Below are positions 1 to 36,731 of a DNA stretch of 36,731 nt, one piece after another. The notes below the pieces were generated by a model. The model saw only the letters and a list, made by a program, of their open reading frames with translations. It searched no databases and was not told where the DNA came from. The position numbers and the translations under genes are program-made. The stretch is from positions 1 through 36,731 of IMG/VR virus record IMGVR_UViG_3300021479_000004; one strand, 5' to 3'. This DNA comes from a virus. How positions within the stretch are numbered: the first letter of the stretch is position 1; the number at the start of each line of letters is the position of its first letter.

Positions 1-127
1 CGTGCGGTTCGGGCATGGGCTTTTCTACCCTTTCGGTGGCGCGCCGTCAACCTTCATGGCGGGCACGGCTGTGGAATTCGGCGGGGTAGGCCCGGACGGG
101 CCGTTCATAGAATCTATCGGCGGGGGG
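1..127. repeat. Terminal direct repeat, left copy (circular junction)
   Basis: Bases 1-127 are identical to bases 36605-36731. An exact 127-base overlap at both ends is what a de Bruijn assembler leaves when it closes a circle with k = 127. The minus-strand gene 36384-36620 starts inside the right copy, and the gene ending at 25 lies just upstream of it on the circle, so the gene string crosses the junction without a break. A true terminal redundancy is possible but less likely given that exact length. Confidence 0.93.
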
Positions 128-477
128 ATCGTGTTTTTCAGCCAGGGCGCGAAGGCCAGCGCGGAATCGAAGGCGTATCCCGCCATGAAGGCCACGGCGC
201 CGCCAACGTGCAAGTCTAGGATCGCGGCCATCGAATCCGGCACGGGCACGTGCGCGGCCGTCATCACGGCCACGAGCTGCCCCTGTAGCCACAGCGTAAA
301 GAGCGCGATGGACCACGCCGCGCGAATGAGGATCGTCTGCCAACGCCCCAGCAGAATCGCCACACGCGAACTGCCCGTAGTACTCTTGGCTCGAGCGATC
401 GCGTCAATCTGCGCCAAGGTGTGCAGCGCCGACCCGATCAGGAAAAACAGCAACGCGAAAACGATGTGGATTTTCAT
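25..477 (-). CDS. Small multi-pass membrane protein, holin-like candidate
   Basis: 150 residues. A hydrophobic segment spans about residues 3-22, a second about 50-72 and a third about 88-110. The tail is rich in proline, serine and glycine. The start ATG follows GAGGG and hairpin repeat copy 1. Downstream on the circle comes the 78-residue gene 36384-36620, 8 nt away. I do not recognise a family. Three membrane spans and a place in the late transcript would suit a holin or a virion-membrane protein, but no sequence motif separates these. Confidence 0.7.
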   Translation of the reverse strand: MKIHIVFALLFFLIGSALHTLAQIDAIARAKSTTGSSRVAILLGRWQTILIRAAWSIALFTLWLQGQLVAVMTAAHVPVPDSMAAILDLHVGGAVAFMAGYAFDSALAFAPWLKNTIPPPIDSMNGPSGPTPPNSTAVPAMKVDGAPPKG

Positions 478-493
478 TCGCCCTCACAGTTTT

Positions 494-530
494 ACCGCGA
501 AAGCGCCCCTTTACTAGGGCCTTTCGCTCT
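494..530 (-). repeat. Junction hairpin repeat, copy 1
   Basis: Member of an eight-copy family. Read on the minus strand it has the order GAGCGAAAGGCCC, a short loop, then GGGGCGCTTTCGCGGTAAAA. It sits exactly between the stop codon of 530-760 and the ribosome-binding region of the gene starting at 477. This copy has a slightly longer loop (TAGTAAA) than the others. Confidence 0.8.
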
Positions 531-760
531 TATCTCGGATCAATCAAGTCCGCCAGGTGCATGAGCTTCCGCTTGTTGATCGGTTCATCCTCGGCCAGCG
601 CGCGCAGTTGAAACGCGATCGACCGCCCATATTTTCGTCCCAAACCGTTCATGTCTGCCGCATTCTTGTTGATTCGAAAACGCATCACCGCCCAAGCGCC
701 GCTGGCTCCCGTGAGCGCCCCGGCCGCCGCGCCAAGGAGCGAAAGCGTCTCGCTAGTCAT
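530..760 (-). CDS. Small membrane protein with basic cytoplasmic tail
   Basis: 76 residues. The N-terminal 25 residues form one Ala/Gly-rich membrane helix. The rest is a charged, basic helical tail (motif NGLGRKYGRSIAFQLRALAE). Its start overlaps the end of 753-1010 by 8 nt, which suggests translational coupling. It resembles small phage membrane proteins in general layout only. A holin accessory or virion-membrane role is a guess. Confidence 0.7.
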   Translation of the reverse strand: MTSETLSLLGAAAGALTGASGAWAVMRFRINKNAADMNGLGRKYGRSIAFQLRALAEDEPINKRKLMHLADLIDPR

Positions 761-1010
761 TCGATTCGCATTTCGTTCCGGGGATCACGGACGTCCGCTC
801 GCACTGGCGATTGTATTCCTCGATGATATCGATATGCCGTGGATTGTCAGGCAGTTCTTTACGGCGAATCACCGTGAGCGCGAACAGCTCGAAATGCGTG
901 CAGCATCCCTTTACCGTACCCCAGAAATGCGAAGCGGGCACGGGGCAATCGGTTCCGTCCACACACTTGAAATCGCATTTCGGAGGAAACTCGAATCCCG
1001 TGTCACCCAA
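753..1010 (-). CDS. Cysteine-rich hypothetical protein
   Basis: 85 residues with six or seven cysteines, including a CDFKCVDGTDC pattern and a CC pair. The frame is open upstream to about 1067, but the first usual start codon is TTG at 1010, so the N-terminus is uncertain. The open extension reads as a Gly/Lys-rich stretch and could be translated from a rare start. It follows the large spike gene 1102-3504 by under 100 nt. No family recognised. Disulfide or metal binding is possible because the genes before it are exported. Confidence 0.55.
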   Translation of the reverse strand: MGDTGFEFPPKCDFKCVDGTDCPVPASHFWGTVKGCCTHFELFALTVIRRKELPDNPRHIDIIEEYNRQCERTSVIPGTKCESND

Positions 1011-1101
1011 TCCAGACTCCTTACCGGAGTCATGGCCCCCGGTCCCATTCCCCTTACCTATTTCGTTTCGTCATTCTAACAGCAACATTCCAACTTTCGC
1101 G

Positions 1102-3504
1102 TCACTGAATTCTTACCCAGTTACATCCTGCGGCCGATGCGCTCACGAGCTGCGATTGCAGGATTGCCGTTGTATTCGCGGCCAGCGTAGTGGGGCTAGC
1201 GCCGCCTTGGGTAATCGTTTCGCTTCCGAAAGGAATGAGAGTCGATGAACTCGCATTGATGTTTTGGATGTAGATGTTTTGTCCAGTTAGGCCGACGCAG
1301 CTTTGAAGTGTATAGTTTCCTGTTCCAAAATTCAGAGTTTGATATTGATCGACATCTTGTTGCTGGGGACAGCTTGCAAGTCCTTGAATCGTGGCGTTTC
1401 CTAAGCCAGTAGTCGAGCTGAAAAAAGTTATCTGCGTGGCACTTCTGGTTAGTATCGTCCAGGCTCCGTTTCCCGCTCCATTCGTCGTTGTGCTGTTGTA
1501 CCCCGATGGCGTTACGCCTGCGATTACGATCGGATTTCCGACTTGGCAGTTCGCAGGGGTTGCGCTGAAGGTAACGGTTACCGTATTCGTGGTTTCGGTG
1601 AGTGCTGTAGTTGAAGCCGCCGCGGCTGCGGGAGATCCATAAACGCTTGCTGACGAAAAATCCTTATTCCCATAGAGCCTGTTGATCGCGCGTTGAATTA
1701 CCGGCGTGATGTCATTGTAGTGGGAATTCTGAGTTGGATGCACCCCACCGGTTTGAATGTAGATCGTGTTGGCACTCGCACCATCGGCTCCCAAGCTGGG
1801 ATCAGCGGCCACATCCGCTAGCGCATCGGCAAACTCAATCCAATGCTGCCGAATTAGAGTGTTATACGCGTTTTTTCCCGTATCGAATCCTGTCCTGGAA
1901 ACCATCGTCACGACCACACATTTGAAACCAATGGCGTGACGCGCACGGCAATATGAAGCGAGTTGAGATTCGGTCAATGCTGCTGAAACTCCTCCGAGAA
2001 TGCTGTTTGTGCCGGCCCAAATTACATCCGTCGCCGTTGCGGTTGGCTGATAGAATGGATCAACTGTAACTCCTGCATTTAAGAGCAACTGCGACATCGT
2101 TGTACCTTGGAGCCCCATATTGCTGATGTTTCCGGTTGACGCTGGAGTTAGCGTCAAAATTCCAGGATAGGGCACGGCGACACCGAATCCCGCCCCTTCC
2201 GTAATGGAATCCCCGTCCGCGACAAGTAAGGGAGTTGCCCCATTCGCTGGACTGGCAACCGTACTGATCAACGAGGGCGTTAAACCCCTAGCTGCCATCG
2301 CATTATTGATAAACTGAACATTCGAGGCGATTTCTGCCGATGTAAGCACCCGACTATATAAAACGACGTAGTAAATTTTCCCTTGCAGGTAAGACGGATT
2401 TTGTCCATAGTGATTTCCGTTGTTGCCACCGATCTGAAAATTTCCAACGGTCTGCACGCCCGCTGAGGCTCCAGGCAGAAAGTAGTAAAATGGCTCAAGG
2501 TTGTTGATGAATAGATGATCCGTTGTATCTAAAGTCCAAGTGATCACAACGTTTCCTGGCACCGCCGCCCTTGGATAAGCTTTAGTGGTTCCACTCATAT
2601 TCGCGGAGAACAATCGATCCATAGATAGCAAGGTATCGAGTGATCCTTGCGGAGTGGCCGCAAACATCAAACCCACGCTGTTCGCCCCAGCTCCATTCCC
2701 GGCAATCGGAGATCCGAATGTACCTGCGGCTCCCGACATAAATAGTTGAATCGTCAGCGCCGAATTGAGTGAAGCGGGAATTCCGATCGCACCGTTCACG
2801 GAAAAATTTACCCCACCGGTAACGGGGATGATCGTGGGGGAAGTCCCTACACATCCGGTCGCATTGTTGCCATTTCCTGAGTAATCCACCAGGGCGCAGG
2901 GGCTCTCCGTTGCGAGCATGCGATATTCAGCCAATAACCCTGATTGAACCACTTGAGAACTTGCGCCAACAGCGCAGGTGGGACAGGAAATCGTAGGAGT
3001 TGTTCCACCGGAGGAACTGAGAGGGGACGTGCCCGTTACGCTCGTCACGGAGCCCGTACTAGCGAAATTCGTAAGTTTTGGCGCCAGTGCATTAAGGGCC
3101 GTAGTCAGGCTCACCGGAGAACCGCCGCTGATTGTCGTGCCTGTACTCGTATAAGTGAAGCTCTGTGGGCCGGTGCCAAGAGGCAATCCGATCGAGGCTG
3201 CGGCGGAATCGATGGTGATCTGCCATTGTGGGCTACCGGGAGTGATCAGCGTCACATCCCCGAAATTCACGGTAAACGATCCATTGGAACTGAGCGTCAC
3301 GGGACCTATGCGCCCAGAGTAGGGTTGTCCATTCAGTGTGTATCCGCCCCCCGTACTGGGCACGAGGATCGCGTTCATCACCGCGCCGGCGTAGGGGATG
3401 CCGTTCGAGTCTTGCACCGTGGCCGTGACAGTGGTGAACTGCGCGAAGGCGGGACTGCAGAAAATTAACAACAATGCGGCAAGGGAAAGAAACCTTTTTG
3501 ACAT
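1102..3504 (-). CDS. Secreted spike/adhesin with LamG-like and SGNH-hydrolase-like domains
   Basis: 800 residues. Residues 1-21 form a Sec signal peptide ending AFA before QFTTVTATV. Residues 22-155 form a beta-rich domain nearly identical to that of the next protein (3518-5815). Residues about 190-405 look like a LamG/concanavalin-type lectin domain (LVDYSGNGNNATG, then IYYVVLYSRVLTSAEI). Residues about 425-600 carry an SGNH/GDSL hydrolase pattern: GDSITEG, then AGTNSI, then GGVHPTQNSHY with the catalytic-type His. The C-terminal 170 residues are Thr/Ser-rich beta repeats. I infer a receptor-binding or polysaccharide-deacetylating spike. A signal peptide on a phage virion protein is unusual. 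Confidence 0.8.
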   Translation of the reverse strand: MSKRFLSLAALLLIFCSPAFAQFTTVTATVQDSNGIPYAGAVMNAILVPSTGGGYTLNGQPYSGRIGPVTLSSNGSFTVNFGDVTLITPGSPQWQITIDSAAASIGLPLGTGPQSFTYTSTGTTISGGSPVSLTTALNALAPKLTNFASTGSVTSVTGTSPLSSSGGTTPTISCPTCAVGASSQVVQSGLLAEYRMLATESPCALVDYSGNGNNATGCVGTSPTIIPVTGGVNFSVNGAIGIPASLNSALTIQLFMSGAAGTFGSPIAGNGAGANSVGLMFAATPQGSLDTLLSMDRLFSANMSGTTKAYPRAAVPGNVVITWTLDTTDHLFINNLEPFYYFLPGASAGVQTVGNFQIGGNNGNHYGQNPSYLQGKIYYVVLYSRVLTSAEIASNVQFINNAMAARGLTPSLISTVASPANGATPLLVADGDSITEGAGFGVAVPYPGILTLTPASTGNISNMGLQGTTMSQLLLNAGVTVDPFYQPTATATDVIWAGTNSILGGVSAALTESQLASYCRARHAIGFKCVVVTMVSRTGFDTGKNAYNTLIRQHWIEFADALADVAADPSLGADGASANTIYIQTGGVHPTQNSHYNDITPVIQRAINRLYGNKDFSSASVYGSPAAAAASTTALTETTNTVTVTFSATPANCQVGNPIVIAGVTPSGYNSTTTNGAGNGAWTILTRSATQITFFSSTTGLGNATIQGLASCPQQQDVDQYQTLNFGTGNYTLQSCVGLTGQNIYIQNINASSSTLIPFGSETITQGGASPTTLAANTTAILQSQLVSASAAGCNWVRIQ

Positions 3505-3517
3505 GGAGATTAGGCCC

Positions 3518-5815
3518 TCAATTGACGATGAAATAGCTTAAACACACCGGATTCGTCGTCGTCGTTCCACTGATCGTGATCGTGAAACTAGTACCTCCGG
3601 TTCTCGCTGACACCACCGGTTCGACAATGAGAGACGCGAGTGTCGAATTGCAGGTTATTCCGAGCTTAGTCCCTAAAGTGTCATCCGACTGTACAAAGAT
3701 TTGGCTGTTGGCAGTAACGGAAGTTGTATTCACAACCAGAGTGGCGTTTGTCCCTGTGGGAACAGCCACGCTACCCGCAGTAGCCGATCCGCATACGGCC
3801 GGCGATGCGCTGCTCGAGCAGTTCGATGCCGTATCGTAAGCCTTGGCATGAACGGCAGCCGCATCGGCCGCGCCGCCGTGATGCACATCCGTCACGCTGG
3901 CGTTGCCGATTGTCGCCGTATTCGATCCTGCTCCCGTTACGGCATTTCCCACTGCGATTTCGTTCGTGTCGCTATTGGCGCTGGCGCGCGTTGTCGTGCC
4001 GATAAAAACATTTGAGTTACCGGTTGTGATATTATTTCCGGCAGTCGATCCGACCGCCACGTTGCTGCTTGCCGTTGTCAAACTGTTGAGCGCACCGCTT
4101 CCGATGGCCGTATTGCTTCCGTTGCTGCCGTTTTCCGCTAGTAATGCAGTCCAGCCGATCGCGGTATTGTTCGAGGATGGAAAGGTTCCAGCCTCGGCGT
4201 TAAGAGCGTTCATGCCGATCGCTGTAACGTGGACATCTGTACCTGAACCGTTGGCCGCAAGAGCACCGGTGCCGATTGCGACATTCGTCGTCTCTGTCGT
4301 TCTCGCGCCTCGATAGACAACAACATTAGAGTCCTTGGCGCACGCACCCGCGCCGCCACCGGTGATCGCGTCGTTTACAGTGATCGCTACCGTTGAATTC
4401 ATGTCTGTTGTGCTGTCGAAACAAGGGATTCCCCCAGACGTAGCGCCTGAAACGGTTGCAGGGATCGCAATCGTTCCGGCACTTGGTGTCGCCCAAGTTG
4501 TCTGGCAATTTCCGCTGGATGCTGCGGCGGATTGCAGGAATTGATTTGCCGATGGCGATGTCGTGGGCAGCAAGATCGTGCAGGGCGATCCGGCAGCCGC
4601 GGGTACATTGATCCCTGCGGTTCCACTGGACGATCCGGGAAAGTTTAAAGGACCGTGCAGAATAAGCTGATCGCCAAATTCCACTTTTCCGGTGCCGCTT
4701 TGGACCGCCCAATGGGAGGAATCCTGAACCTGATTCGATATGTTTATCGCCCAGTTATTCACTCCCCCTGTCATCGGGTTGATGAAGATTCCATAGTTTC
4801 CGGTCGGAGGCGTACCCCCTGTGATGCCGCCGTTATAAACTCGGATCGCCGAGCATGCGCCAACGAGTCCACTTCCGGTCACAAAGCACTGCGAAGCAAG
4901 GCCAGCCAAATCAGTGGTGGTACCTGCCCCAGTATGAAACGCACTAAACAAACCTCCAAGTACCTGGGCCATATTTCCAGTCGGATGTGATGTAACCCCT
5001 ACGCCTTGCACTCCCTGAAGCGGTCCCCCGCCGCTACCCGTGAATAAATTTGTCAAAGCGTTGGCTGAAAAATACCCTCCATTGATGTGGTTACTCCCAC
5101 TCGCTGTGGCGCTATCCGCCTCAACAACCCCAAGTACCCCCGTATCTTGCGCGGTCGTTGCCGAATTCTGGTGAATTGCTTGCACGGCCCAGTTGCCAAC
5201 TGGCAATGAAGTGCTGGCCGCCAACCCACTCGTAGGATCCCCTACGAGGAGTAGTTTATTTGTCGTGCTGAACGTGAGCGTGGAAGCGCATCCTGCGGTG
5301 TTTGCGGCGGTTTCAAAGAGCACTGCGGCCGAAATCGAGCAACTGATTGTCCCTGATCCTCCGCTGGCGAAGTTTGTCAGCTTGGGCGCGAGTGCGTTCA
5401 GCGCCGTAGTCAAGCTCACGGGCGAGCTGCCGCTGATCGTGGTGCCCGTACTGGTGTAGGTAAAGGACTGCGGCCCCGTGCCGAGGGGCAAGCTGATCGT
5501 GGCCGCGGCGGAATCGATGGTGATCTGCCACTGCGGGCTGCCGGGAGAAATCAGCGTCACGTCCCCGAAATTCACGGTGAAGGATCCACTGGAATCGAGC
5601 GTCACGGGACCAATGCGGCCGGAGTAGGGATTCCCGCTCAGTGTGTAGCCGCCGCCCGTACTGGGCACAAGGATCGCGTTCAGTACGGCGCCAGCGTAGG
5701 GAATACCGTTCGGGTCTTTCACTGTCGCTGTGACGGTGGTGAACTGCGCACGCGCCGCGGGCGCAAAAAGAAACGCCCCGGCAAGTACCAGGGCGACACT
5801 GAGAATTTTTCGCAT
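3518..5815 (-). CDS. Secreted spike/adhesin with YadA-like head repeats
   Basis: 765 residues. The signal peptide covers residues 1-23 (cleavage ARA before QFTTV). Residues 24-155 match the N-terminal domain of the 1102-3504 protein almost residue for residue, so that domain is probably the shared attachment module. After it the two proteins are unrelated. Residues about 505-640 hold repeats of the NVAIGTGALAA, TAIGMNAL, NTAIGWTALL, SNVAVGSTAG type. This is the pattern of YadA-like left-handed beta-roll heads of trimeric adhesins, also seen in phage fibres. Probably a trimeric fibre. Its start follows AAAGGG and hairpin repeat copy 2. Confidence 0.8.
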   Translation of the reverse strand: MRKILSVALVLAGAFLFAPAARAQFTTVTATVKDPNGIPYAGAVLNAILVPSTGGGYTLSGNPYSGRIGPVTLDSSGSFTVNFGDVTLISPGSPQWQITIDSAAATISLPLGTGPQSFTYTSTGTTISGSSPVSLTTALNALAPKLTNFASGGSGTISCSISAAVLFETAANTAGCASTLTFSTTNKLLLVGDPTSGLAASTSLPVGNWAVQAIHQNSATTAQDTGVLGVVEADSATASGSNHINGGYFSANALTNLFTGSGGGPLQGVQGVGVTSHPTGNMAQVLGGLFSAFHTGAGTTTDLAGLASQCFVTGSGLVGACSAIRVYNGGITGGTPPTGNYGIFINPMTGGVNNWAINISNQVQDSSHWAVQSGTGKVEFGDQLILHGPLNFPGSSSGTAGINVPAAAGSPCTILLPTTSPSANQFLQSAAASSGNCQTTWATPSAGTIAIPATVSGATSGGIPCFDSTTDMNSTVAITVNDAITGGGAGACAKDSNVVVYRGARTTETTNVAIGTGALAANGSGTDVHVTAIGMNALNAEAGTFPSSNNTAIGWTALLAENGSNGSNTAIGSGALNSLTTASSNVAVGSTAGNNITTGNSNVFIGTTTRASANSDTNEIAVGNAVTGAGSNTATIGNASVTDVHHGGAADAAAVHAKAYDTASNCSSSASPAVCGSATAGSVAVPTGTNATLVVNTTSVTANSQIFVQSDDTLGTKLGITCNSTLASLIVEPVVSARTGGTSFTITISGTTTTNPVCLSYFIVN

Positions 5816-5831
5816 AGCTTCCCTTTCAGTC

Positions 5832-5871
5832 TTACCGCGAAAGCGCCCCTTACCGGGAGCCTTTCGCTTAC
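5832..5871 (-). repeat. Junction hairpin repeat, copy 2
   Basis: Lies between the stop of 5868-7025 and the start of 3518-5815, on the minus strand. The arms are AAAGGCTCCC and GGGGCGCTTT with loop GGTAA. The downstream flank CGGTAAGACTGA matches that of copies 1, 6 and 8. Confidence 0.8.
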
Positions 5872-7025
5872 TGGCTTGAAACTGTGATGTCCATAGTCGC
5901 GCTAGCCTTCACGCAGATTCCGTTGTTGAACAGCACATCGTAAATTTCGGGTGCCGCGGGAAACGTGGACGTGGCCGTGATCACGGACACCACGCTCGTG
6001 GATGGCGTGCCCGTGCAGCTCGCAGGCGCCAAGTCAAACAAACTAATTGTCCCCACCGCGGGAGTGCCCACCACGACGGTATGCAACACGCCCGGACCGG
6101 CCTTCACGACGGTAGCCGTCGTGCCCGTGATGTGCGTGTAGACGTTGTTTTGCGACGTGCCTGGCGAAATGAAAAAGTAATCGAAATTATAGGTCGAGGC
6201 AGATGCGCCACCGGGATTGTAGGCGACTGAAACAGTGGAGCACGGGCCGGCGGGAACGGGAAACGACTGCGTTATCAAAGTCGTGGTCGCCAAATTGAAC
6301 GTGAATAGCGGGCCTAACCCAACTTCATTTTGGCATCGCACGGTAACCGTGGAACCGGCCGGCCCCGCGCCCGTGTATGCAAAAGTCACAAGTCCATAGG
6401 AATTTACGAATGGAGGAGTGAAAAAATTGGCGCTATAGGCTGTTGCTGCGGGCGCTATGAGCGCGAAAGCCTTGTCCACCTGAGAAACAAGATAGCTTCC
6501 CACATTCACATTCGTCGTGGCCTGGGCCCCGGCGTAGCTAAGTTCAAATGACCCCGTAACCGCAGGGAAACACGTGATCACGACTTGCACGGTGGGAAAA
6601 TATCCGCTACCCAGGAGAGCTTGACTGTCGCCTACTGTGCTCGTCGCAGTGGCCAATAAATCGGAAATGGTGTAAACGTCGCCGATCGCATCGACCCCCT
6701 GAATCTTCATCGTCAGGTTGGTAATGAGCGTCGATGCGGCGTAGGCATAGTGCTGAGTCTGGTTTCGGTTCTGTACGGCGAACGTCTGGGGCGATCCCGT
6801 ACAGGCCGTTCCGGCTGGCGCGAGCGTTTGTTGCGTGGGGATGATCGACACTGGCGCTTGCGCGCGGGCCATCGTGGCGAGCAGCGCGAAGAGGATGCAG
6901 GCCGTCAGCTTCGCCAGGCGCTTTTTCAGCGATGGGATGAACTGCCGCGGCGTCTTGCGATTGGCGATGGCTTTGCGTAGGCCACGGATTTGCGCTGCCT
7001 TCGGGATGTGTAGTTTACGTGCCAT
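5868..7025 (-). CDS. Exported beta-rich protein, probable virion spike component
   Basis: 385 residues. The first 38 residues are strongly basic and are followed by a hydrophobic segment (LTACILFALLATMARA) with a likely signal cleavage before QAPVS. The basic leader is long for a signal peptide, so a membrane anchor is also possible. The mature part is Thr/Val/Ala-rich beta sequence. The C-terminal 85 residues (VVKAGPGVLHTVVV to the end) resemble a small beta-sandwich domain that I have seen repeatedly at the end of phage virion proteins. It is the first of three consecutive genes with export signals, so the three probably build one surface structure. Confidence 0.7.
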   Translation of the reverse strand: MARKLHIPKAAQIRGLRKAIANRKTPRQFIPSLKKRLAKLTACILFALLATMARAQAPVSIIPTQQTLAPAGTACTGSPQTFAVQNRNQTQHYAYAASTLITNLTMKIQGVDAIGDVYTISDLLATATSTVGDSQALLGSGYFPTVQVVITCFPAVTGSFELSYAGAQATTNVNVGSYLVSQVDKAFALIAPAATAYSANFFTPPFVNSYGLVTFAYTGAGPAGSTVTVRCQNEVGLGPLFTFNLATTTLITQSFPVPAGPCSTVSVAYNPGGASASTYNFDYFFISPGTSQNNVYTHITGTTATVVKAGPGVLHTVVVGTPAVGTISLFDLAPASCTGTPSTSVVSVITATSTFPAAPEIYDVLFNNGICVKASATMDITVSSQ

Positions 7026-7041
7026 CTTACTTTCCCTTCGA

Positions 7042-7115
7042 AGTGGCTAGTGATTAGTGGCTAGTGACTAGAAAATTCAAAATCGGGAGGGCTAGCCACT
7101 CGCCACTAGTCACTT
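7042..7115. repeat. Inverted heptamer-repeat array between genes
   Basis: The left part (7042-7071) is built of degenerate AGTGGCT/AGTGACT heptamers. The right part (7091-7115) carries the same units in the opposite orientation, GCTAGCCACTCGCCACTAGT. The two arms could form an imperfect stem of about 24 bp. It fills the whole gap between 7119-7826 and 5868-7025 and could act as a terminator or attenuator. Confidence 0.7.
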
Positions 7116-7118
7116 TCT

Positions 7119-7826
7119 TTACCAGCTTACAGGATGGTCCTGCCGCTCGAACTGATCGTCCCAGGTGCGCGGGTAGAAATAGCCGCTGAAGAGCGCTCCC
7201 ACTTCCTCACCGGAAACCGGGAGCGCGTTGTTGCGAATCACCCACTGCACGACGTCATTTTCAAACACGCGGATGCCGGAAATCGTTACCGGTTGGGCGA
7301 TCAAGCCGAGCGATGCCAGGATGTTTTCGTAGTTGCGCTCGGCAGCCGGTGAATCGGACGTGGGATTGCGCCGAATCTGCCATACCGCGTCTCCGGAAAA
7401 GTCCGACCACGCGCCGCCGACCACCACATTGGCGATGCGCTTGATTACGCCATTGCGCCCGGGCGGAACGGTGACAGAGAGCACCGTGTGGAATACCGTG
7501 GCGCTTTGCGCGGGCATCACGATGCCCGCGGTGAAGTGGAACGATTCCGAGTCCGGAGGCTCGATCAGCCAGGGCGCGGCGATCAGGCGCGTGGCGCGCT
7601 GGATTTGCTGCAGCTTATCGCTCAGGTCGCCGAGCGCGAGGCTCAGGGGATCGTCCGGCGCATCGGGAGCGGCAGGCGGACGCAGGAGAATCTGCGGCGC
7701 GAGCGACACTGACGCGCGGCGATTGTACGGCCAGGTGGACTTGCTGATGCTGGACGCGGCCGCGTCGGTTACCGGCGGTTCGCCCGCTGCCTCCGAAGGA
7801 TCGGCAAAAAGTTTGTCGTAGGCCAT
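7119..7826 (-). CDS. Beta-rich virion protein (capsid, penton or spike candidate)
   Basis: 235 residues. The N-terminal 85 residues are polar with a short helix (LSDKLQQIQRATRLI). From residue about 95 the sequence alternates as in a beta-sandwich: VFHTVLSVTVPPGRNG, then VWQIRRNP, then VFENDVVQWVIRN, ending VGALFSGYFYPRTW. The closing pattern (hydrophobic strand then GY) recurs in the proteins at 7870-8373 and 8488-8973, so I treat these as one structural group. The start has AAGGAAG close upstream. The exact role is inferred from neighbours. Confidence 0.65.
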   Translation of the reverse strand: MAYDKLFADPSEAAGEPPVTDAAASSISKSTWPYNRRASVSLAPQILLRPPAAPDAPDDPLSLALGDLSDKLQQIQRATRLIAAPWLIEPPDSESFHFTAGIVMPAQSATVFHTVLSVTVPPGRNGVIKRIANVVVGGAWSDFSGDAVWQIRRNPTSDSPAAERNYENILASLGLIAQPVTISGIRVFENDVVQWVIRNNALPVSGEEVGALFSGYFYPRTWDDQFERQDHPVSW

Positions 7827-7831
7827 GACTT

Positions 7832-7870
7832 CCTTACCGCAAAAGCGCCCCTTACCGGGGCCTTTTGCTC
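7832..7870 (-). repeat. Junction hairpin repeat, copy 3
   Basis: On the minus strand it begins at the stop codon of 7870-8373 and ends just before the AAGGAAG ribosome site of 7119-7826. Arms AAAAGGCCCC and GGGGCGCTTTT, loop GGTAA. Confidence 0.82.
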
Positions 7871-8373
7871 TACTCCCTCCACCATGCCGAGTACCCGAAG
7901 AGGCACAGGTCCACCACGTTCGTTAGCGTGCCGCTCAGATTTTGAATCTTGCAGACTACCGGGGAGCCTGCGGCGATGAAATGTGGGATGCGCACGAGCC
8001 CCGGCTCCTGCGCGATGGACGCGAAGTTGGCTTGGTTCTGGCCGTACTTCGAATATTTGTACGCGCCCTGCTCTTCCGTGATCTGAAAGCGGAAGCTACC
8101 CTGATTCCCGATGCTCGCGACGGACGCGCGCGCCATCACGGCCACGAGCCAGAAATCCTCCGCCACAGTGACGCTGGTCAAATCCGTTTTCGCGGCGGCG
8201 AGCGAAAGCTCCGGGAACTGGTACCAGTACAAATGCGCGCCGGTAAGCGAGAGCCGCACCCACTGCGGCAGCGTCCAGGCCGGCGAAGCCATCTTGCGGC
8301 GGTTCTGCCAGGCGCCGAGCGTAGGATTCATCGGCACGCCCGGCACTCGACCTTGTGTCCAAGGATTAATCAT
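7870..8373 (-). CDS. Beta-rich virion protein, paralogue group member
   Basis: 167 residues. After a Pro/Trp-rich N-terminus the protein alternates short hydrophobic strands: DFWLVAVMARA, FRFQITEEQG, NQANFASIA, then VVDLCLFGY near the end. The order DF-strand, ITExxG, NxxNF, SGxxxN and final GY is shared with 8488-8973 and in part with 22258-22629. I infer a small single-jelly-roll capsid or vertex protein. The start ATG follows hairpin copy 4 directly, with only the AT-rich end of the repeat as a ribosome site. Confidence 0.65.
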   Translation of the reverse strand: MINPWTQGRVPGVPMNPTLGAWQNRRKMASPAWTLPQWVRLSLTGAHLYWYQFPELSLAAAKTDLTSVTVAEDFWLVAVMARASVASIGNQGSFRFQITEEQGAYKYSKYGQNQANFASIAQEPGLVRIPHFIAAGSPVVCKIQNLSGTLTNVVDLCLFGYSAWWRE

Positions 8374-8412
8374 TTTTACCGCAAAAGCGCCCCTTGACGG
8401 GGCCTTTCGCTC
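8374..8412 (-). repeat. Junction hairpin repeat, copy 4
   Basis: On the minus strand, immediately upstream of the start of 7870-8373. Arms AAAGGCCCC and GGGGCGCTTTT, loop GTCAA (GGTAA in most copies). The remaining 75 bases up to 8487 hold a weak GCGGAA/TTCCGC inverted pair and nothing else that I can name. Confidence 0.8.
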
Positions 8413-8487
8413 TCTCCATTCCGTCGCGCATTACACTTATGCGGAACTTATATCCCTATGCGCTTAAGCATCGCCGTTCCGCAAAAC

Positions 8488-8973
8488 TTAATTCTGCGAC
8501 GGCAGTGCGCCGAGCTGCGCGGCCATGGCTGCCGGGTACAGCTTGTAGCCCCAGAAATCCACCTGGATGTTGTTGGCCGCGCCGCTCGAATCCACGGTTT
8601 TCACTTTGTACGAACGCTTTTTCGGCATCAGTTGCGGGATCAGCCCCGCGGGGAACGGCAGTTGCGCCGTGCCGAGAAAGTTGTCGATATTCACGGGATT
8701 GGACTGCCAGGCCAGTCCGCCGGCGCCGCCCTCCGTGATTTCGATGGTCGCGGAGTTGCTGGTACGGCTACCGATCAGCATCAGAAGCTGGAAATCGGCG
8801 TCCGAATCGATTTGGAAATTGCTGGTCTGCGTGTCGTTTCCCGCATGCGTGTTGTTCACGATGTAGTGAAACAACTTGGCGATATACAGATTCCCGCCCA
8901 GCTCCATGATTTGCGGATCGCTTTGCAGCGCGTTCAGTTGGTCCTGCGTCAATGCGCCTGGCTGCGTCGACAT
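8488..8973 (-). CDS. Beta-rich virion protein, paralogue group member
   Basis: 161 residues from the ATG at 8973. A GTG five codons upstream (8988) lies inside a palindrome, so I prefer the ATG. After a helical N-terminus the pattern is ADFQLLMLIG, IEITEGG, IDNFLG, then NNIQVDFWGYKLY. This matches the strand order and key residues of 7870-8373 (ITExxG, NF, N-V, GY). Probably a second small jelly-roll-type capsid protein. It precedes 7870-8373 in the same transcript. Confidence 0.67.
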   Translation of the reverse strand: MSTQPGALTQDQLNALQSDPQIMELGGNLYIAKLFHYIVNNTHAGNDTQTSNFQIDSDADFQLLMLIGSRTSNSATIEITEGGAGGLAWQSNPVNIDNFLGTAQLPFPAGLIPQLMPKKRSYKVKTVDSSGAANNIQVDFWGYKLYPAAMAAQLGALPSQN

Positions 8974-8982
8974 TTTATGATC

Positions 8983-8999
8983 GCGCACTCCATGTGCGC
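8983..8999. promoter_or_regulatory. Palindrome GCGCAC-TCCAT-GTGCGC, candidate operator
   Basis: A 6-bp perfect inverted repeat around a 5-nt centre, 10 nt upstream of the ATG of 8488-8973. The same palindrome with TCTAT in the centre occurs at 32495-32511, also just upstream of a minus-strand start. A shortened form lies at 18102-18115 inside a promoter spacer. The shared position before genes suggests a regulator binding site or an mRNA leader hairpin. Confidence 0.5.
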
Positions 9000-9090
9000 T
9001 CCTCTACCCGGCTCCCGTTGAGCCGAATCCGCTGTCCTGCGTAATGCGTGCGGGCCGACACGCCTTCGCGTCAACGGCCCGCAATGTCCT

Positions 9091-9135
9091 GAGCGAAAGG
9101 CCCCGGTACAAGGGGCGCTTTCGCGGTAAGGCTGT
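9091..9135 (+). repeat. Junction hairpin repeat, copy 5 (inverted relative to its genes)
   Basis: Plus-strand orientation GAGCGAAAGGCCCC, loop GGTACAA, GGGGCGCTTTCGCGG, followed by TAAGGCTGTCA. The flanking genes are on the minus strand, so this copy points against them, unlike copies 1-4 and 6. Next to it (9049-9083) lies another inverted pair, GCGGGCCG and CGGCCCGC. Confidence 0.8.
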
Positions 9136-9143
9136 CAGAGTTG

Positions 9144-9228
9144 GGAATCGTAGCTGCTCGAGGAGCGTTTCTCAGTAGGGTGTGCGAGTCCCGCCGTGAG
9201 AAACCTTCACCGAACAGCTACGAATTCC
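9144..9228 (-). promoter_or_regulatory. Nested hairpin element after the capsid-candidate gene
   Basis: Outer arms GGAATCGTAGCTG (9144-9156) and CAGCTACGAATTCC (9215-9228) pair with one bulged A. Inside them TTTCTCA (9168-9174) pairs with TGAGAAA (9197-9203). The element starts 3 nt after the stop codon of 9231-9995 on the minus strand. It has no U-run, so an mRNA 3' stabiliser, processing site or factor-dependent terminator is more likely than a simple terminator. The whole gap 8974-9230 is non-coding. Confidence 0.6.
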
Positions 9229-9230
9229 AA

Positions 9231-9995
9231 CTAGAGCACCGCACGCGCTTTCTGCCCCTCGAGATACACCCACGCGTTGATACCGGTGCCGATGGGCACG
9301 GTGGTGTTCGCGTTGGTGGTGAAGCCCGTGGACTGCGCCCAGGCCGCCAGCGTCGGATCGACTTCCACTTTGAACGCCTGTTGCTGCGCGATCAAAATGC
9401 CATCGATGTTCGGGAACTGGTCGATACCCGGAGTGCCGTCGCATCCGGGATCGGTGAGGCGGAATCCCTGATGCTCGCTCGGCATGCCGTTGCCCACCGG
9501 ACCGATGATGGTGTTGGCCGCCGTGGCGCCGAATTGCTGCGCCCAGATGCCGCCACCCGCCGGAAGCTTCATGAAATGCGCGATCACGAAGAACGACTTC
9601 GTGGAGATGAAGAAGTTCACGATCGTTTGGCTTCCAAACTTGATGGCGTCCGTCTGGTTACAGAGGTTATCCAGCACGCAGGTAAGTCCGCGAACGAGCA
9701 TCCGTTCGGGAGCCTGGAGTTGGTTCGGCTGCACCATGCTGGTCATCTGCAGGGTTTTGGCCACGGTCGCGCCGCCGGTGATGGTGAAGTTGTTGTTCTG
9801 CACGATCGAGAACAGTGTTTGCTTCACGACCGCCGTCGAAACGGCCACGCCGTAGTAATCCCATTCCGGTTGAACCACGAAATCGCCGAGCCCGGCCGCC
9901 AGCATGTTCCGCAGGCGGAACCGGGGACGTCCGATTTCGTGAGCCGAAATTTCCTGCAAATGCGCAAAGCGTTTTGTGTTCAGATTTCTTGCCAT
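9231..9995 (-). CDS. Putative major capsid protein
   Basis: 254 residues, beta-rich, with no signal peptide or membrane span. Telling stretches are SMVQPNQLQAPERMLVRGL, NFFISTKSFF followed by LPAGGGIW, and the end GINAWVYLEGQKARAVL. The pattern (polar N-terminal arm, PNQLQAPERM, aromatic strand then PAGGG, final hydrophobic strand with Gly) is what I associate with capsid proteins of tailless phages. I cannot prove homology from here. It is isolated by strong hairpins on both sides, as expected for a highly expressed gene. GGAAG lies about 12 nt before the ATG. An HK97-type fold seems unlikely, given the length and the lack of a protease or portal. Confidence 0.5.
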   Translation of the reverse strand: MARNLNTKRFAHLQEISAHEIGRPRFRLRNMLAAGLGDFVVQPEWDYYGVAVSTAVVKQTLFSIVQNNNFTITGGATVAKTLQMTSMVQPNQLQAPERMLVRGLTCVLDNLCNQTDAIKFGSQTIVNFFISTKSFFVIAHFMKLPAGGGIWAQQFGATAANTIIGPVGNGMPSEHQGFRLTDPGCDGTPGIDQFPNIDGILIAQQQAFKVEVDPTLAAWAQSTGFTTNANTTVPIGTGINAWVYLEGQKARAVL

Positions 9996-10015
9996 TTGCT
10001 TTGTACTTCCTTTCT

Positions 10016-10032
10016 CCCGGCCCTTAGCCGGG
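10016..10032 (-). promoter_or_regulatory. Leader hairpin CCCGGC/GCCGGG before the capsid-candidate gene
   Basis: A 6-bp GC stem with loop CCTTA, about 21 nt upstream of the ATG at 9995. Together with the larger hairpin at 10041-10074 it gives that gene a doubly structured leader. The AAAGGAAG ribosome site lies between this stem and the start. Confidence 0.55.
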
Positions 10033-10040
10033 AACGTTGG

Positions 10041-10074
10041 CCGCGAGGCGTTCCGTTTTCGGAACGCCTCGCGG
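10041..10074. terminator. Perfect 15-bp hairpin between two late genes
   Basis: CCGCGAGGCGTTCCG (10041-10055), loop TTTT, then CGGAACGCCTCGCGG (10060-10074). It starts 3 nt after the stop codon of 10078-10554. There is no U-tract after it on the minus strand, so it may work as a partial terminator, a processing signal, or a 5' stabiliser of the capsid-candidate mRNA. Confidence 0.65.
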
Positions 10075-10077
10075 GTT

Positions 10078-10554
10078 CTAGCTCACGAATTTCGAATAGC
10101 TGCGACGGGGACCGAGCATTCCCATCGCGGCTGCGGCTGCCGGCGAAACCGCGCCCTTACTTCCGGATGTTTTGGAAGCGGACGCGGCGATCGCGGGCTG
10201 CGACTGATAGGCCGGCGTCGGGATCGTGAAATTCAACGGTCCGTACTGGCCCATGGACGCGGTGAGCAGCGTTTTCCCGGTGACAATGGTGATGGCACGG
10301 GAAACGGCCTGCACCGAACCGCCGATCAGCACGCCTTCCGAAAGGTTTTGACTCATTCCTCTCAAAAGGTACGCGCCGCCAAACGCCACGACGAGAGCCA
10401 TGCCCACGCCCGCCCAGCCGGTATTCAGCGAAGGGCTGACCATGCTGGGAATTGCGGACGCGCCCACGGCACCGGCGAGCGCGCCGGCCACCTTCACCGC
10501 GAGTTGGTTGATGCTGCCCGCGGCAAAGGGATTGCGCCTTCTGTGATGCGCCAT
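10078..10554 (-). CDS. Membrane protein with basic HHRRRNP N-terminus
   Basis: 158 residues from the ATG at 10554, which has an excellent AGGAGGAATTTCT ribosome site. The N-terminus MAHHRRRNPF is basic. Two hydrophobic segments follow at about residues 20-40 and 48-68, with a third, weaker one about 75-100, then a Pro/Ala-rich tail ending RRSYSKFVS. The same frame is open to an ATG at 10641 that overlaps the upstream stop as ATGA, which would add 29 Arg-rich residues, so two products are possible. Probably an internal-membrane virion protein. Confidence 0.7.
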   Translation of the reverse strand: MAHHRRRNPFAAGSINQLAVKVAGALAGAVGASAIPSMVSPSLNTGWAGVGMALVVAFGGAYLLRGMSQNLSEGVLIGGSVQAVSRAITIVTGKTLLTASMGQYGPLNFTIPTPAYQSQPAIAASASKTSGSKGAVSPAAAAAMGMLGPRRSYSKFVS

Positions 10555-10637
10555 AGAAATTCCTCCTTCCCCGCCGTTGTGTTCGTTGCGGACGCGACGC
10601 CGGCGAGCGTCATACGTCGGATTGACCAAACGCACGA

Positions 10638-11387
10638 TCATGTGCGTGCGCCTGACAAAAGTGTTTGGACCTCTTCGCGCTCATTGCGCTGCGCGGTCGT
10701 TTCGGCGCGCACGGCATTCGGATCGACGTATTCCGAAATGCTGGCGCGGCCGCCCTTCAAAAACATTTCGCCCGTGTAGGGATCGACGAGCAGCGCCATC
10801 TTCGTGCCGTCAAAACTGGAAAACGAGGAAATCGGCATCGCGGTGCTGCCCAGGGCTGCCCACGTGGCGTTTCCCGAAGTGGGGATCACGATGATTTGCG
10901 CCACGGGATGAAAGATCAGGAAGTTGCGGAACTTCGCGCTGGCCACTTCCTCGAGCAGTTGCTTGAACTTCGGCGCTTCGTGCTCTTTTTTCCCCGGCGT
11001 AAGGTGCGATTGTCCGTGTTGGTCCACGTCGTAAGGATTCGTCGCCGGATGCTCCGGATCGGGCACATCCGGCAACGCGGCCAGCCCCCTGCGAAGCGGC
11101 AAACGCGACGGAATCAATAAATCGCTTTCGGGAATCGAGATGGCCAGCGTGGGACCGTTCTCAGGCCAGTACAGCCGCCGACCGACTTTCGCGGCCTTGT
11201 GCAGCGGCATGCGACAATCGCGGTCCGGCTCAAAGTAGATCGTTTCGATCCTGCCGAAAATGTTGTAGCCCTTGCGTGGGCCCGCGCGCATGCGTTCGCG
11301 GCTGATGCGCAGGCACAAATCCAAATCCTTCGCCGCGCCCGTGACGATGTTGGCCTTGCTGATTCCGTGTTCAGTTCCCGCTAGCAT
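10638..11387 (-). CDS. Conserved-looking late protein of unknown function
   Basis: 249 residues with no signal peptide or clear membrane span. It has a charged first half, a central alpha/beta stretch (KFRNFLIFHPVAQIIVIP, then MALLVDPYTGEMFLKG), and a very charged C-terminal helix (AQRNEREEVQ). I do not recognise a family. Its position between the conserved 11521-12136 gene and the membrane protein 10078-10554 suggests a virion or assembly role. A start codon overlapping its stop as ATGA indicates coupling to the longer form of the next gene. Confidence 0.65.
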   Translation of the reverse strand: MLAGTEHGISKANIVTGAAKDLDLCLRISRERMRAGPRKGYNIFGRIETIYFEPDRDCRMPLHKAAKVGRRLYWPENGPTLAISIPESDLLIPSRLPLRRGLAALPDVPDPEHPATNPYDVDQHGQSHLTPGKKEHEAPKFKQLLEEVASAKFRNFLIFHPVAQIIVIPTSGNATWAALGSTAMPISSFSSFDGTKMALLVDPYTGEMFLKGGRASISEYVDPNAVRAETTAQRNEREEVQTLLSGART

Positions 11388-11466
11388 CCGCTTCCCTTTC
11401 CTTGCTACGATTCCGTCAAGCAGCGGCCGATCCTAGGCGCTCGAGTCCCGCCACGCTGACTGAATC

Positions 11467-11519
11467 CGGTGATCCGCCTTCGCGCATCGCGCTAAAGCCT
11501 TGTGGCGGACGGATCACCG
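11467..11519. promoter_or_regulatory. Intergenic inverted repeat CGGTGATCCG/CGGATCACCG
   Basis: A perfect 10-bp pair separated by 33 nt; the loop holds a second pair, CCGCC and GGCGG. It lies directly downstream of the stop of 11521-12136 and about 80 nt before the start of 10638-11387. There is no U-tract. Possibly a terminator with a long loop or an mRNA processing site. Confidence 0.5.
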
Positions 11520-11520
11520 A

Positions 11521-12136
11521 TCAGTTGACGATTCCTTCCGGTTCGATGGTGTATTCCCCTCCCACCAGAAACAGGCGGCCTTGCGGGCCGCGACGGTCAT
11601 ACATGAGCCGGGGGCGGCGGCCCGTGACGTCGCCAAACTGGTGGTAGTAGTTGCTCTCGATCCCGTCGACGTGCGCCTTTTTTGCGCGATACTCGATTTC
11701 CATGCACTCGCCCAGGTCGATCAGTTCCTTCGAATTGTCCACGCCCAGGTACGTCAGTTGGCCGCGCGTCACTTTCTGATCCCCGCCCACGAAATAAATC
11801 TGCGAGTGGCCGACGTTCCCTGCAACCTGCACATCCTTGCCGACGAAATCGAACTTGCCCCACTTCCATCCGCCGGTACGCTTCACTTGTAATTTACGCA
11901 GCACGCCGAGCTGGCCCAGATTCGCGGGGCGCGGCTCCGGTTCGATGTAGGTGTCCACGTGCTTGCCCGGCTCGCCGTGGAACTCCTCGTAAACTTGGGA
12001 AGCGCCAGCGAGTCCGGATGCATTACGCCGGCGCCCCCGTCTGTTTGGTGAAGGGTTTCCGCCCATCAGAACGAGCTCCGAGGGATTGGCGCCCATGAGC
12101 ACCAGTTCCGCCGGATTTTTAGCTCGTCGTGGCATG
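11521..12136 (-). CDS. Conserved phage/contig protein with RRxRRN and YxxFHG motifs
   Basis: 204 residues from the ATG at 12136. A GTG at 12150 would add five residues but lies in repeat copy 6. The N-terminus contains a tandem pair, AELVLMGANPS and SELVLMGGNPS, then NRRGRRRN. After it come VYEEFHGEPG, then QIYFVGGDQ, then LIDLGECMEIEY, YYHQFGDVTG and a closing LFLVGGEYTIEPEGI. I recognise this order of motifs from an unnamed conserved family in bacterial mobile and viral contigs, but it has no known function. Soluble, and probably virion-associated by position. Confidence 0.7.
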
Positions 12137-12139
12137 AGA

Positions 12140-12183
12140 GTCAGTTTCACCGCAAAAGCGCCCCTTACCGGGGCCTTTTGCTC
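12140..12183 (-). repeat. Junction hairpin repeat, copy 6
   Basis: On the minus strand between the stop of 12186-12584 and the ATG of 11521-12136. Arms AAAAGGCCCC and GGGGCGCTTTT, loop GGTAA, then GCGGTGAAACTGA. Confidence 0.82.
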
Positions 12184-12185
12184 AT

Positions 12186-12584
12186 TTAGGCCGAAGCCGC
12201 GATGCCTCCGTCTGGCTTGGATTCCAATAGGGCCACTTTCGCTTGCAAACTACGCACAGACTCTTCGAGAGCCTCGACGCGTTCGAGTAGGCGTGAGAGA
12301 GCCCCTTGCAAATCTCTGACGGATTCGTGAGTCTCGCCTTCGACGCGCTTCTGCAAATCGGCGTAGCTGGACGGGCCATCATCATCGGCGGCGTCATAGA
12401 GCGTTTCGGGCGGGCGCGCGACGATGCGGCAGTGATCGCGATGCCCGGCTTCGTAGATTTTTACGTCCACCAGCTTTTTGCCGAGCTGGATCGATTCCAC
12501 GGTGCCGTGGACTTTGATCCCGTCCAGGTCGAACACGACTTTCGTTCCGACCGGAAAATCCTCGATAGTTTTTGTGTCCGTCAT
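12186..12584 (-). CDS. Small SH3-like plus coiled-coil protein
   Basis: 132 residues. Residues about 5-55 look like a small beta-barrel (FPVGTKVVFDLDGIKVHGTV). Residues about 75-125 form a coiled coil with heptads (LLERVEALEESVRSLQAKVA). The ATG at 12584 has GAGG upstream. The frame is also open to an ATG at 12647 that overlaps the previous stop as ATGA, adding 21 basic residues, so the start is not settled. The function is unknown. A short scaffold or adaptor is plausible. Confidence 0.68.
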   Translation of the reverse strand: MTDTKTIEDFPVGTKVVFDLDGIKVHGTVESIQLGKKLVDVKIYEAGHRDHCRIVARPPETLYDAADDDGPSSYADLQKRVEGETHESVRDLQGALSRLLERVEALEESVRSLQAKVALLESKPDGGIAASA

Positions 12585-12643
12585 TTCGCGTTTCCTCTCT
12601 GTCTCAGCTTTCTGAAATTTCTTGATGCCAAACAGCCCGAACC

Positions 12644-13480
12644 TCATCGGCGTCCGCCCAATGTGTTGATCATCGCGGAACCGAAAACCAGTGCCACTAC
12701 GCCGAGGCCGATATATCCCGCGTTGTTTTCAAACCACGCGGTCAGGTCAGTCGGCGGATTCGGATTCGGTGTGCCGCCCGGACCTGCTGCACCGCCCGGC
12801 GGAGTAATCGAAGAAATATTCGATCCTTGCAAATGATTGCCAACGACCTGTTGCATCACGCCGTCAAGAACGGATTGCGCGTCGGACTGGTATTGATGCC
12901 CGATGGAATCCAGGATTGTCGCTTGCAATCCATATGTCGTGAGCCCGCTCGCTTTAGGCTGCCCATTAATCAGAGACATCCCGTGAGCTTTTAAGCCTTG
13001 CTGCAAGCCTGAGATCGCATCACTCGTGCTGACAGTTAGATTCCCGATCCCCGGTGACCACGTAACGGTATAGACGAGCGTACTGCCGGATGGCACTTGA
13101 GCCGGTGGACCGGATGGCGCAGGCGGTGGTGTGACCGACGCTGACGCAGGCGTCGTGGGAGCGACTCCGCCGCCGCCGGGAATCGTTACCCCGTACTGCG
13201 CGTAGAGCGCGGTAAGCGTGATGTTTCCATTGATCAGGTTGGACAAATCCTGATCCGTCGCGCCCAGCGAATTCAGAAGTTCGATATCATTGATGGAGAT
13301 TCCCTGGTCTAAGGCGGCATTCTCCATCGATGCGGAGAAATCGCCGAGGGCGTACGCGCCGGCGTGGTAGCCGTCCAAATCGTGAGCGGGTGCGGCGTAG
13401 CCCAAGAGCGCATGCGCGCCGGGCTGGTAGCCCATGCCGGCGCGAATCTCAGCGTACGCGGGATGGTTCGGGAAAAGCAT
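12644..13480 (-). CDS. Modular membrane protein with shared N-terminal tag and GGRR tail
   Basis: 278 residues. The N-terminus (FPNHPAYAEIRAGMGYQPG, then AHALLG, repeated later as AYALGD) is shared with neighbouring proteins. A middle part of about residues 50-90 is helical. A Pro/Gly-rich stretch follows, then a region with TLVYTVTWSPGIGNLTVSTS. It ends with one membrane helix (IGLGVVALVFGSAMI) and NTLGGRR. One C-terminal span with a basic end suggests a single-pass protein held in the virion membrane with its bulk on one face. It is the longest member of the cluster between 12.6 and 17.2 kb that still shows both ends. Confidence 0.75.
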   Translation of the reverse strand: MLFPNHPAYAEIRAGMGYQPGAHALLGYAAPAHDLDGYHAGAYALGDFSASMENAALDQGISINDIELLNSLGATDQDLSNLINGNITLTALYAQYGVTIPGGGGVAPTTPASASVTPPPAPSGPPAQVPSGSTLVYTVTWSPGIGNLTVSTSDAISGLQQGLKAHGMSLINGQPKASGLTTYGLQATILDSIGHQYQSDAQSVLDGVMQQVVGNHLQGSNISSITPPGGAAGPGGTPNPNPPTDLTAWFENNAGYIGLGVVALVFGSAMINTLGGRR

Positions 13481-13627
13481 TTATTTTCGTCCCCGTCGAA
13501 TCACTAAGCGATTCGATTTCATTCTTGCGGCGACTTCGATCAGAAGCCTATCGAACGGAATCTTGCCTATCCAGTTCTTGACATGCCCTCGATTACGAAT
13601 CGCCGATTTGGAAATCTGGCGCATCAT
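13481..13627 (-). CDS. 48-residue very basic protein
   Basis: Encoded by 49 codons including the stop. It starts at ATG ATG overlapping the stop of 13624-13737 as ATGA, with AAGAAGG 8 nt upstream, and ends immediately before the ATG of 12644-13480. The sequence is Arg/Lys-rich (IRNRGHVKNWIGKIPF in the middle, RRGRK at the end), with a predicted amphipathic helix and no membrane span. It could bind DNA or the membrane surface. The tight coupling on both sides makes it a real gene despite its size. Confidence 0.7.
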   Translation of the reverse strand: MMRQISKSAIRNRGHVKNWIGKIPFDRLLIEVAARMKSNRLVIRRGRK

Positions 13628-13737
13628 CGGCGACCCTTCTTTCCGCCGAGAATCCACGAGGCGAACACGATGCCGCCGGGCTGATAGCCCATGCCGGCGC
13701 GAATCTCAGCGTACGCAGGATGGTTAGGAAAGATCAT
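13624..13737 (-). CDS. 37-residue mini membrane protein (shared N-tag plus GGKKGRR tail)
   Basis: The first 21 residues (IFPNHPAYAEIRAGMGYQPG) are almost identical to the start of the 12644-13480 protein. They are followed at once by a short hydrophobic segment (IVFASWI) and LGGKKGRR. It therefore keeps only the two conserved ends of the larger family. GGGAGC lies upstream of the ATG. It overlaps 13724-13903 by 14 nt and the next gene by ATGA. It may be a real small virion peptide or the product of an internal deletion. Confidence 0.72.
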   Translation of the reverse strand: MIFPNHPAYAEIRAGMGYQPGGIVFASWILGGKKGRR

Positions 13738-13903
13738 TTTTTGCTCCCAACCGCCGGTATCGCAATCTCTGAGCCTCGCAGGCTGCCAAAGAACCGAGCA
13801 GCAAGAGCGTCGTAAATACGGGATTCCTTTCAATGATGCTGGCGATCAATCCGCCCGCATTGCCGGCGATCAAAATCCATCCGTATATGAAACACCGGTT
13901 CAT
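13724..13903 (-). CDS. Small two-span membrane protein
   Basis: 59 residues with hydrophobic segments at about 4-22 (IYGWILIAGNAGGLIA) and 28-43 (FTTLLLLGSLAAC), then a basic tail (RLRYRR). The ATG overlaps the previous stop as ATGA. No family recognised. It belongs to the membrane-protein cluster of the late transcript. Confidence 0.7.
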   Translation of the reverse strand: MNRCFIYGWILIAGNAGGLIASIIERNPVFTTLLLLGSLAACEAQRLRYRRLGAKNDLS

Positions 13904-14508
13904 CGGCGACTTTTCTTTCCGCCCATGAACCACGCAACCGCGATTACGCCGCCTGCGGCCACGAGGCCGTTCGGGTAGCCGGGGAAAAGCGTTTCTTCCG
14001 TGAACCAATCGAGCCATGAGGTGCCAGCGACGGAAGGAGCGGCGAGAGATGATGTGACCGCCGATTGCGCCTGCGCGATTTGCGCGGCGCTGGGCGCGGG
14101 CGTGCCCTGAATCAAGTCTCCCTGCGCGGCCAGCGCGGAGCCTTGCGGCGTGAGCACGTTTCCGGCGGTCAAGAGCGATCCGGAGTTGTACAGCGTCTGC
14201 GCATCCTGCGTGAGATATCCGGCATAGGTGACGCCCGTAACCGGATCGATGATGTTCGAGACTTGCACTGGCAGCGGCGCAGCGGACGGCGCGGCGCTGG
14301 ACACCTGAATTGGCACCCCAACCTCAATTGGCGGCGAAATCTGATTCGGCGGCAGCGTGGGCGTTTGTAGTGGCTCCTGTGGCGTGGACGTCGGCGGCGC
14401 CTTGACAATCGAAATGGGCGGCATGATCCGGTATTCGATCGGAGAAATGCGCGCCATGGGATCCTGCGTGAGCGCAGCACCGAGCGCGGGATGATTGACG
14501 GCGATCAT
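13900..14508 (-). CDS. Modular membrane protein with GGKKSRR tail
   Basis: 202 residues. The N-terminus (MIAVNHPALGA) is a diverged form of the FPNHPAYAE start of its neighbours. Residues about 30-80 are a Pro/Thr-rich linker. Residues about 85-160 are helical and Ala/Gln-rich. One membrane helix (LVAAGGVIAVAWFM) precedes the end GGKKSRR. The layout is the same as in 12644-13480, 14693-15469 and 15469-15828. Probably a minor virion-membrane protein. Confidence 0.73.
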   Translation of the reverse strand: MIAVNHPALGAALTQDPMARISPIEYRIMPPISIVKAPPTSTPQEPLQTPTLPPNQISPPIEVGVPIQVSSAAPSAAPLPVQVSNIIDPVTGVTYAGYLTQDAQTLYNSGSLLTAGNVLTPQGSALAAQGDLIQGTPAPSAAQIAQAQSAVTSSLAAPSVAGTSWLDWFTEETLFPGYPNGLVAAGGVIAVAWFMGGKKSRR

Positions 14509-14696
14509 CCGTTAGATTTCCCCTTCGATACGAATGCCCCTTCGTCGATTTCTGAATTCATTTCAATGAGTTTCAGAACGTTGTCACGATGTGCTTTGAA
14601 CCGGAACAAACGAACCCAGAGTTTGTGGTAGGCGAACAATCCAGCCGCCACTCCTAAACAGAATGTGACAGTGGCAGCGATGCAAATTTCGATCAT
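14505..14696 (-). CDS. Small single-span membrane protein
   Basis: 63 residues. A membrane helix covers residues about 3-24 (IAATVTFCLGVAAGLFAY). A basic segment (RLFRFKAHRDN) and a charged tail follow. The start overlaps the upstream stop as ATGA and its own stop overlaps the next start. The topology differs from the GGKKRR proteins, because here the span is at the N-terminus. Confidence 0.7.
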   Translation of the reverse strand: MIEICIAATVTFCLGVAAGLFAYHKLWVRLFRFKAHRDNVLKLIEMNSEIDEGAFVSKGKSNG

Positions 14697-15469
14697 CGCC
14701 GCCTCTTTCTTCCGCCGCCCATCGAAATCTGACTTGCCACAACTAAGAGCAGCGGAACGCCGAGGGCGATCACCAGATTCGGGACTCCCGCAATCAGCGT
14801 CGAGCCGGACATCCAGGACGTGAGCGAGCTCATGGCACCGGAAATTCCCGTCGCGGGCGGCGCTTTGTACAGGTTTCCGCCATTCAAGAGCGCCTGGCCT
14901 TGCGCCGTGAGTTTTCCCGCCGCGTTCACGAGCTGTCCGGCGGCCTGCAGCGCCTGCGCGGCCGTGGTGAGGTTGTTCGTGTTGATCGTGGACGTCGCGC
15001 CGGTATTCGGATCGGTGATGTTTATGTTCTGTCCCGTGGCCGTCGTGTCCACCGCAGACGTCGCCGCGCCGGTGGTAGCAGCGGTAAGCTGCTCGGCAAT
15101 TTGATACGGAACCGTTTGGCCCGTCTGAATGTTCGTGTAGGTGCCATCGCCGTTGCTGGTGAACTCCGTGCCCACGGTGGTGGGGTAGGACGAATACAGC
15201 GAGGGAGAAAGTTGATTCGGAAACGGCAAGGACGTCGTGTCGACCGGTGGCGTCAAGTCGATGATGGGCGACGGCTGATCGATGGCCGTGGGATCGATCA
15301 GGCTGCCAGTCGGATCGGTAGATGATGTATCGAACACCACAGGATCATCGCCGAGCATTCCGAGGAGTGCGTGCGCGCCCGGCTGGTAGCCGCGGAGCCC
15401 GCAGCATCGGTCGCCCGTGGGCGAGACTGTCAGGCCCGGCAATGGAGACGTGAGTGCGGCGTATGCCAT
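14693..15469 (-). CDS. Modular membrane protein with GGGRKRRR tail
   Basis: 258 residues from the ATG at 15469 (TGATG overlap with the upstream stop). The N-terminus begins MAYAAL and contains GLRGYQPGAHALLGMLGDD, the same tag as in 12644-13480. A Thr/Ala-rich helical middle follows. The C-terminal membrane helix (LVIALGVPLLLVVASQI) leads to SMGGGRKRRR. The middle part (AQALQAAGQLVNAAGKL, TAQGQALLNGG) resembles that of 13900-14508 (LYNSGSLLTAGNVL, then ALAAQGDLIQG), so the two are paralogues beyond the ends. Confidence 0.75.
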   Translation of the reverse strand: MAYAALTSPLPGLTVSPTGDRCCGLRGYQPGAHALLGMLGDDPVVFDTSSTDPTGSLIDPTAIDQPSPIIDLTPPVDTTSLPFPNQLSPSLYSSYPTTVGTEFTSNGDGTYTNIQTGQTVPYQIAEQLTAATTGAATSAVDTTATGQNINITDPNTGATSTINTNNLTTAAQALQAAGQLVNAAGKLTAQGQALLNGGNLYKAPPATGISGAMSSLTSWMSGSTLIAGVPNLVIALGVPLLLVVASQISMGGGRKRRR

Positions 15470-15828
15470 CAGCGTCTCCGCCCACCGAAAACTTTTGCTA
15501 GGACGAACACACCCGCGCCGATGGCGAAGATTGAATTGGGCATGCCGGGCCAGAGCGTCGACTGCCCCATCCACGTGAGCATCTGATCGAAGATACTCGT
15601 CTGCGTGGGCACCGTGGCCGTACTCACGGCGAATTGTCCGCCCGGGCCGAAAGAAATATTCGTCAGCGGCGCATCGCCTAGAAGCGACGACTTACCGGCG
15701 TCGTAGCCGCGAAACATCGGCCGCAAGCCCGCATCTTCGCGCGTGGAAAGCGCGGCATACGCGCCCAGTCCCCGTAGGTTTGGGTGCAGTCCGTTCGCAT
15801 TTCGCGTGTTGAGTCGCGCGTACGCCAT
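15469..15828 (-). CDS. Modular membrane protein with duplicated N-tag and GGRRR tail
   Basis: 119 residues. The N-terminal tag occurs twice in tandem: AYARLNTRNANGLHPNLRG and then AYAALSTREDAGLRPMFRG, followed by KSSLLGD. A short linker and one membrane helix (SIFAIGAGVFVLAKVF) end in GGRRR. The start is coupled to the upstream stop. The repeat shows the unit length of the tag (about 22 residues) and that it can be duplicated. Confidence 0.75.
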   Translation of the reverse strand: MAYARLNTRNANGLHPNLRGLGAYAALSTREDAGLRPMFRGYDAGKSSLLGDAPLTNISFGPGGQFAVSTATVPTQTSIFDQMLTWMGQSTLWPGMPNSIFAIGAGVFVLAKVFGGRRR

Positions 15829-16232
15829 TACGCGGATACCGCCTTGCGTCGATCTATAGATTCCCGATAAAACGCTTCTACGATTCCGGAGAAAATGTAG
15901 TCTTTAATTCGCTGCTCGCTGGGAAGTTGATCGTAGGGCAGAAAACACGGATGTTCCTTTTTCTCGGCGTCTTTCACTGGGCCGTACTTCCATCCCGCCG
16001 ATTTCTTTTCTTCCATCCACGATTCGTGACTTGCAGATGGCAACACTTTTTCGCCAACGGTCAAATGCGAGAGATGGAATTCAACGCCCTTAATCGCAGA
16101 CTCACGCTGCCAATCCGGAGATTCTTGCCATGGAAATTGAGACGAATCACCGATCGTTTGGCAGTACGCGCGATTCGCCGCATGGCATACCTTGGCGATT
16201 TGCAGTATATCGACCATGCCGCCGGGGATCAT
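15828..16232 (-). CDS. RyR-domain protein
   Basis: 134 residues. From residue about 8 it follows the ryanodine-receptor (RyR) repeat pattern as found in phage proteins: IAKVCHAANRAYC, then W-Q-S-A-I-K-G-V, then SHESWMEEKKSAGWKYG, then HPCFLPYDQLPSEQRIKDY. Phage and bacterial RyR-domain proteins have been linked to nucleotide-derivative binding, but no activity can be read here. The ATG at 16232 overlaps the previous stop as ATGA; an ATG at 16217 is the alternative. It is the only soluble domain protein inside the membrane-protein cluster. Confidence 0.8.
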   Translation of the reverse strand: MIPGGMVDILQIAKVCHAANRAYCQTIGDSSQFPWQESPDWQRESAIKGVEFHLSHLTVGEKVLPSASHESWMEEKKSAGWKYGPVKDAEKKEHPCFLPYDQLPSEQRIKDYIFSGIVEAFYRESIDRRKAVSA

Positions 16233-17161
16233 CCTGCCACCGCCCAGGCGCCGACTACTGCGAGCGCGATCCATCCCCATGCGGGGATTTCCGAAAGAGA
16301 AAAACCGCTGGTAGTTTGGGGCGAGGAAACGAGATCAGGAACAGTGGAGCCGCCCTGTGACGCCGTTTGCGTGGCGGCTTCCGCGGCCACGGCTGCCGCT
16401 TGCGCCGCCTGGGCCTGGAATTGCGCTGTCCAATACAGCACCATGGCATAGACCGTGAGGCTCAGCTCGCAATTGGAATTACAGAACGGCGAATCGTTGA
16501 TGGCTTTGCCGCCGCTGGGAATTCCACCGGGCCCGGACGCGCTGCCCGATGCGCCGCCGGCGGCCATGAACTGCGAATAGATTTCCTGCAAGGAATTGGC
16601 TGCGTCGGCGGGCAGAATCGTGCCGTTTTGCACGCCCTTGATGATTACGGCCATGGCGTTGTTTACAGCGGGGATCGCGGAACAGCCAAAAGCCAGATCG
16701 CGTTTCACCGCCGCGGCGTGATGCTCGAAAATCGCATCGATCAAGCCGATGATCGCGCCGACGCCTGCCACGATCCATCCCACTACGGGCACAGCAGCCG
16801 CGGGAATTAGGGCCACAGATGGCGAAGCTAGAACTCCGACCGTGGCAGCCGTGGTACCCAACGCAAGTCCGCTGACAGTTTGAAACAGATTCAATGGCTG
16901 GGCAGTTTGTCCCGTGCAATCCGGGCCGAAGCCGCCAGTCACGTCGATATTGGCGTTGGCGACGGCGGACTCCGCGGCGGAAAGCCAGGCTTGATTTTGC
17001 GTTTGCGCGGGATTCAGGTGCGCGCCGGAATAGGCTTGGATCGCGGCGTTGATCGCGTCAGTGGGAGAAAGTGGAGTGGACGCATCGCCCAGAAAGCCGA
17101 GTCCGCGCAGCATGGGATGCAGCCCATTTCCATTTCGAGTTGAGAGCGCAGCGTAGGCCAT
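16229..17161 (-). CDS. Large modular membrane protein with N-terminal tag
   Basis: 310 residues from the ATG at 17161 (TAATG overlap). The N-terminus MAYAALSTRNGNGLHPMLRG is the best copy of the tag. A helical segment follows, then a central membrane-active stretch (residues about 105-150, with VPVVGWIVAGVGAIIGLIDAI), an Ala/Gly-rich linker, an Ala-rich helix, and a C-terminal span (GWIALAVVGAWAVAG) without the basic tail. It has at least two membrane regions and four cysteines, three of them near PFCNSNCEL. Possibly a DNA-delivery or membrane-tube protein, by inference only. Confidence 0.72.
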   Translation of the reverse strand: MAYAALSTRNGNGLHPMLRGLGFLGDASTPLSPTDAINAAIQAYSGAHLNPAQTQNQAWLSAAESAVANANIDVTGGFGPDCTGQTAQPLNLFQTVSGLALGTTAATVGVLASPSVALIPAAAVPVVGWIVAGVGAIIGLIDAIFEHHAAAVKRDLAFGCSAIPAVNNAMAVIIKGVQNGTILPADAANSLQEIYSQFMAAGGASGSASGPGGIPSGGKAINDSPFCNSNCELSLTVYAMVLYWTAQFQAQAAQAAAVAAEAATQTASQGGSTVPDLVSSPQTTSGFSLSEIPAWGWIALAVVGAWAVAG

Positions 17162-17997
17162 TAGTCTCTCGTAAGCAACCACAGCCCGCCGAGGATCGCG
17201 CCCACGACGAGTAATTCGCCGATGCCGCTCGAAAGAAACGGCTGCGCGGCGGGCTGCGCGATCATCGCGCTGCCGCCCGGACCGATCGCTGGGCCCACGA
17301 CGTTCTGTACCGTTTGTCCGCCCACCGATTTCAGCGCGCCCGAAGCGTCGAGGAGCACCGTGCTCAAATCCGAAGTGACTCCATTCAATCCGCGAACGCC
17401 AGCGGGGACGTATCCCGCCATTTGGCCATCGGAATCTTCCGGATATTCCGCGTGTGAGCCATCAATCGTGCTCCACCATTCGCGGCGAAAGAAAAAACGC
17501 GGTGCGACTCCGAACTGCGCGCCGGGATGCGCGGCATCGAGCGGATACCACGCGCCGTTCAGGTTCACTTCCACGTAGATATGGCTAAACAGGTCGGGAT
17601 GATTCGCGTCGGCGGCCACGGTCACGAATCGCGTTTCGTAGCCGATCGTGCCGAGCAGCGCGGGAATCATGTTGGCGTTGATATCGTCGCAGTCTCCCGC
17701 CATCAGTTTCAGTAATTCCGTTGTCGGACGGACCGCTTCTTTGGTCACCGGATCGTTCACAAAATAGAAATTCGTCAGAATCCAGTTGTAGATCGCGCGC
17801 ACCTGCCCCCATGAATCGTACGGAAGGACACCCGCATTGCGCACGATATCGATGGCGGTACGGTTGACGAACGAATCCTTCCACGCATCGTCCAAGAGGC
17901 CGCGCAGTTTCCAAATCGTTTGCTCCGTGCCTGCATCGCCGCCGAGTAGCGGCGTCACGAACAACGCGGCCGAATCTTCTGTGGGGAAAATTCCCAT
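17161..17997 (-). CDS. Transglutaminase-like protease-fold protein with C-terminal membrane anchor
   Basis: 278 residues. The transglutaminase-like triad is present in the usual context: Cys103 in GDCDDIN, His139 in FSHIYVEV, and Asp154 in WYPLDAA. Such domains act as thiol hydrolases or proteases, or as crosslinkers. The last 22 residues form a membrane helix (ELLVVGAILGGLWLL). It is the first gene of the leftward late transcript and overlaps the next start. Likely a virion-membrane enzyme for assembly or entry (inferred). The ATG has no clear ribosome site, only CTCCCGC upstream. Confidence 0.78.
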   Translation of the reverse strand: MGIFPTEDSAALFVTPLLGGDAGTEQTIWKLRGLLDDAWKDSFVNRTAIDIVRNAGVLPYDSWGQVRAIYNWILTNFYFVNDPVTKEAVRPTTELLKLMAGDCDDINANMIPALLGTIGYETRFVTVAADANHPDLFSHIYVEVNLNGAWYPLDAAHPGAQFGVAPRFFFRREWWSTIDGSHAEYPEDSDGQMAGYVPAGVRGLNGVTSDLSTVLLDASGALKSVGGQTVQNVVGPAIGPGGSAMIAQPAAQPFLSSGIGELLVVGAILGGLWLLTRD

Positions 17998-18092
17998 GCG
18001 GGAGATTCTGCACCCGGCGCGGCGCGGCGCGAAAGAGTAATGTCATTGTGTTCAATCATTTACTCCAATGACTACAGCAATCCCTTGTAAGG

Positions 18093-18121
18093 GTGACAAT
18101 CGCGCACTCCTGTGCTTTACT
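18093..18121 (+). promoter_or_regulatory. Candidate rightward promoter with embedded palindrome
   Basis: GTGACA (18093-18098), a 17-nt spacer and TTTACT (18116-18121). The spacer holds GCGCACTCCTGTGC (18102-18115), a variant of the palindrome at 8983 and 32495. A protein bound there would cover the promoter. It lies in the divergent gap between 17161-17997 and 18158-19471. I cannot assign the leftward promoter with confidence. Confidence 0.45.
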
Positions 18122-18157
18122 AGCCATGATCCTGGCAAGAGAAATGAGGCTTTCCGA

Positions 18158-19471
18158 GTGGCCACGATGACGCAGCCCGCACCTGGAACCCGTTTTCGTA
18201 AGACGATTGAATCCGAAGTTTTGCCGCCGCGCGGCGCTCCCCGTGAGGCACGAGCCGCCGAATTCTACGATCGAGACTTGGATGTAGTCGTAAACTCCCT
18301 CACAAAAGAGCAGTGGACCGAGCACATCATGCGCGTCTACCGCGCCGGTGAAAAGTGGGATCGCGGCGCCGCGCCCGTCGACAACATGTTCACCGCCCCT
18401 TTTACAGAGGAAGATGTGCGCTCGCGCTTCGGGGGCGGAAAATACTTGCTGTGGCTGTATGGGCCGCCGAAAAAACAGACTCTTGTGGGCCGCTACACGC
18501 TGGAACTCGAGGGCCAACCCATCGTGAATAGCGTGCCGCGCAACGGGAACGGCGCGACCGGCTCGGACTCCGTGGCGATCGAGGCCATGCGCATGTACGC
18601 CAATCCGCAGTTCATGCAATTGCAGATGGACGTAATGCGCAGCTCTATGCTCACCGCGCTCGAAATGGTGAAGGGGCAAATGCCGTCGCAGCAAAATCCC
18701 CTGGAGACGCTGCGCGCGGCCAAGGAAATCCTCGGCGGCGGAAATGCCGAGCACGGGCTGCTCGATACGATTCGCGTGCTTAAGGAACTGGGCGTCGTAG
18801 GCTCGCCCGAAAAGAAAGGCGTGGAGGAAATCCTCGCCCTGATCACCACGCTGAAAACTTCCGGGCTGATCGCCAGCGGCGTGCCTAAGGCGGACCTCGC
18901 GTCGACGTTCGCGTCCAACCTGCCCATGCTGGTGGACCGCATGGTGCAGGGGCTGAGCGAATTCCGGAAAACGTCCGAAGCGCAGGAGCGCACCATTCGC
19001 CTGCAGCGCGGCGAGATGAAGCCCGGCGATCCCAACGTGATCGATGTAGCGCCTTCTCCTGCCCCCCAGGCCGCGGCGTCTGCCAACGGTGCCAATTCCA
19101 CCGTCGCCGCGGCTCCTTCCTCGGAATCCGCCGCCGTGACGCCCGAAGTGGCGCAGGCGATCATCGCGCAGTCTCACTTGCACCGTTTGGTCATGGGCAT
19201 CAAGAATCCGAAATCCACCGGGCAGGATATGTACGACTACCTGCGCAACGCCTGGCCGGAAATCCTGGACGAGATGGTGAAGTTTTCGAAGGAACAGCTC
19301 CTCGCCTTCTTCAAGAGCCGCGAAACGCAGATGCAATACTTCGGCGCCGCACTCTTGACGGAAGTGGCCGACGATCCGCGCCTACCGGCGATCATCGAGG
19401 ATTTTCTAAAGATCGCCAAGGAAAACGCCGAACTGGAAAAAGCGGCCACGCCGAGCGCAGGTGTGGTATAA
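18158..19471 (+). CDS. Unrecognised 437-residue protein, first gene of the rightward half
   Basis: The start is GTG at 18158 with GAGG 9 nt upstream; an ATG at 18167 is the alternative. Residues about 30-130 form a charged alpha/beta domain with a distinct motif, FGGGKYLLWLYGPPKKQ then YTLELEGQP. This reads like a conserved substrate- or nucleic-acid-contacting beta domain found in virus and plasmid proteins, but I cannot name it. Residues 150-310 are helical with LETLRAAKEILGGG. Residues 315-350 form an Ala/Pro linker. The C-terminus is helical. No P-loop. Its place upstream of replication genes suggests a DNA-related or regulatory role. Confidence 0.7.
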   Translation: MATMTQPAPGTRFRKTIESEVLPPRGAPREARAAEFYDRDLDVVVNSLTKEQWTEHIMRVYRAGEKWDRGAAPVDNMFTAPFTEEDVRSRFGGGKYLLWLYGPPKKQTLVGRYTLELEGQPIVNSVPRNGNGATGSDSVAIEAMRMYANPQFMQLQMDVMRSSMLTALEMVKGQMPSQQNPLETLRAAKEILGGGNAEHGLLDTIRVLKELGVVGSPEKKGVEEILALITTLKTSGLIASGVPKADLASTFASNLPMLVDRMVQGLSEFRKTSEAQERTIRLQRGEMKPGDPNVIDVAPSPAPQAAASANGANSTVAAAPSSESAAVTPEVAQAIIAQSHLHRLVMGIKNPKSTGQDMYDYLRNAWPEILDEMVKFSKEQLLAFFKSRETQMQYFGAALLTEVADDPRLPAIIEDFLKIAKENAELEKAATPSAGVV

Positions 19472-19543
19472 AATTTCCTGCCTGCGCGTGCTTTGGGCGC
19501 ACGGATATGTGCCAAACGTAACAAGGGGATTGTCTCTATGACC

Positions 19544-19580
19544 GCCCCGCGCCTTAGGTGGTTCGACCATCGCGCGGGGC
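19544..19580 (+). terminator. Terminator after 18158-19471
   Basis: Arms GCCCCGCGC (19544-19552) and GCGCGGGGC (19572-19580), with a smaller inner stem TGGT/ACCA in the loop, followed by GTTTGATTT. It sits 72 nt after the stop codon and just before the next promoter. A GC-rich stem with a T-rich tail fits a factor-independent terminator. Confidence 0.7.
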
Positions 19581-19593
19581 GTTTGATTTCATG

Positions 19594-19599
19594 TATAAT
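19594..19599 (+). promoter_or_regulatory. TATAAT -10 box for the tRNA-like RNA
   Basis: A perfect TATAAT preceded directly by TG. The cloverleaf begins at 19606, the expected distance for a transcription start. I see no good -35 box at 16-18 nt, so the promoter may depend on the -10 region or on an activator. Confidence 0.45.
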
Positions 19600-19605
19600 C
19601 ATTTT

Positions 19606-19687
19606 GCGCTGGTAGCTCAGTCAATGACTCAGAGCACTCGCCGATACTAAGCGAGAGTGCGCAGAAATAAGTCCCCTGCCCAGCGCT
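19606..19687 (+). ncRNA. tRNA-like cloverleaf RNA, degenerate
   Basis: The 7-bp acceptor GCGCTGG (19606-19612) pairs perfectly with CCAGCGC (19680-19686). The D-arm GCTC/GAGC begins with the usual TAGCTCAG. The middle arm CTCGC/GCGAG has a 9-nt loop (CGATACTAA) instead of 7. The third arm GCAG/CTGC has an 11-nt loop containing AATAAGTCCC in place of the TTCRANY loop. The D-loop lacks GG and no CCA is encoded. These defects argue against a working tRNA. A T-run (CCTTTTTTC, about 19696) follows, so it looks like its own transcription unit. Confidence 0.5.
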
Positions 19688-19829
19688 TCCTTTCCTTTTT
19701 TCTCCACATTCCCACATCTTTTCCTCAGACTCTTTAGACACACACAGCGATTTTTTCTTGACCGCGTATCGGGAATACCGTAGCTTCGTCCCCGCTTGCC
19801 GTGCACCGCGCACACGCGAGCTTTGTAGT

Positions 19830-19868
19830 GAGCGAAAGGCCCCGGCAAGGGGCGCTTTCGCGGTGAAA
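19830..19868 (+). repeat. Junction hairpin repeat, copy 7 (plus strand)
   Basis: Plus-strand copy in front of the methyltransferase: GAGCGAAAGGCCCC, loop GGCAA, GGGGCGCTTTCGCGGTGAAA. It has the same orientation as its downstream gene, as on the minus strand for copies 1-4 and 6. The stretch 19700-19829 holds a weak TTGACC promoter-like site at about 19757 and no gene that I can support. Confidence 0.8.
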
Positions 19869-19869
19869 G

Positions 19870-19920
19870 AAATCGGGGCGCTCAACCTTGCCAGGCGGCG
19901 CCCCGGTTTCGTCCTGGCAA
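19870..19920 (+). promoter_or_regulatory. Crossing hairpins (possible pseudoknot) in the methyltransferase leader
   Basis: AAATCGGGGCGC (19870-19881) pairs with GCGCCCCGGTTT (19898-19909) over 12 bp with one wobble. TTGCCAGG (19888-19895), inside that loop, pairs perfectly with CCTGGCAA (19913-19920), which ends 2 nt before the ATG. The two stems interleave, so they form either a pseudoknot or two exclusive folds. Both arms of the second stem contain CCWGG. Confidence 0.55.
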
Positions 19921-19922
19921 CC

Positions 19923-20795
19923 ATGGAAAAACTTACCCTAGGCGAATTATCTTCCCGTTCTCCACTTCCCATTTGCTATGACCTCTACTGCGGACTCGGC
20001 GGTTGGGCCGAAGGCTTTCTCTCCGAAGGTTTCCGCTGCATCGGCTACGACATCGAAAAGCACGACTACGGCACGGGCACGTATCCCGGCGAATTGATCC
20101 TCGCGGACGTACGCAGCATTCACGGCTCGCAACTCGCGGACGCGGCGTGCATCGTGGCTTCGCCGCCGTGCCAGGAGCCGAGCTATCGTGCGATGCCATG
20201 GAAGCGCGCCAAAGCATTGAACGCGATAGGACCGCCGCACAATTTCATCGAACTGTTCAACGCCTGTTTCCGCATCCAGCGCGAAGCGAGCGAAGCGGCA
20301 GGACGATACATTCCGCTCGTGATCGAGAACGTGCGCGGCGCGGAAAGGTGGGTCGGTTCCGCGTCGTGGCACTTTGGCAGCTATTATCTGTGGGGAGATA
20401 TTCCGGCGTTGATGCCGCCCACATTCAAAGGCTCAAAGGTTCCGGGATTTCGGTTTGACGGCAGCGGCCGAAGTTTCCAGACGGCATCCGTAAAAGTGTC
20501 CGGGCAGAACTGGAGCCGATTTAAAGAGACAGACGAAGTTTCAAAACATTGGAAGATGGAAGGAATCAAGCAACGAAGTCCGGGCCAATCGGGATGGGTT
20601 GGAAAATACCAGCAAGGCCAAGGCTCAAGGAACTTCGGATCGAATAGTATCCAGCGCAAAGCCGCATCCGCCGAAATCGCCAAGATACCCTTCCCTCTCG
20701 CGCAATGGATCGCCCGCTGCTATAAACCCGCCGTTCCTGCCTCCCTGCCTCTTGCCTCCCTTCCTTCGTCAGGGCAAGCCCGGGGTTCCGCATGA
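19923..20795 (+). CDS. DNA cytosine-5 methyltransferase
   Basis: 290 residues. Motif I is DLYCGLGGWAEGF (residues 20-32), which binds S-adenosylmethionine. Motif IV is ASPPCQ with catalytic Cys83. Motif VI is IENV (134-137). The C-terminal target-recognition part is short (to about residue 270) and is followed by a Pro/Ser/Leu-rich tail. The frame is open upstream to 19758 but runs through hairpin copy 7, so ATG 19923 is the start. It likely modifies phage DNA against host restriction. Its stop overlaps the helicase start as ATGA. Confidence 0.87.
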   Translation: MEKLTLGELSSRSPLPICYDLYCGLGGWAEGFLSEGFRCIGYDIEKHDYGTGTYPGELILADVRSIHGSQLADAACIVASPPCQEPSYRAMPWKRAKALNAIGPPHNFIELFNACFRIQREASEAAGRYIPLVIENVRGAERWVGSASWHFGSYYLWGDIPALMPPTFKGSKVPGFRFDGSGRSFQTASVKVSGQNWSRFKETDEVSKHWKMEGIKQRSPGQSGWVGKYQQGQGSRNFGSNSIQRKAASAEIAKIPFPLAQWIARCYKPAVPASLPLASLPSSGQARGSA

Positions 20796-22261
20796 CACGC
20801 AGTTCCGCCGCCGCGCAGACCGCTCCCGAACTGCCCCACAACATCGAAGCGGAGCGCGCTATCCTCGGCGGCATCATGCTACAGAATTCGGCCCTCGAAT
20901 CCGTGGCCGATAAGCTCGTCCCTGAATATTTTTACCACGTGAATCATAAGAAAATTTATGACGCCATCCTGGCGCTGCACGAGGACGAATTGCCGATGGA
21001 TTCGATCCACGTGATCGAGTGGCTTTCTCAGGCCAAGACGCTGGAGCTCGCCGGCGGCCCCGCCTACATTGACGCGCTGATGGACGGCCGCCCCGCGATC
21101 GCCAACCTGGCGCACTACGCGGACATCGTGCAGACGAAAGCGCGCCTGCGGAAGCTGATCCGCGAAACGGAATTCGTGCAGCGGAGAGCGATGGAAGGCG
21201 CGGTAAGCGCCGAGGATTTGGAAGAACAGTTCAAGGCCACCATGGAAGCCGGCGCTCTCCTGCCCACAAACGGAAACGGAAACGGAAACGGGCATCTGGG
21301 CAGTTCCCTGCTCGATTTCCTGAACATGGAGTTTCCCCCGCAGGAGCATTTGATCGAGGGTTTAATTCCCCGCGGGGCTTCGGTGATGATCGTGGCCCTA
21401 CCGCACCGCATGAAAAGCTTTTTCACCACCGGCCTGGCCCTGGCCGCTACGGTGGAGACTGAGCGCGCCATGGGCAAACTGGAAGTGAAACGCGCGGTGA
21501 AGACAATGCTTGTGCAGGTCGAGGATCCCGATGCCGCCGTCCAGAAACGCGTGCGGGATTTTATGACCACGTCGCAGTTTATGAATTGCGCCCAGGAAAA
21601 TGTGTGGATCGTCAAGCGCTCCGATTTCACCGGCTTCACGCCGCAGTGGTGCAAAAAGCTGGTGAAGCAGGCCCTCGAATTCAAGGCGGACATGATCGTT
21701 CTGGACGTCCTGCGGCGCATCTTCGAGGGCCACGGAGATTTGAATAGCCCCACCGACACATCGAAATTCCTGGAAATGATCGACGCCATCCGGGACGTGA
21801 CGGGCGCGGCCATCGTGCTGGTGCACCACGAAAACAAAAAAGACGCGGACCTGATGAACGCCGCCGCCGGCAGCTACAATTTCCCCGGCTGGGCCAACGT
21901 GATGATCCAGTTCAAGCGCAAAACGATGACGGGCAACATCTCCCATGTGGAAATCGAAGTGGACAACAAACTCGGTCCCAGCGTCGATCCCATGCGCATG
22001 ATCCTGGATTTGGCGTCCACGAATCCGGTGCGGCTCGAGTCTCTGGAAGAGGGCGACGGCCTGGCCAACGCGATCGAAGAGATGGACACGGAATGGAACA
22101 TCCGCACGCTGATGGAAGTGATGAACATCTCCCGCACCAGCGCCCAGCGGCGCATCAAGGCCTGGCTCGTGCAGCACCTGATCCGCAAAGTAAGCGGCGG
22201 AAAAAAAGGCCGCGGCGGCCTGGCGATGTACACGGCGTCCGGCATCAGCGAGGAATTGTGA
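20792..22261 (+). CDS. Replicative helicase: DnaB-type N-terminal domain fused to RepA-like ATPase
   Basis: 489 residues. Residues about 5-110 match the DnaB N-terminal domain (LPHNIEAERAILGGIMLQN, then GGPAYIDAL). Residues about 180-420 form a RecA-fold ATPase: a P-loop region VALPHRMKSFFTTGLALA near residue 200, Walker B MIVLDVLRRI near 300, and LVHHENKK near 345. The P-loop keeps the Lys-Ser pair but lacks the usual GK glycine, as in some RepA-like helicases. The last 60 residues look like a winged helix (ISRTSAQRRIKAWL). Probably unwinds the origin at about 23.2 kb. Confidence 0.8.
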   Translation: MTRSSAAAQTAPELPHNIEAERAILGGIMLQNSALESVADKLVPEYFYHVNHKKIYDAILALHEDELPMDSIHVIEWLSQAKTLELAGGPAYIDALMDGRPAIANLAHYADIVQTKARLRKLIRETEFVQRRAMEGAVSAEDLEEQFKATMEAGALLPTNGNGNGNGHLGSSLLDFLNMEFPPQEHLIEGLIPRGASVMIVALPHRMKSFFTTGLALAATVETERAMGKLEVKRAVKTMLVQVEDPDAAVQKRVRDFMTTSQFMNCAQENVWIVKRSDFTGFTPQWCKKLVKQALEFKADMIVLDVLRRIFEGHGDLNSPTDTSKFLEMIDAIRDVTGAAIVLVHHENKKDADLMNAAAGSYNFPGWANVMIQFKRKTMTGNISHVEIEVDNKLGPSVDPMRMILDLASTNPVRLESLEEGDGLANAIEEMDTEWNIRTLMEVMNISRTSAQRRIKAWLVQHLIRKVSGGKKGRGGLAMYTASGISEEL

Positions 22262-22629
22262 GCGAACGAATGCCGTGTATTTTCGGCGCTCACAAATCAT
22301 TGCGTCCAGCCCGCCTCAGCAAACGCGCGGATCGCTTTGTTTGGGTGGTGGATTCGGATTGTGATTTCTTCTGGCAAAGGCTCGTGCTCGACGCAAAATA
22401 TCCGCTACTAGTGGAAATCGTTACGCCGAAAGGGCCGATTTCCAAAACTCCCCTGTACTCGTACAACATCGGCGGTACCGCTCGTAACCCGTTCTATTTA
22501 TTCCAAGAAGTACAGATTCCGGCCAGCCGCGCCATCACGTTTGTGCTTCACAACACGCTTTCAAAAGGGCGCGAATGGAATCAGGTCCAGATCGCGCTGA
22601 TCGGCGAGAAGGAGTTTGAAAAATGTTGA
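22258..22629 (+). CDS. Beta-rich protein resembling the late virion proteins
   Basis: 123 residues. The GTG start overlaps the helicase stop as GTGA, with GAGG upstream; an ATG four codons later is the alternative. The sequence has strand-like segments with DCDFFWQRLVL, then NPFYLFQEVQIPASRAITFVLHN, then NQVQIALIG. This order (DF-strand, inner strands, N-x-V strand ending in Gly) is like that of 7870-8373 and 8488-8973. It may be a jelly-roll relative encoded away from the capsid genes. I have no firm family. Confidence 0.6.
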   Translation: MSERMPCIFGAHKSLRPARLSKRADRFVWVVDSDCDFFWQRLVLDAKYPLLVEIVTPKGPISKTPLYSYNIGGTARNPFYLFQEVQIPASRAITFVLHNTLSKGREWNQVQIALIGEKEFEKC

Positions 22630-23081
22630 CGGCAATCTTGAATCGTCTCTTCGGCGAGCCGGAACAAATCAACGGGCACGAACGCTGCGAAACCTATCTT
22701 TGGCGTTGGACCGTGGCGAAGTGGCGCGGGCGTGGAATCTACTTGCACCACTTCGTCGGCGACGATTGGTCGCGCGACCTACACGATCATCCGAAGCGGT
22801 TTATCTCCATCGGGCTCTGGGGCTGGTACATCGAAGAGACTCGCTTCGGCCAAGATAACGACATCCAGTGCTGGACGAAATATTCCGCGCCCTGGCTTCG
22901 GACGTTCCCTGCCACGCACATTCACCGCCTCATAGTCCCCTCGAAAAACTGCTGGACCCTCGTGATCGTGCTAAAGCCAGTCCGTGAATGGGGCTTCTGG
23001 CATGAGCGGAAATTCATCCCCTGGAAGCGTTACGTTGAGGGCGAGGACGGCATCGCCGACAAGATGAAAGCTTGCGACTGA
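22623..23081 (+). CDS. Cupin-like phage protein
   Basis: 152 residues. The core pattern is YLHHFVGDDWSRDLHDHP, then ISIGLWGWYIEE, then HIHRLIVPSKNCWTLVIV, then REWGFWHERKFIPWKRY. HxH and later HxH motifs plus the beta layout match the small RmlC/cupin-like proteins common in phage genomes, which are thought to bind a metal and whose substrate is unknown. The start has AAGGAG 8 nt upstream and overlaps 22258-22629. Confidence 0.75.
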   Translation: MLTAILNRLFGEPEQINGHERCETYLWRWTVAKWRGRGIYLHHFVGDDWSRDLHDHPKRFISIGLWGWYIEETRFGQDNDIQCWTKYSAPWLRTFPATHIHRLIVPSKNCWTLVIVLKPVREWGFWHERKFIPWKRYVEGEDGIADKMKACD

Positions 23082-23137
23082 CCGCCGTATACCCACATAA
23101 TTTTTTCTTGGCTCCGCGCACAGTCTGAACATCGTCT

Positions 23138-23311
23138 AAATGCCCACCCCCAAAGAAAAGGCGAAGAGCGCCGGAAACCCTCGCGCGCGCGTAGAGAGTG
23201 GGAAAGTGGGCATTTAGAGCCTAACTCCCACGGGCACAGTAGGTTCCAAATGCCCACCCCCTGTGGGCATTTGGGCTTTTTGGGCATTTGTGGGCATTTA
23301 GGTGGGCATTT
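23138..23311. repeat. Iteron-like array, candidate replication origin
   Basis: Seven copies of GTGGGCATTT. Direct copies start at 23206, 23263, 23280 (first base T), 23290 and 23302. Inverted copies lie at 23138-23147 and 23248-23257. The copies at 23246-23257 and 23263-23274 form a perfect 12-bp hairpin with a 5-nt loop. The last three are spaced 10 and 12 bp, about one helical turn. The gap 23082-23584 has no convincing gene. The array lies downstream of the helicase and upstream of a ribbon-helix-helix gene, a typical origin or copy-control setting. Confidence 0.7.
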
Positions 23312-23344
23312 GGCAAGTGTGTGATTCCACGCCCCTTCGGCGAG

Positions 23345-23353
23345 TTTTCCACA
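23345..23353 (+). promoter_or_regulatory. DnaA-box-like site TTTTCCACA
   Basis: One mismatch to the consensus TTATCCACA. It lies 34 bp after the iteron array. A weaker one, ATTTCCACA, is at 23494-23502. Together they support an origin that recruits host DnaA. Confidence 0.4.
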
Positions 23354-23520
23354 GTAAAGCCCACCGTTCTCTCCCGCACCCCCCAAGTGACGAAACACGG
23401 TAAGAAATACACGATAATTTTCGTCACTCCGTGGAGAGAGCAGTTGACCTACTTTCTCTTTCTTTCTTTCTGTCCCGCAAGGGGTTAGCCGACATTTCCA
23501 CAACTGTAATTAAAAAGAAC

Positions 23521-23549
23521 TTGACAATATTCGTTGTTGTGCGCATACT
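23521..23549 (+). promoter_or_regulatory. Promoter of the ribbon-helix-helix gene
   Basis: A perfect TTGACA -35 (23521-23526), a 17-nt spacer and CATACT (23544-23549), 36 bp before the ATG of 23585-23848. It is the best sigma70-type -35 box in the genome that I found. Confidence 0.6.
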
Positions 23550-23584
23550 CTCTCTTGCCTGGCAAGAGGCGGAAAAAAACGGAA

Positions 23585-23848
23585 ATGGCAAAAGCGAAGA
23601 AACAGCAAAAACCACGAACGACGGCCACGGGCGAATGGCTCTACTGCAACTTCTCAGCCCGGCCGCAGGAAATTGCGAACTGGAAGGCTTATGCAGCGTC
23701 GGAGCAGCGTTCGCTCTCGTCGTGGATCCGGGACGTGCTGATGAAAGAAGTGGCCAGGCGGAAGGGAATTTCCAATGGCGACCAAAATTCGGCGGTTCCT
23801 CTGGAAACTGTTTCTGAGGGTCGGGCACGATCTGGTCTGGAAAGCTGA
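23585..23848 (+). CDS. Ribbon-helix-helix DNA-binding protein
   Basis: 87 residues. A Lys-rich N-terminus leads into a strand (WLYCNFSA) and two helices (EIANWKAYAASEQRSLSSWI and RDVLMKEVARR). This is the Arc/CopG ribbon-helix-helix pattern, with the turn at the SLSSW position. The last 25 residues look unstructured. It stands next to the iteron array under its own promoter, so it probably regulates that promoter or controls replication. The start is the ATG after CGGAA. Confidence 0.72.
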   Translation: MAKAKKQQKPRTTATGEWLYCNFSARPQEIANWKAYAASEQRSLSSWIRDVLMKEVARRKGISNGDQNSAVPLETVSEGRARSGLES

Positions 23849-24269
23849 CGAGTGGTTCCAGGCCCAGGAAGTAGCTTTACGGGGTTCACTAGTCACTAGT
23901 CACCAGTCACCAGTCACGAAAGGGGTATATGAAAGCCACAATCGAGAGCACGAACAAGACGCTGATCTGGCAAGGGCTGAATTTCCGCGTTTGGGAAGGC
24001 GTGAGCGCCAAGGGGATCAAATTCGTGGCGCTGGTGAACCGGCTGGAGACGGCGGACGCGGAGCAGATGCGGATGTTAATCGCGGAGCTCGCGGGAGCGT
24101 CCAAGGAACCGGAGTCGACCACGGCGGGCGCGCTCGATCGCCTCGGCGTGAATCCGGGAGTCCCCGCCGACTACGCGCCAAAAAAGGAGCCGCCGACTTC
24201 GACCGCCGCATAGTGGCGCGCCGCACTCAGTTCGCCGGGATGGTACTGGCAAGGGCTCAAGGTGAATGA
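23775..24269 (+). CDS. Doubtful overlapping ORF
   Basis: It begins with ATG after GAAGGGA, inside the end of the ribbon-helix-helix gene. The first 35 residues (ATKIRRFLWKLFLRVGHDLV) look like a basic amphipathic helix. It then reads through a heptamer repeat array (SLVTSHQSPVT) and overlaps 23929-24213 in another frame for most of its length. At most the N-terminal part is a real product. Confidence 0.25.
   Translation: MATKIRRFLWKLFLRVGHDLVWKADEWFQAQEVALRGSLVTSHQSPVTKGVYESHNREHEQDADLARAEFPRLGRRERQGDQIRGAGEPAGDGGRGADADVNRGARGSVQGTGVDHGGRARSPRRESGSPRRLRAKKGAADFDRRIVARRTQFAGMVLARAQGE
23886..23918 (+). repeat. Heptamer array AGTCACY, four to five units
   Basis: Consecutive 7-mers AGTCACT, AGTCACC, AGTCACC, AGTCACG, just upstream of the AAAGGGG ribosome site of 23929-24213. 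Related short arrays lie at 7042-7115, 24634-24656, 25034-25066, 27779-27813, 34571-34605 and 34781-34800. Confidence 0.75.
23929..24213 (+). CDS. Small conserved-type phage protein
   Basis: 94 residues. The N-terminal half (KATIESTNKTLIWQGLNFRV, then WEGVSAKGIKFVALVNRLE) is a small beta domain, and the C-terminal third is Pro/Thr-rich. I have seen this start (MKATIEST) in unnamed small phage proteins. It has a good AAAGGGG ribosome site. Function unknown. Confidence 0.68.
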   Translation: MKATIESTNKTLIWQGLNFRVWEGVSAKGIKFVALVNRLETADAEQMRMLIAELAGASKEPESTTAGALDRLGVNPGVPADYAPKKEPPTSTAA

Positions 24270-24302
24270 CTGGCTTGCCCTGAACGGAGTGAAGGGTGAC
24301 TG

Positions 24303-24575
24303 GTGAAAATCTGGAAATACCAATTCGAGTCTCCGTATGCGGTGTGGGAAATGCCCAAAGGCGCCGAGATTCTCTGCGTTCAATTGCAGTACGGTAAGCC
24401 GTGCATTTGGGCCAAAGTTGATCCCGATGCCGAACCTGTCACGCGCATATTTCAGATTCATCCGACTGGGCAAGACATGGGGTCTACTGATTTCAAGTAC
24501 GTGGGCACCTATCAGGTGCTTGATGCGTCGGAACACTCTTTCGTGTGGCATGTGTTTGAGGTTTTGCGGGCATGA
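24303..24575 (+). CDS. DUF7352-like small phage protein
   Basis: 90 residues with GTG start. The pattern MKIWKYQFE, then MPKGAEILCVQLQYGKPCIWA, then VDPDAEPV, then YVGTYQVLD, and a terminal FVWHVFEVL is that of a common family of small phage proteins which I recall as DUF7352. The role is unknown. It probably folds as one beta-rich domain. Confidence 0.72.
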   Translation: MKIWKYQFESPYAVWEMPKGAEILCVQLQYGKPCIWAKVDPDAEPVTRIFQIHPTGQDMGSTDFKYVGTYQVLDASEHSFVWHVFEVLRA

Positions 24576-24618
24576 CCTTCCAACGCGCCATCTGCGGAAT
24601 GGAAAGAAGAGTGTAATA

Positions 24619-25038
24619 GTGGACACGAATCATGAGTCACTAGTCACCAGTCACGAATCTTCCGAGCCTCTATGGATTCGCGATTCGCAAATCGCGGGCG
24701 TGGCTTTCGCGCCGGAGCTGGACGCGCGCGTGCCGGCGAATTCCTGGATCGCGGAAATCTGCGAAGGGGAAAAATCCTTTTGCGAGCATTGCGGCGCGGG
24801 CTTTCCCATGTGGCCCACGAAGGCTTGGGCGGACCATCTGGTCACGGCGCACGGCGATGCACTCACGATCCAGGCGCGCACCGGCTCGTCGCTCCTGTGT
24901 GCGGACGAACTGAACGAATGCCAAGCGCAGTTCTTCGCCATGATGTTTCAATCCAGGGTGAGCCTGCGGCGCCGCGCCTGGCAGCTCGGCTACGCCAATG
25001 TGAAGCAGGATGAACGGCGAATTCACCTGCCGAGCTAG
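24619..25038 (+). CDS. C2H2 zinc-finger-like protein
   Basis: 139 residues from GTG 24619, with GGAAAGAAGAG upstream. The first 15 residues are encoded by a heptamer array (THxS-type). A finger pattern, CEHCGAGFPMWPTKAWADHL then VTAHG, sits near residues 55-80 (Cys-x2-Cys, His-x4-His). The C-terminal half is helical and basic. Probably binds nucleic acid. The frame is open further upstream, but that part overlaps 24303-24575. Confidence 0.62.
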   Translation: MDTNHESLVTSHESSEPLWIRDSQIAGVAFAPELDARVPANSWIAEICEGEKSFCEHCGAGFPMWPTKAWADHLVTAHGDALTIQARTGSSLLCADELNECQAQFFAMMFQSRVSLRRRAWQLGYANVKQDERRIHLPS

Positions 25039-25066
25039 TGACTAGTGATTCGTGATTGGTGACTTG
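25034..25066. repeat. Heptamer array, inverted orientation
   Basis: Units CTAGTGA, CTAGTGA, TTCGTGA, TTGGTGA between the stop of 24619-25038 and the GTG of 25066-25326. It is the same family as at 23886, reversed, and it replaces any ribosome site. Confidence 0.7.
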
Positions 25067-25326
25067 TGGCCCTAAATTACAAAGTTCAATTTCCAGGCGA
25101 TACGCGGCTGCGGCGGTATGGCAGCCTGAATGCGGCGCGATTGCAAATTGAGCAATGGTTTGCCTTTCGCCGTCCTTCAAACTTAGATTTTAAATCAGAT
25201 CGTCGGATTGCGGTTTATATCTGGCGCGTTGATGGCCTTAATCTCGTTGCCATATTTGACGGGCAGGAATGGACGAGCGGTCCAGCCGCCGGCCCGAATG
25301 ACAGTCTTGAGCCGATATTGCGATGA
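25066..25326 (+). CDS. Small hypothetical protein
   Basis: 86 residues from a GTG inside the heptamer array, without a clear ribosome site. It alternates strands and one helix (LNAARLQIEQWFAF, then IAVYIWRVDGLNLVAIFDGQ). No family recognised. Its end overlaps the next start as ATGA, which supports it being translated. Confidence 0.55.
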   Translation: MALNYKVQFPGDTRLRRYGSLNAARLQIEQWFAFRRPSNLDFKSDRRIAVYIWRVDGLNLVAIFDGQEWTSGPAAGPNDSLEPILR

Positions 25327-25490
25327 CGAAGCCAGCCCCAGAGCGGCACTACGAGAGCGCGCAAGAGGAATTTCAGCGCCGCGTGAAGGAACTCTACGAG
25401 CTGGCGGAAAAGATGGGCCTGCGCCTCGCCATCAGCGTGAAAAAGAAAAGTCCCACGCCATCGTCGCAAAGGCAACCGGGGGAGAATTGA
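25323..25490 (+). CDS. 55-residue charged helical protein
   Basis: Starts at the ATGA overlap with 25066-25326 and ends at a TTGA overlap with the next gene. The middle (YESAQEEFQRRVKELYELAE) is a strongly charged helix, and the tail is Lys/Ser/Pro-rich. Coupling on both sides makes it credible despite its size. Function unknown. Confidence 0.55.
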   Translation: MTKPAPERHYESAQEEFQRRVKELYELAEKMGLRLAISVKKKSPTPSSQRQPGEN

Positions 25491-25669
25491 GCCAGTGGAC
25501 GCATTCGATTTGTTGCGACTGTTGGGATAAGCGCGATCCTGAACATAGGGCGTGTCGAGAACACGTCGGCCCGGAGGATGTGTGTTGTTTTTGTGGGGAA
25601 CGGCATCATAGCGGCATTTACGTCCGCGAGAATCCTGCAACTCTCGCGTGCAAAGGACAGCACGAATGA
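25487..25669 (+). CDS. Small zinc-ribbon-like protein
   Basis: 60 residues from TTG 25487, with GGGGGA upstream. Cysteine pairs are arranged as ICCDCW, then VCCFCGERHHSGIYVR, with a late ACKGQHE. This W-x-H-x-I-C start with a CCFCG centre and GIYVR is a layout I know from small phage metal-binding proteins. Likely a structural zinc site; its target is unknown. Confidence 0.62.
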   Translation: MSQWTHSICCDCWDKRDPEHRACREHVGPEDVCCFCGERHHSGIYVRENPATLACKGQHE

Positions 25670-26004
25670 ATTTGCGCAGCGCAAAGAGCGGACGGGTTGG
25701 AGATTCCCGAAACCGCGACGCACGAAACGGGGTGACTAAACGAGGACACTCCTCACCAGTTAGCCGGGCGCGATCGGAGACTAGTACCGCCCTCGCGCCC
25801 GAGCCCCCGCGTCTGCGTTTTTTCTCTCTGCGTATTGAACTGGTCGAAAACTCCGGTTCAGTACTGACGGCGGCGAATGTCACCGTCCCCGATTATTTCC
25901 TGGGTTGCTGCGTGTTCGATGCCGTGTACAAACATGCCATCAATATCTCATCGCCGCTCTATTACATCAAGCGATCGGAAACATATCGGAAGCGCGAGCC
26001 ATGA
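25666..26004 (+). CDS. Hypothetical protein coupled to the HerA-like ATPase
   Basis: 112 residues. It starts at an ATGA overlap with 25487-25669 and ends at an ATGA overlap with the ATPase gene. The first 50 residues are basic and low in complexity. The second half is compact (PRLRFFSLRIELVENSG, then VPDYFLGCCVFDAVYKHAIN). Probably translated in step with the ATPase. No family recognised. Confidence 0.55.
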   Translation: MNLRSAKSGRVGDSRNRDARNGVTKRGHSSPVSRARSETSTALAPEPPRLRFFSLRIELVENSGSVLTAANVTVPDYFLGCCVFDAVYKHAINISSPLYYIKRSETYRKREP

Positions 26005-28208
26005 TTTTACTGGGCTGGGAAATCGGGACGGGCAAGCGCGTGGAAATCCCGGAGACGGGGCATCTGGCGTGGTTTGGCCAGACGCAGCTTTCCGGGAAAA
26101 CTACGGCGCTCGAGGCCATCGCCTATCGCGGTGAACTGAGGGCCGTCGCGTTCATCACGAAACAGGGCGAGGGGGGATTCCTTACGGGGAGAATGATCCC
26201 CCCTTATTTCTCTGAGCCGACAAACGACGAAGAGCAACCGCTCTGGCGCTGGGTTAAATCCATCCTGGAAGCAAGCCAACAAAGGAAACTAAATTTTGAG
26301 GAGGCTTGGATCATTCGGTGCTGCGAGGATCCCCGTTCCGCCAAAACACTGAAAGACGTGCACGAAAACATCAAGGCGCTGCTCGGCGGCGAGGGCGGCT
26401 ACATCGAAAAAGGGCGCGGTAAGAAAAAGAAAAAAGAATGGAAGTACACGCGCAAGCCAGTCAGCGGCATCAACGCTGGCGTCTATACCTCCCTGAAAGC
26501 GTATTTCGACATCGTAATGCCGCAGCTCGCGCGCCTGCCCTACACGAAAAAGCTGGCCCTGGGCGACGGACTGAACGTGATGGACCTGCGCGAATACGCC
26601 ATGGAAACCCAGGCGCTCGTGATCCGATCCGTGATGGAGTGGGTCTACCAACATGAAAAAGGCGTCCGCGTCATCGTCCCCGAAGCGCAAGACTTTGTTC
26701 CTCAAGGGAAAAACTCCCCGGTAAAGATGGCTTGCGAGACGCTCGTACGTAAGGCCGGCGCGAACAAAAACTTCATGTGGCTCGATTCGCAGGATATGGC
26801 CGCGGTGGACAAAATCATGCTGCGCGCCTGCTCGATCGTAGGCATCGGAGTGCAAACCGAAGGCCACGAAATCGAGCGCAGCCTCGCGGGCCTCTTCACG
26901 CCAGCTCTGAAACCCGTGGACATCGCGCGGCTGAAAATCGGCGAATTCTTCGTGCGCACGCCCGAAGCTAAAGTTTCCAAGGTCTACGTGCAGCCCGCCT
27001 GGATGGAATCGGAATTACACGCTCAGGCCATCGCCAAGGGCGAGGAGCGAGTCGAAAGCGCGAGGCAAATGTTGAGGGCATTCAAGGATGCAAGGGGGCA
27101 GGGACGCAAGGATGCAGGGAAACCCCATCAGTTATTGCAAGTCCAAATCCAGGAGCCGCCCGATGTCCAAGAAACCGAAACATCACCGGAATCCAATGGC
27201 GACTCTATCGTCGCAGGAACTCAACGCGATGAAGCCCGGACTGGCAATGAGCCACTTAATTCAGGGAGCGGCGCATCTGGTGCAGTACGCGATCCTGTCT
27301 GGTTCGATGCCGAAATCCAAGAAGAAGCCGAAAAAATCCCGTCCCCAATCCTAAACGAAAGTGAGCCTGGCAAACATGAAGAAACTACGCAACCCGGCGA
27401 TACCCGTATCGCCGGAAGTCCTGAACGAACTGAAAGCGCAAGCGAAACAGCACCTATACATGAGGCCGTACTTGGAACATCTGTTCGTTCCCAAAGAGGC
27501 GCGAATGCGCCAGGAAGTGAGGGCGCGATGCCGGACAAAGAAACGCCAGCCGAAGCGTTAACTCAACTGTTAGACAGTCGCACACTCGATATTCCTAGGT
27601 GGTTCAAGGAGCCGCTGCGTGATCTATTGAAAGATCACGCAGTTCTGATCGAAGCCCATGATGCGCTGGCTAAAGAAGTGGTTCGTCTCCGCAACGTCAT
27701 TACTGCGCGGGGCGATACTAGCCAAAAAGCGCAGCAAATTATTTACGATACCGCGAACGATGCGTTAGCCAAGCATCCGGTCACGGAACACGAATCACAA
27801 ATCACGAGTCACGCTCCCAACGGCCACGGCCTCCGCTTCACCGTGCCCGACCTGGACTACATCTACGGCTACGTGAAGTCCCGCGCCGCCGTGGACCCGA
27901 CCATCCTGGAAATCCTCACGCACCGCCCGGAGATTCGCGTCAAGGTGGAGCGCCAGGTGATCCACGCCAAGGGCGATACCATGGACGGCCGGCTGGCACT
28001 GCTGATCCACGAAGGTTTCTTCGACAAGCCGCGCGATCGCGGCGCAGTCGGCGCCGAACTGCGCCGCCGCGGCGCCCTGGCCGACAAAGCCAATCTGAAA
28101 ATCCTGAGCCCGTATCTCGCCAAGCTGACGAGCTACGGTTTCCTAACCCGCGAAGGCGATGCCTACAAGTCGGTGCCAGAAATGAAAGCGCAGATTGCGA
28201 AGGCGTGA
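26001..28208 (+). CDS. HerA/FtsK-type P-loop ATPase, candidate genome-packaging ATPase
   Basis: 735 residues from ATG 26001. Walker A is GQTQLSGKTT (26-35) after HLAWF, one residue longer than GxTGxGKT. Walker B is VRVIVPEAQDF (222-232), with Glu-Ala in the HerA position. A Lys-rich insert lies at 139-146. The ATPase core ends near residue 340. Residues about 365-515 form an acidic, Ser/Pro/Glu-rich linker. The C-terminus has a coiled coil (555-590) and a winged-helix-like domain (655-735). HerA/FtsK ATPases package DNA in PRD1-type tailless viruses, so this is the natural packaging motor, although it lies among replication genes. A plasmid-like partition or transfer role is the alternative. 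Confidence 0.75.
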   Translation: MILLGWEIGTGKRVEIPETGHLAWFGQTQLSGKTTALEAIAYRGELRAVAFITKQGEGGFLTGRMIPPYFSEPTNDEEQPLWRWVKSILEASQQRKLNFEEAWIIRCCEDPRSAKTLKDVHENIKALLGGEGGYIEKGRGKKKKKEWKYTRKPVSGINAGVYTSLKAYFDIVMPQLARLPYTKKLALGDGLNVMDLREYAMETQALVIRSVMEWVYQHEKGVRVIVPEAQDFVPQGKNSPVKMACETLVRKAGANKNFMWLDSQDMAAVDKIMLRACSIVGIGVQTEGHEIERSLAGLFTPALKPVDIARLKIGEFFVRTPEAKVSKVYVQPAWMESELHAQAIAKGEERVESARQMLRAFKDARGQGRKDAGKPHQLLQVQIQEPPDVQETETSPESNGDSIVAGTQRDEARTGNEPLNSGSGASGAVRDPVWFDAEIQEEAEKIPSPILNESEPGKHEETTQPGDTRIAGSPERTESASETAPIHEAVLGTSVRSQRGANAPGSEGAMPDKETPAEALTQLLDSRTLDIPRWFKEPLRDLLKDHAVLIEAHDALAKEVVRLRNVITARGDTSQKAQQIIYDTANDALAKHPVTEHESQITSHAPNGHGLRFTVPDLDYIYGYVKSRAAVDPTILEILTHRPEIRVKVERQVIHAKGDTMDGRLALLIHEGFFDKPRDRGAVGAELRRRGALADKANLKILSPYLAKLTSYGFLTREGDAYKSVPEMKAQIAKA
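27163..27354 (+). CDS. Possible overprinted ORF inside the ATPase linker (1)
   Basis: 63 residues in a different frame from the ATPase. ATG 27163 has AGGAG 7 nt upstream. The product is basic with a believable fold: KKPKHHRNPMATLSSQELNA, then AMSHLIQGAAHLVQYAIL, then a Lys-rich end. The ATPase frame across the same bases is low-complexity acidic linker, as expected if this frame is the constrained one. Confidence 0.45.
   Translation: MSKKPKHHRNPMATLSSQELNAMKPGLAMSHLIQGAAHLVQYAILSGSMPKSKKKPKKSRPQS
27376..27561 (+). CDS. Possible overprinted ORF inside the ATPase linker (2)
   Basis: 61 residues. A GTG at 27361 is an alternative start. The sequence LRNPAIPVSPEVLNELKAQA then MRPYLEHLF looks like a ribbon-helix-helix-type strand, helix and helix. 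It is followed by a basic tail (RARCRTKKRQPKR). The ribosome site is weak. It follows 27163-27354 by 21 nt in the same general direction, so the two could form a nested pair. Confidence 0.4.
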   Translation: MKKLRNPAIPVSPEVLNELKAQAKQHLYMRPYLEHLFVPKEARMRQEVRARCRTKKRQPKR

Positions 28209-28213
28209 GTTTG

Positions 28214-28570
28214 ATGCCATTTCGAAAATGTGATCGCATTCGCTTTAGCGATGAGGCCGAGAAATATATCCCTTCGATCAAAAATCGGATGGGAATAGTG
28301 GTTACAAACCCGAAAAATACGGAACGGGTATGCGTACTTGTTGATGGCAACAGGAAACCATCATATTTCCATTCAAGCTACTTAGAATTGGTTGGTCGCC
28401 CCAAAGGTCTACACTTATTACGTCGGGGACAGTGGACTGAGAAGGAATTAAACATTCTCAAACAATTCCCCCGTAATCCCAATGCAGCATGGAATGCTCT
28501 CGCATTCATGTCTTACGACCGCACTCTTGATGCTATATACTGGCGAATGCGGAAATTAGGAATTGCATGA
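28214..28570 (+). CDS. SH3-like plus Myb/SANT-like protein
   Basis: 118 residues from ATG 28214, with GAAGG about 11 nt upstream. A GTG at 28205 overlapping the ATPase stop is the alternative. Residues about 5-60 form a small beta-barrel (GIVVTNPKNTERVCVLVDGN). Residues about 70-118 contain RRGQWTEKELNILKQF and a second helix pair ending YWRMRKLGIA, like a Myb/SANT or GcrA-type helix-turn-helix. Probably a DNA-binding regulator. The stretch is more AT-rich than its neighbours. Confidence 0.62.
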   Translation: MPFRKCDRIRFSDEAEKYIPSIKNRMGIVVTNPKNTERVCVLVDGNRKPSYFHSSYLELVGRPKGLHLLRRGQWTEKELNILKQFPRNPNAAWNALAFMSYDRTLDAIYWRMRKLGIA

Positions 28571-28980
28571 CGGAACATTTTCCCAAATCGACGGAGACGG
28601 CGACGGCGTGGTGCCGCCCCTGCAACCGCATGACGGAGCATTGCATCGACGCCGGCCGCGTCGGTCCCTGCCTCGATCCGAAGCATCCCGCCTCCGCTCC
28701 GAAACCCGGAGCTACGGCGGGGCAAGCCCGCCCCGAAGTCTGGGGACTTGTTCGAATGCAGCGGCTCACTACACGCGCGCGCCGGAAACGTGGTAAGTCC
28801 AAAGAACGCCGCCGGGAAGCACGAATAAATTCAGCGAGCGATATAGCCCGTACACGATGGTCAACGCTCTGCGGGACCTGCTCCGCTTCTACGATCGCGC
28901 CGCCGGTGCGCCTGGCCATACCGGACACGGCTGGAGTGTGGCCGAAGTCCTACGCCTGGACGAAATCCGAAAGCTGGTGA
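28567..28980 (+). CDS. Zinc-ribbon-like small protein with doubtful C-terminus
   Basis: 137 residues if read to the end. It starts at an ATGA overlap. The first 45 residues are convincing: ATAWCRPCNRMTEHCIDAG then CLDPKHP, a Cys-x2-Cys and His-x-Cys site. The rest (GKSKERRREARINSASD and on) looks like a wrong frame. In the +1 frame the sequence PAPKSGDLFECSGSLHARAG, then NVVSPKNAAGKHE, ends at a stop near 28829 and reads as a better C-terminus. A frameshift or an early end is likely. Confidence 0.5.
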   Translation: MTEHFPKSTETATAWCRPCNRMTEHCIDAGRVGPCLDPKHPASAPKPGATAGQARPEVWGLVRMQRLTTRARRKRGKSKERRREARINSASDIARTRWSTLCGTCSASTIAPPVRLAIPDTAGVWPKSYAWTKSESW

Positions 28981-28985
28981 ATTAG
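28857..28985 (+). CDS. 42-residue small protein
   Basis: ATG 28857 to TAG 28985. The sequence (VNALRDLLRFYDRAAG, then HGWSVAEVLRLDEIRKLVN) is amphipathic and protein-like. The frame is open 60 nt further upstream (from 28797) without a standard start that I prefer. It overlaps the doubtful part of 28567-28980. No family recognised. Confidence 0.45.
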   Translation: MVNALRDLLRFYDRAAGAPGHTGHGWSVAEVLRLDEIRKLVN

Positions 28986-29093
28986 GATGCCCAACGCCGC
29001 GAATAGGACGCCCGCAGGCGCACAAACCCGGCTGCCCCGCTATGCGAAGTCCAACCCAACCCCCAAAACGCCCCCTGCGGCATCCTAGGGCCC

Positions 29094-31700
29094 ATGAAAA
29101 TCAATCGAGACTTGGCGGTAGCCACCACAGTTCGTTCTGCTGGACTGAATTCCTCCGAGTCTAGTACATCTAGTCCAGAGGCCTATCGCGATTTCATCCG
29201 CCGCAAGGTTACCCTGGCCAAAGACCACGGCGTGCCCGTCGAGCCCGGGGCGATTCATCCCACCCTGCAACCGCACCAGCGTGATGTTGTGGCGTGGGCC
29301 GCCCGCGGAGGACGCCGAGCCATCTTCGCCTCGTTCGGTCTTGGTAAGACGCTCATGCAATTGGAACTGGCCCGACTGATTTGCTCCGCGGTAAGCGGGG
29401 CGAAGTCGTTGGTCGTCTGTCCGCTTGGCGTGCGCCAGGAGTTTGCCCGCGACGCCTTGAAACTCGGAATCGAAACGCGCTTCGTCCGCACGGATGATGA
29501 CGTCGCCCAGGTCGACTACATCAAAACGCAGCCTATCTTCGTGACCAATTACGAAAGCGTGCGCGAAGGGAAAATCAATGTCGCGCAGTTTGCCATGGCC
29601 AGTCTGGACGAAGCGGCCATCCTGCGATCCTTCGGCGGAACGAAAACCTACCGCGAATTCATGCGCGCCTTTGAAACAGTGAAATATCGTTTTGTGGCCA
29701 CCGCCACTCCCGACCCGAACGAGTACATCGAACTGCTGGCCTACTCCGCGTATCTCGGCATCATGGATGTCTCGCAGGCCAAGACGCGCTTTTTCAAGCG
29801 CGATTCGACGAAAGCCGACAAACTGACGCTGCACGCGCACCACGCGGATGATTTCTGGACGTGGGTCAGCTCGTGGGCCATTTTCCTGCAGAAGCCTTCC
29901 GACCTCGGCTACATCGACGAAGGCTACGCCCTCCCGGAAATGGAAATCCGCGAGCACGTGATCGAAGTGTCCGACGCGGCTGGCGGCGGAAAAGAACGCG
30001 ACGGGCAATTCCGCATGTTCCGCGACGCGGCTCATGGCGTGACGGACGCCGCGCGCGAAAAGCGCAGCACGATGCTCGCCCGCATTGCCAAGATGCGGGA
30101 GATCGTAGATGCGGCCGGTCCCGCCGAGCATTTCCTTCTGTGGCACGATCTCGAGGCCGAGCGCGAAGCCATCGAAACCGAATTGCTCTACACCGCCAGC
30201 GTTTACGGCGCGCAGCCGCTCGAGGAACGCGAGCAAATCATCATCGACTTTAGCGAGGGACGCCTGCGCAACCTGGCCGCCAAGCCGGTGCTGGCCGGCG
30301 CGGGCTGCAATTTCCAGTACCACTGCCACCGCGCCGTGTTCGTGGGCATCGGCTTCAAATTCAACGATTGGATTCAGGCCATACATCGGATCCACCGCTT
30401 CCTGCAGGCGAAGCCGGTGCGGATCGATCTGATCTATGCCAGCACGGAAAAGCGCATCCGGGATGTGCTCTTCGCCAAGTGGGACCGCTACAAAAGTCAA
30501 ACCGCGAAGATGGCCGAAATCATCCGCGAGTACGGCCTCGCGCAAAGGAGCAGCATGGAAGCCATGCATCGCACACTCTCAACCGACCGCGCCGAAATCA
30601 CCGGAGAGAATTACCGCCTGGTGCAAAACGATTCCATCGAAGAGATGCCGTCCATCGCGGACGCTTCGATTGATCTGGTGCTCACGTCCATTCCGTTTTC
30701 CACGCAATACGAATACTCGCCGAGCTATCAGGACTTCGGTCACACCGAATCGAACGCGCACTTTTTCGAGCAGATGGATTTCCTCACGCCGCATCTTTTC
30801 CGCGCGCTGCGTCCCGGCCGCCTGGCCGTGATCCACGTAAAGGATCGCATCGTACCCGGCGGCCTCACGGGCCTTGGATTCCAGACCGTCTACCCGCTGC
30901 ACGCCGATTGCATCGCGCACTATACGCGGCACGGCTTCGGCTACCTGGGAATGAAATCCATCGTCACGGATGTGGTGCGGGAAAACAATCAGACCTATCG
31001 CCTCGGCTGGACGGAGCAATGCAAGGATGCGACCAAGATGGGCGTGGGCATGCCGGAATACCTGATGCTCTTTAGGAAACCGCCCACCAGCACGGAGCGC
31101 AGCTACGCGGATACTCCCGTCGTGAAATCCAAGAAAGAGTACACGCGCGGCCGCTGGCAGGTGGACGCCCACGGATTCACCCGCTCGAATGGCGACCGTC
31201 CGCTCGCGCCGGAGGACCTGGAAGGCATTCCCCATGCGACCATCTTCAAAATGTTCCGCGAATACACGCTGAAAAATATCTACAGTTTTGAGCAGCACGT
31301 GCGTCTGGCCGAATCGCTGGACGAAAAACAGCGCCTGCCGGTTACGTTCATGCTCCTGCAGCCCGCCTCGTGGTCCCCGGAAGTGTGGACCGACGTGGCC
31401 CGCATGCGCACACTGAACATGCTGCAAGCCCAGAAAGGCAAACAAATGCATCTTTGCCCGATGCAGTTTGACATCGCCAATCGCGTGATCGCGCAATTCT
31501 CCATGCCGGGCGAAACGGTGCTTGACCCATTCTCTGGAATCGGCACGGTGCCCATGTGCGCCGTGGCCCTCGGCCGGAAAGCCATCGGTATCGAACTCTG
31601 CCGCTCCTATTTCCTGGACGGCGCCACGTACACCGAAATGGCCGCGCAAAAGTTGAAATCCCCCTCACTCCTGAATTTCACGGAAGCGGAATCCGCCTAA
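29094..31700 (+). CDS. SNF2-type helicase fused to a DNA adenine/cytosine-N4 methylase
   Basis: 868 residues. Helicase half: Q-like LQPHQRDVVAWAA (58-70), Walker A SFGLGKTL (80-87), Walker B SLDEAA (170-175), motif III ATATP (202-206), motif VI QAIHRIHR (about 428). Methylase half: catalytic-type SIPF (about 531-534, a variant of SPPF), and SAM motif DPFSGIGTVP (about 811-820) with IGIELCRSY. The motif order IV then I marks a beta-class N4/N6 methylase. Such helicase-methylase fusions are common in phages and are presumed to protect DNA or modify replication. The gene is full length with no frameshift. Confidence 0.85.
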   Translation: MKINRDLAVATTVRSAGLNSSESSTSSPEAYRDFIRRKVTLAKDHGVPVEPGAIHPTLQPHQRDVVAWAARGGRRAIFASFGLGKTLMQLELARLICSAVSGAKSLVVCPLGVRQEFARDALKLGIETRFVRTDDDVAQVDYIKTQPIFVTNYESVREGKINVAQFAMASLDEAAILRSFGGTKTYREFMRAFETVKYRFVATATPDPNEYIELLAYSAYLGIMDVSQAKTRFFKRDSTKADKLTLHAHHADDFWTWVSSWAIFLQKPSDLGYIDEGYALPEMEIREHVIEVSDAAGGGKERDGQFRMFRDAAHGVTDAAREKRSTMLARIAKMREIVDAAGPAEHFLLWHDLEAEREAIETELLYTASVYGAQPLEEREQIIIDFSEGRLRNLAAKPVLAGAGCNFQYHCHRAVFVGIGFKFNDWIQAIHRIHRFLQAKPVRIDLIYASTEKRIRDVLFAKWDRYKSQTAKMAEIIREYGLAQRSSMEAMHRTLSTDRAEITGENYRLVQNDSIEEMPSIADASIDLVLTSIPFSTQYEYSPSYQDFGHTESNAHFFEQMDFLTPHLFRALRPGRLAVIHVKDRIVPGGLTGLGFQTVYPLHADCIAHYTRHGFGYLGMKSIVTDVVRENNQTYRLGWTEQCKDATKMGVGMPEYLMLFRKPPTSTERSYADTPVVKSKKEYTRGRWQVDAHGFTRSNGDRPLAPEDLEGIPHATIFKMFREYTLKNIYSFEQHVRLAESLDEKQRLPVTFMLLQPASWSPEVWTDVARMRTLNMLQAQKGKQMHLCPMQFDIANRVIAQFSMPGETVLDPFSGIGTVPMCAVALGRKAIGIELCRSYFLDGATYTEMAAQKLKSPSLLNFTEAESA

Positions 31701-31778
31701 ACTTTAAACTTTAGTACCAGCCTCACGGTACTCCAGGACTATTACGCCCAACCCGCCCGGCGCGCGATCCTCTGTGAC

Positions 31779-31970
31779 ATGGACCCTTCACAAAAACAGT
31801 TCAGGGCAAGCACCGCAGAGAACTCTCCCTTACTTGCGCCGGAAGAGCATGCCTGGATCGAGCAATTGACCGGGAAAACCCTGACCAACGAGGAAGCGCA
31901 GACCCTCTTGCGCGAAGCGAAACTCACCGCATCCTGGGAGGATATCTATGGCAAGCGCCGGTCAGCTTAA
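31779..31970 (+). CDS. Small acidic protein at the end of the rightward half
   Basis: 63 residues. The middle (LLAPEEHAWIEQLTGKTLT, then NEEAQTLLREAKL) is helical and charged. No clear ribosome site. It ends inside hairpin repeat copy 8. Upstream, AGTACC (31713-31718) and GGTACT (31727-31732) form a small hairpin just after the helicase-methylase. No family recognised. Confidence 0.5.
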   Translation: MDPSQKQFRASTAENSPLLAPEEHAWIEQLTGKTLTNEEAQTLLREAKLTASWEDIYGKRRSA

Positions 31971-32004
31971 CCGCAAAAGCGCCCCTTACCGGGGCCTTTT
32001 GCTC
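31968..32004 (-). repeat. Junction hairpin repeat, copy 8 (convergence point)
   Basis: Minus orientation, arms AAAAGGCCCC and GGGGCGCTTTT, loop GGTAA, flank GCGGTTAAGCTGA. It lies where the two half-genomes meet and overlaps the last codon of 31779-31970. A bidirectional terminator is the simplest reading here. The next 88 bases up to 32092 hold no gene that I can support. Confidence 0.8.
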
Positions 32005-32092
32005 GAGTGGCTCGTTAACCTGATTTGTCCACCGGTGGAAACGCTACTAGGCGAGAAAAATCGAAGGATGAAGTCCGTGCGTCAGGTCGCGG

Positions 32093-32479
32093 CTATTCCC
32101 CAAAGTCGTTCAGGATATCCGCAAAGGCGCTGGTAAAATTCTGGCAGTGCTGCGCGAACAGTTCCGGGCTGGTGATGATTTTGTTGTGCCCGGGCAGGTT
32201 CGATTCCGCCCACAGCAGGATGGACTTCTGCACGAGGGGCGCGGCGGCCGTCAGCTTGGCCGATCCGGTCTTGGCTCCCGCGATCGAGGGATACATGGCC
32301 TCGGCCGTGGAAACGATTCCAGCGAACGTGTTCAGGTCGCCCGCCACGGTGGTCACTTCCGCGCCCAACTTCCCGGGGATCAATCCGAGCAACTGACTGA
32401 TGAACGGAAACCCCATAATCTTCGTGATGTCCGAAGCCGCGCCCGCCAGAAAGATGCCGATCTTCTTTAGAACGCTCAT
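32093..32479 (-). CDS. Hypothetical late protein, last gene of the leftward transcript
   Basis: 128 residues, hydrophobic to neutral. It has segments GIFLAGAASDITKIMGFPFI and LLGLIPGKLGAEVTTVAG, then a helical part ending FTSAFADILNDFGE. Small proteins of this general look occur near phage lysis genes, but I cannot assign one. GGGGGA precedes the ATG. The palindrome 32495-32511 lies directly upstream. Confidence 0.65.
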   Translation of the reverse strand: MSVLKKIGIFLAGAASDITKIMGFPFISQLLGLIPGKLGAEVTTVAGDLNTFAGIVSTAEAMYPSIAGAKTGSAKLTAAAPLVQKSILLWAESNLPGHNKIITSPELFAQHCQNFTSAFADILNDFGE

Positions 32480-32494
32480 TGTTTTTTATCCCCC

Positions 32495-32511
32495 GCGCAC
32501 TCTATGTGCGC
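32495..32511. promoter_or_regulatory. Palindrome GCGCAC-TCTAT-GTGCGC, candidate operator
   Basis: Second full copy of the palindrome seen at 8983-8999. It is 15 nt upstream of the start of 32093-32479. The two copies differ by one base in the centre. Confidence 0.5.
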
Positions 32512-32520
32512 TTCGCTCAA

Positions 32521-32558
32521 AGGCTGCCGCGCTAGTCGGAATGTTAACGCGGCAGCCT
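32521..32558. terminator. 11-bp hairpin after the lysis genes
   Basis: AGGCTGCCGCG (32521-32531) pairs perfectly with CGCGGCAGCCT (32548-32558) across a 16-nt loop. It lies between the stop of 32591-32710 and the start of 32093-32479 on the minus strand, followed by TTTGAG. Probably a terminator that separates the last gene from the lysis block. Confidence 0.6.
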
Positions 32559-32590
32559 AGTTTCTCCCCTCAGCAAGTGAGCCGATGCTA

Positions 32591-32710
32591 TCACGGAATG
32601 TGATGGCAGTGGAATAGAGCCAAAACCAAACGGTACAAGAGCCAAAGCGCGAATCCCGCAAACAAGGCTCCGGAAATCCCGCGCGATATTGCTTCGATTT
32701 TGTCAATCAT
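32591..32710 (-). CDS. 39-residue single-span membrane protein
   Basis: Reads MIDKIEAISRGISGALFAG, then a hydrophobic segment FALWLLYRLVLALF and a His/Cys end. The ATG overlaps the stop of the preceding minus-strand frame as ATGA. A very short membrane protein just after a lysozyme could be a holin or holin regulator, but this is by position only. Confidence 0.55.
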   Translation of the reverse strand: MIDKIEAISRGISGALFAGFALWLLYRLVLALFHCHHIP

Positions 32711-32931
32711 CCGAGTACTTGCATCGTCAGCCATTCGAGGGCGCCGAGGATCATTACCGCTAGGAGCGCGCCCGCCGCCGCCACGGCCAACCCAAAAATC
32801 GCGCCAACAAGCAAAACAGCGGCACCGCGTAAAGAAGCGCGGCGAAAAACAGAACGAGCGCGGCGAGGGCGTACACGGATGGATCGTACAGCACGTAGCG
32901 CGCGAATTCCTTGAAAAGATGCACGGATCAC
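32707..32931 (-). CDS. Arg-rich plus membrane-helix protein overlapping 32760-32924
   Basis: 74 residues if started at GTG 32931, which overlaps the lysozyme stop as GTGA. The first 35 residues are very Arg-rich. The rest is one or two membrane helices (AAVLLVGAIFGLAVAAAGAL, then LAVMILGALEWL). Its stop overlaps the start of 32591-32710. It shares bases with 32760-32924 in another frame, so either the Arg-rich part is not translated (a later start) or the region codes twice. Confidence 0.42.
   Translation of the reverse strand: MIRASFQGIRALRAVRSIRVRPRRARSVFRRASLRGAAVLLVGAIFGLAVAAAGALLAVMILGALEWLTMQVLG
32760..32924 (-). CDS. 54-residue membrane protein with basic tail
   Basis: GTG 32924 lies 3 nt after the lysozyme stop. 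The sequence HLFKEFARYVLYDPSVYALA leads into a membrane segment (ALVLFFAALLYAVPLFCLL) and ends WRRRARS. It looks more like a natural protein than the overlapping frame. Candidate holin or spanin-like factor next to the lysozyme. Confidence 0.5.
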   Translation of the reverse strand: MHLFKEFARYVLYDPSVYALAALVLFFAALLYAVPLFCLLARFLGWPWRRRARS

Positions 32932-33347
32932 ACCCAGGCGCCAGTGCGCATTTGCTGTTCGAGCCTCACGGCCCGGTCTCCCACTTGCCGCGCCCATTCG
33001 GAATCCCTCATTTCATTCGCCGCGGTTTCCCAATCGCCGACTCGCGCCGCCTGCAAAAACTTTGTAAATCCCTTCATCTTTGTCACGCCGAGATTGAATG
33101 CCATGTTCAGAATCACGGAACTGCGCTCCGCGCCGATATCCTCGACCCAAGGCAGCTCAACATTCAATTCGTCGATCACATCGTTGATATCCTCTTCGAG
33201 AATGAAATCGATGGCGGCGTCGGAGAGTCCTTTGTCGGTAAGGTTGTGCCCCACGCCGATGGTCAATTTCCCGGCAGTGTCCGTGTACGGAAATTTCCGC
33301 ACATCCTCGTCGCGGCGAAGCTGGCTGTAAATGTCGGTTACGGGCAT
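32928..33347 (-). CDS. T4-type lysozyme (GH24 endolysin)
   Basis: 139 residues from ATG 33347. Glu14, Asp23 and Thr29 (LRRDEDVRKFPYTDTAGKL, then TIGVGH) have exactly the spacing of Glu11, Asp20 and Thr26 in T4 lysozyme. The rest follows the family: NMAFNLGVTKMKGF, then WARQVGDRAVRLEQQM. It cleaves peptidoglycan between MurNAc and GlcNAc. No signal peptide, so a holin is needed; tiny membrane proteins follow at once. The frame is open upstream to 33431, but that part lies inside 33338-33757. Confidence 0.9.
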   Translation of the reverse strand: MPVTDIYSQLRRDEDVRKFPYTDTAGKLTIGVGHNLTDKGLSDAAIDFILEEDINDVIDELNVELPWVEDIGAERSSVILNMAFNLGVTKMKGFTKFLQAARVGDWETAANEMRDSEWARQVGDRAVRLEQQMRTGAWV

Positions 33348-33757
33348 TGTGAATCCAATCGTGGCGTGGGAAGTGTACCGTAACTTGCCCAGCGAACGAT
33401 CCAGCAAAATTCCTCGTGCGTGGCTTTCCACTGCCGGCGATAGCGATGCGCGATGAAGGCCAGGTACGCGCGCCCGCGGTCGCTCAGTTGCGATTTTTCA
33501 GGATGAAGGCCGTTGACGAATCGCTTGTGTGAATAGCCCGGAAGAAACGAGACGTTGGCCTGCAATTTGCGGACGATGCCTTGCTCGATCGCGTCCATCG
33601 GCGTGCAAGGAAGTTTTTTGCGGGGAACGACCTTTGCTACTGCGGTACGGGATTCGCTTTCGCTACTGTCCGTCCTGATTCGCGCAGGTCCCCTATCACC
33701 CATGTGCCTCTCTGGCGTTGGGGTATCGAGAATCTCGTGGCCAAACAAATCGAGCAC
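33338..33757 (-). CDS. Hypothetical basic protein before the lysozyme
   Basis: 139 residues from GTG 33757, with GGAG 5 nt upstream. The N-terminal 50 residues are polar. The second half is compact and basic: VVPRKKLPCTPMDAIEQGIV, then GYSHKRFVNGLHPEKSQLSD, then a Trp-rich end (QWKATHEEFCWIVRWASYG). Its end overlaps the lysozyme start. No family recognised. It could bind nucleic acid. Confidence 0.6.
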   Translation of the reverse strand: MLDLFGHEILDTPTPERHMGDRGPARIRTDSSESESRTAVAKVVPRKKLPCTPMDAIEQGIVRKLQANVSFLPGYSHKRFVNGLHPEKSQLSDRGRAYLAFIAHRYRRQWKATHEEFCWIVRWASYGTLPTPRLDSQCP

Positions 33758-33759
33758 GG

Positions 33760-33987
33760 CTACTCCAAATACTCCGGACCATCTGGCGCGAGCACTACCG
33801 TTTTGAATTTATCCGCGAGCGCGGTTTGAACTAAGTGCACATCGGCTACCGTGGTGCGGGAAAAATGATAAGGAGTAGATGCGGTTGGCGGATCGCCCAT
33901 ATAAACGATTCGATTTCCGGGCAACGTACGCATCTGTTCCACGATGCCCTTTCCCATCCACTGATGCGTTCTGATTTTGTATTCCAT
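33760..33987 (-). CDS. Small hypothetical protein
   Basis: 75 residues, mixed alpha/beta (GIVEQMRTLPGNRIVYMGDP, then TVADVHLVQTALADKFKTVV). Its stop lies directly before the ribosome site of the next gene. The ATG has no near ribosome site (CTCCCGCC upstream). The stretch MGDPPTASTPYHF is followed by VADVHLVQTAL. No family that I can name. Confidence 0.55.
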   Translation of the reverse strand: MEYKIRTHQWMGKGIVEQMRTLPGNRIVYMGDPPTASTPYHFSRTTVADVHLVQTALADKFKTVVLAPDGPEYLE

Positions 33988-33999
33988 GGCGGGAGACTA

Positions 34000-34566
34000 T
34001 CACTCCAAGAGGCTAAAAACAATCCATCCGGCCACTACCACCGCGCCGATCCATAGGGCTGTGCCGAGCGACCAGCCTTGCGGCAGCACGCTCGCCGCGT
34101 CCACGGGCGTCCCGTCAGCGGCAGTCGCGCCCGGCAAGGGCGCGCTATTCAGAGCCACGCTGTACTGGCTCTGAATGTTGGAAACGATCGTTTGCACGTA
34201 GTCCTGCGTCTCGAGTGGGGCGTAATTCATCCAGCCGGCGCCGTGCGCGGCGATCGCCGCGTCCATGTTGCCCGGACCCCAGTTGTACGCGCCCAGGGCT
34301 TCCGCCACGTTCCCCGAATAGCGCGCCAGCATCTGGGCCAGGTATTGCACGCCGCCCTGAATGTTTTGCGTGGGATCGGTGGGATCGACGCCCAGGTCCG
34401 CCGCCGTCGCCGGCATCAACTGAAAAATCCCGATCGCGCCGGCCGGGCTCACGGCGGATTCGTTCAAGCCCGATTCCTGCATGGCCACTTCCAGCGCCAG
34501 CCGAGGATCCACGCCATAAGCCGCAGCGGTGGAAAGAATCAGCGCGGAAATATCGGAGGAAGTCAT
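34000..34566 (-). CDS. Lytic transglycosylase with C-terminal membrane anchor
   Basis: 188 residues from ATG 34566 (ATGA overlap with 34563-34793). SLT-type motifs are in order: catalytic Glu31 in LEVAMQESGLN, then AGAIGIFQLMPATAADLG, then YNWGPGNMDAA. A linker and one membrane helix (LGTALWIGAVVVAGWIVF) end the protein. It cleaves peptidoglycan to an anhydro product. Membrane-bound transglycosylases in virions help PRD1-type phages cross the cell wall on entry, and the anchor fits that role. It is distinct from the lysozyme used for release. Confidence 0.87.
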   Translation of the reverse strand: MTSSDISALILSTAAAYGVDPRLALEVAMQESGLNESAVSPAGAIGIFQLMPATAADLGVDPTDPTQNIQGGVQYLAQMLARYSGNVAEALGAYNWGPGNMDAAIAAHGAGWMNYAPLETQDYVQTIVSNIQSQYSVALNSAPLPGATAADGTPVDAASVLPQGWSLGTALWIGAVVVAGWIVFSLLE

Positions 34567-34793
34567 GGCGGAGTGATTGGTGACTGATGAGTAGTAAGTA
34601 GTGACGCAGGCATGATCGAGACTGTGTATCCCTCGTTTGCTGCGTGCCAAATACATTCCATGTGATGAATGCTTCCAATGAGATATTTCGGATGATTCGA
34701 GGAAACGATGGATACTTCGAATTTATCCGAAAATTGGCCAACGATGCGGCAAACGATGACTCGCACGCCGTTCGGTTTTAGGTCACCACTCAC
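34563..34793 (-). CDS. Small hypothetical protein between heptamer arrays
   Basis: 76 residues from GTG 34793, with GAGGAG 6-7 nt upstream. The core (VRVIVCRIVGQFSDKFEVSI, then YLIGSIHHMECIWHAANEG) is compact. The first codons and the last 12 are encoded by heptamer arrays. The stop overlaps the transglycosylase start as ATGA. No family recognised. Confidence 0.52.
   Translation of the reverse strand: MSGDLKPNGVRVIVCRIVGQFSDKFEVSIVSSNHPKYLIGSIHHMECIWHAANEGYTVSIMPASLLTTHQSPITPP
34571..34605. repeat. Degenerate heptamer array
   Basis: Units GAGTGAT, TGGTGAC, TGATGAG, TAGTAAG, TAGTGAC in the 3' end of 34563-34793. A shorter one (TCACCACTCACCAGTCAC) lies at 34783-34800 near that gene's start, so the gene is bracketed by arrays. 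Confidence 0.6.
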
Positions 34794-34796
34794 CAG

Positions 34797-35021
34797 TCAC
34801 TCCTCGTCATCGTCGGTCCACTCCGGGATTTCGTCCACTTCCTCGGCCACTTCGATCACGCCTTTATATCCGCGTTTCAGGGCCGGGCCAAACGCATGGC
34901 AGCCCGCCGCGTGTTCGTCGCGTAAGTGCTCGCATTCCTCTAGGGTATCCCCGAAGAACATGTGCCGCACGCGGATGGTCCCGTCCGCTTCCAGCTTGTC
35001 AACAGTGAGTTGGATCGCCAT
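34797..35021 (-). CDS. Small acidic protein
   Basis: 74 residues from ATG 35021 (TGATG overlap). N-terminal beta segment AIQLTVDKLEADGTIRVRHM, then a helix with FFGDTLEECEHLRDEHAAGC, and a very acidic end (EIPEWTDDDEE). Two cysteines and several His could bind a metal. No family recognised. Confidence 0.65.
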   Translation of the reverse strand: MAIQLTVDKLEADGTIRVRHMFFGDTLEECEHLRDEHAAGCHAFGPALKRGYKGVIEVAEEVDEIPEWTDDDEE

Positions 35022-35179
35022 CAGATTGACTTCCACCAGGCCACAAGGCATCCGCTGGCGGCGATCAGAATCGGGATGCACAGAAACGCCCGCCCAGAGA
35101 AGTGTCCCGATACGGTCAGTGCCATCGTAAACAAGAGTAGCGCAGAGAAAACCGCCGCCAGTTTGTCCGCGTTGCCCAT
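35021..35179 (-). CDS. 52-residue two-span membrane protein
   Basis: It starts at a TGATG overlap with the glycosyltransferase stop and ends at a TGATG overlap with the next start. Two hydrophobic segments (LAAVFSALLLFTMALTV and RAFLCIPILIAASGCLV) are joined by a short loop. The end is AWWKSI. A holin-like hairpin layout, although it is far from the lysozyme. Confidence 0.65.
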   Translation of the reverse strand: MGNADKLAAVFSALLLFTMALTVSGHFSGRAFLCIPILIAASGCLVAWWKSI

Positions 35180-36177
35180 CACCGCGCGGCCCCGTGGCGC
35201 TTTGCGTAATCTTCGCGCTTTTTCCAGTCACGATATGGCCCGACGTGGCTATGCGGGCCGGCATGCCCCATCACGAGCGCACACGGCTGGTGATCCTGCG
35301 GCGCGATCCCGTCGCACGGCTGCAAATCGTTCGTGAGTCGCACATCCACGACGTCGGGTGAACGAAGGGCTTGCCCTGAGTCGGTCCGGCGGGATGTATG
35401 AAGGGTGCCGTATTCCGCGAGCCATGCGTCGAGCGGCATGTTGCCAAGCTGAAATCCGTTATGAGGCTGAGTGAATTCGTCCAGTCCCATCAGGTTCGCG
35501 CCCTGCGGGCCGAGTCCGGCGCGGACCTGTTCCAGCTTTTTTTGCAGCGGCAGCCGGTGCGTATGCCATGCGTACACGCCCTGATCGTTCGATTGGCGCA
35601 TCATTTCCGCCACGGTGGTGAATTTCAGGCCATAGCGCGCGATGTTCAGCGAAAGCGTGTAATCGTCGATCAAGTGCCCCGGAACAATTCCCGCTTGGCG
35701 CTCCACCACGATCGGCCGGATTTCCTCAAGGATTTTCTCCACGCACGCCCCGTCGAAATAGTGCTCGCCAAACGGGTGCCACAAATCCATGCACCAATCG
35801 CTGGCCGCGGCAAACCAGTTCGCCGCGCCGATGTCCCGTCCATCCCGTCGAAAATAATCATTCGATTTGAAGCGGTTGATGCAGTGGTCGCGATGGTAGT
35901 GCGCCACGGTGTCTTTGCGCAGGCGCTCCGTGACGTCAAACATGTCCGGGAAAATCACGGCGTCGGAATCGACGTACACGTTCCAATCGTTCGCCGCGCC
36001 CAGGTAAAAGATTTGCAGCTTTTCGTACACCACGGGCATTTCCGGGAAGCGCCGTTCATTGATGATCTGGAAATCCGCGCCAATCTTCCGCGCGTAGGCC
36101 AGCAGCAAGGGATACGTCAGCTCGCACAGCTCCGGAGCGTAGTTCCCGATGTTCAAAGTCCACAGCGTTTTTCTCAT
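35179..36177 (-). CDS. GT-A family glycosyltransferase
   Basis: 332 residues. It opens with a strand, TLWTLNIGNYAPELCE, and a helix, then ADFQIINERRFPEMPVVYEK. The metal-binding DxD is at residues 70-72 in NVYVDSDAVIFPDMF. The body, with WCMDLWHPFGEHYFDGACVE then DDYTLSLNIARYGLKF and a late WHTHRL, fits galactosyl/mannosyl-transferase-like GT-A enzymes. The last 50 residues carry a separate Cys/His stretch (CALVMGHAGPHSH). It may glycosylate virion proteins or host surface. Its start overlaps 36174-36380. Confidence 0.75.
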   Translation of the reverse strand: MRKTLWTLNIGNYAPELCELTYPLLLAYARKIGADFQIINERRFPEMPVVYEKLQIFYLGAANDWNVYVDSDAVIFPDMFDVTERLRKDTVAHYHRDHCINRFKSNDYFRRDGRDIGAANWFAAASDWCMDLWHPFGEHYFDGACVEKILEEIRPIVVERQAGIVPGHLIDDYTLSLNIARYGLKFTTVAEMMRQSNDQGVYAWHTHRLPLQKKLEQVRAGLGPQGANLMGLDEFTQPHNGFQLGNMPLDAWLAEYGTLHTSRRTDSGQALRSPDVVDVRLTNDLQPCDGIAPQDHQPCALVMGHAGPHSHVGPYRDWKKREDYAKRHGAAR

Positions 36178-36380
36178 GGCTGTTGTCTCGCGTCATCCTC
36201 TAAAATCTTATGGGCCAAGAGAAATGACTCATCGGGAGACTTAGCTTGGAATGGACCGCAGACGGTTTGCGTTTCAGAGCACAGAGATTTCCCGCGGGTG
36301 TCGTAGTTGCTAACCGATTCGGGCTGAGTGTCAGCATGGACTACGCACCATTCCTTCCGCTGAACGATCCAGTAACTCAT
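36174..36380 (-). CDS. Small hypothetical protein before the glycosyltransferase
   Basis: 68 residues. SYWIVQRKEWCVVHADTQPE is a small beta start, and the rest is polar with a short helix (DESFLLAHKILEDDA). It is coupled to the glycosyltransferase by an ATGA overlap. No family recognised. Confidence 0.6.
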   Translation of the reverse strand: MSYWIVQRKEWCVVHADTQPESVSNYDTRGKSLCSETQTVCGPFQAKSPDESFLLAHKILEDDARQQP

Positions 36381-36383
36381 GTT

Positions 36384-36620
36384 TCACCAGTCTGTTGGCG
36401 ATTTGCCCGCCGTCCAGCCGACTATCACGCGGTTCTGCGCTTCGGCGATCACGGTTTCGCGCAAGCCTTCGGGGAGCCGTCCGATCACCCAGGCGATGCG
36501 CACCACGCGTTCGCCGGGCGTGGCCGTGGCGTGCACCGCGCGCAGGATCATGCCGATATCGTGCAGCGCATCCTGAAAATGCTTTTCCACGAGTTGCGGA
36601 GGTTCGTGCGGTTCGGGCAT
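36384..36620 (-). CDS. Small helical protein across the circular junction
   Basis: 78 residues. Helical (EKHFQDALHDIGMILRAVHA, then RVVRIAWVIGRLPEGLRETV) with a terminal WTAGKSPTDW. Its start codon lies in the 127-bp end repeat, and its upstream neighbour on the circle is the gene ending at 25. No family recognised. Confidence 0.65.
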   Translation of the reverse strand: MPEPHEPPQLVEKHFQDALHDIGMILRAVHATATPGERVVRIAWVIGRLPEGLRETVIAEAQNRVIVGWTAGKSPTDW

Positions 36621-36731
36621 GGGCTTTTCTACCCTTTCGGTGGCGCGCCGTCAACCTTCATGGCGGGCACGGCTGTGGAATTCGGCGGGGTAGGCCCGGA
36701 CGGGCCGTTCATAGAATCTATCGGCGGGGGG
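36605..36731. repeat. Terminal direct repeat, right copy (circular junction)
   Basis: Second copy of the 127-base end repeat. It contains the first codons of the 36384-36620 gene and the last codons of the gene that ends at position 25. Joining the two copies gives a circle of about 36,604 bp. Confidence 0.93.

Follow-up and report, generated by a model that had tools for sequence, protein, structure and literature searches.

How membrane-containing phages choose the membrane proteins of their particles is poorly understood. PRD1 (Tectiviridae) has several small virion membrane proteins with one helix each, and its P7 is an SLT enzyme with a helix behind the catalytic domain. The membrane proteins of PM2 are proposed, in the excerpted text of one report, to be capsomer templates that register capsomers on the membrane (PMC6356626); in Jorvik, according to an excerpt of its description, Slt adjoins hypervariable hydrophobic proteins that belong to the structural module and were detected in the virion sample (PMC10589892). 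No common tag is described in either excerpt (PMC6356626, PMC10589892). TssL, a bacterial C-tail-anchored protein, has a single helix at its extreme C-terminus and is without an N-terminal signal segment (PMC3426401).

The window analysed here (the whole stretch of DNA, a virus record of 36,731 bases) encodes five proteins, A to E, that are comparable with the small one-helix membrane proteins of PRD1, together with an SLT enzyme laid out like P7. It differs from PRD1 in that the PRD1 genome is 15 kb and those of the present clade are 34-37 kb, and in that no PRD1 protein was seen with the tag I or the GxPN anchor described below; among the PRD1 proteins scanned, a helix lies near the C-terminus in P20 and P22 only, both without a basic tail. 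PM2 and Jorvik (Vinavirales) have much smaller genomes and no sequence relation shown to A-E, and the double-jelly-roll elements of an excerpted survey measure about 7-18 kb (PMC5894146). On this comparison, PM2 and Jorvik are to be read as precedents for a role, not as evidence of kinship.

The record has a 127-bp direct terminal repeat and is therefore probably a complete genome. Its minus-strand arm (17997 to 1102) encodes the tagged proteins and, downstream of them, putative particle proteins, and the opposite arm carries replication-type genes (a DnaB-like helicase, a helicase-methyltransferase). With ten more IMG/VR contigs, each of 34-37 kb, the window forms a clade of 11 genomes. At the sensitivity used, neither the reference phages nor the viral or GTDB contigs yielded a relative outside the clade. 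The viral-contig scans with the block's first enzyme (TG), with the capsid candidate and with the ATPase matched these ten contigs only; two scans of the GTDB contigs gave no match; and INPHARED gave none with TG, the capsid candidate, the ATPase, the proteins at 11521, 8488 and 10638, or A, and two chance-level matches with B. At that sensitivity the reference phage collection yielded no relative of the clade, which thus appears to represent an undescribed group of phages, and the modules of A-E give clues to how particles are built in it. The DNA pattern of tag I detected six of the ten relatives among the viral contigs, as well as one contig (L050) whose ORFs show no relatedness. The best SLT match, Chlorobiaceae phage CV-1-33, is annotated with a P22-like portal and coat and is otherwise unrelated.

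The gene order TG, A, B, C, D, E is kept in all 11 genomes, with the block placed between TG and the putative particle genes; D was found in every genome except G009. The ORFs named in a preliminary description of this region exist, on the minus strand, and the features of the block are as follows.

17161..17997, minus strand: TG, a transglutaminase/papain-fold enzyme with a C-terminal helix, which opens the block (Pfam Transglut_core, 4.2e-8)
16229..17161, minus strand: protein A, 310 residues, with one tag I, a central hydrophobic segment and a C-terminal helix without a basic tail
17096..17158, minus strand: tag I in A (shuffle-tested alignment, profile)
15469..15828, minus strand: protein B, 119 residues, with a tandem double tag I and then the shared anchor
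15763..15825, minus strand: tag I copy 1 in B (B1), present in 11 of 11 genomes
15706..15762, minus strand: tag I copy 2 in B (B2), likewise in 11 of 11
15472..15585, minus strand: anchor module of B (W-x3-ST-x3-GxPN, helix, GGRRR)
14693..15469, minus strand: protein C, 258 residues
15359..15391, minus strand: GYQPGAHALLG unit of C, identical to that of E
14696..14830, minus strand: anchor module of C
13900..14508, minus strand: protein D, 202 residues, without a tag, its middle homologous to that of C
13903..14016, minus strand: anchor module of D
12644..13480, minus strand: protein E, 278 residues
13340..13480, minus strand: N-terminal element of E with GYxPGAxxLG units
12776..13093 (limits approximate), minus strand: putative exchangeable middle domain of E, its pattern discordant with phage relatedness
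12647..12742, minus strand: separate anchor of E (W[LF]ENNA..., helix, GGRR); the E profile matches E only

Counts from promoter and terminator scans of the block were at chance level. A RyR-domain protein (15828-16280; Pfam 8.6e-11, several function-unassigned PHROGs) is inserted between A and B; to our knowledge, RyR domains are rare in structural blocks of phages.

The preliminary description had proposed one common N-terminal tag for the family, which holds for A and B. In each of the 11 genomes, A has a single copy of this tag I (AYAxLSTRNxNGLHPxxRGLG, about 20 residues) and B has two; it is thus kept in all ten relatives. It aligns far better than shuffled sequence (A-B1 z 16.9, A-B2 z 11.4), with 0 of 2000 shuffles reaching the observed scores, and the tandem duplication noticed earlier in 15469-15828 was borne out (B1-B2 z 10.4). 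Among 13,455 six-frame ORFs, a profile built from the 11 A tags alone picked out the two B copies in all genomes, and besides the A and B tags it matched nothing; the next match had an E-value of 0.43, and on C the match was limited to MAYAAL. E and C carry GYxPGAxxLG instead. Its copy number in E varies between genomes, C has one unit in 5 of the 11 (the window and four relatives), and in the window the exact GYQPGAHALLG is common to both proteins (z 8.7). D, which had been credited with a weaker tag, contains neither element. By the shuffle test in the window, likeness between the N-termini of A and C, A and E, and D and E was not beyond chance, and that between B and C was borderline (12 of 2000 shuffles reach the score). 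Judged from these alignments, tag I and GYxPGAxxLG are two unrelated N-terminal elements. The pattern G[YL]xPx(3-6)[LM]G, common to the tags, was fitted post hoc, and its rarity was not counted as evidence. Residues ~190-205 of TG, between the enzyme and the helix, include a tag-like xGYxPxxxRGLG stretch in some relatives (GYRPQTLRGLG in G002); its score was reached by 1-10 of 500 shuffles in five genomes and by 82 of 500 in the window, so that the likeness is statistically only suggestive.

The C-termini were examined by a simple hydropathy scan, which placed a single hydrophobic helix within ~30 residues of the C-terminus of B, C, D and E and found no N-terminal hydrophobic segment in A-E. 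B, C and D have homologous anchors of ~38-45 residues (z 9.8-11.8 in the shuffle test), comprising W-x3-ST-x3-GxPN, a short helix, GG and Lys/Arg. The B anchor profile matches C and D, with E-values from 8e-8 to 0.8; the anchor of protein E has the same layout with a separate sequence. The one C-terminal tail suggested earlier is therefore, in B, C and D, a homologous module that extends beyond the basic residues, and does not include E. Similarly, the helix and basic end assigned to every member but A was confirmed for B to E, with A as the exception, and not for the ORF at 13624, in which no helix was predicted. A C-terminal helix together with the absent N-terminal segment fits C-tail anchoring of A-E, as in TssL, from which the short tails of B-E differ in being strongly basic. 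The charge pattern is ambiguous on orientation: the net charge of the terminal nine residues is about +3 to +5, and Lys/Arg are almost absent from the 22 residues ahead of the helix, a combination that under the positive-inside rule would place the tail in the cytoplasm, the opposite of C-tail anchoring. The helices are predicted to be short, and the B helix contains a Lys. PEP-CTERM and GlyGly-CTERM signals consist of a motif, a helix and a basic tail in that order, as do these anchors. B, C, D and E differ from the proteins that carry them in having no N-terminal signal segment and no NCBIfam match, and assignment as PEP-CTERM-type sorted proteins is therefore unsupported.

The middles of the proteins had been described as different, which is incorrect for C and D; these are homologous over ~95 residues (z 8.1). 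The ORF at 13624, previously counted as a family protein, has its start most likely at 13737:

13624..13737, minus strand: fusion ORF of 37 residues, in which an E-type tag continues in frame into a D-type tail (matches in G001)

The 5' end of this ORF matches E of G001 at 90% over 51 bases, and its 3' end matches D of the same genome at 91% over 56 bases, closer than the window's own D. From these matches it is probably a recombination scar.

The influence of selection on tag I was assessed at the codon level. Copies of the tag within genomes differ at 0.48-0.66 of third codon positions and at 0.20-0.31 of first and second positions; it is therefore the peptide that is kept, and not the DNA. 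Covariation was tested by exact permutation in a small sample of eight de-replicated genomes. Amino-acid identity between A and B1 was 0.778 within genomes vs 0.701 between genomes (p 0.0006), and between A and B2 it was 0.660 vs 0.603 (p 0.0018); B1 and B2 showed no within-genome excess. The codons of A and B1 were likewise more alike within genomes (p 0.0006), which points to some gene conversion as an explanation of part of the covariation. Those of A and B2 were not (p 0.85), and the covariation of this pair points to the protein level, as expected of a shared partner, which fits better than gene conversion.

These observations bear on the view that the shared modules are mere traces of duplication and recombination among neighbours, the tag having no separate function. 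Such a history would account for the middle and anchor common to C and D, for the 37-residue fusion, which shows module ends joined by recombination, and for the A-B1 codon likeness. However, the tag is all that A and B detectably share, B retains two copies in all genomes, and within A conservation is highest in the tag (0.72), followed by the middle (0.59) and the C-terminus (0.47), although in B the tag is not the best-conserved part. We consider it quite unlikely that the tag is such a passive remnant.

The most economical reading of tag I, given its constraint, its double copy in B and its covariation, would be that it serves as an address. We tentatively propose, as a reading with somewhat less than an even chance, that A-E are membrane-anchored virion or assembly proteins and that tag I is a docking peptide for one shared partner. 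The single helix at the extreme C-terminus would insert each of A-E into a membrane post-translationally, and tag I would act as a short linear peptide that docks on one partner, most simply a membrane-apposed capsid or scaffold protein. A would offer a single tag; B, with its two, could bridge two sites, and GYxPGAxxLG of E and C may be a second repeatable peptide, perhaps with the same sort of role. The docking reading is suggested by the restriction of tag I to A and B across the six frames, in fixed number in every genome, and a shared partner by the protein-level constraint and within-genome covariation. The proposal is further favored by the block, which adjoins the putative particle genes in all genomes, and by SLT, which also ends in a helix, as in PRD1 P7. 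Of the modular address and anchor proposed in the preliminary description, the N-terminal peptide combined with a C-terminal membrane anchor is retained, and the single tag is not. A peptide that recurs on membrane proteins with no other relation to each other would be a direct handle on particle membrane protein choice and could be used as bait for the partner.

TG, whose Cys, His and Asp are invariant across the 11 genomes, raises another explanation for the tags, namely that they are propeptides cut near RGLG or LLGD at maturation by a viral protease, possibly TG, so that each tag would be an assembly-stage handle that is then removed. The tags occupy the very N-terminus, their ends are commonly LGD/LGS-like steps, and an enzyme with this triad and a helix stands first in the block in all genomes, as would be expected. 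However, the LGD pattern was noticed post hoc, Transglut_core proteins are not proteases only, and a simple propeptide would not need both of the B copies that are kept. Cleavage of this kind is assigned a small probability.

Exchange of modules was also apparent between genomes. G004 and G005 are 99% identical in TG, 89% in the N-terminal part of E and 88% in its anchor, yet only 38% in the E middle; G004 and G009 are 59% identical in TG, yet 74% in the E middle. Several versions of this middle are thus discordant with relatedness, which suggests an exchanged cassette. A second enzyme is also modular:

34000..34566, minus strand: SLT transglycosylase with a C-terminal helix

The helix part of this protein is kept in four relatives (L070-L073) whose head is SLT_3 rather than SLT. 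An exchanged E middle is what would be expected of a host-facing part, and the site of action of A-E might accordingly be the host envelope, where they would make up a device for entry or lysis, or a membrane patch surrounding SLT and TG, instead of parts of the virion that face the capsid; the tags, bound to each other or to a common subunit, would then keep the complex together. That TG opens the block and that the genome encodes a second possible wall enzyme, SLT, with its kept C-terminal helix would suit such a device. Against this, hydropathy reveals no signal peptides in A-E, and the block shares its arm and its direction with the putative particle genes. An envelope complex is therefore regarded as unlikely, and docking on a partner in the particle or its assembly is preferred.

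The type of phage was sought among the putative particle proteins. Of the genes typical of tailed phages (Caudoviricetes), PHROGs recognised neither a terminase nor a portal or HK97-type capsid among ~30 main ORFs, a search in which distant versions could be missed, and SLT is 49% identical to PRD1 P7 over 89 residues. The 25905-28208 protein, the candidate for a packaging ATPase of the kind seen in Varidnaviria (tailless, internal-membrane phages), has FtsK/HerA-like motifs by eye; it has no Pfam, PHROG or PDB match, and its profile against the ATPases of P23-77, SH1 and PRD1 was not significant. The model of the capsid candidate at 9231 was unusable (pLDDT 26), its alignment being presumably too uniform. 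The 8488 and 7870 proteins align with each other, and 8488 is modelled as a beta-sandwich (mean pLDDT 74), for which the fold matches are middling and point to no clear family; the matches listed include a chain of HHIV-2, an internal-membrane virus, among many unrelated ones, and no weight is given to families missing from them. Comparisons of P23-77 VP16 and VP17 with the capsid candidates, and of 9231 with 8488, were not significant. The phage is probably tailless and membrane-containing, though neither this type nor membership in a known membrane-phage lineage is established: the capsid-candidate model failed, the ATPase was unconfirmed by profile and there is a tail-spike-like match (3518-5815). 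The wider picture, of a new 34-37 kb lineage, probably tailless and membrane-containing, in which N-terminal peptides sort C-tail-anchored proteins to one partner and modules recombine, is possible but doubtful as a whole.

Two spike-like proteins (GDSL-lipase type and tail-spike-like, 1102-5815) have 386 bp in common near their 5' ends at 83% identity. Both of them, and the 5868-7025 protein, have a signal-peptide-like hydrophobic N-terminus, which is unusual for virion proteins. Near-identical elements with a GC-rich hairpin and a T-run recur between genes in both orientations, and look like dispersed terminators:

near 490-530, 5830-5870, 7835-7870, 8375-8415, 9090-9130, 12140-12183, 19829-19868 and 31961-32004, both orientations: intergenic elements of ~40 bp
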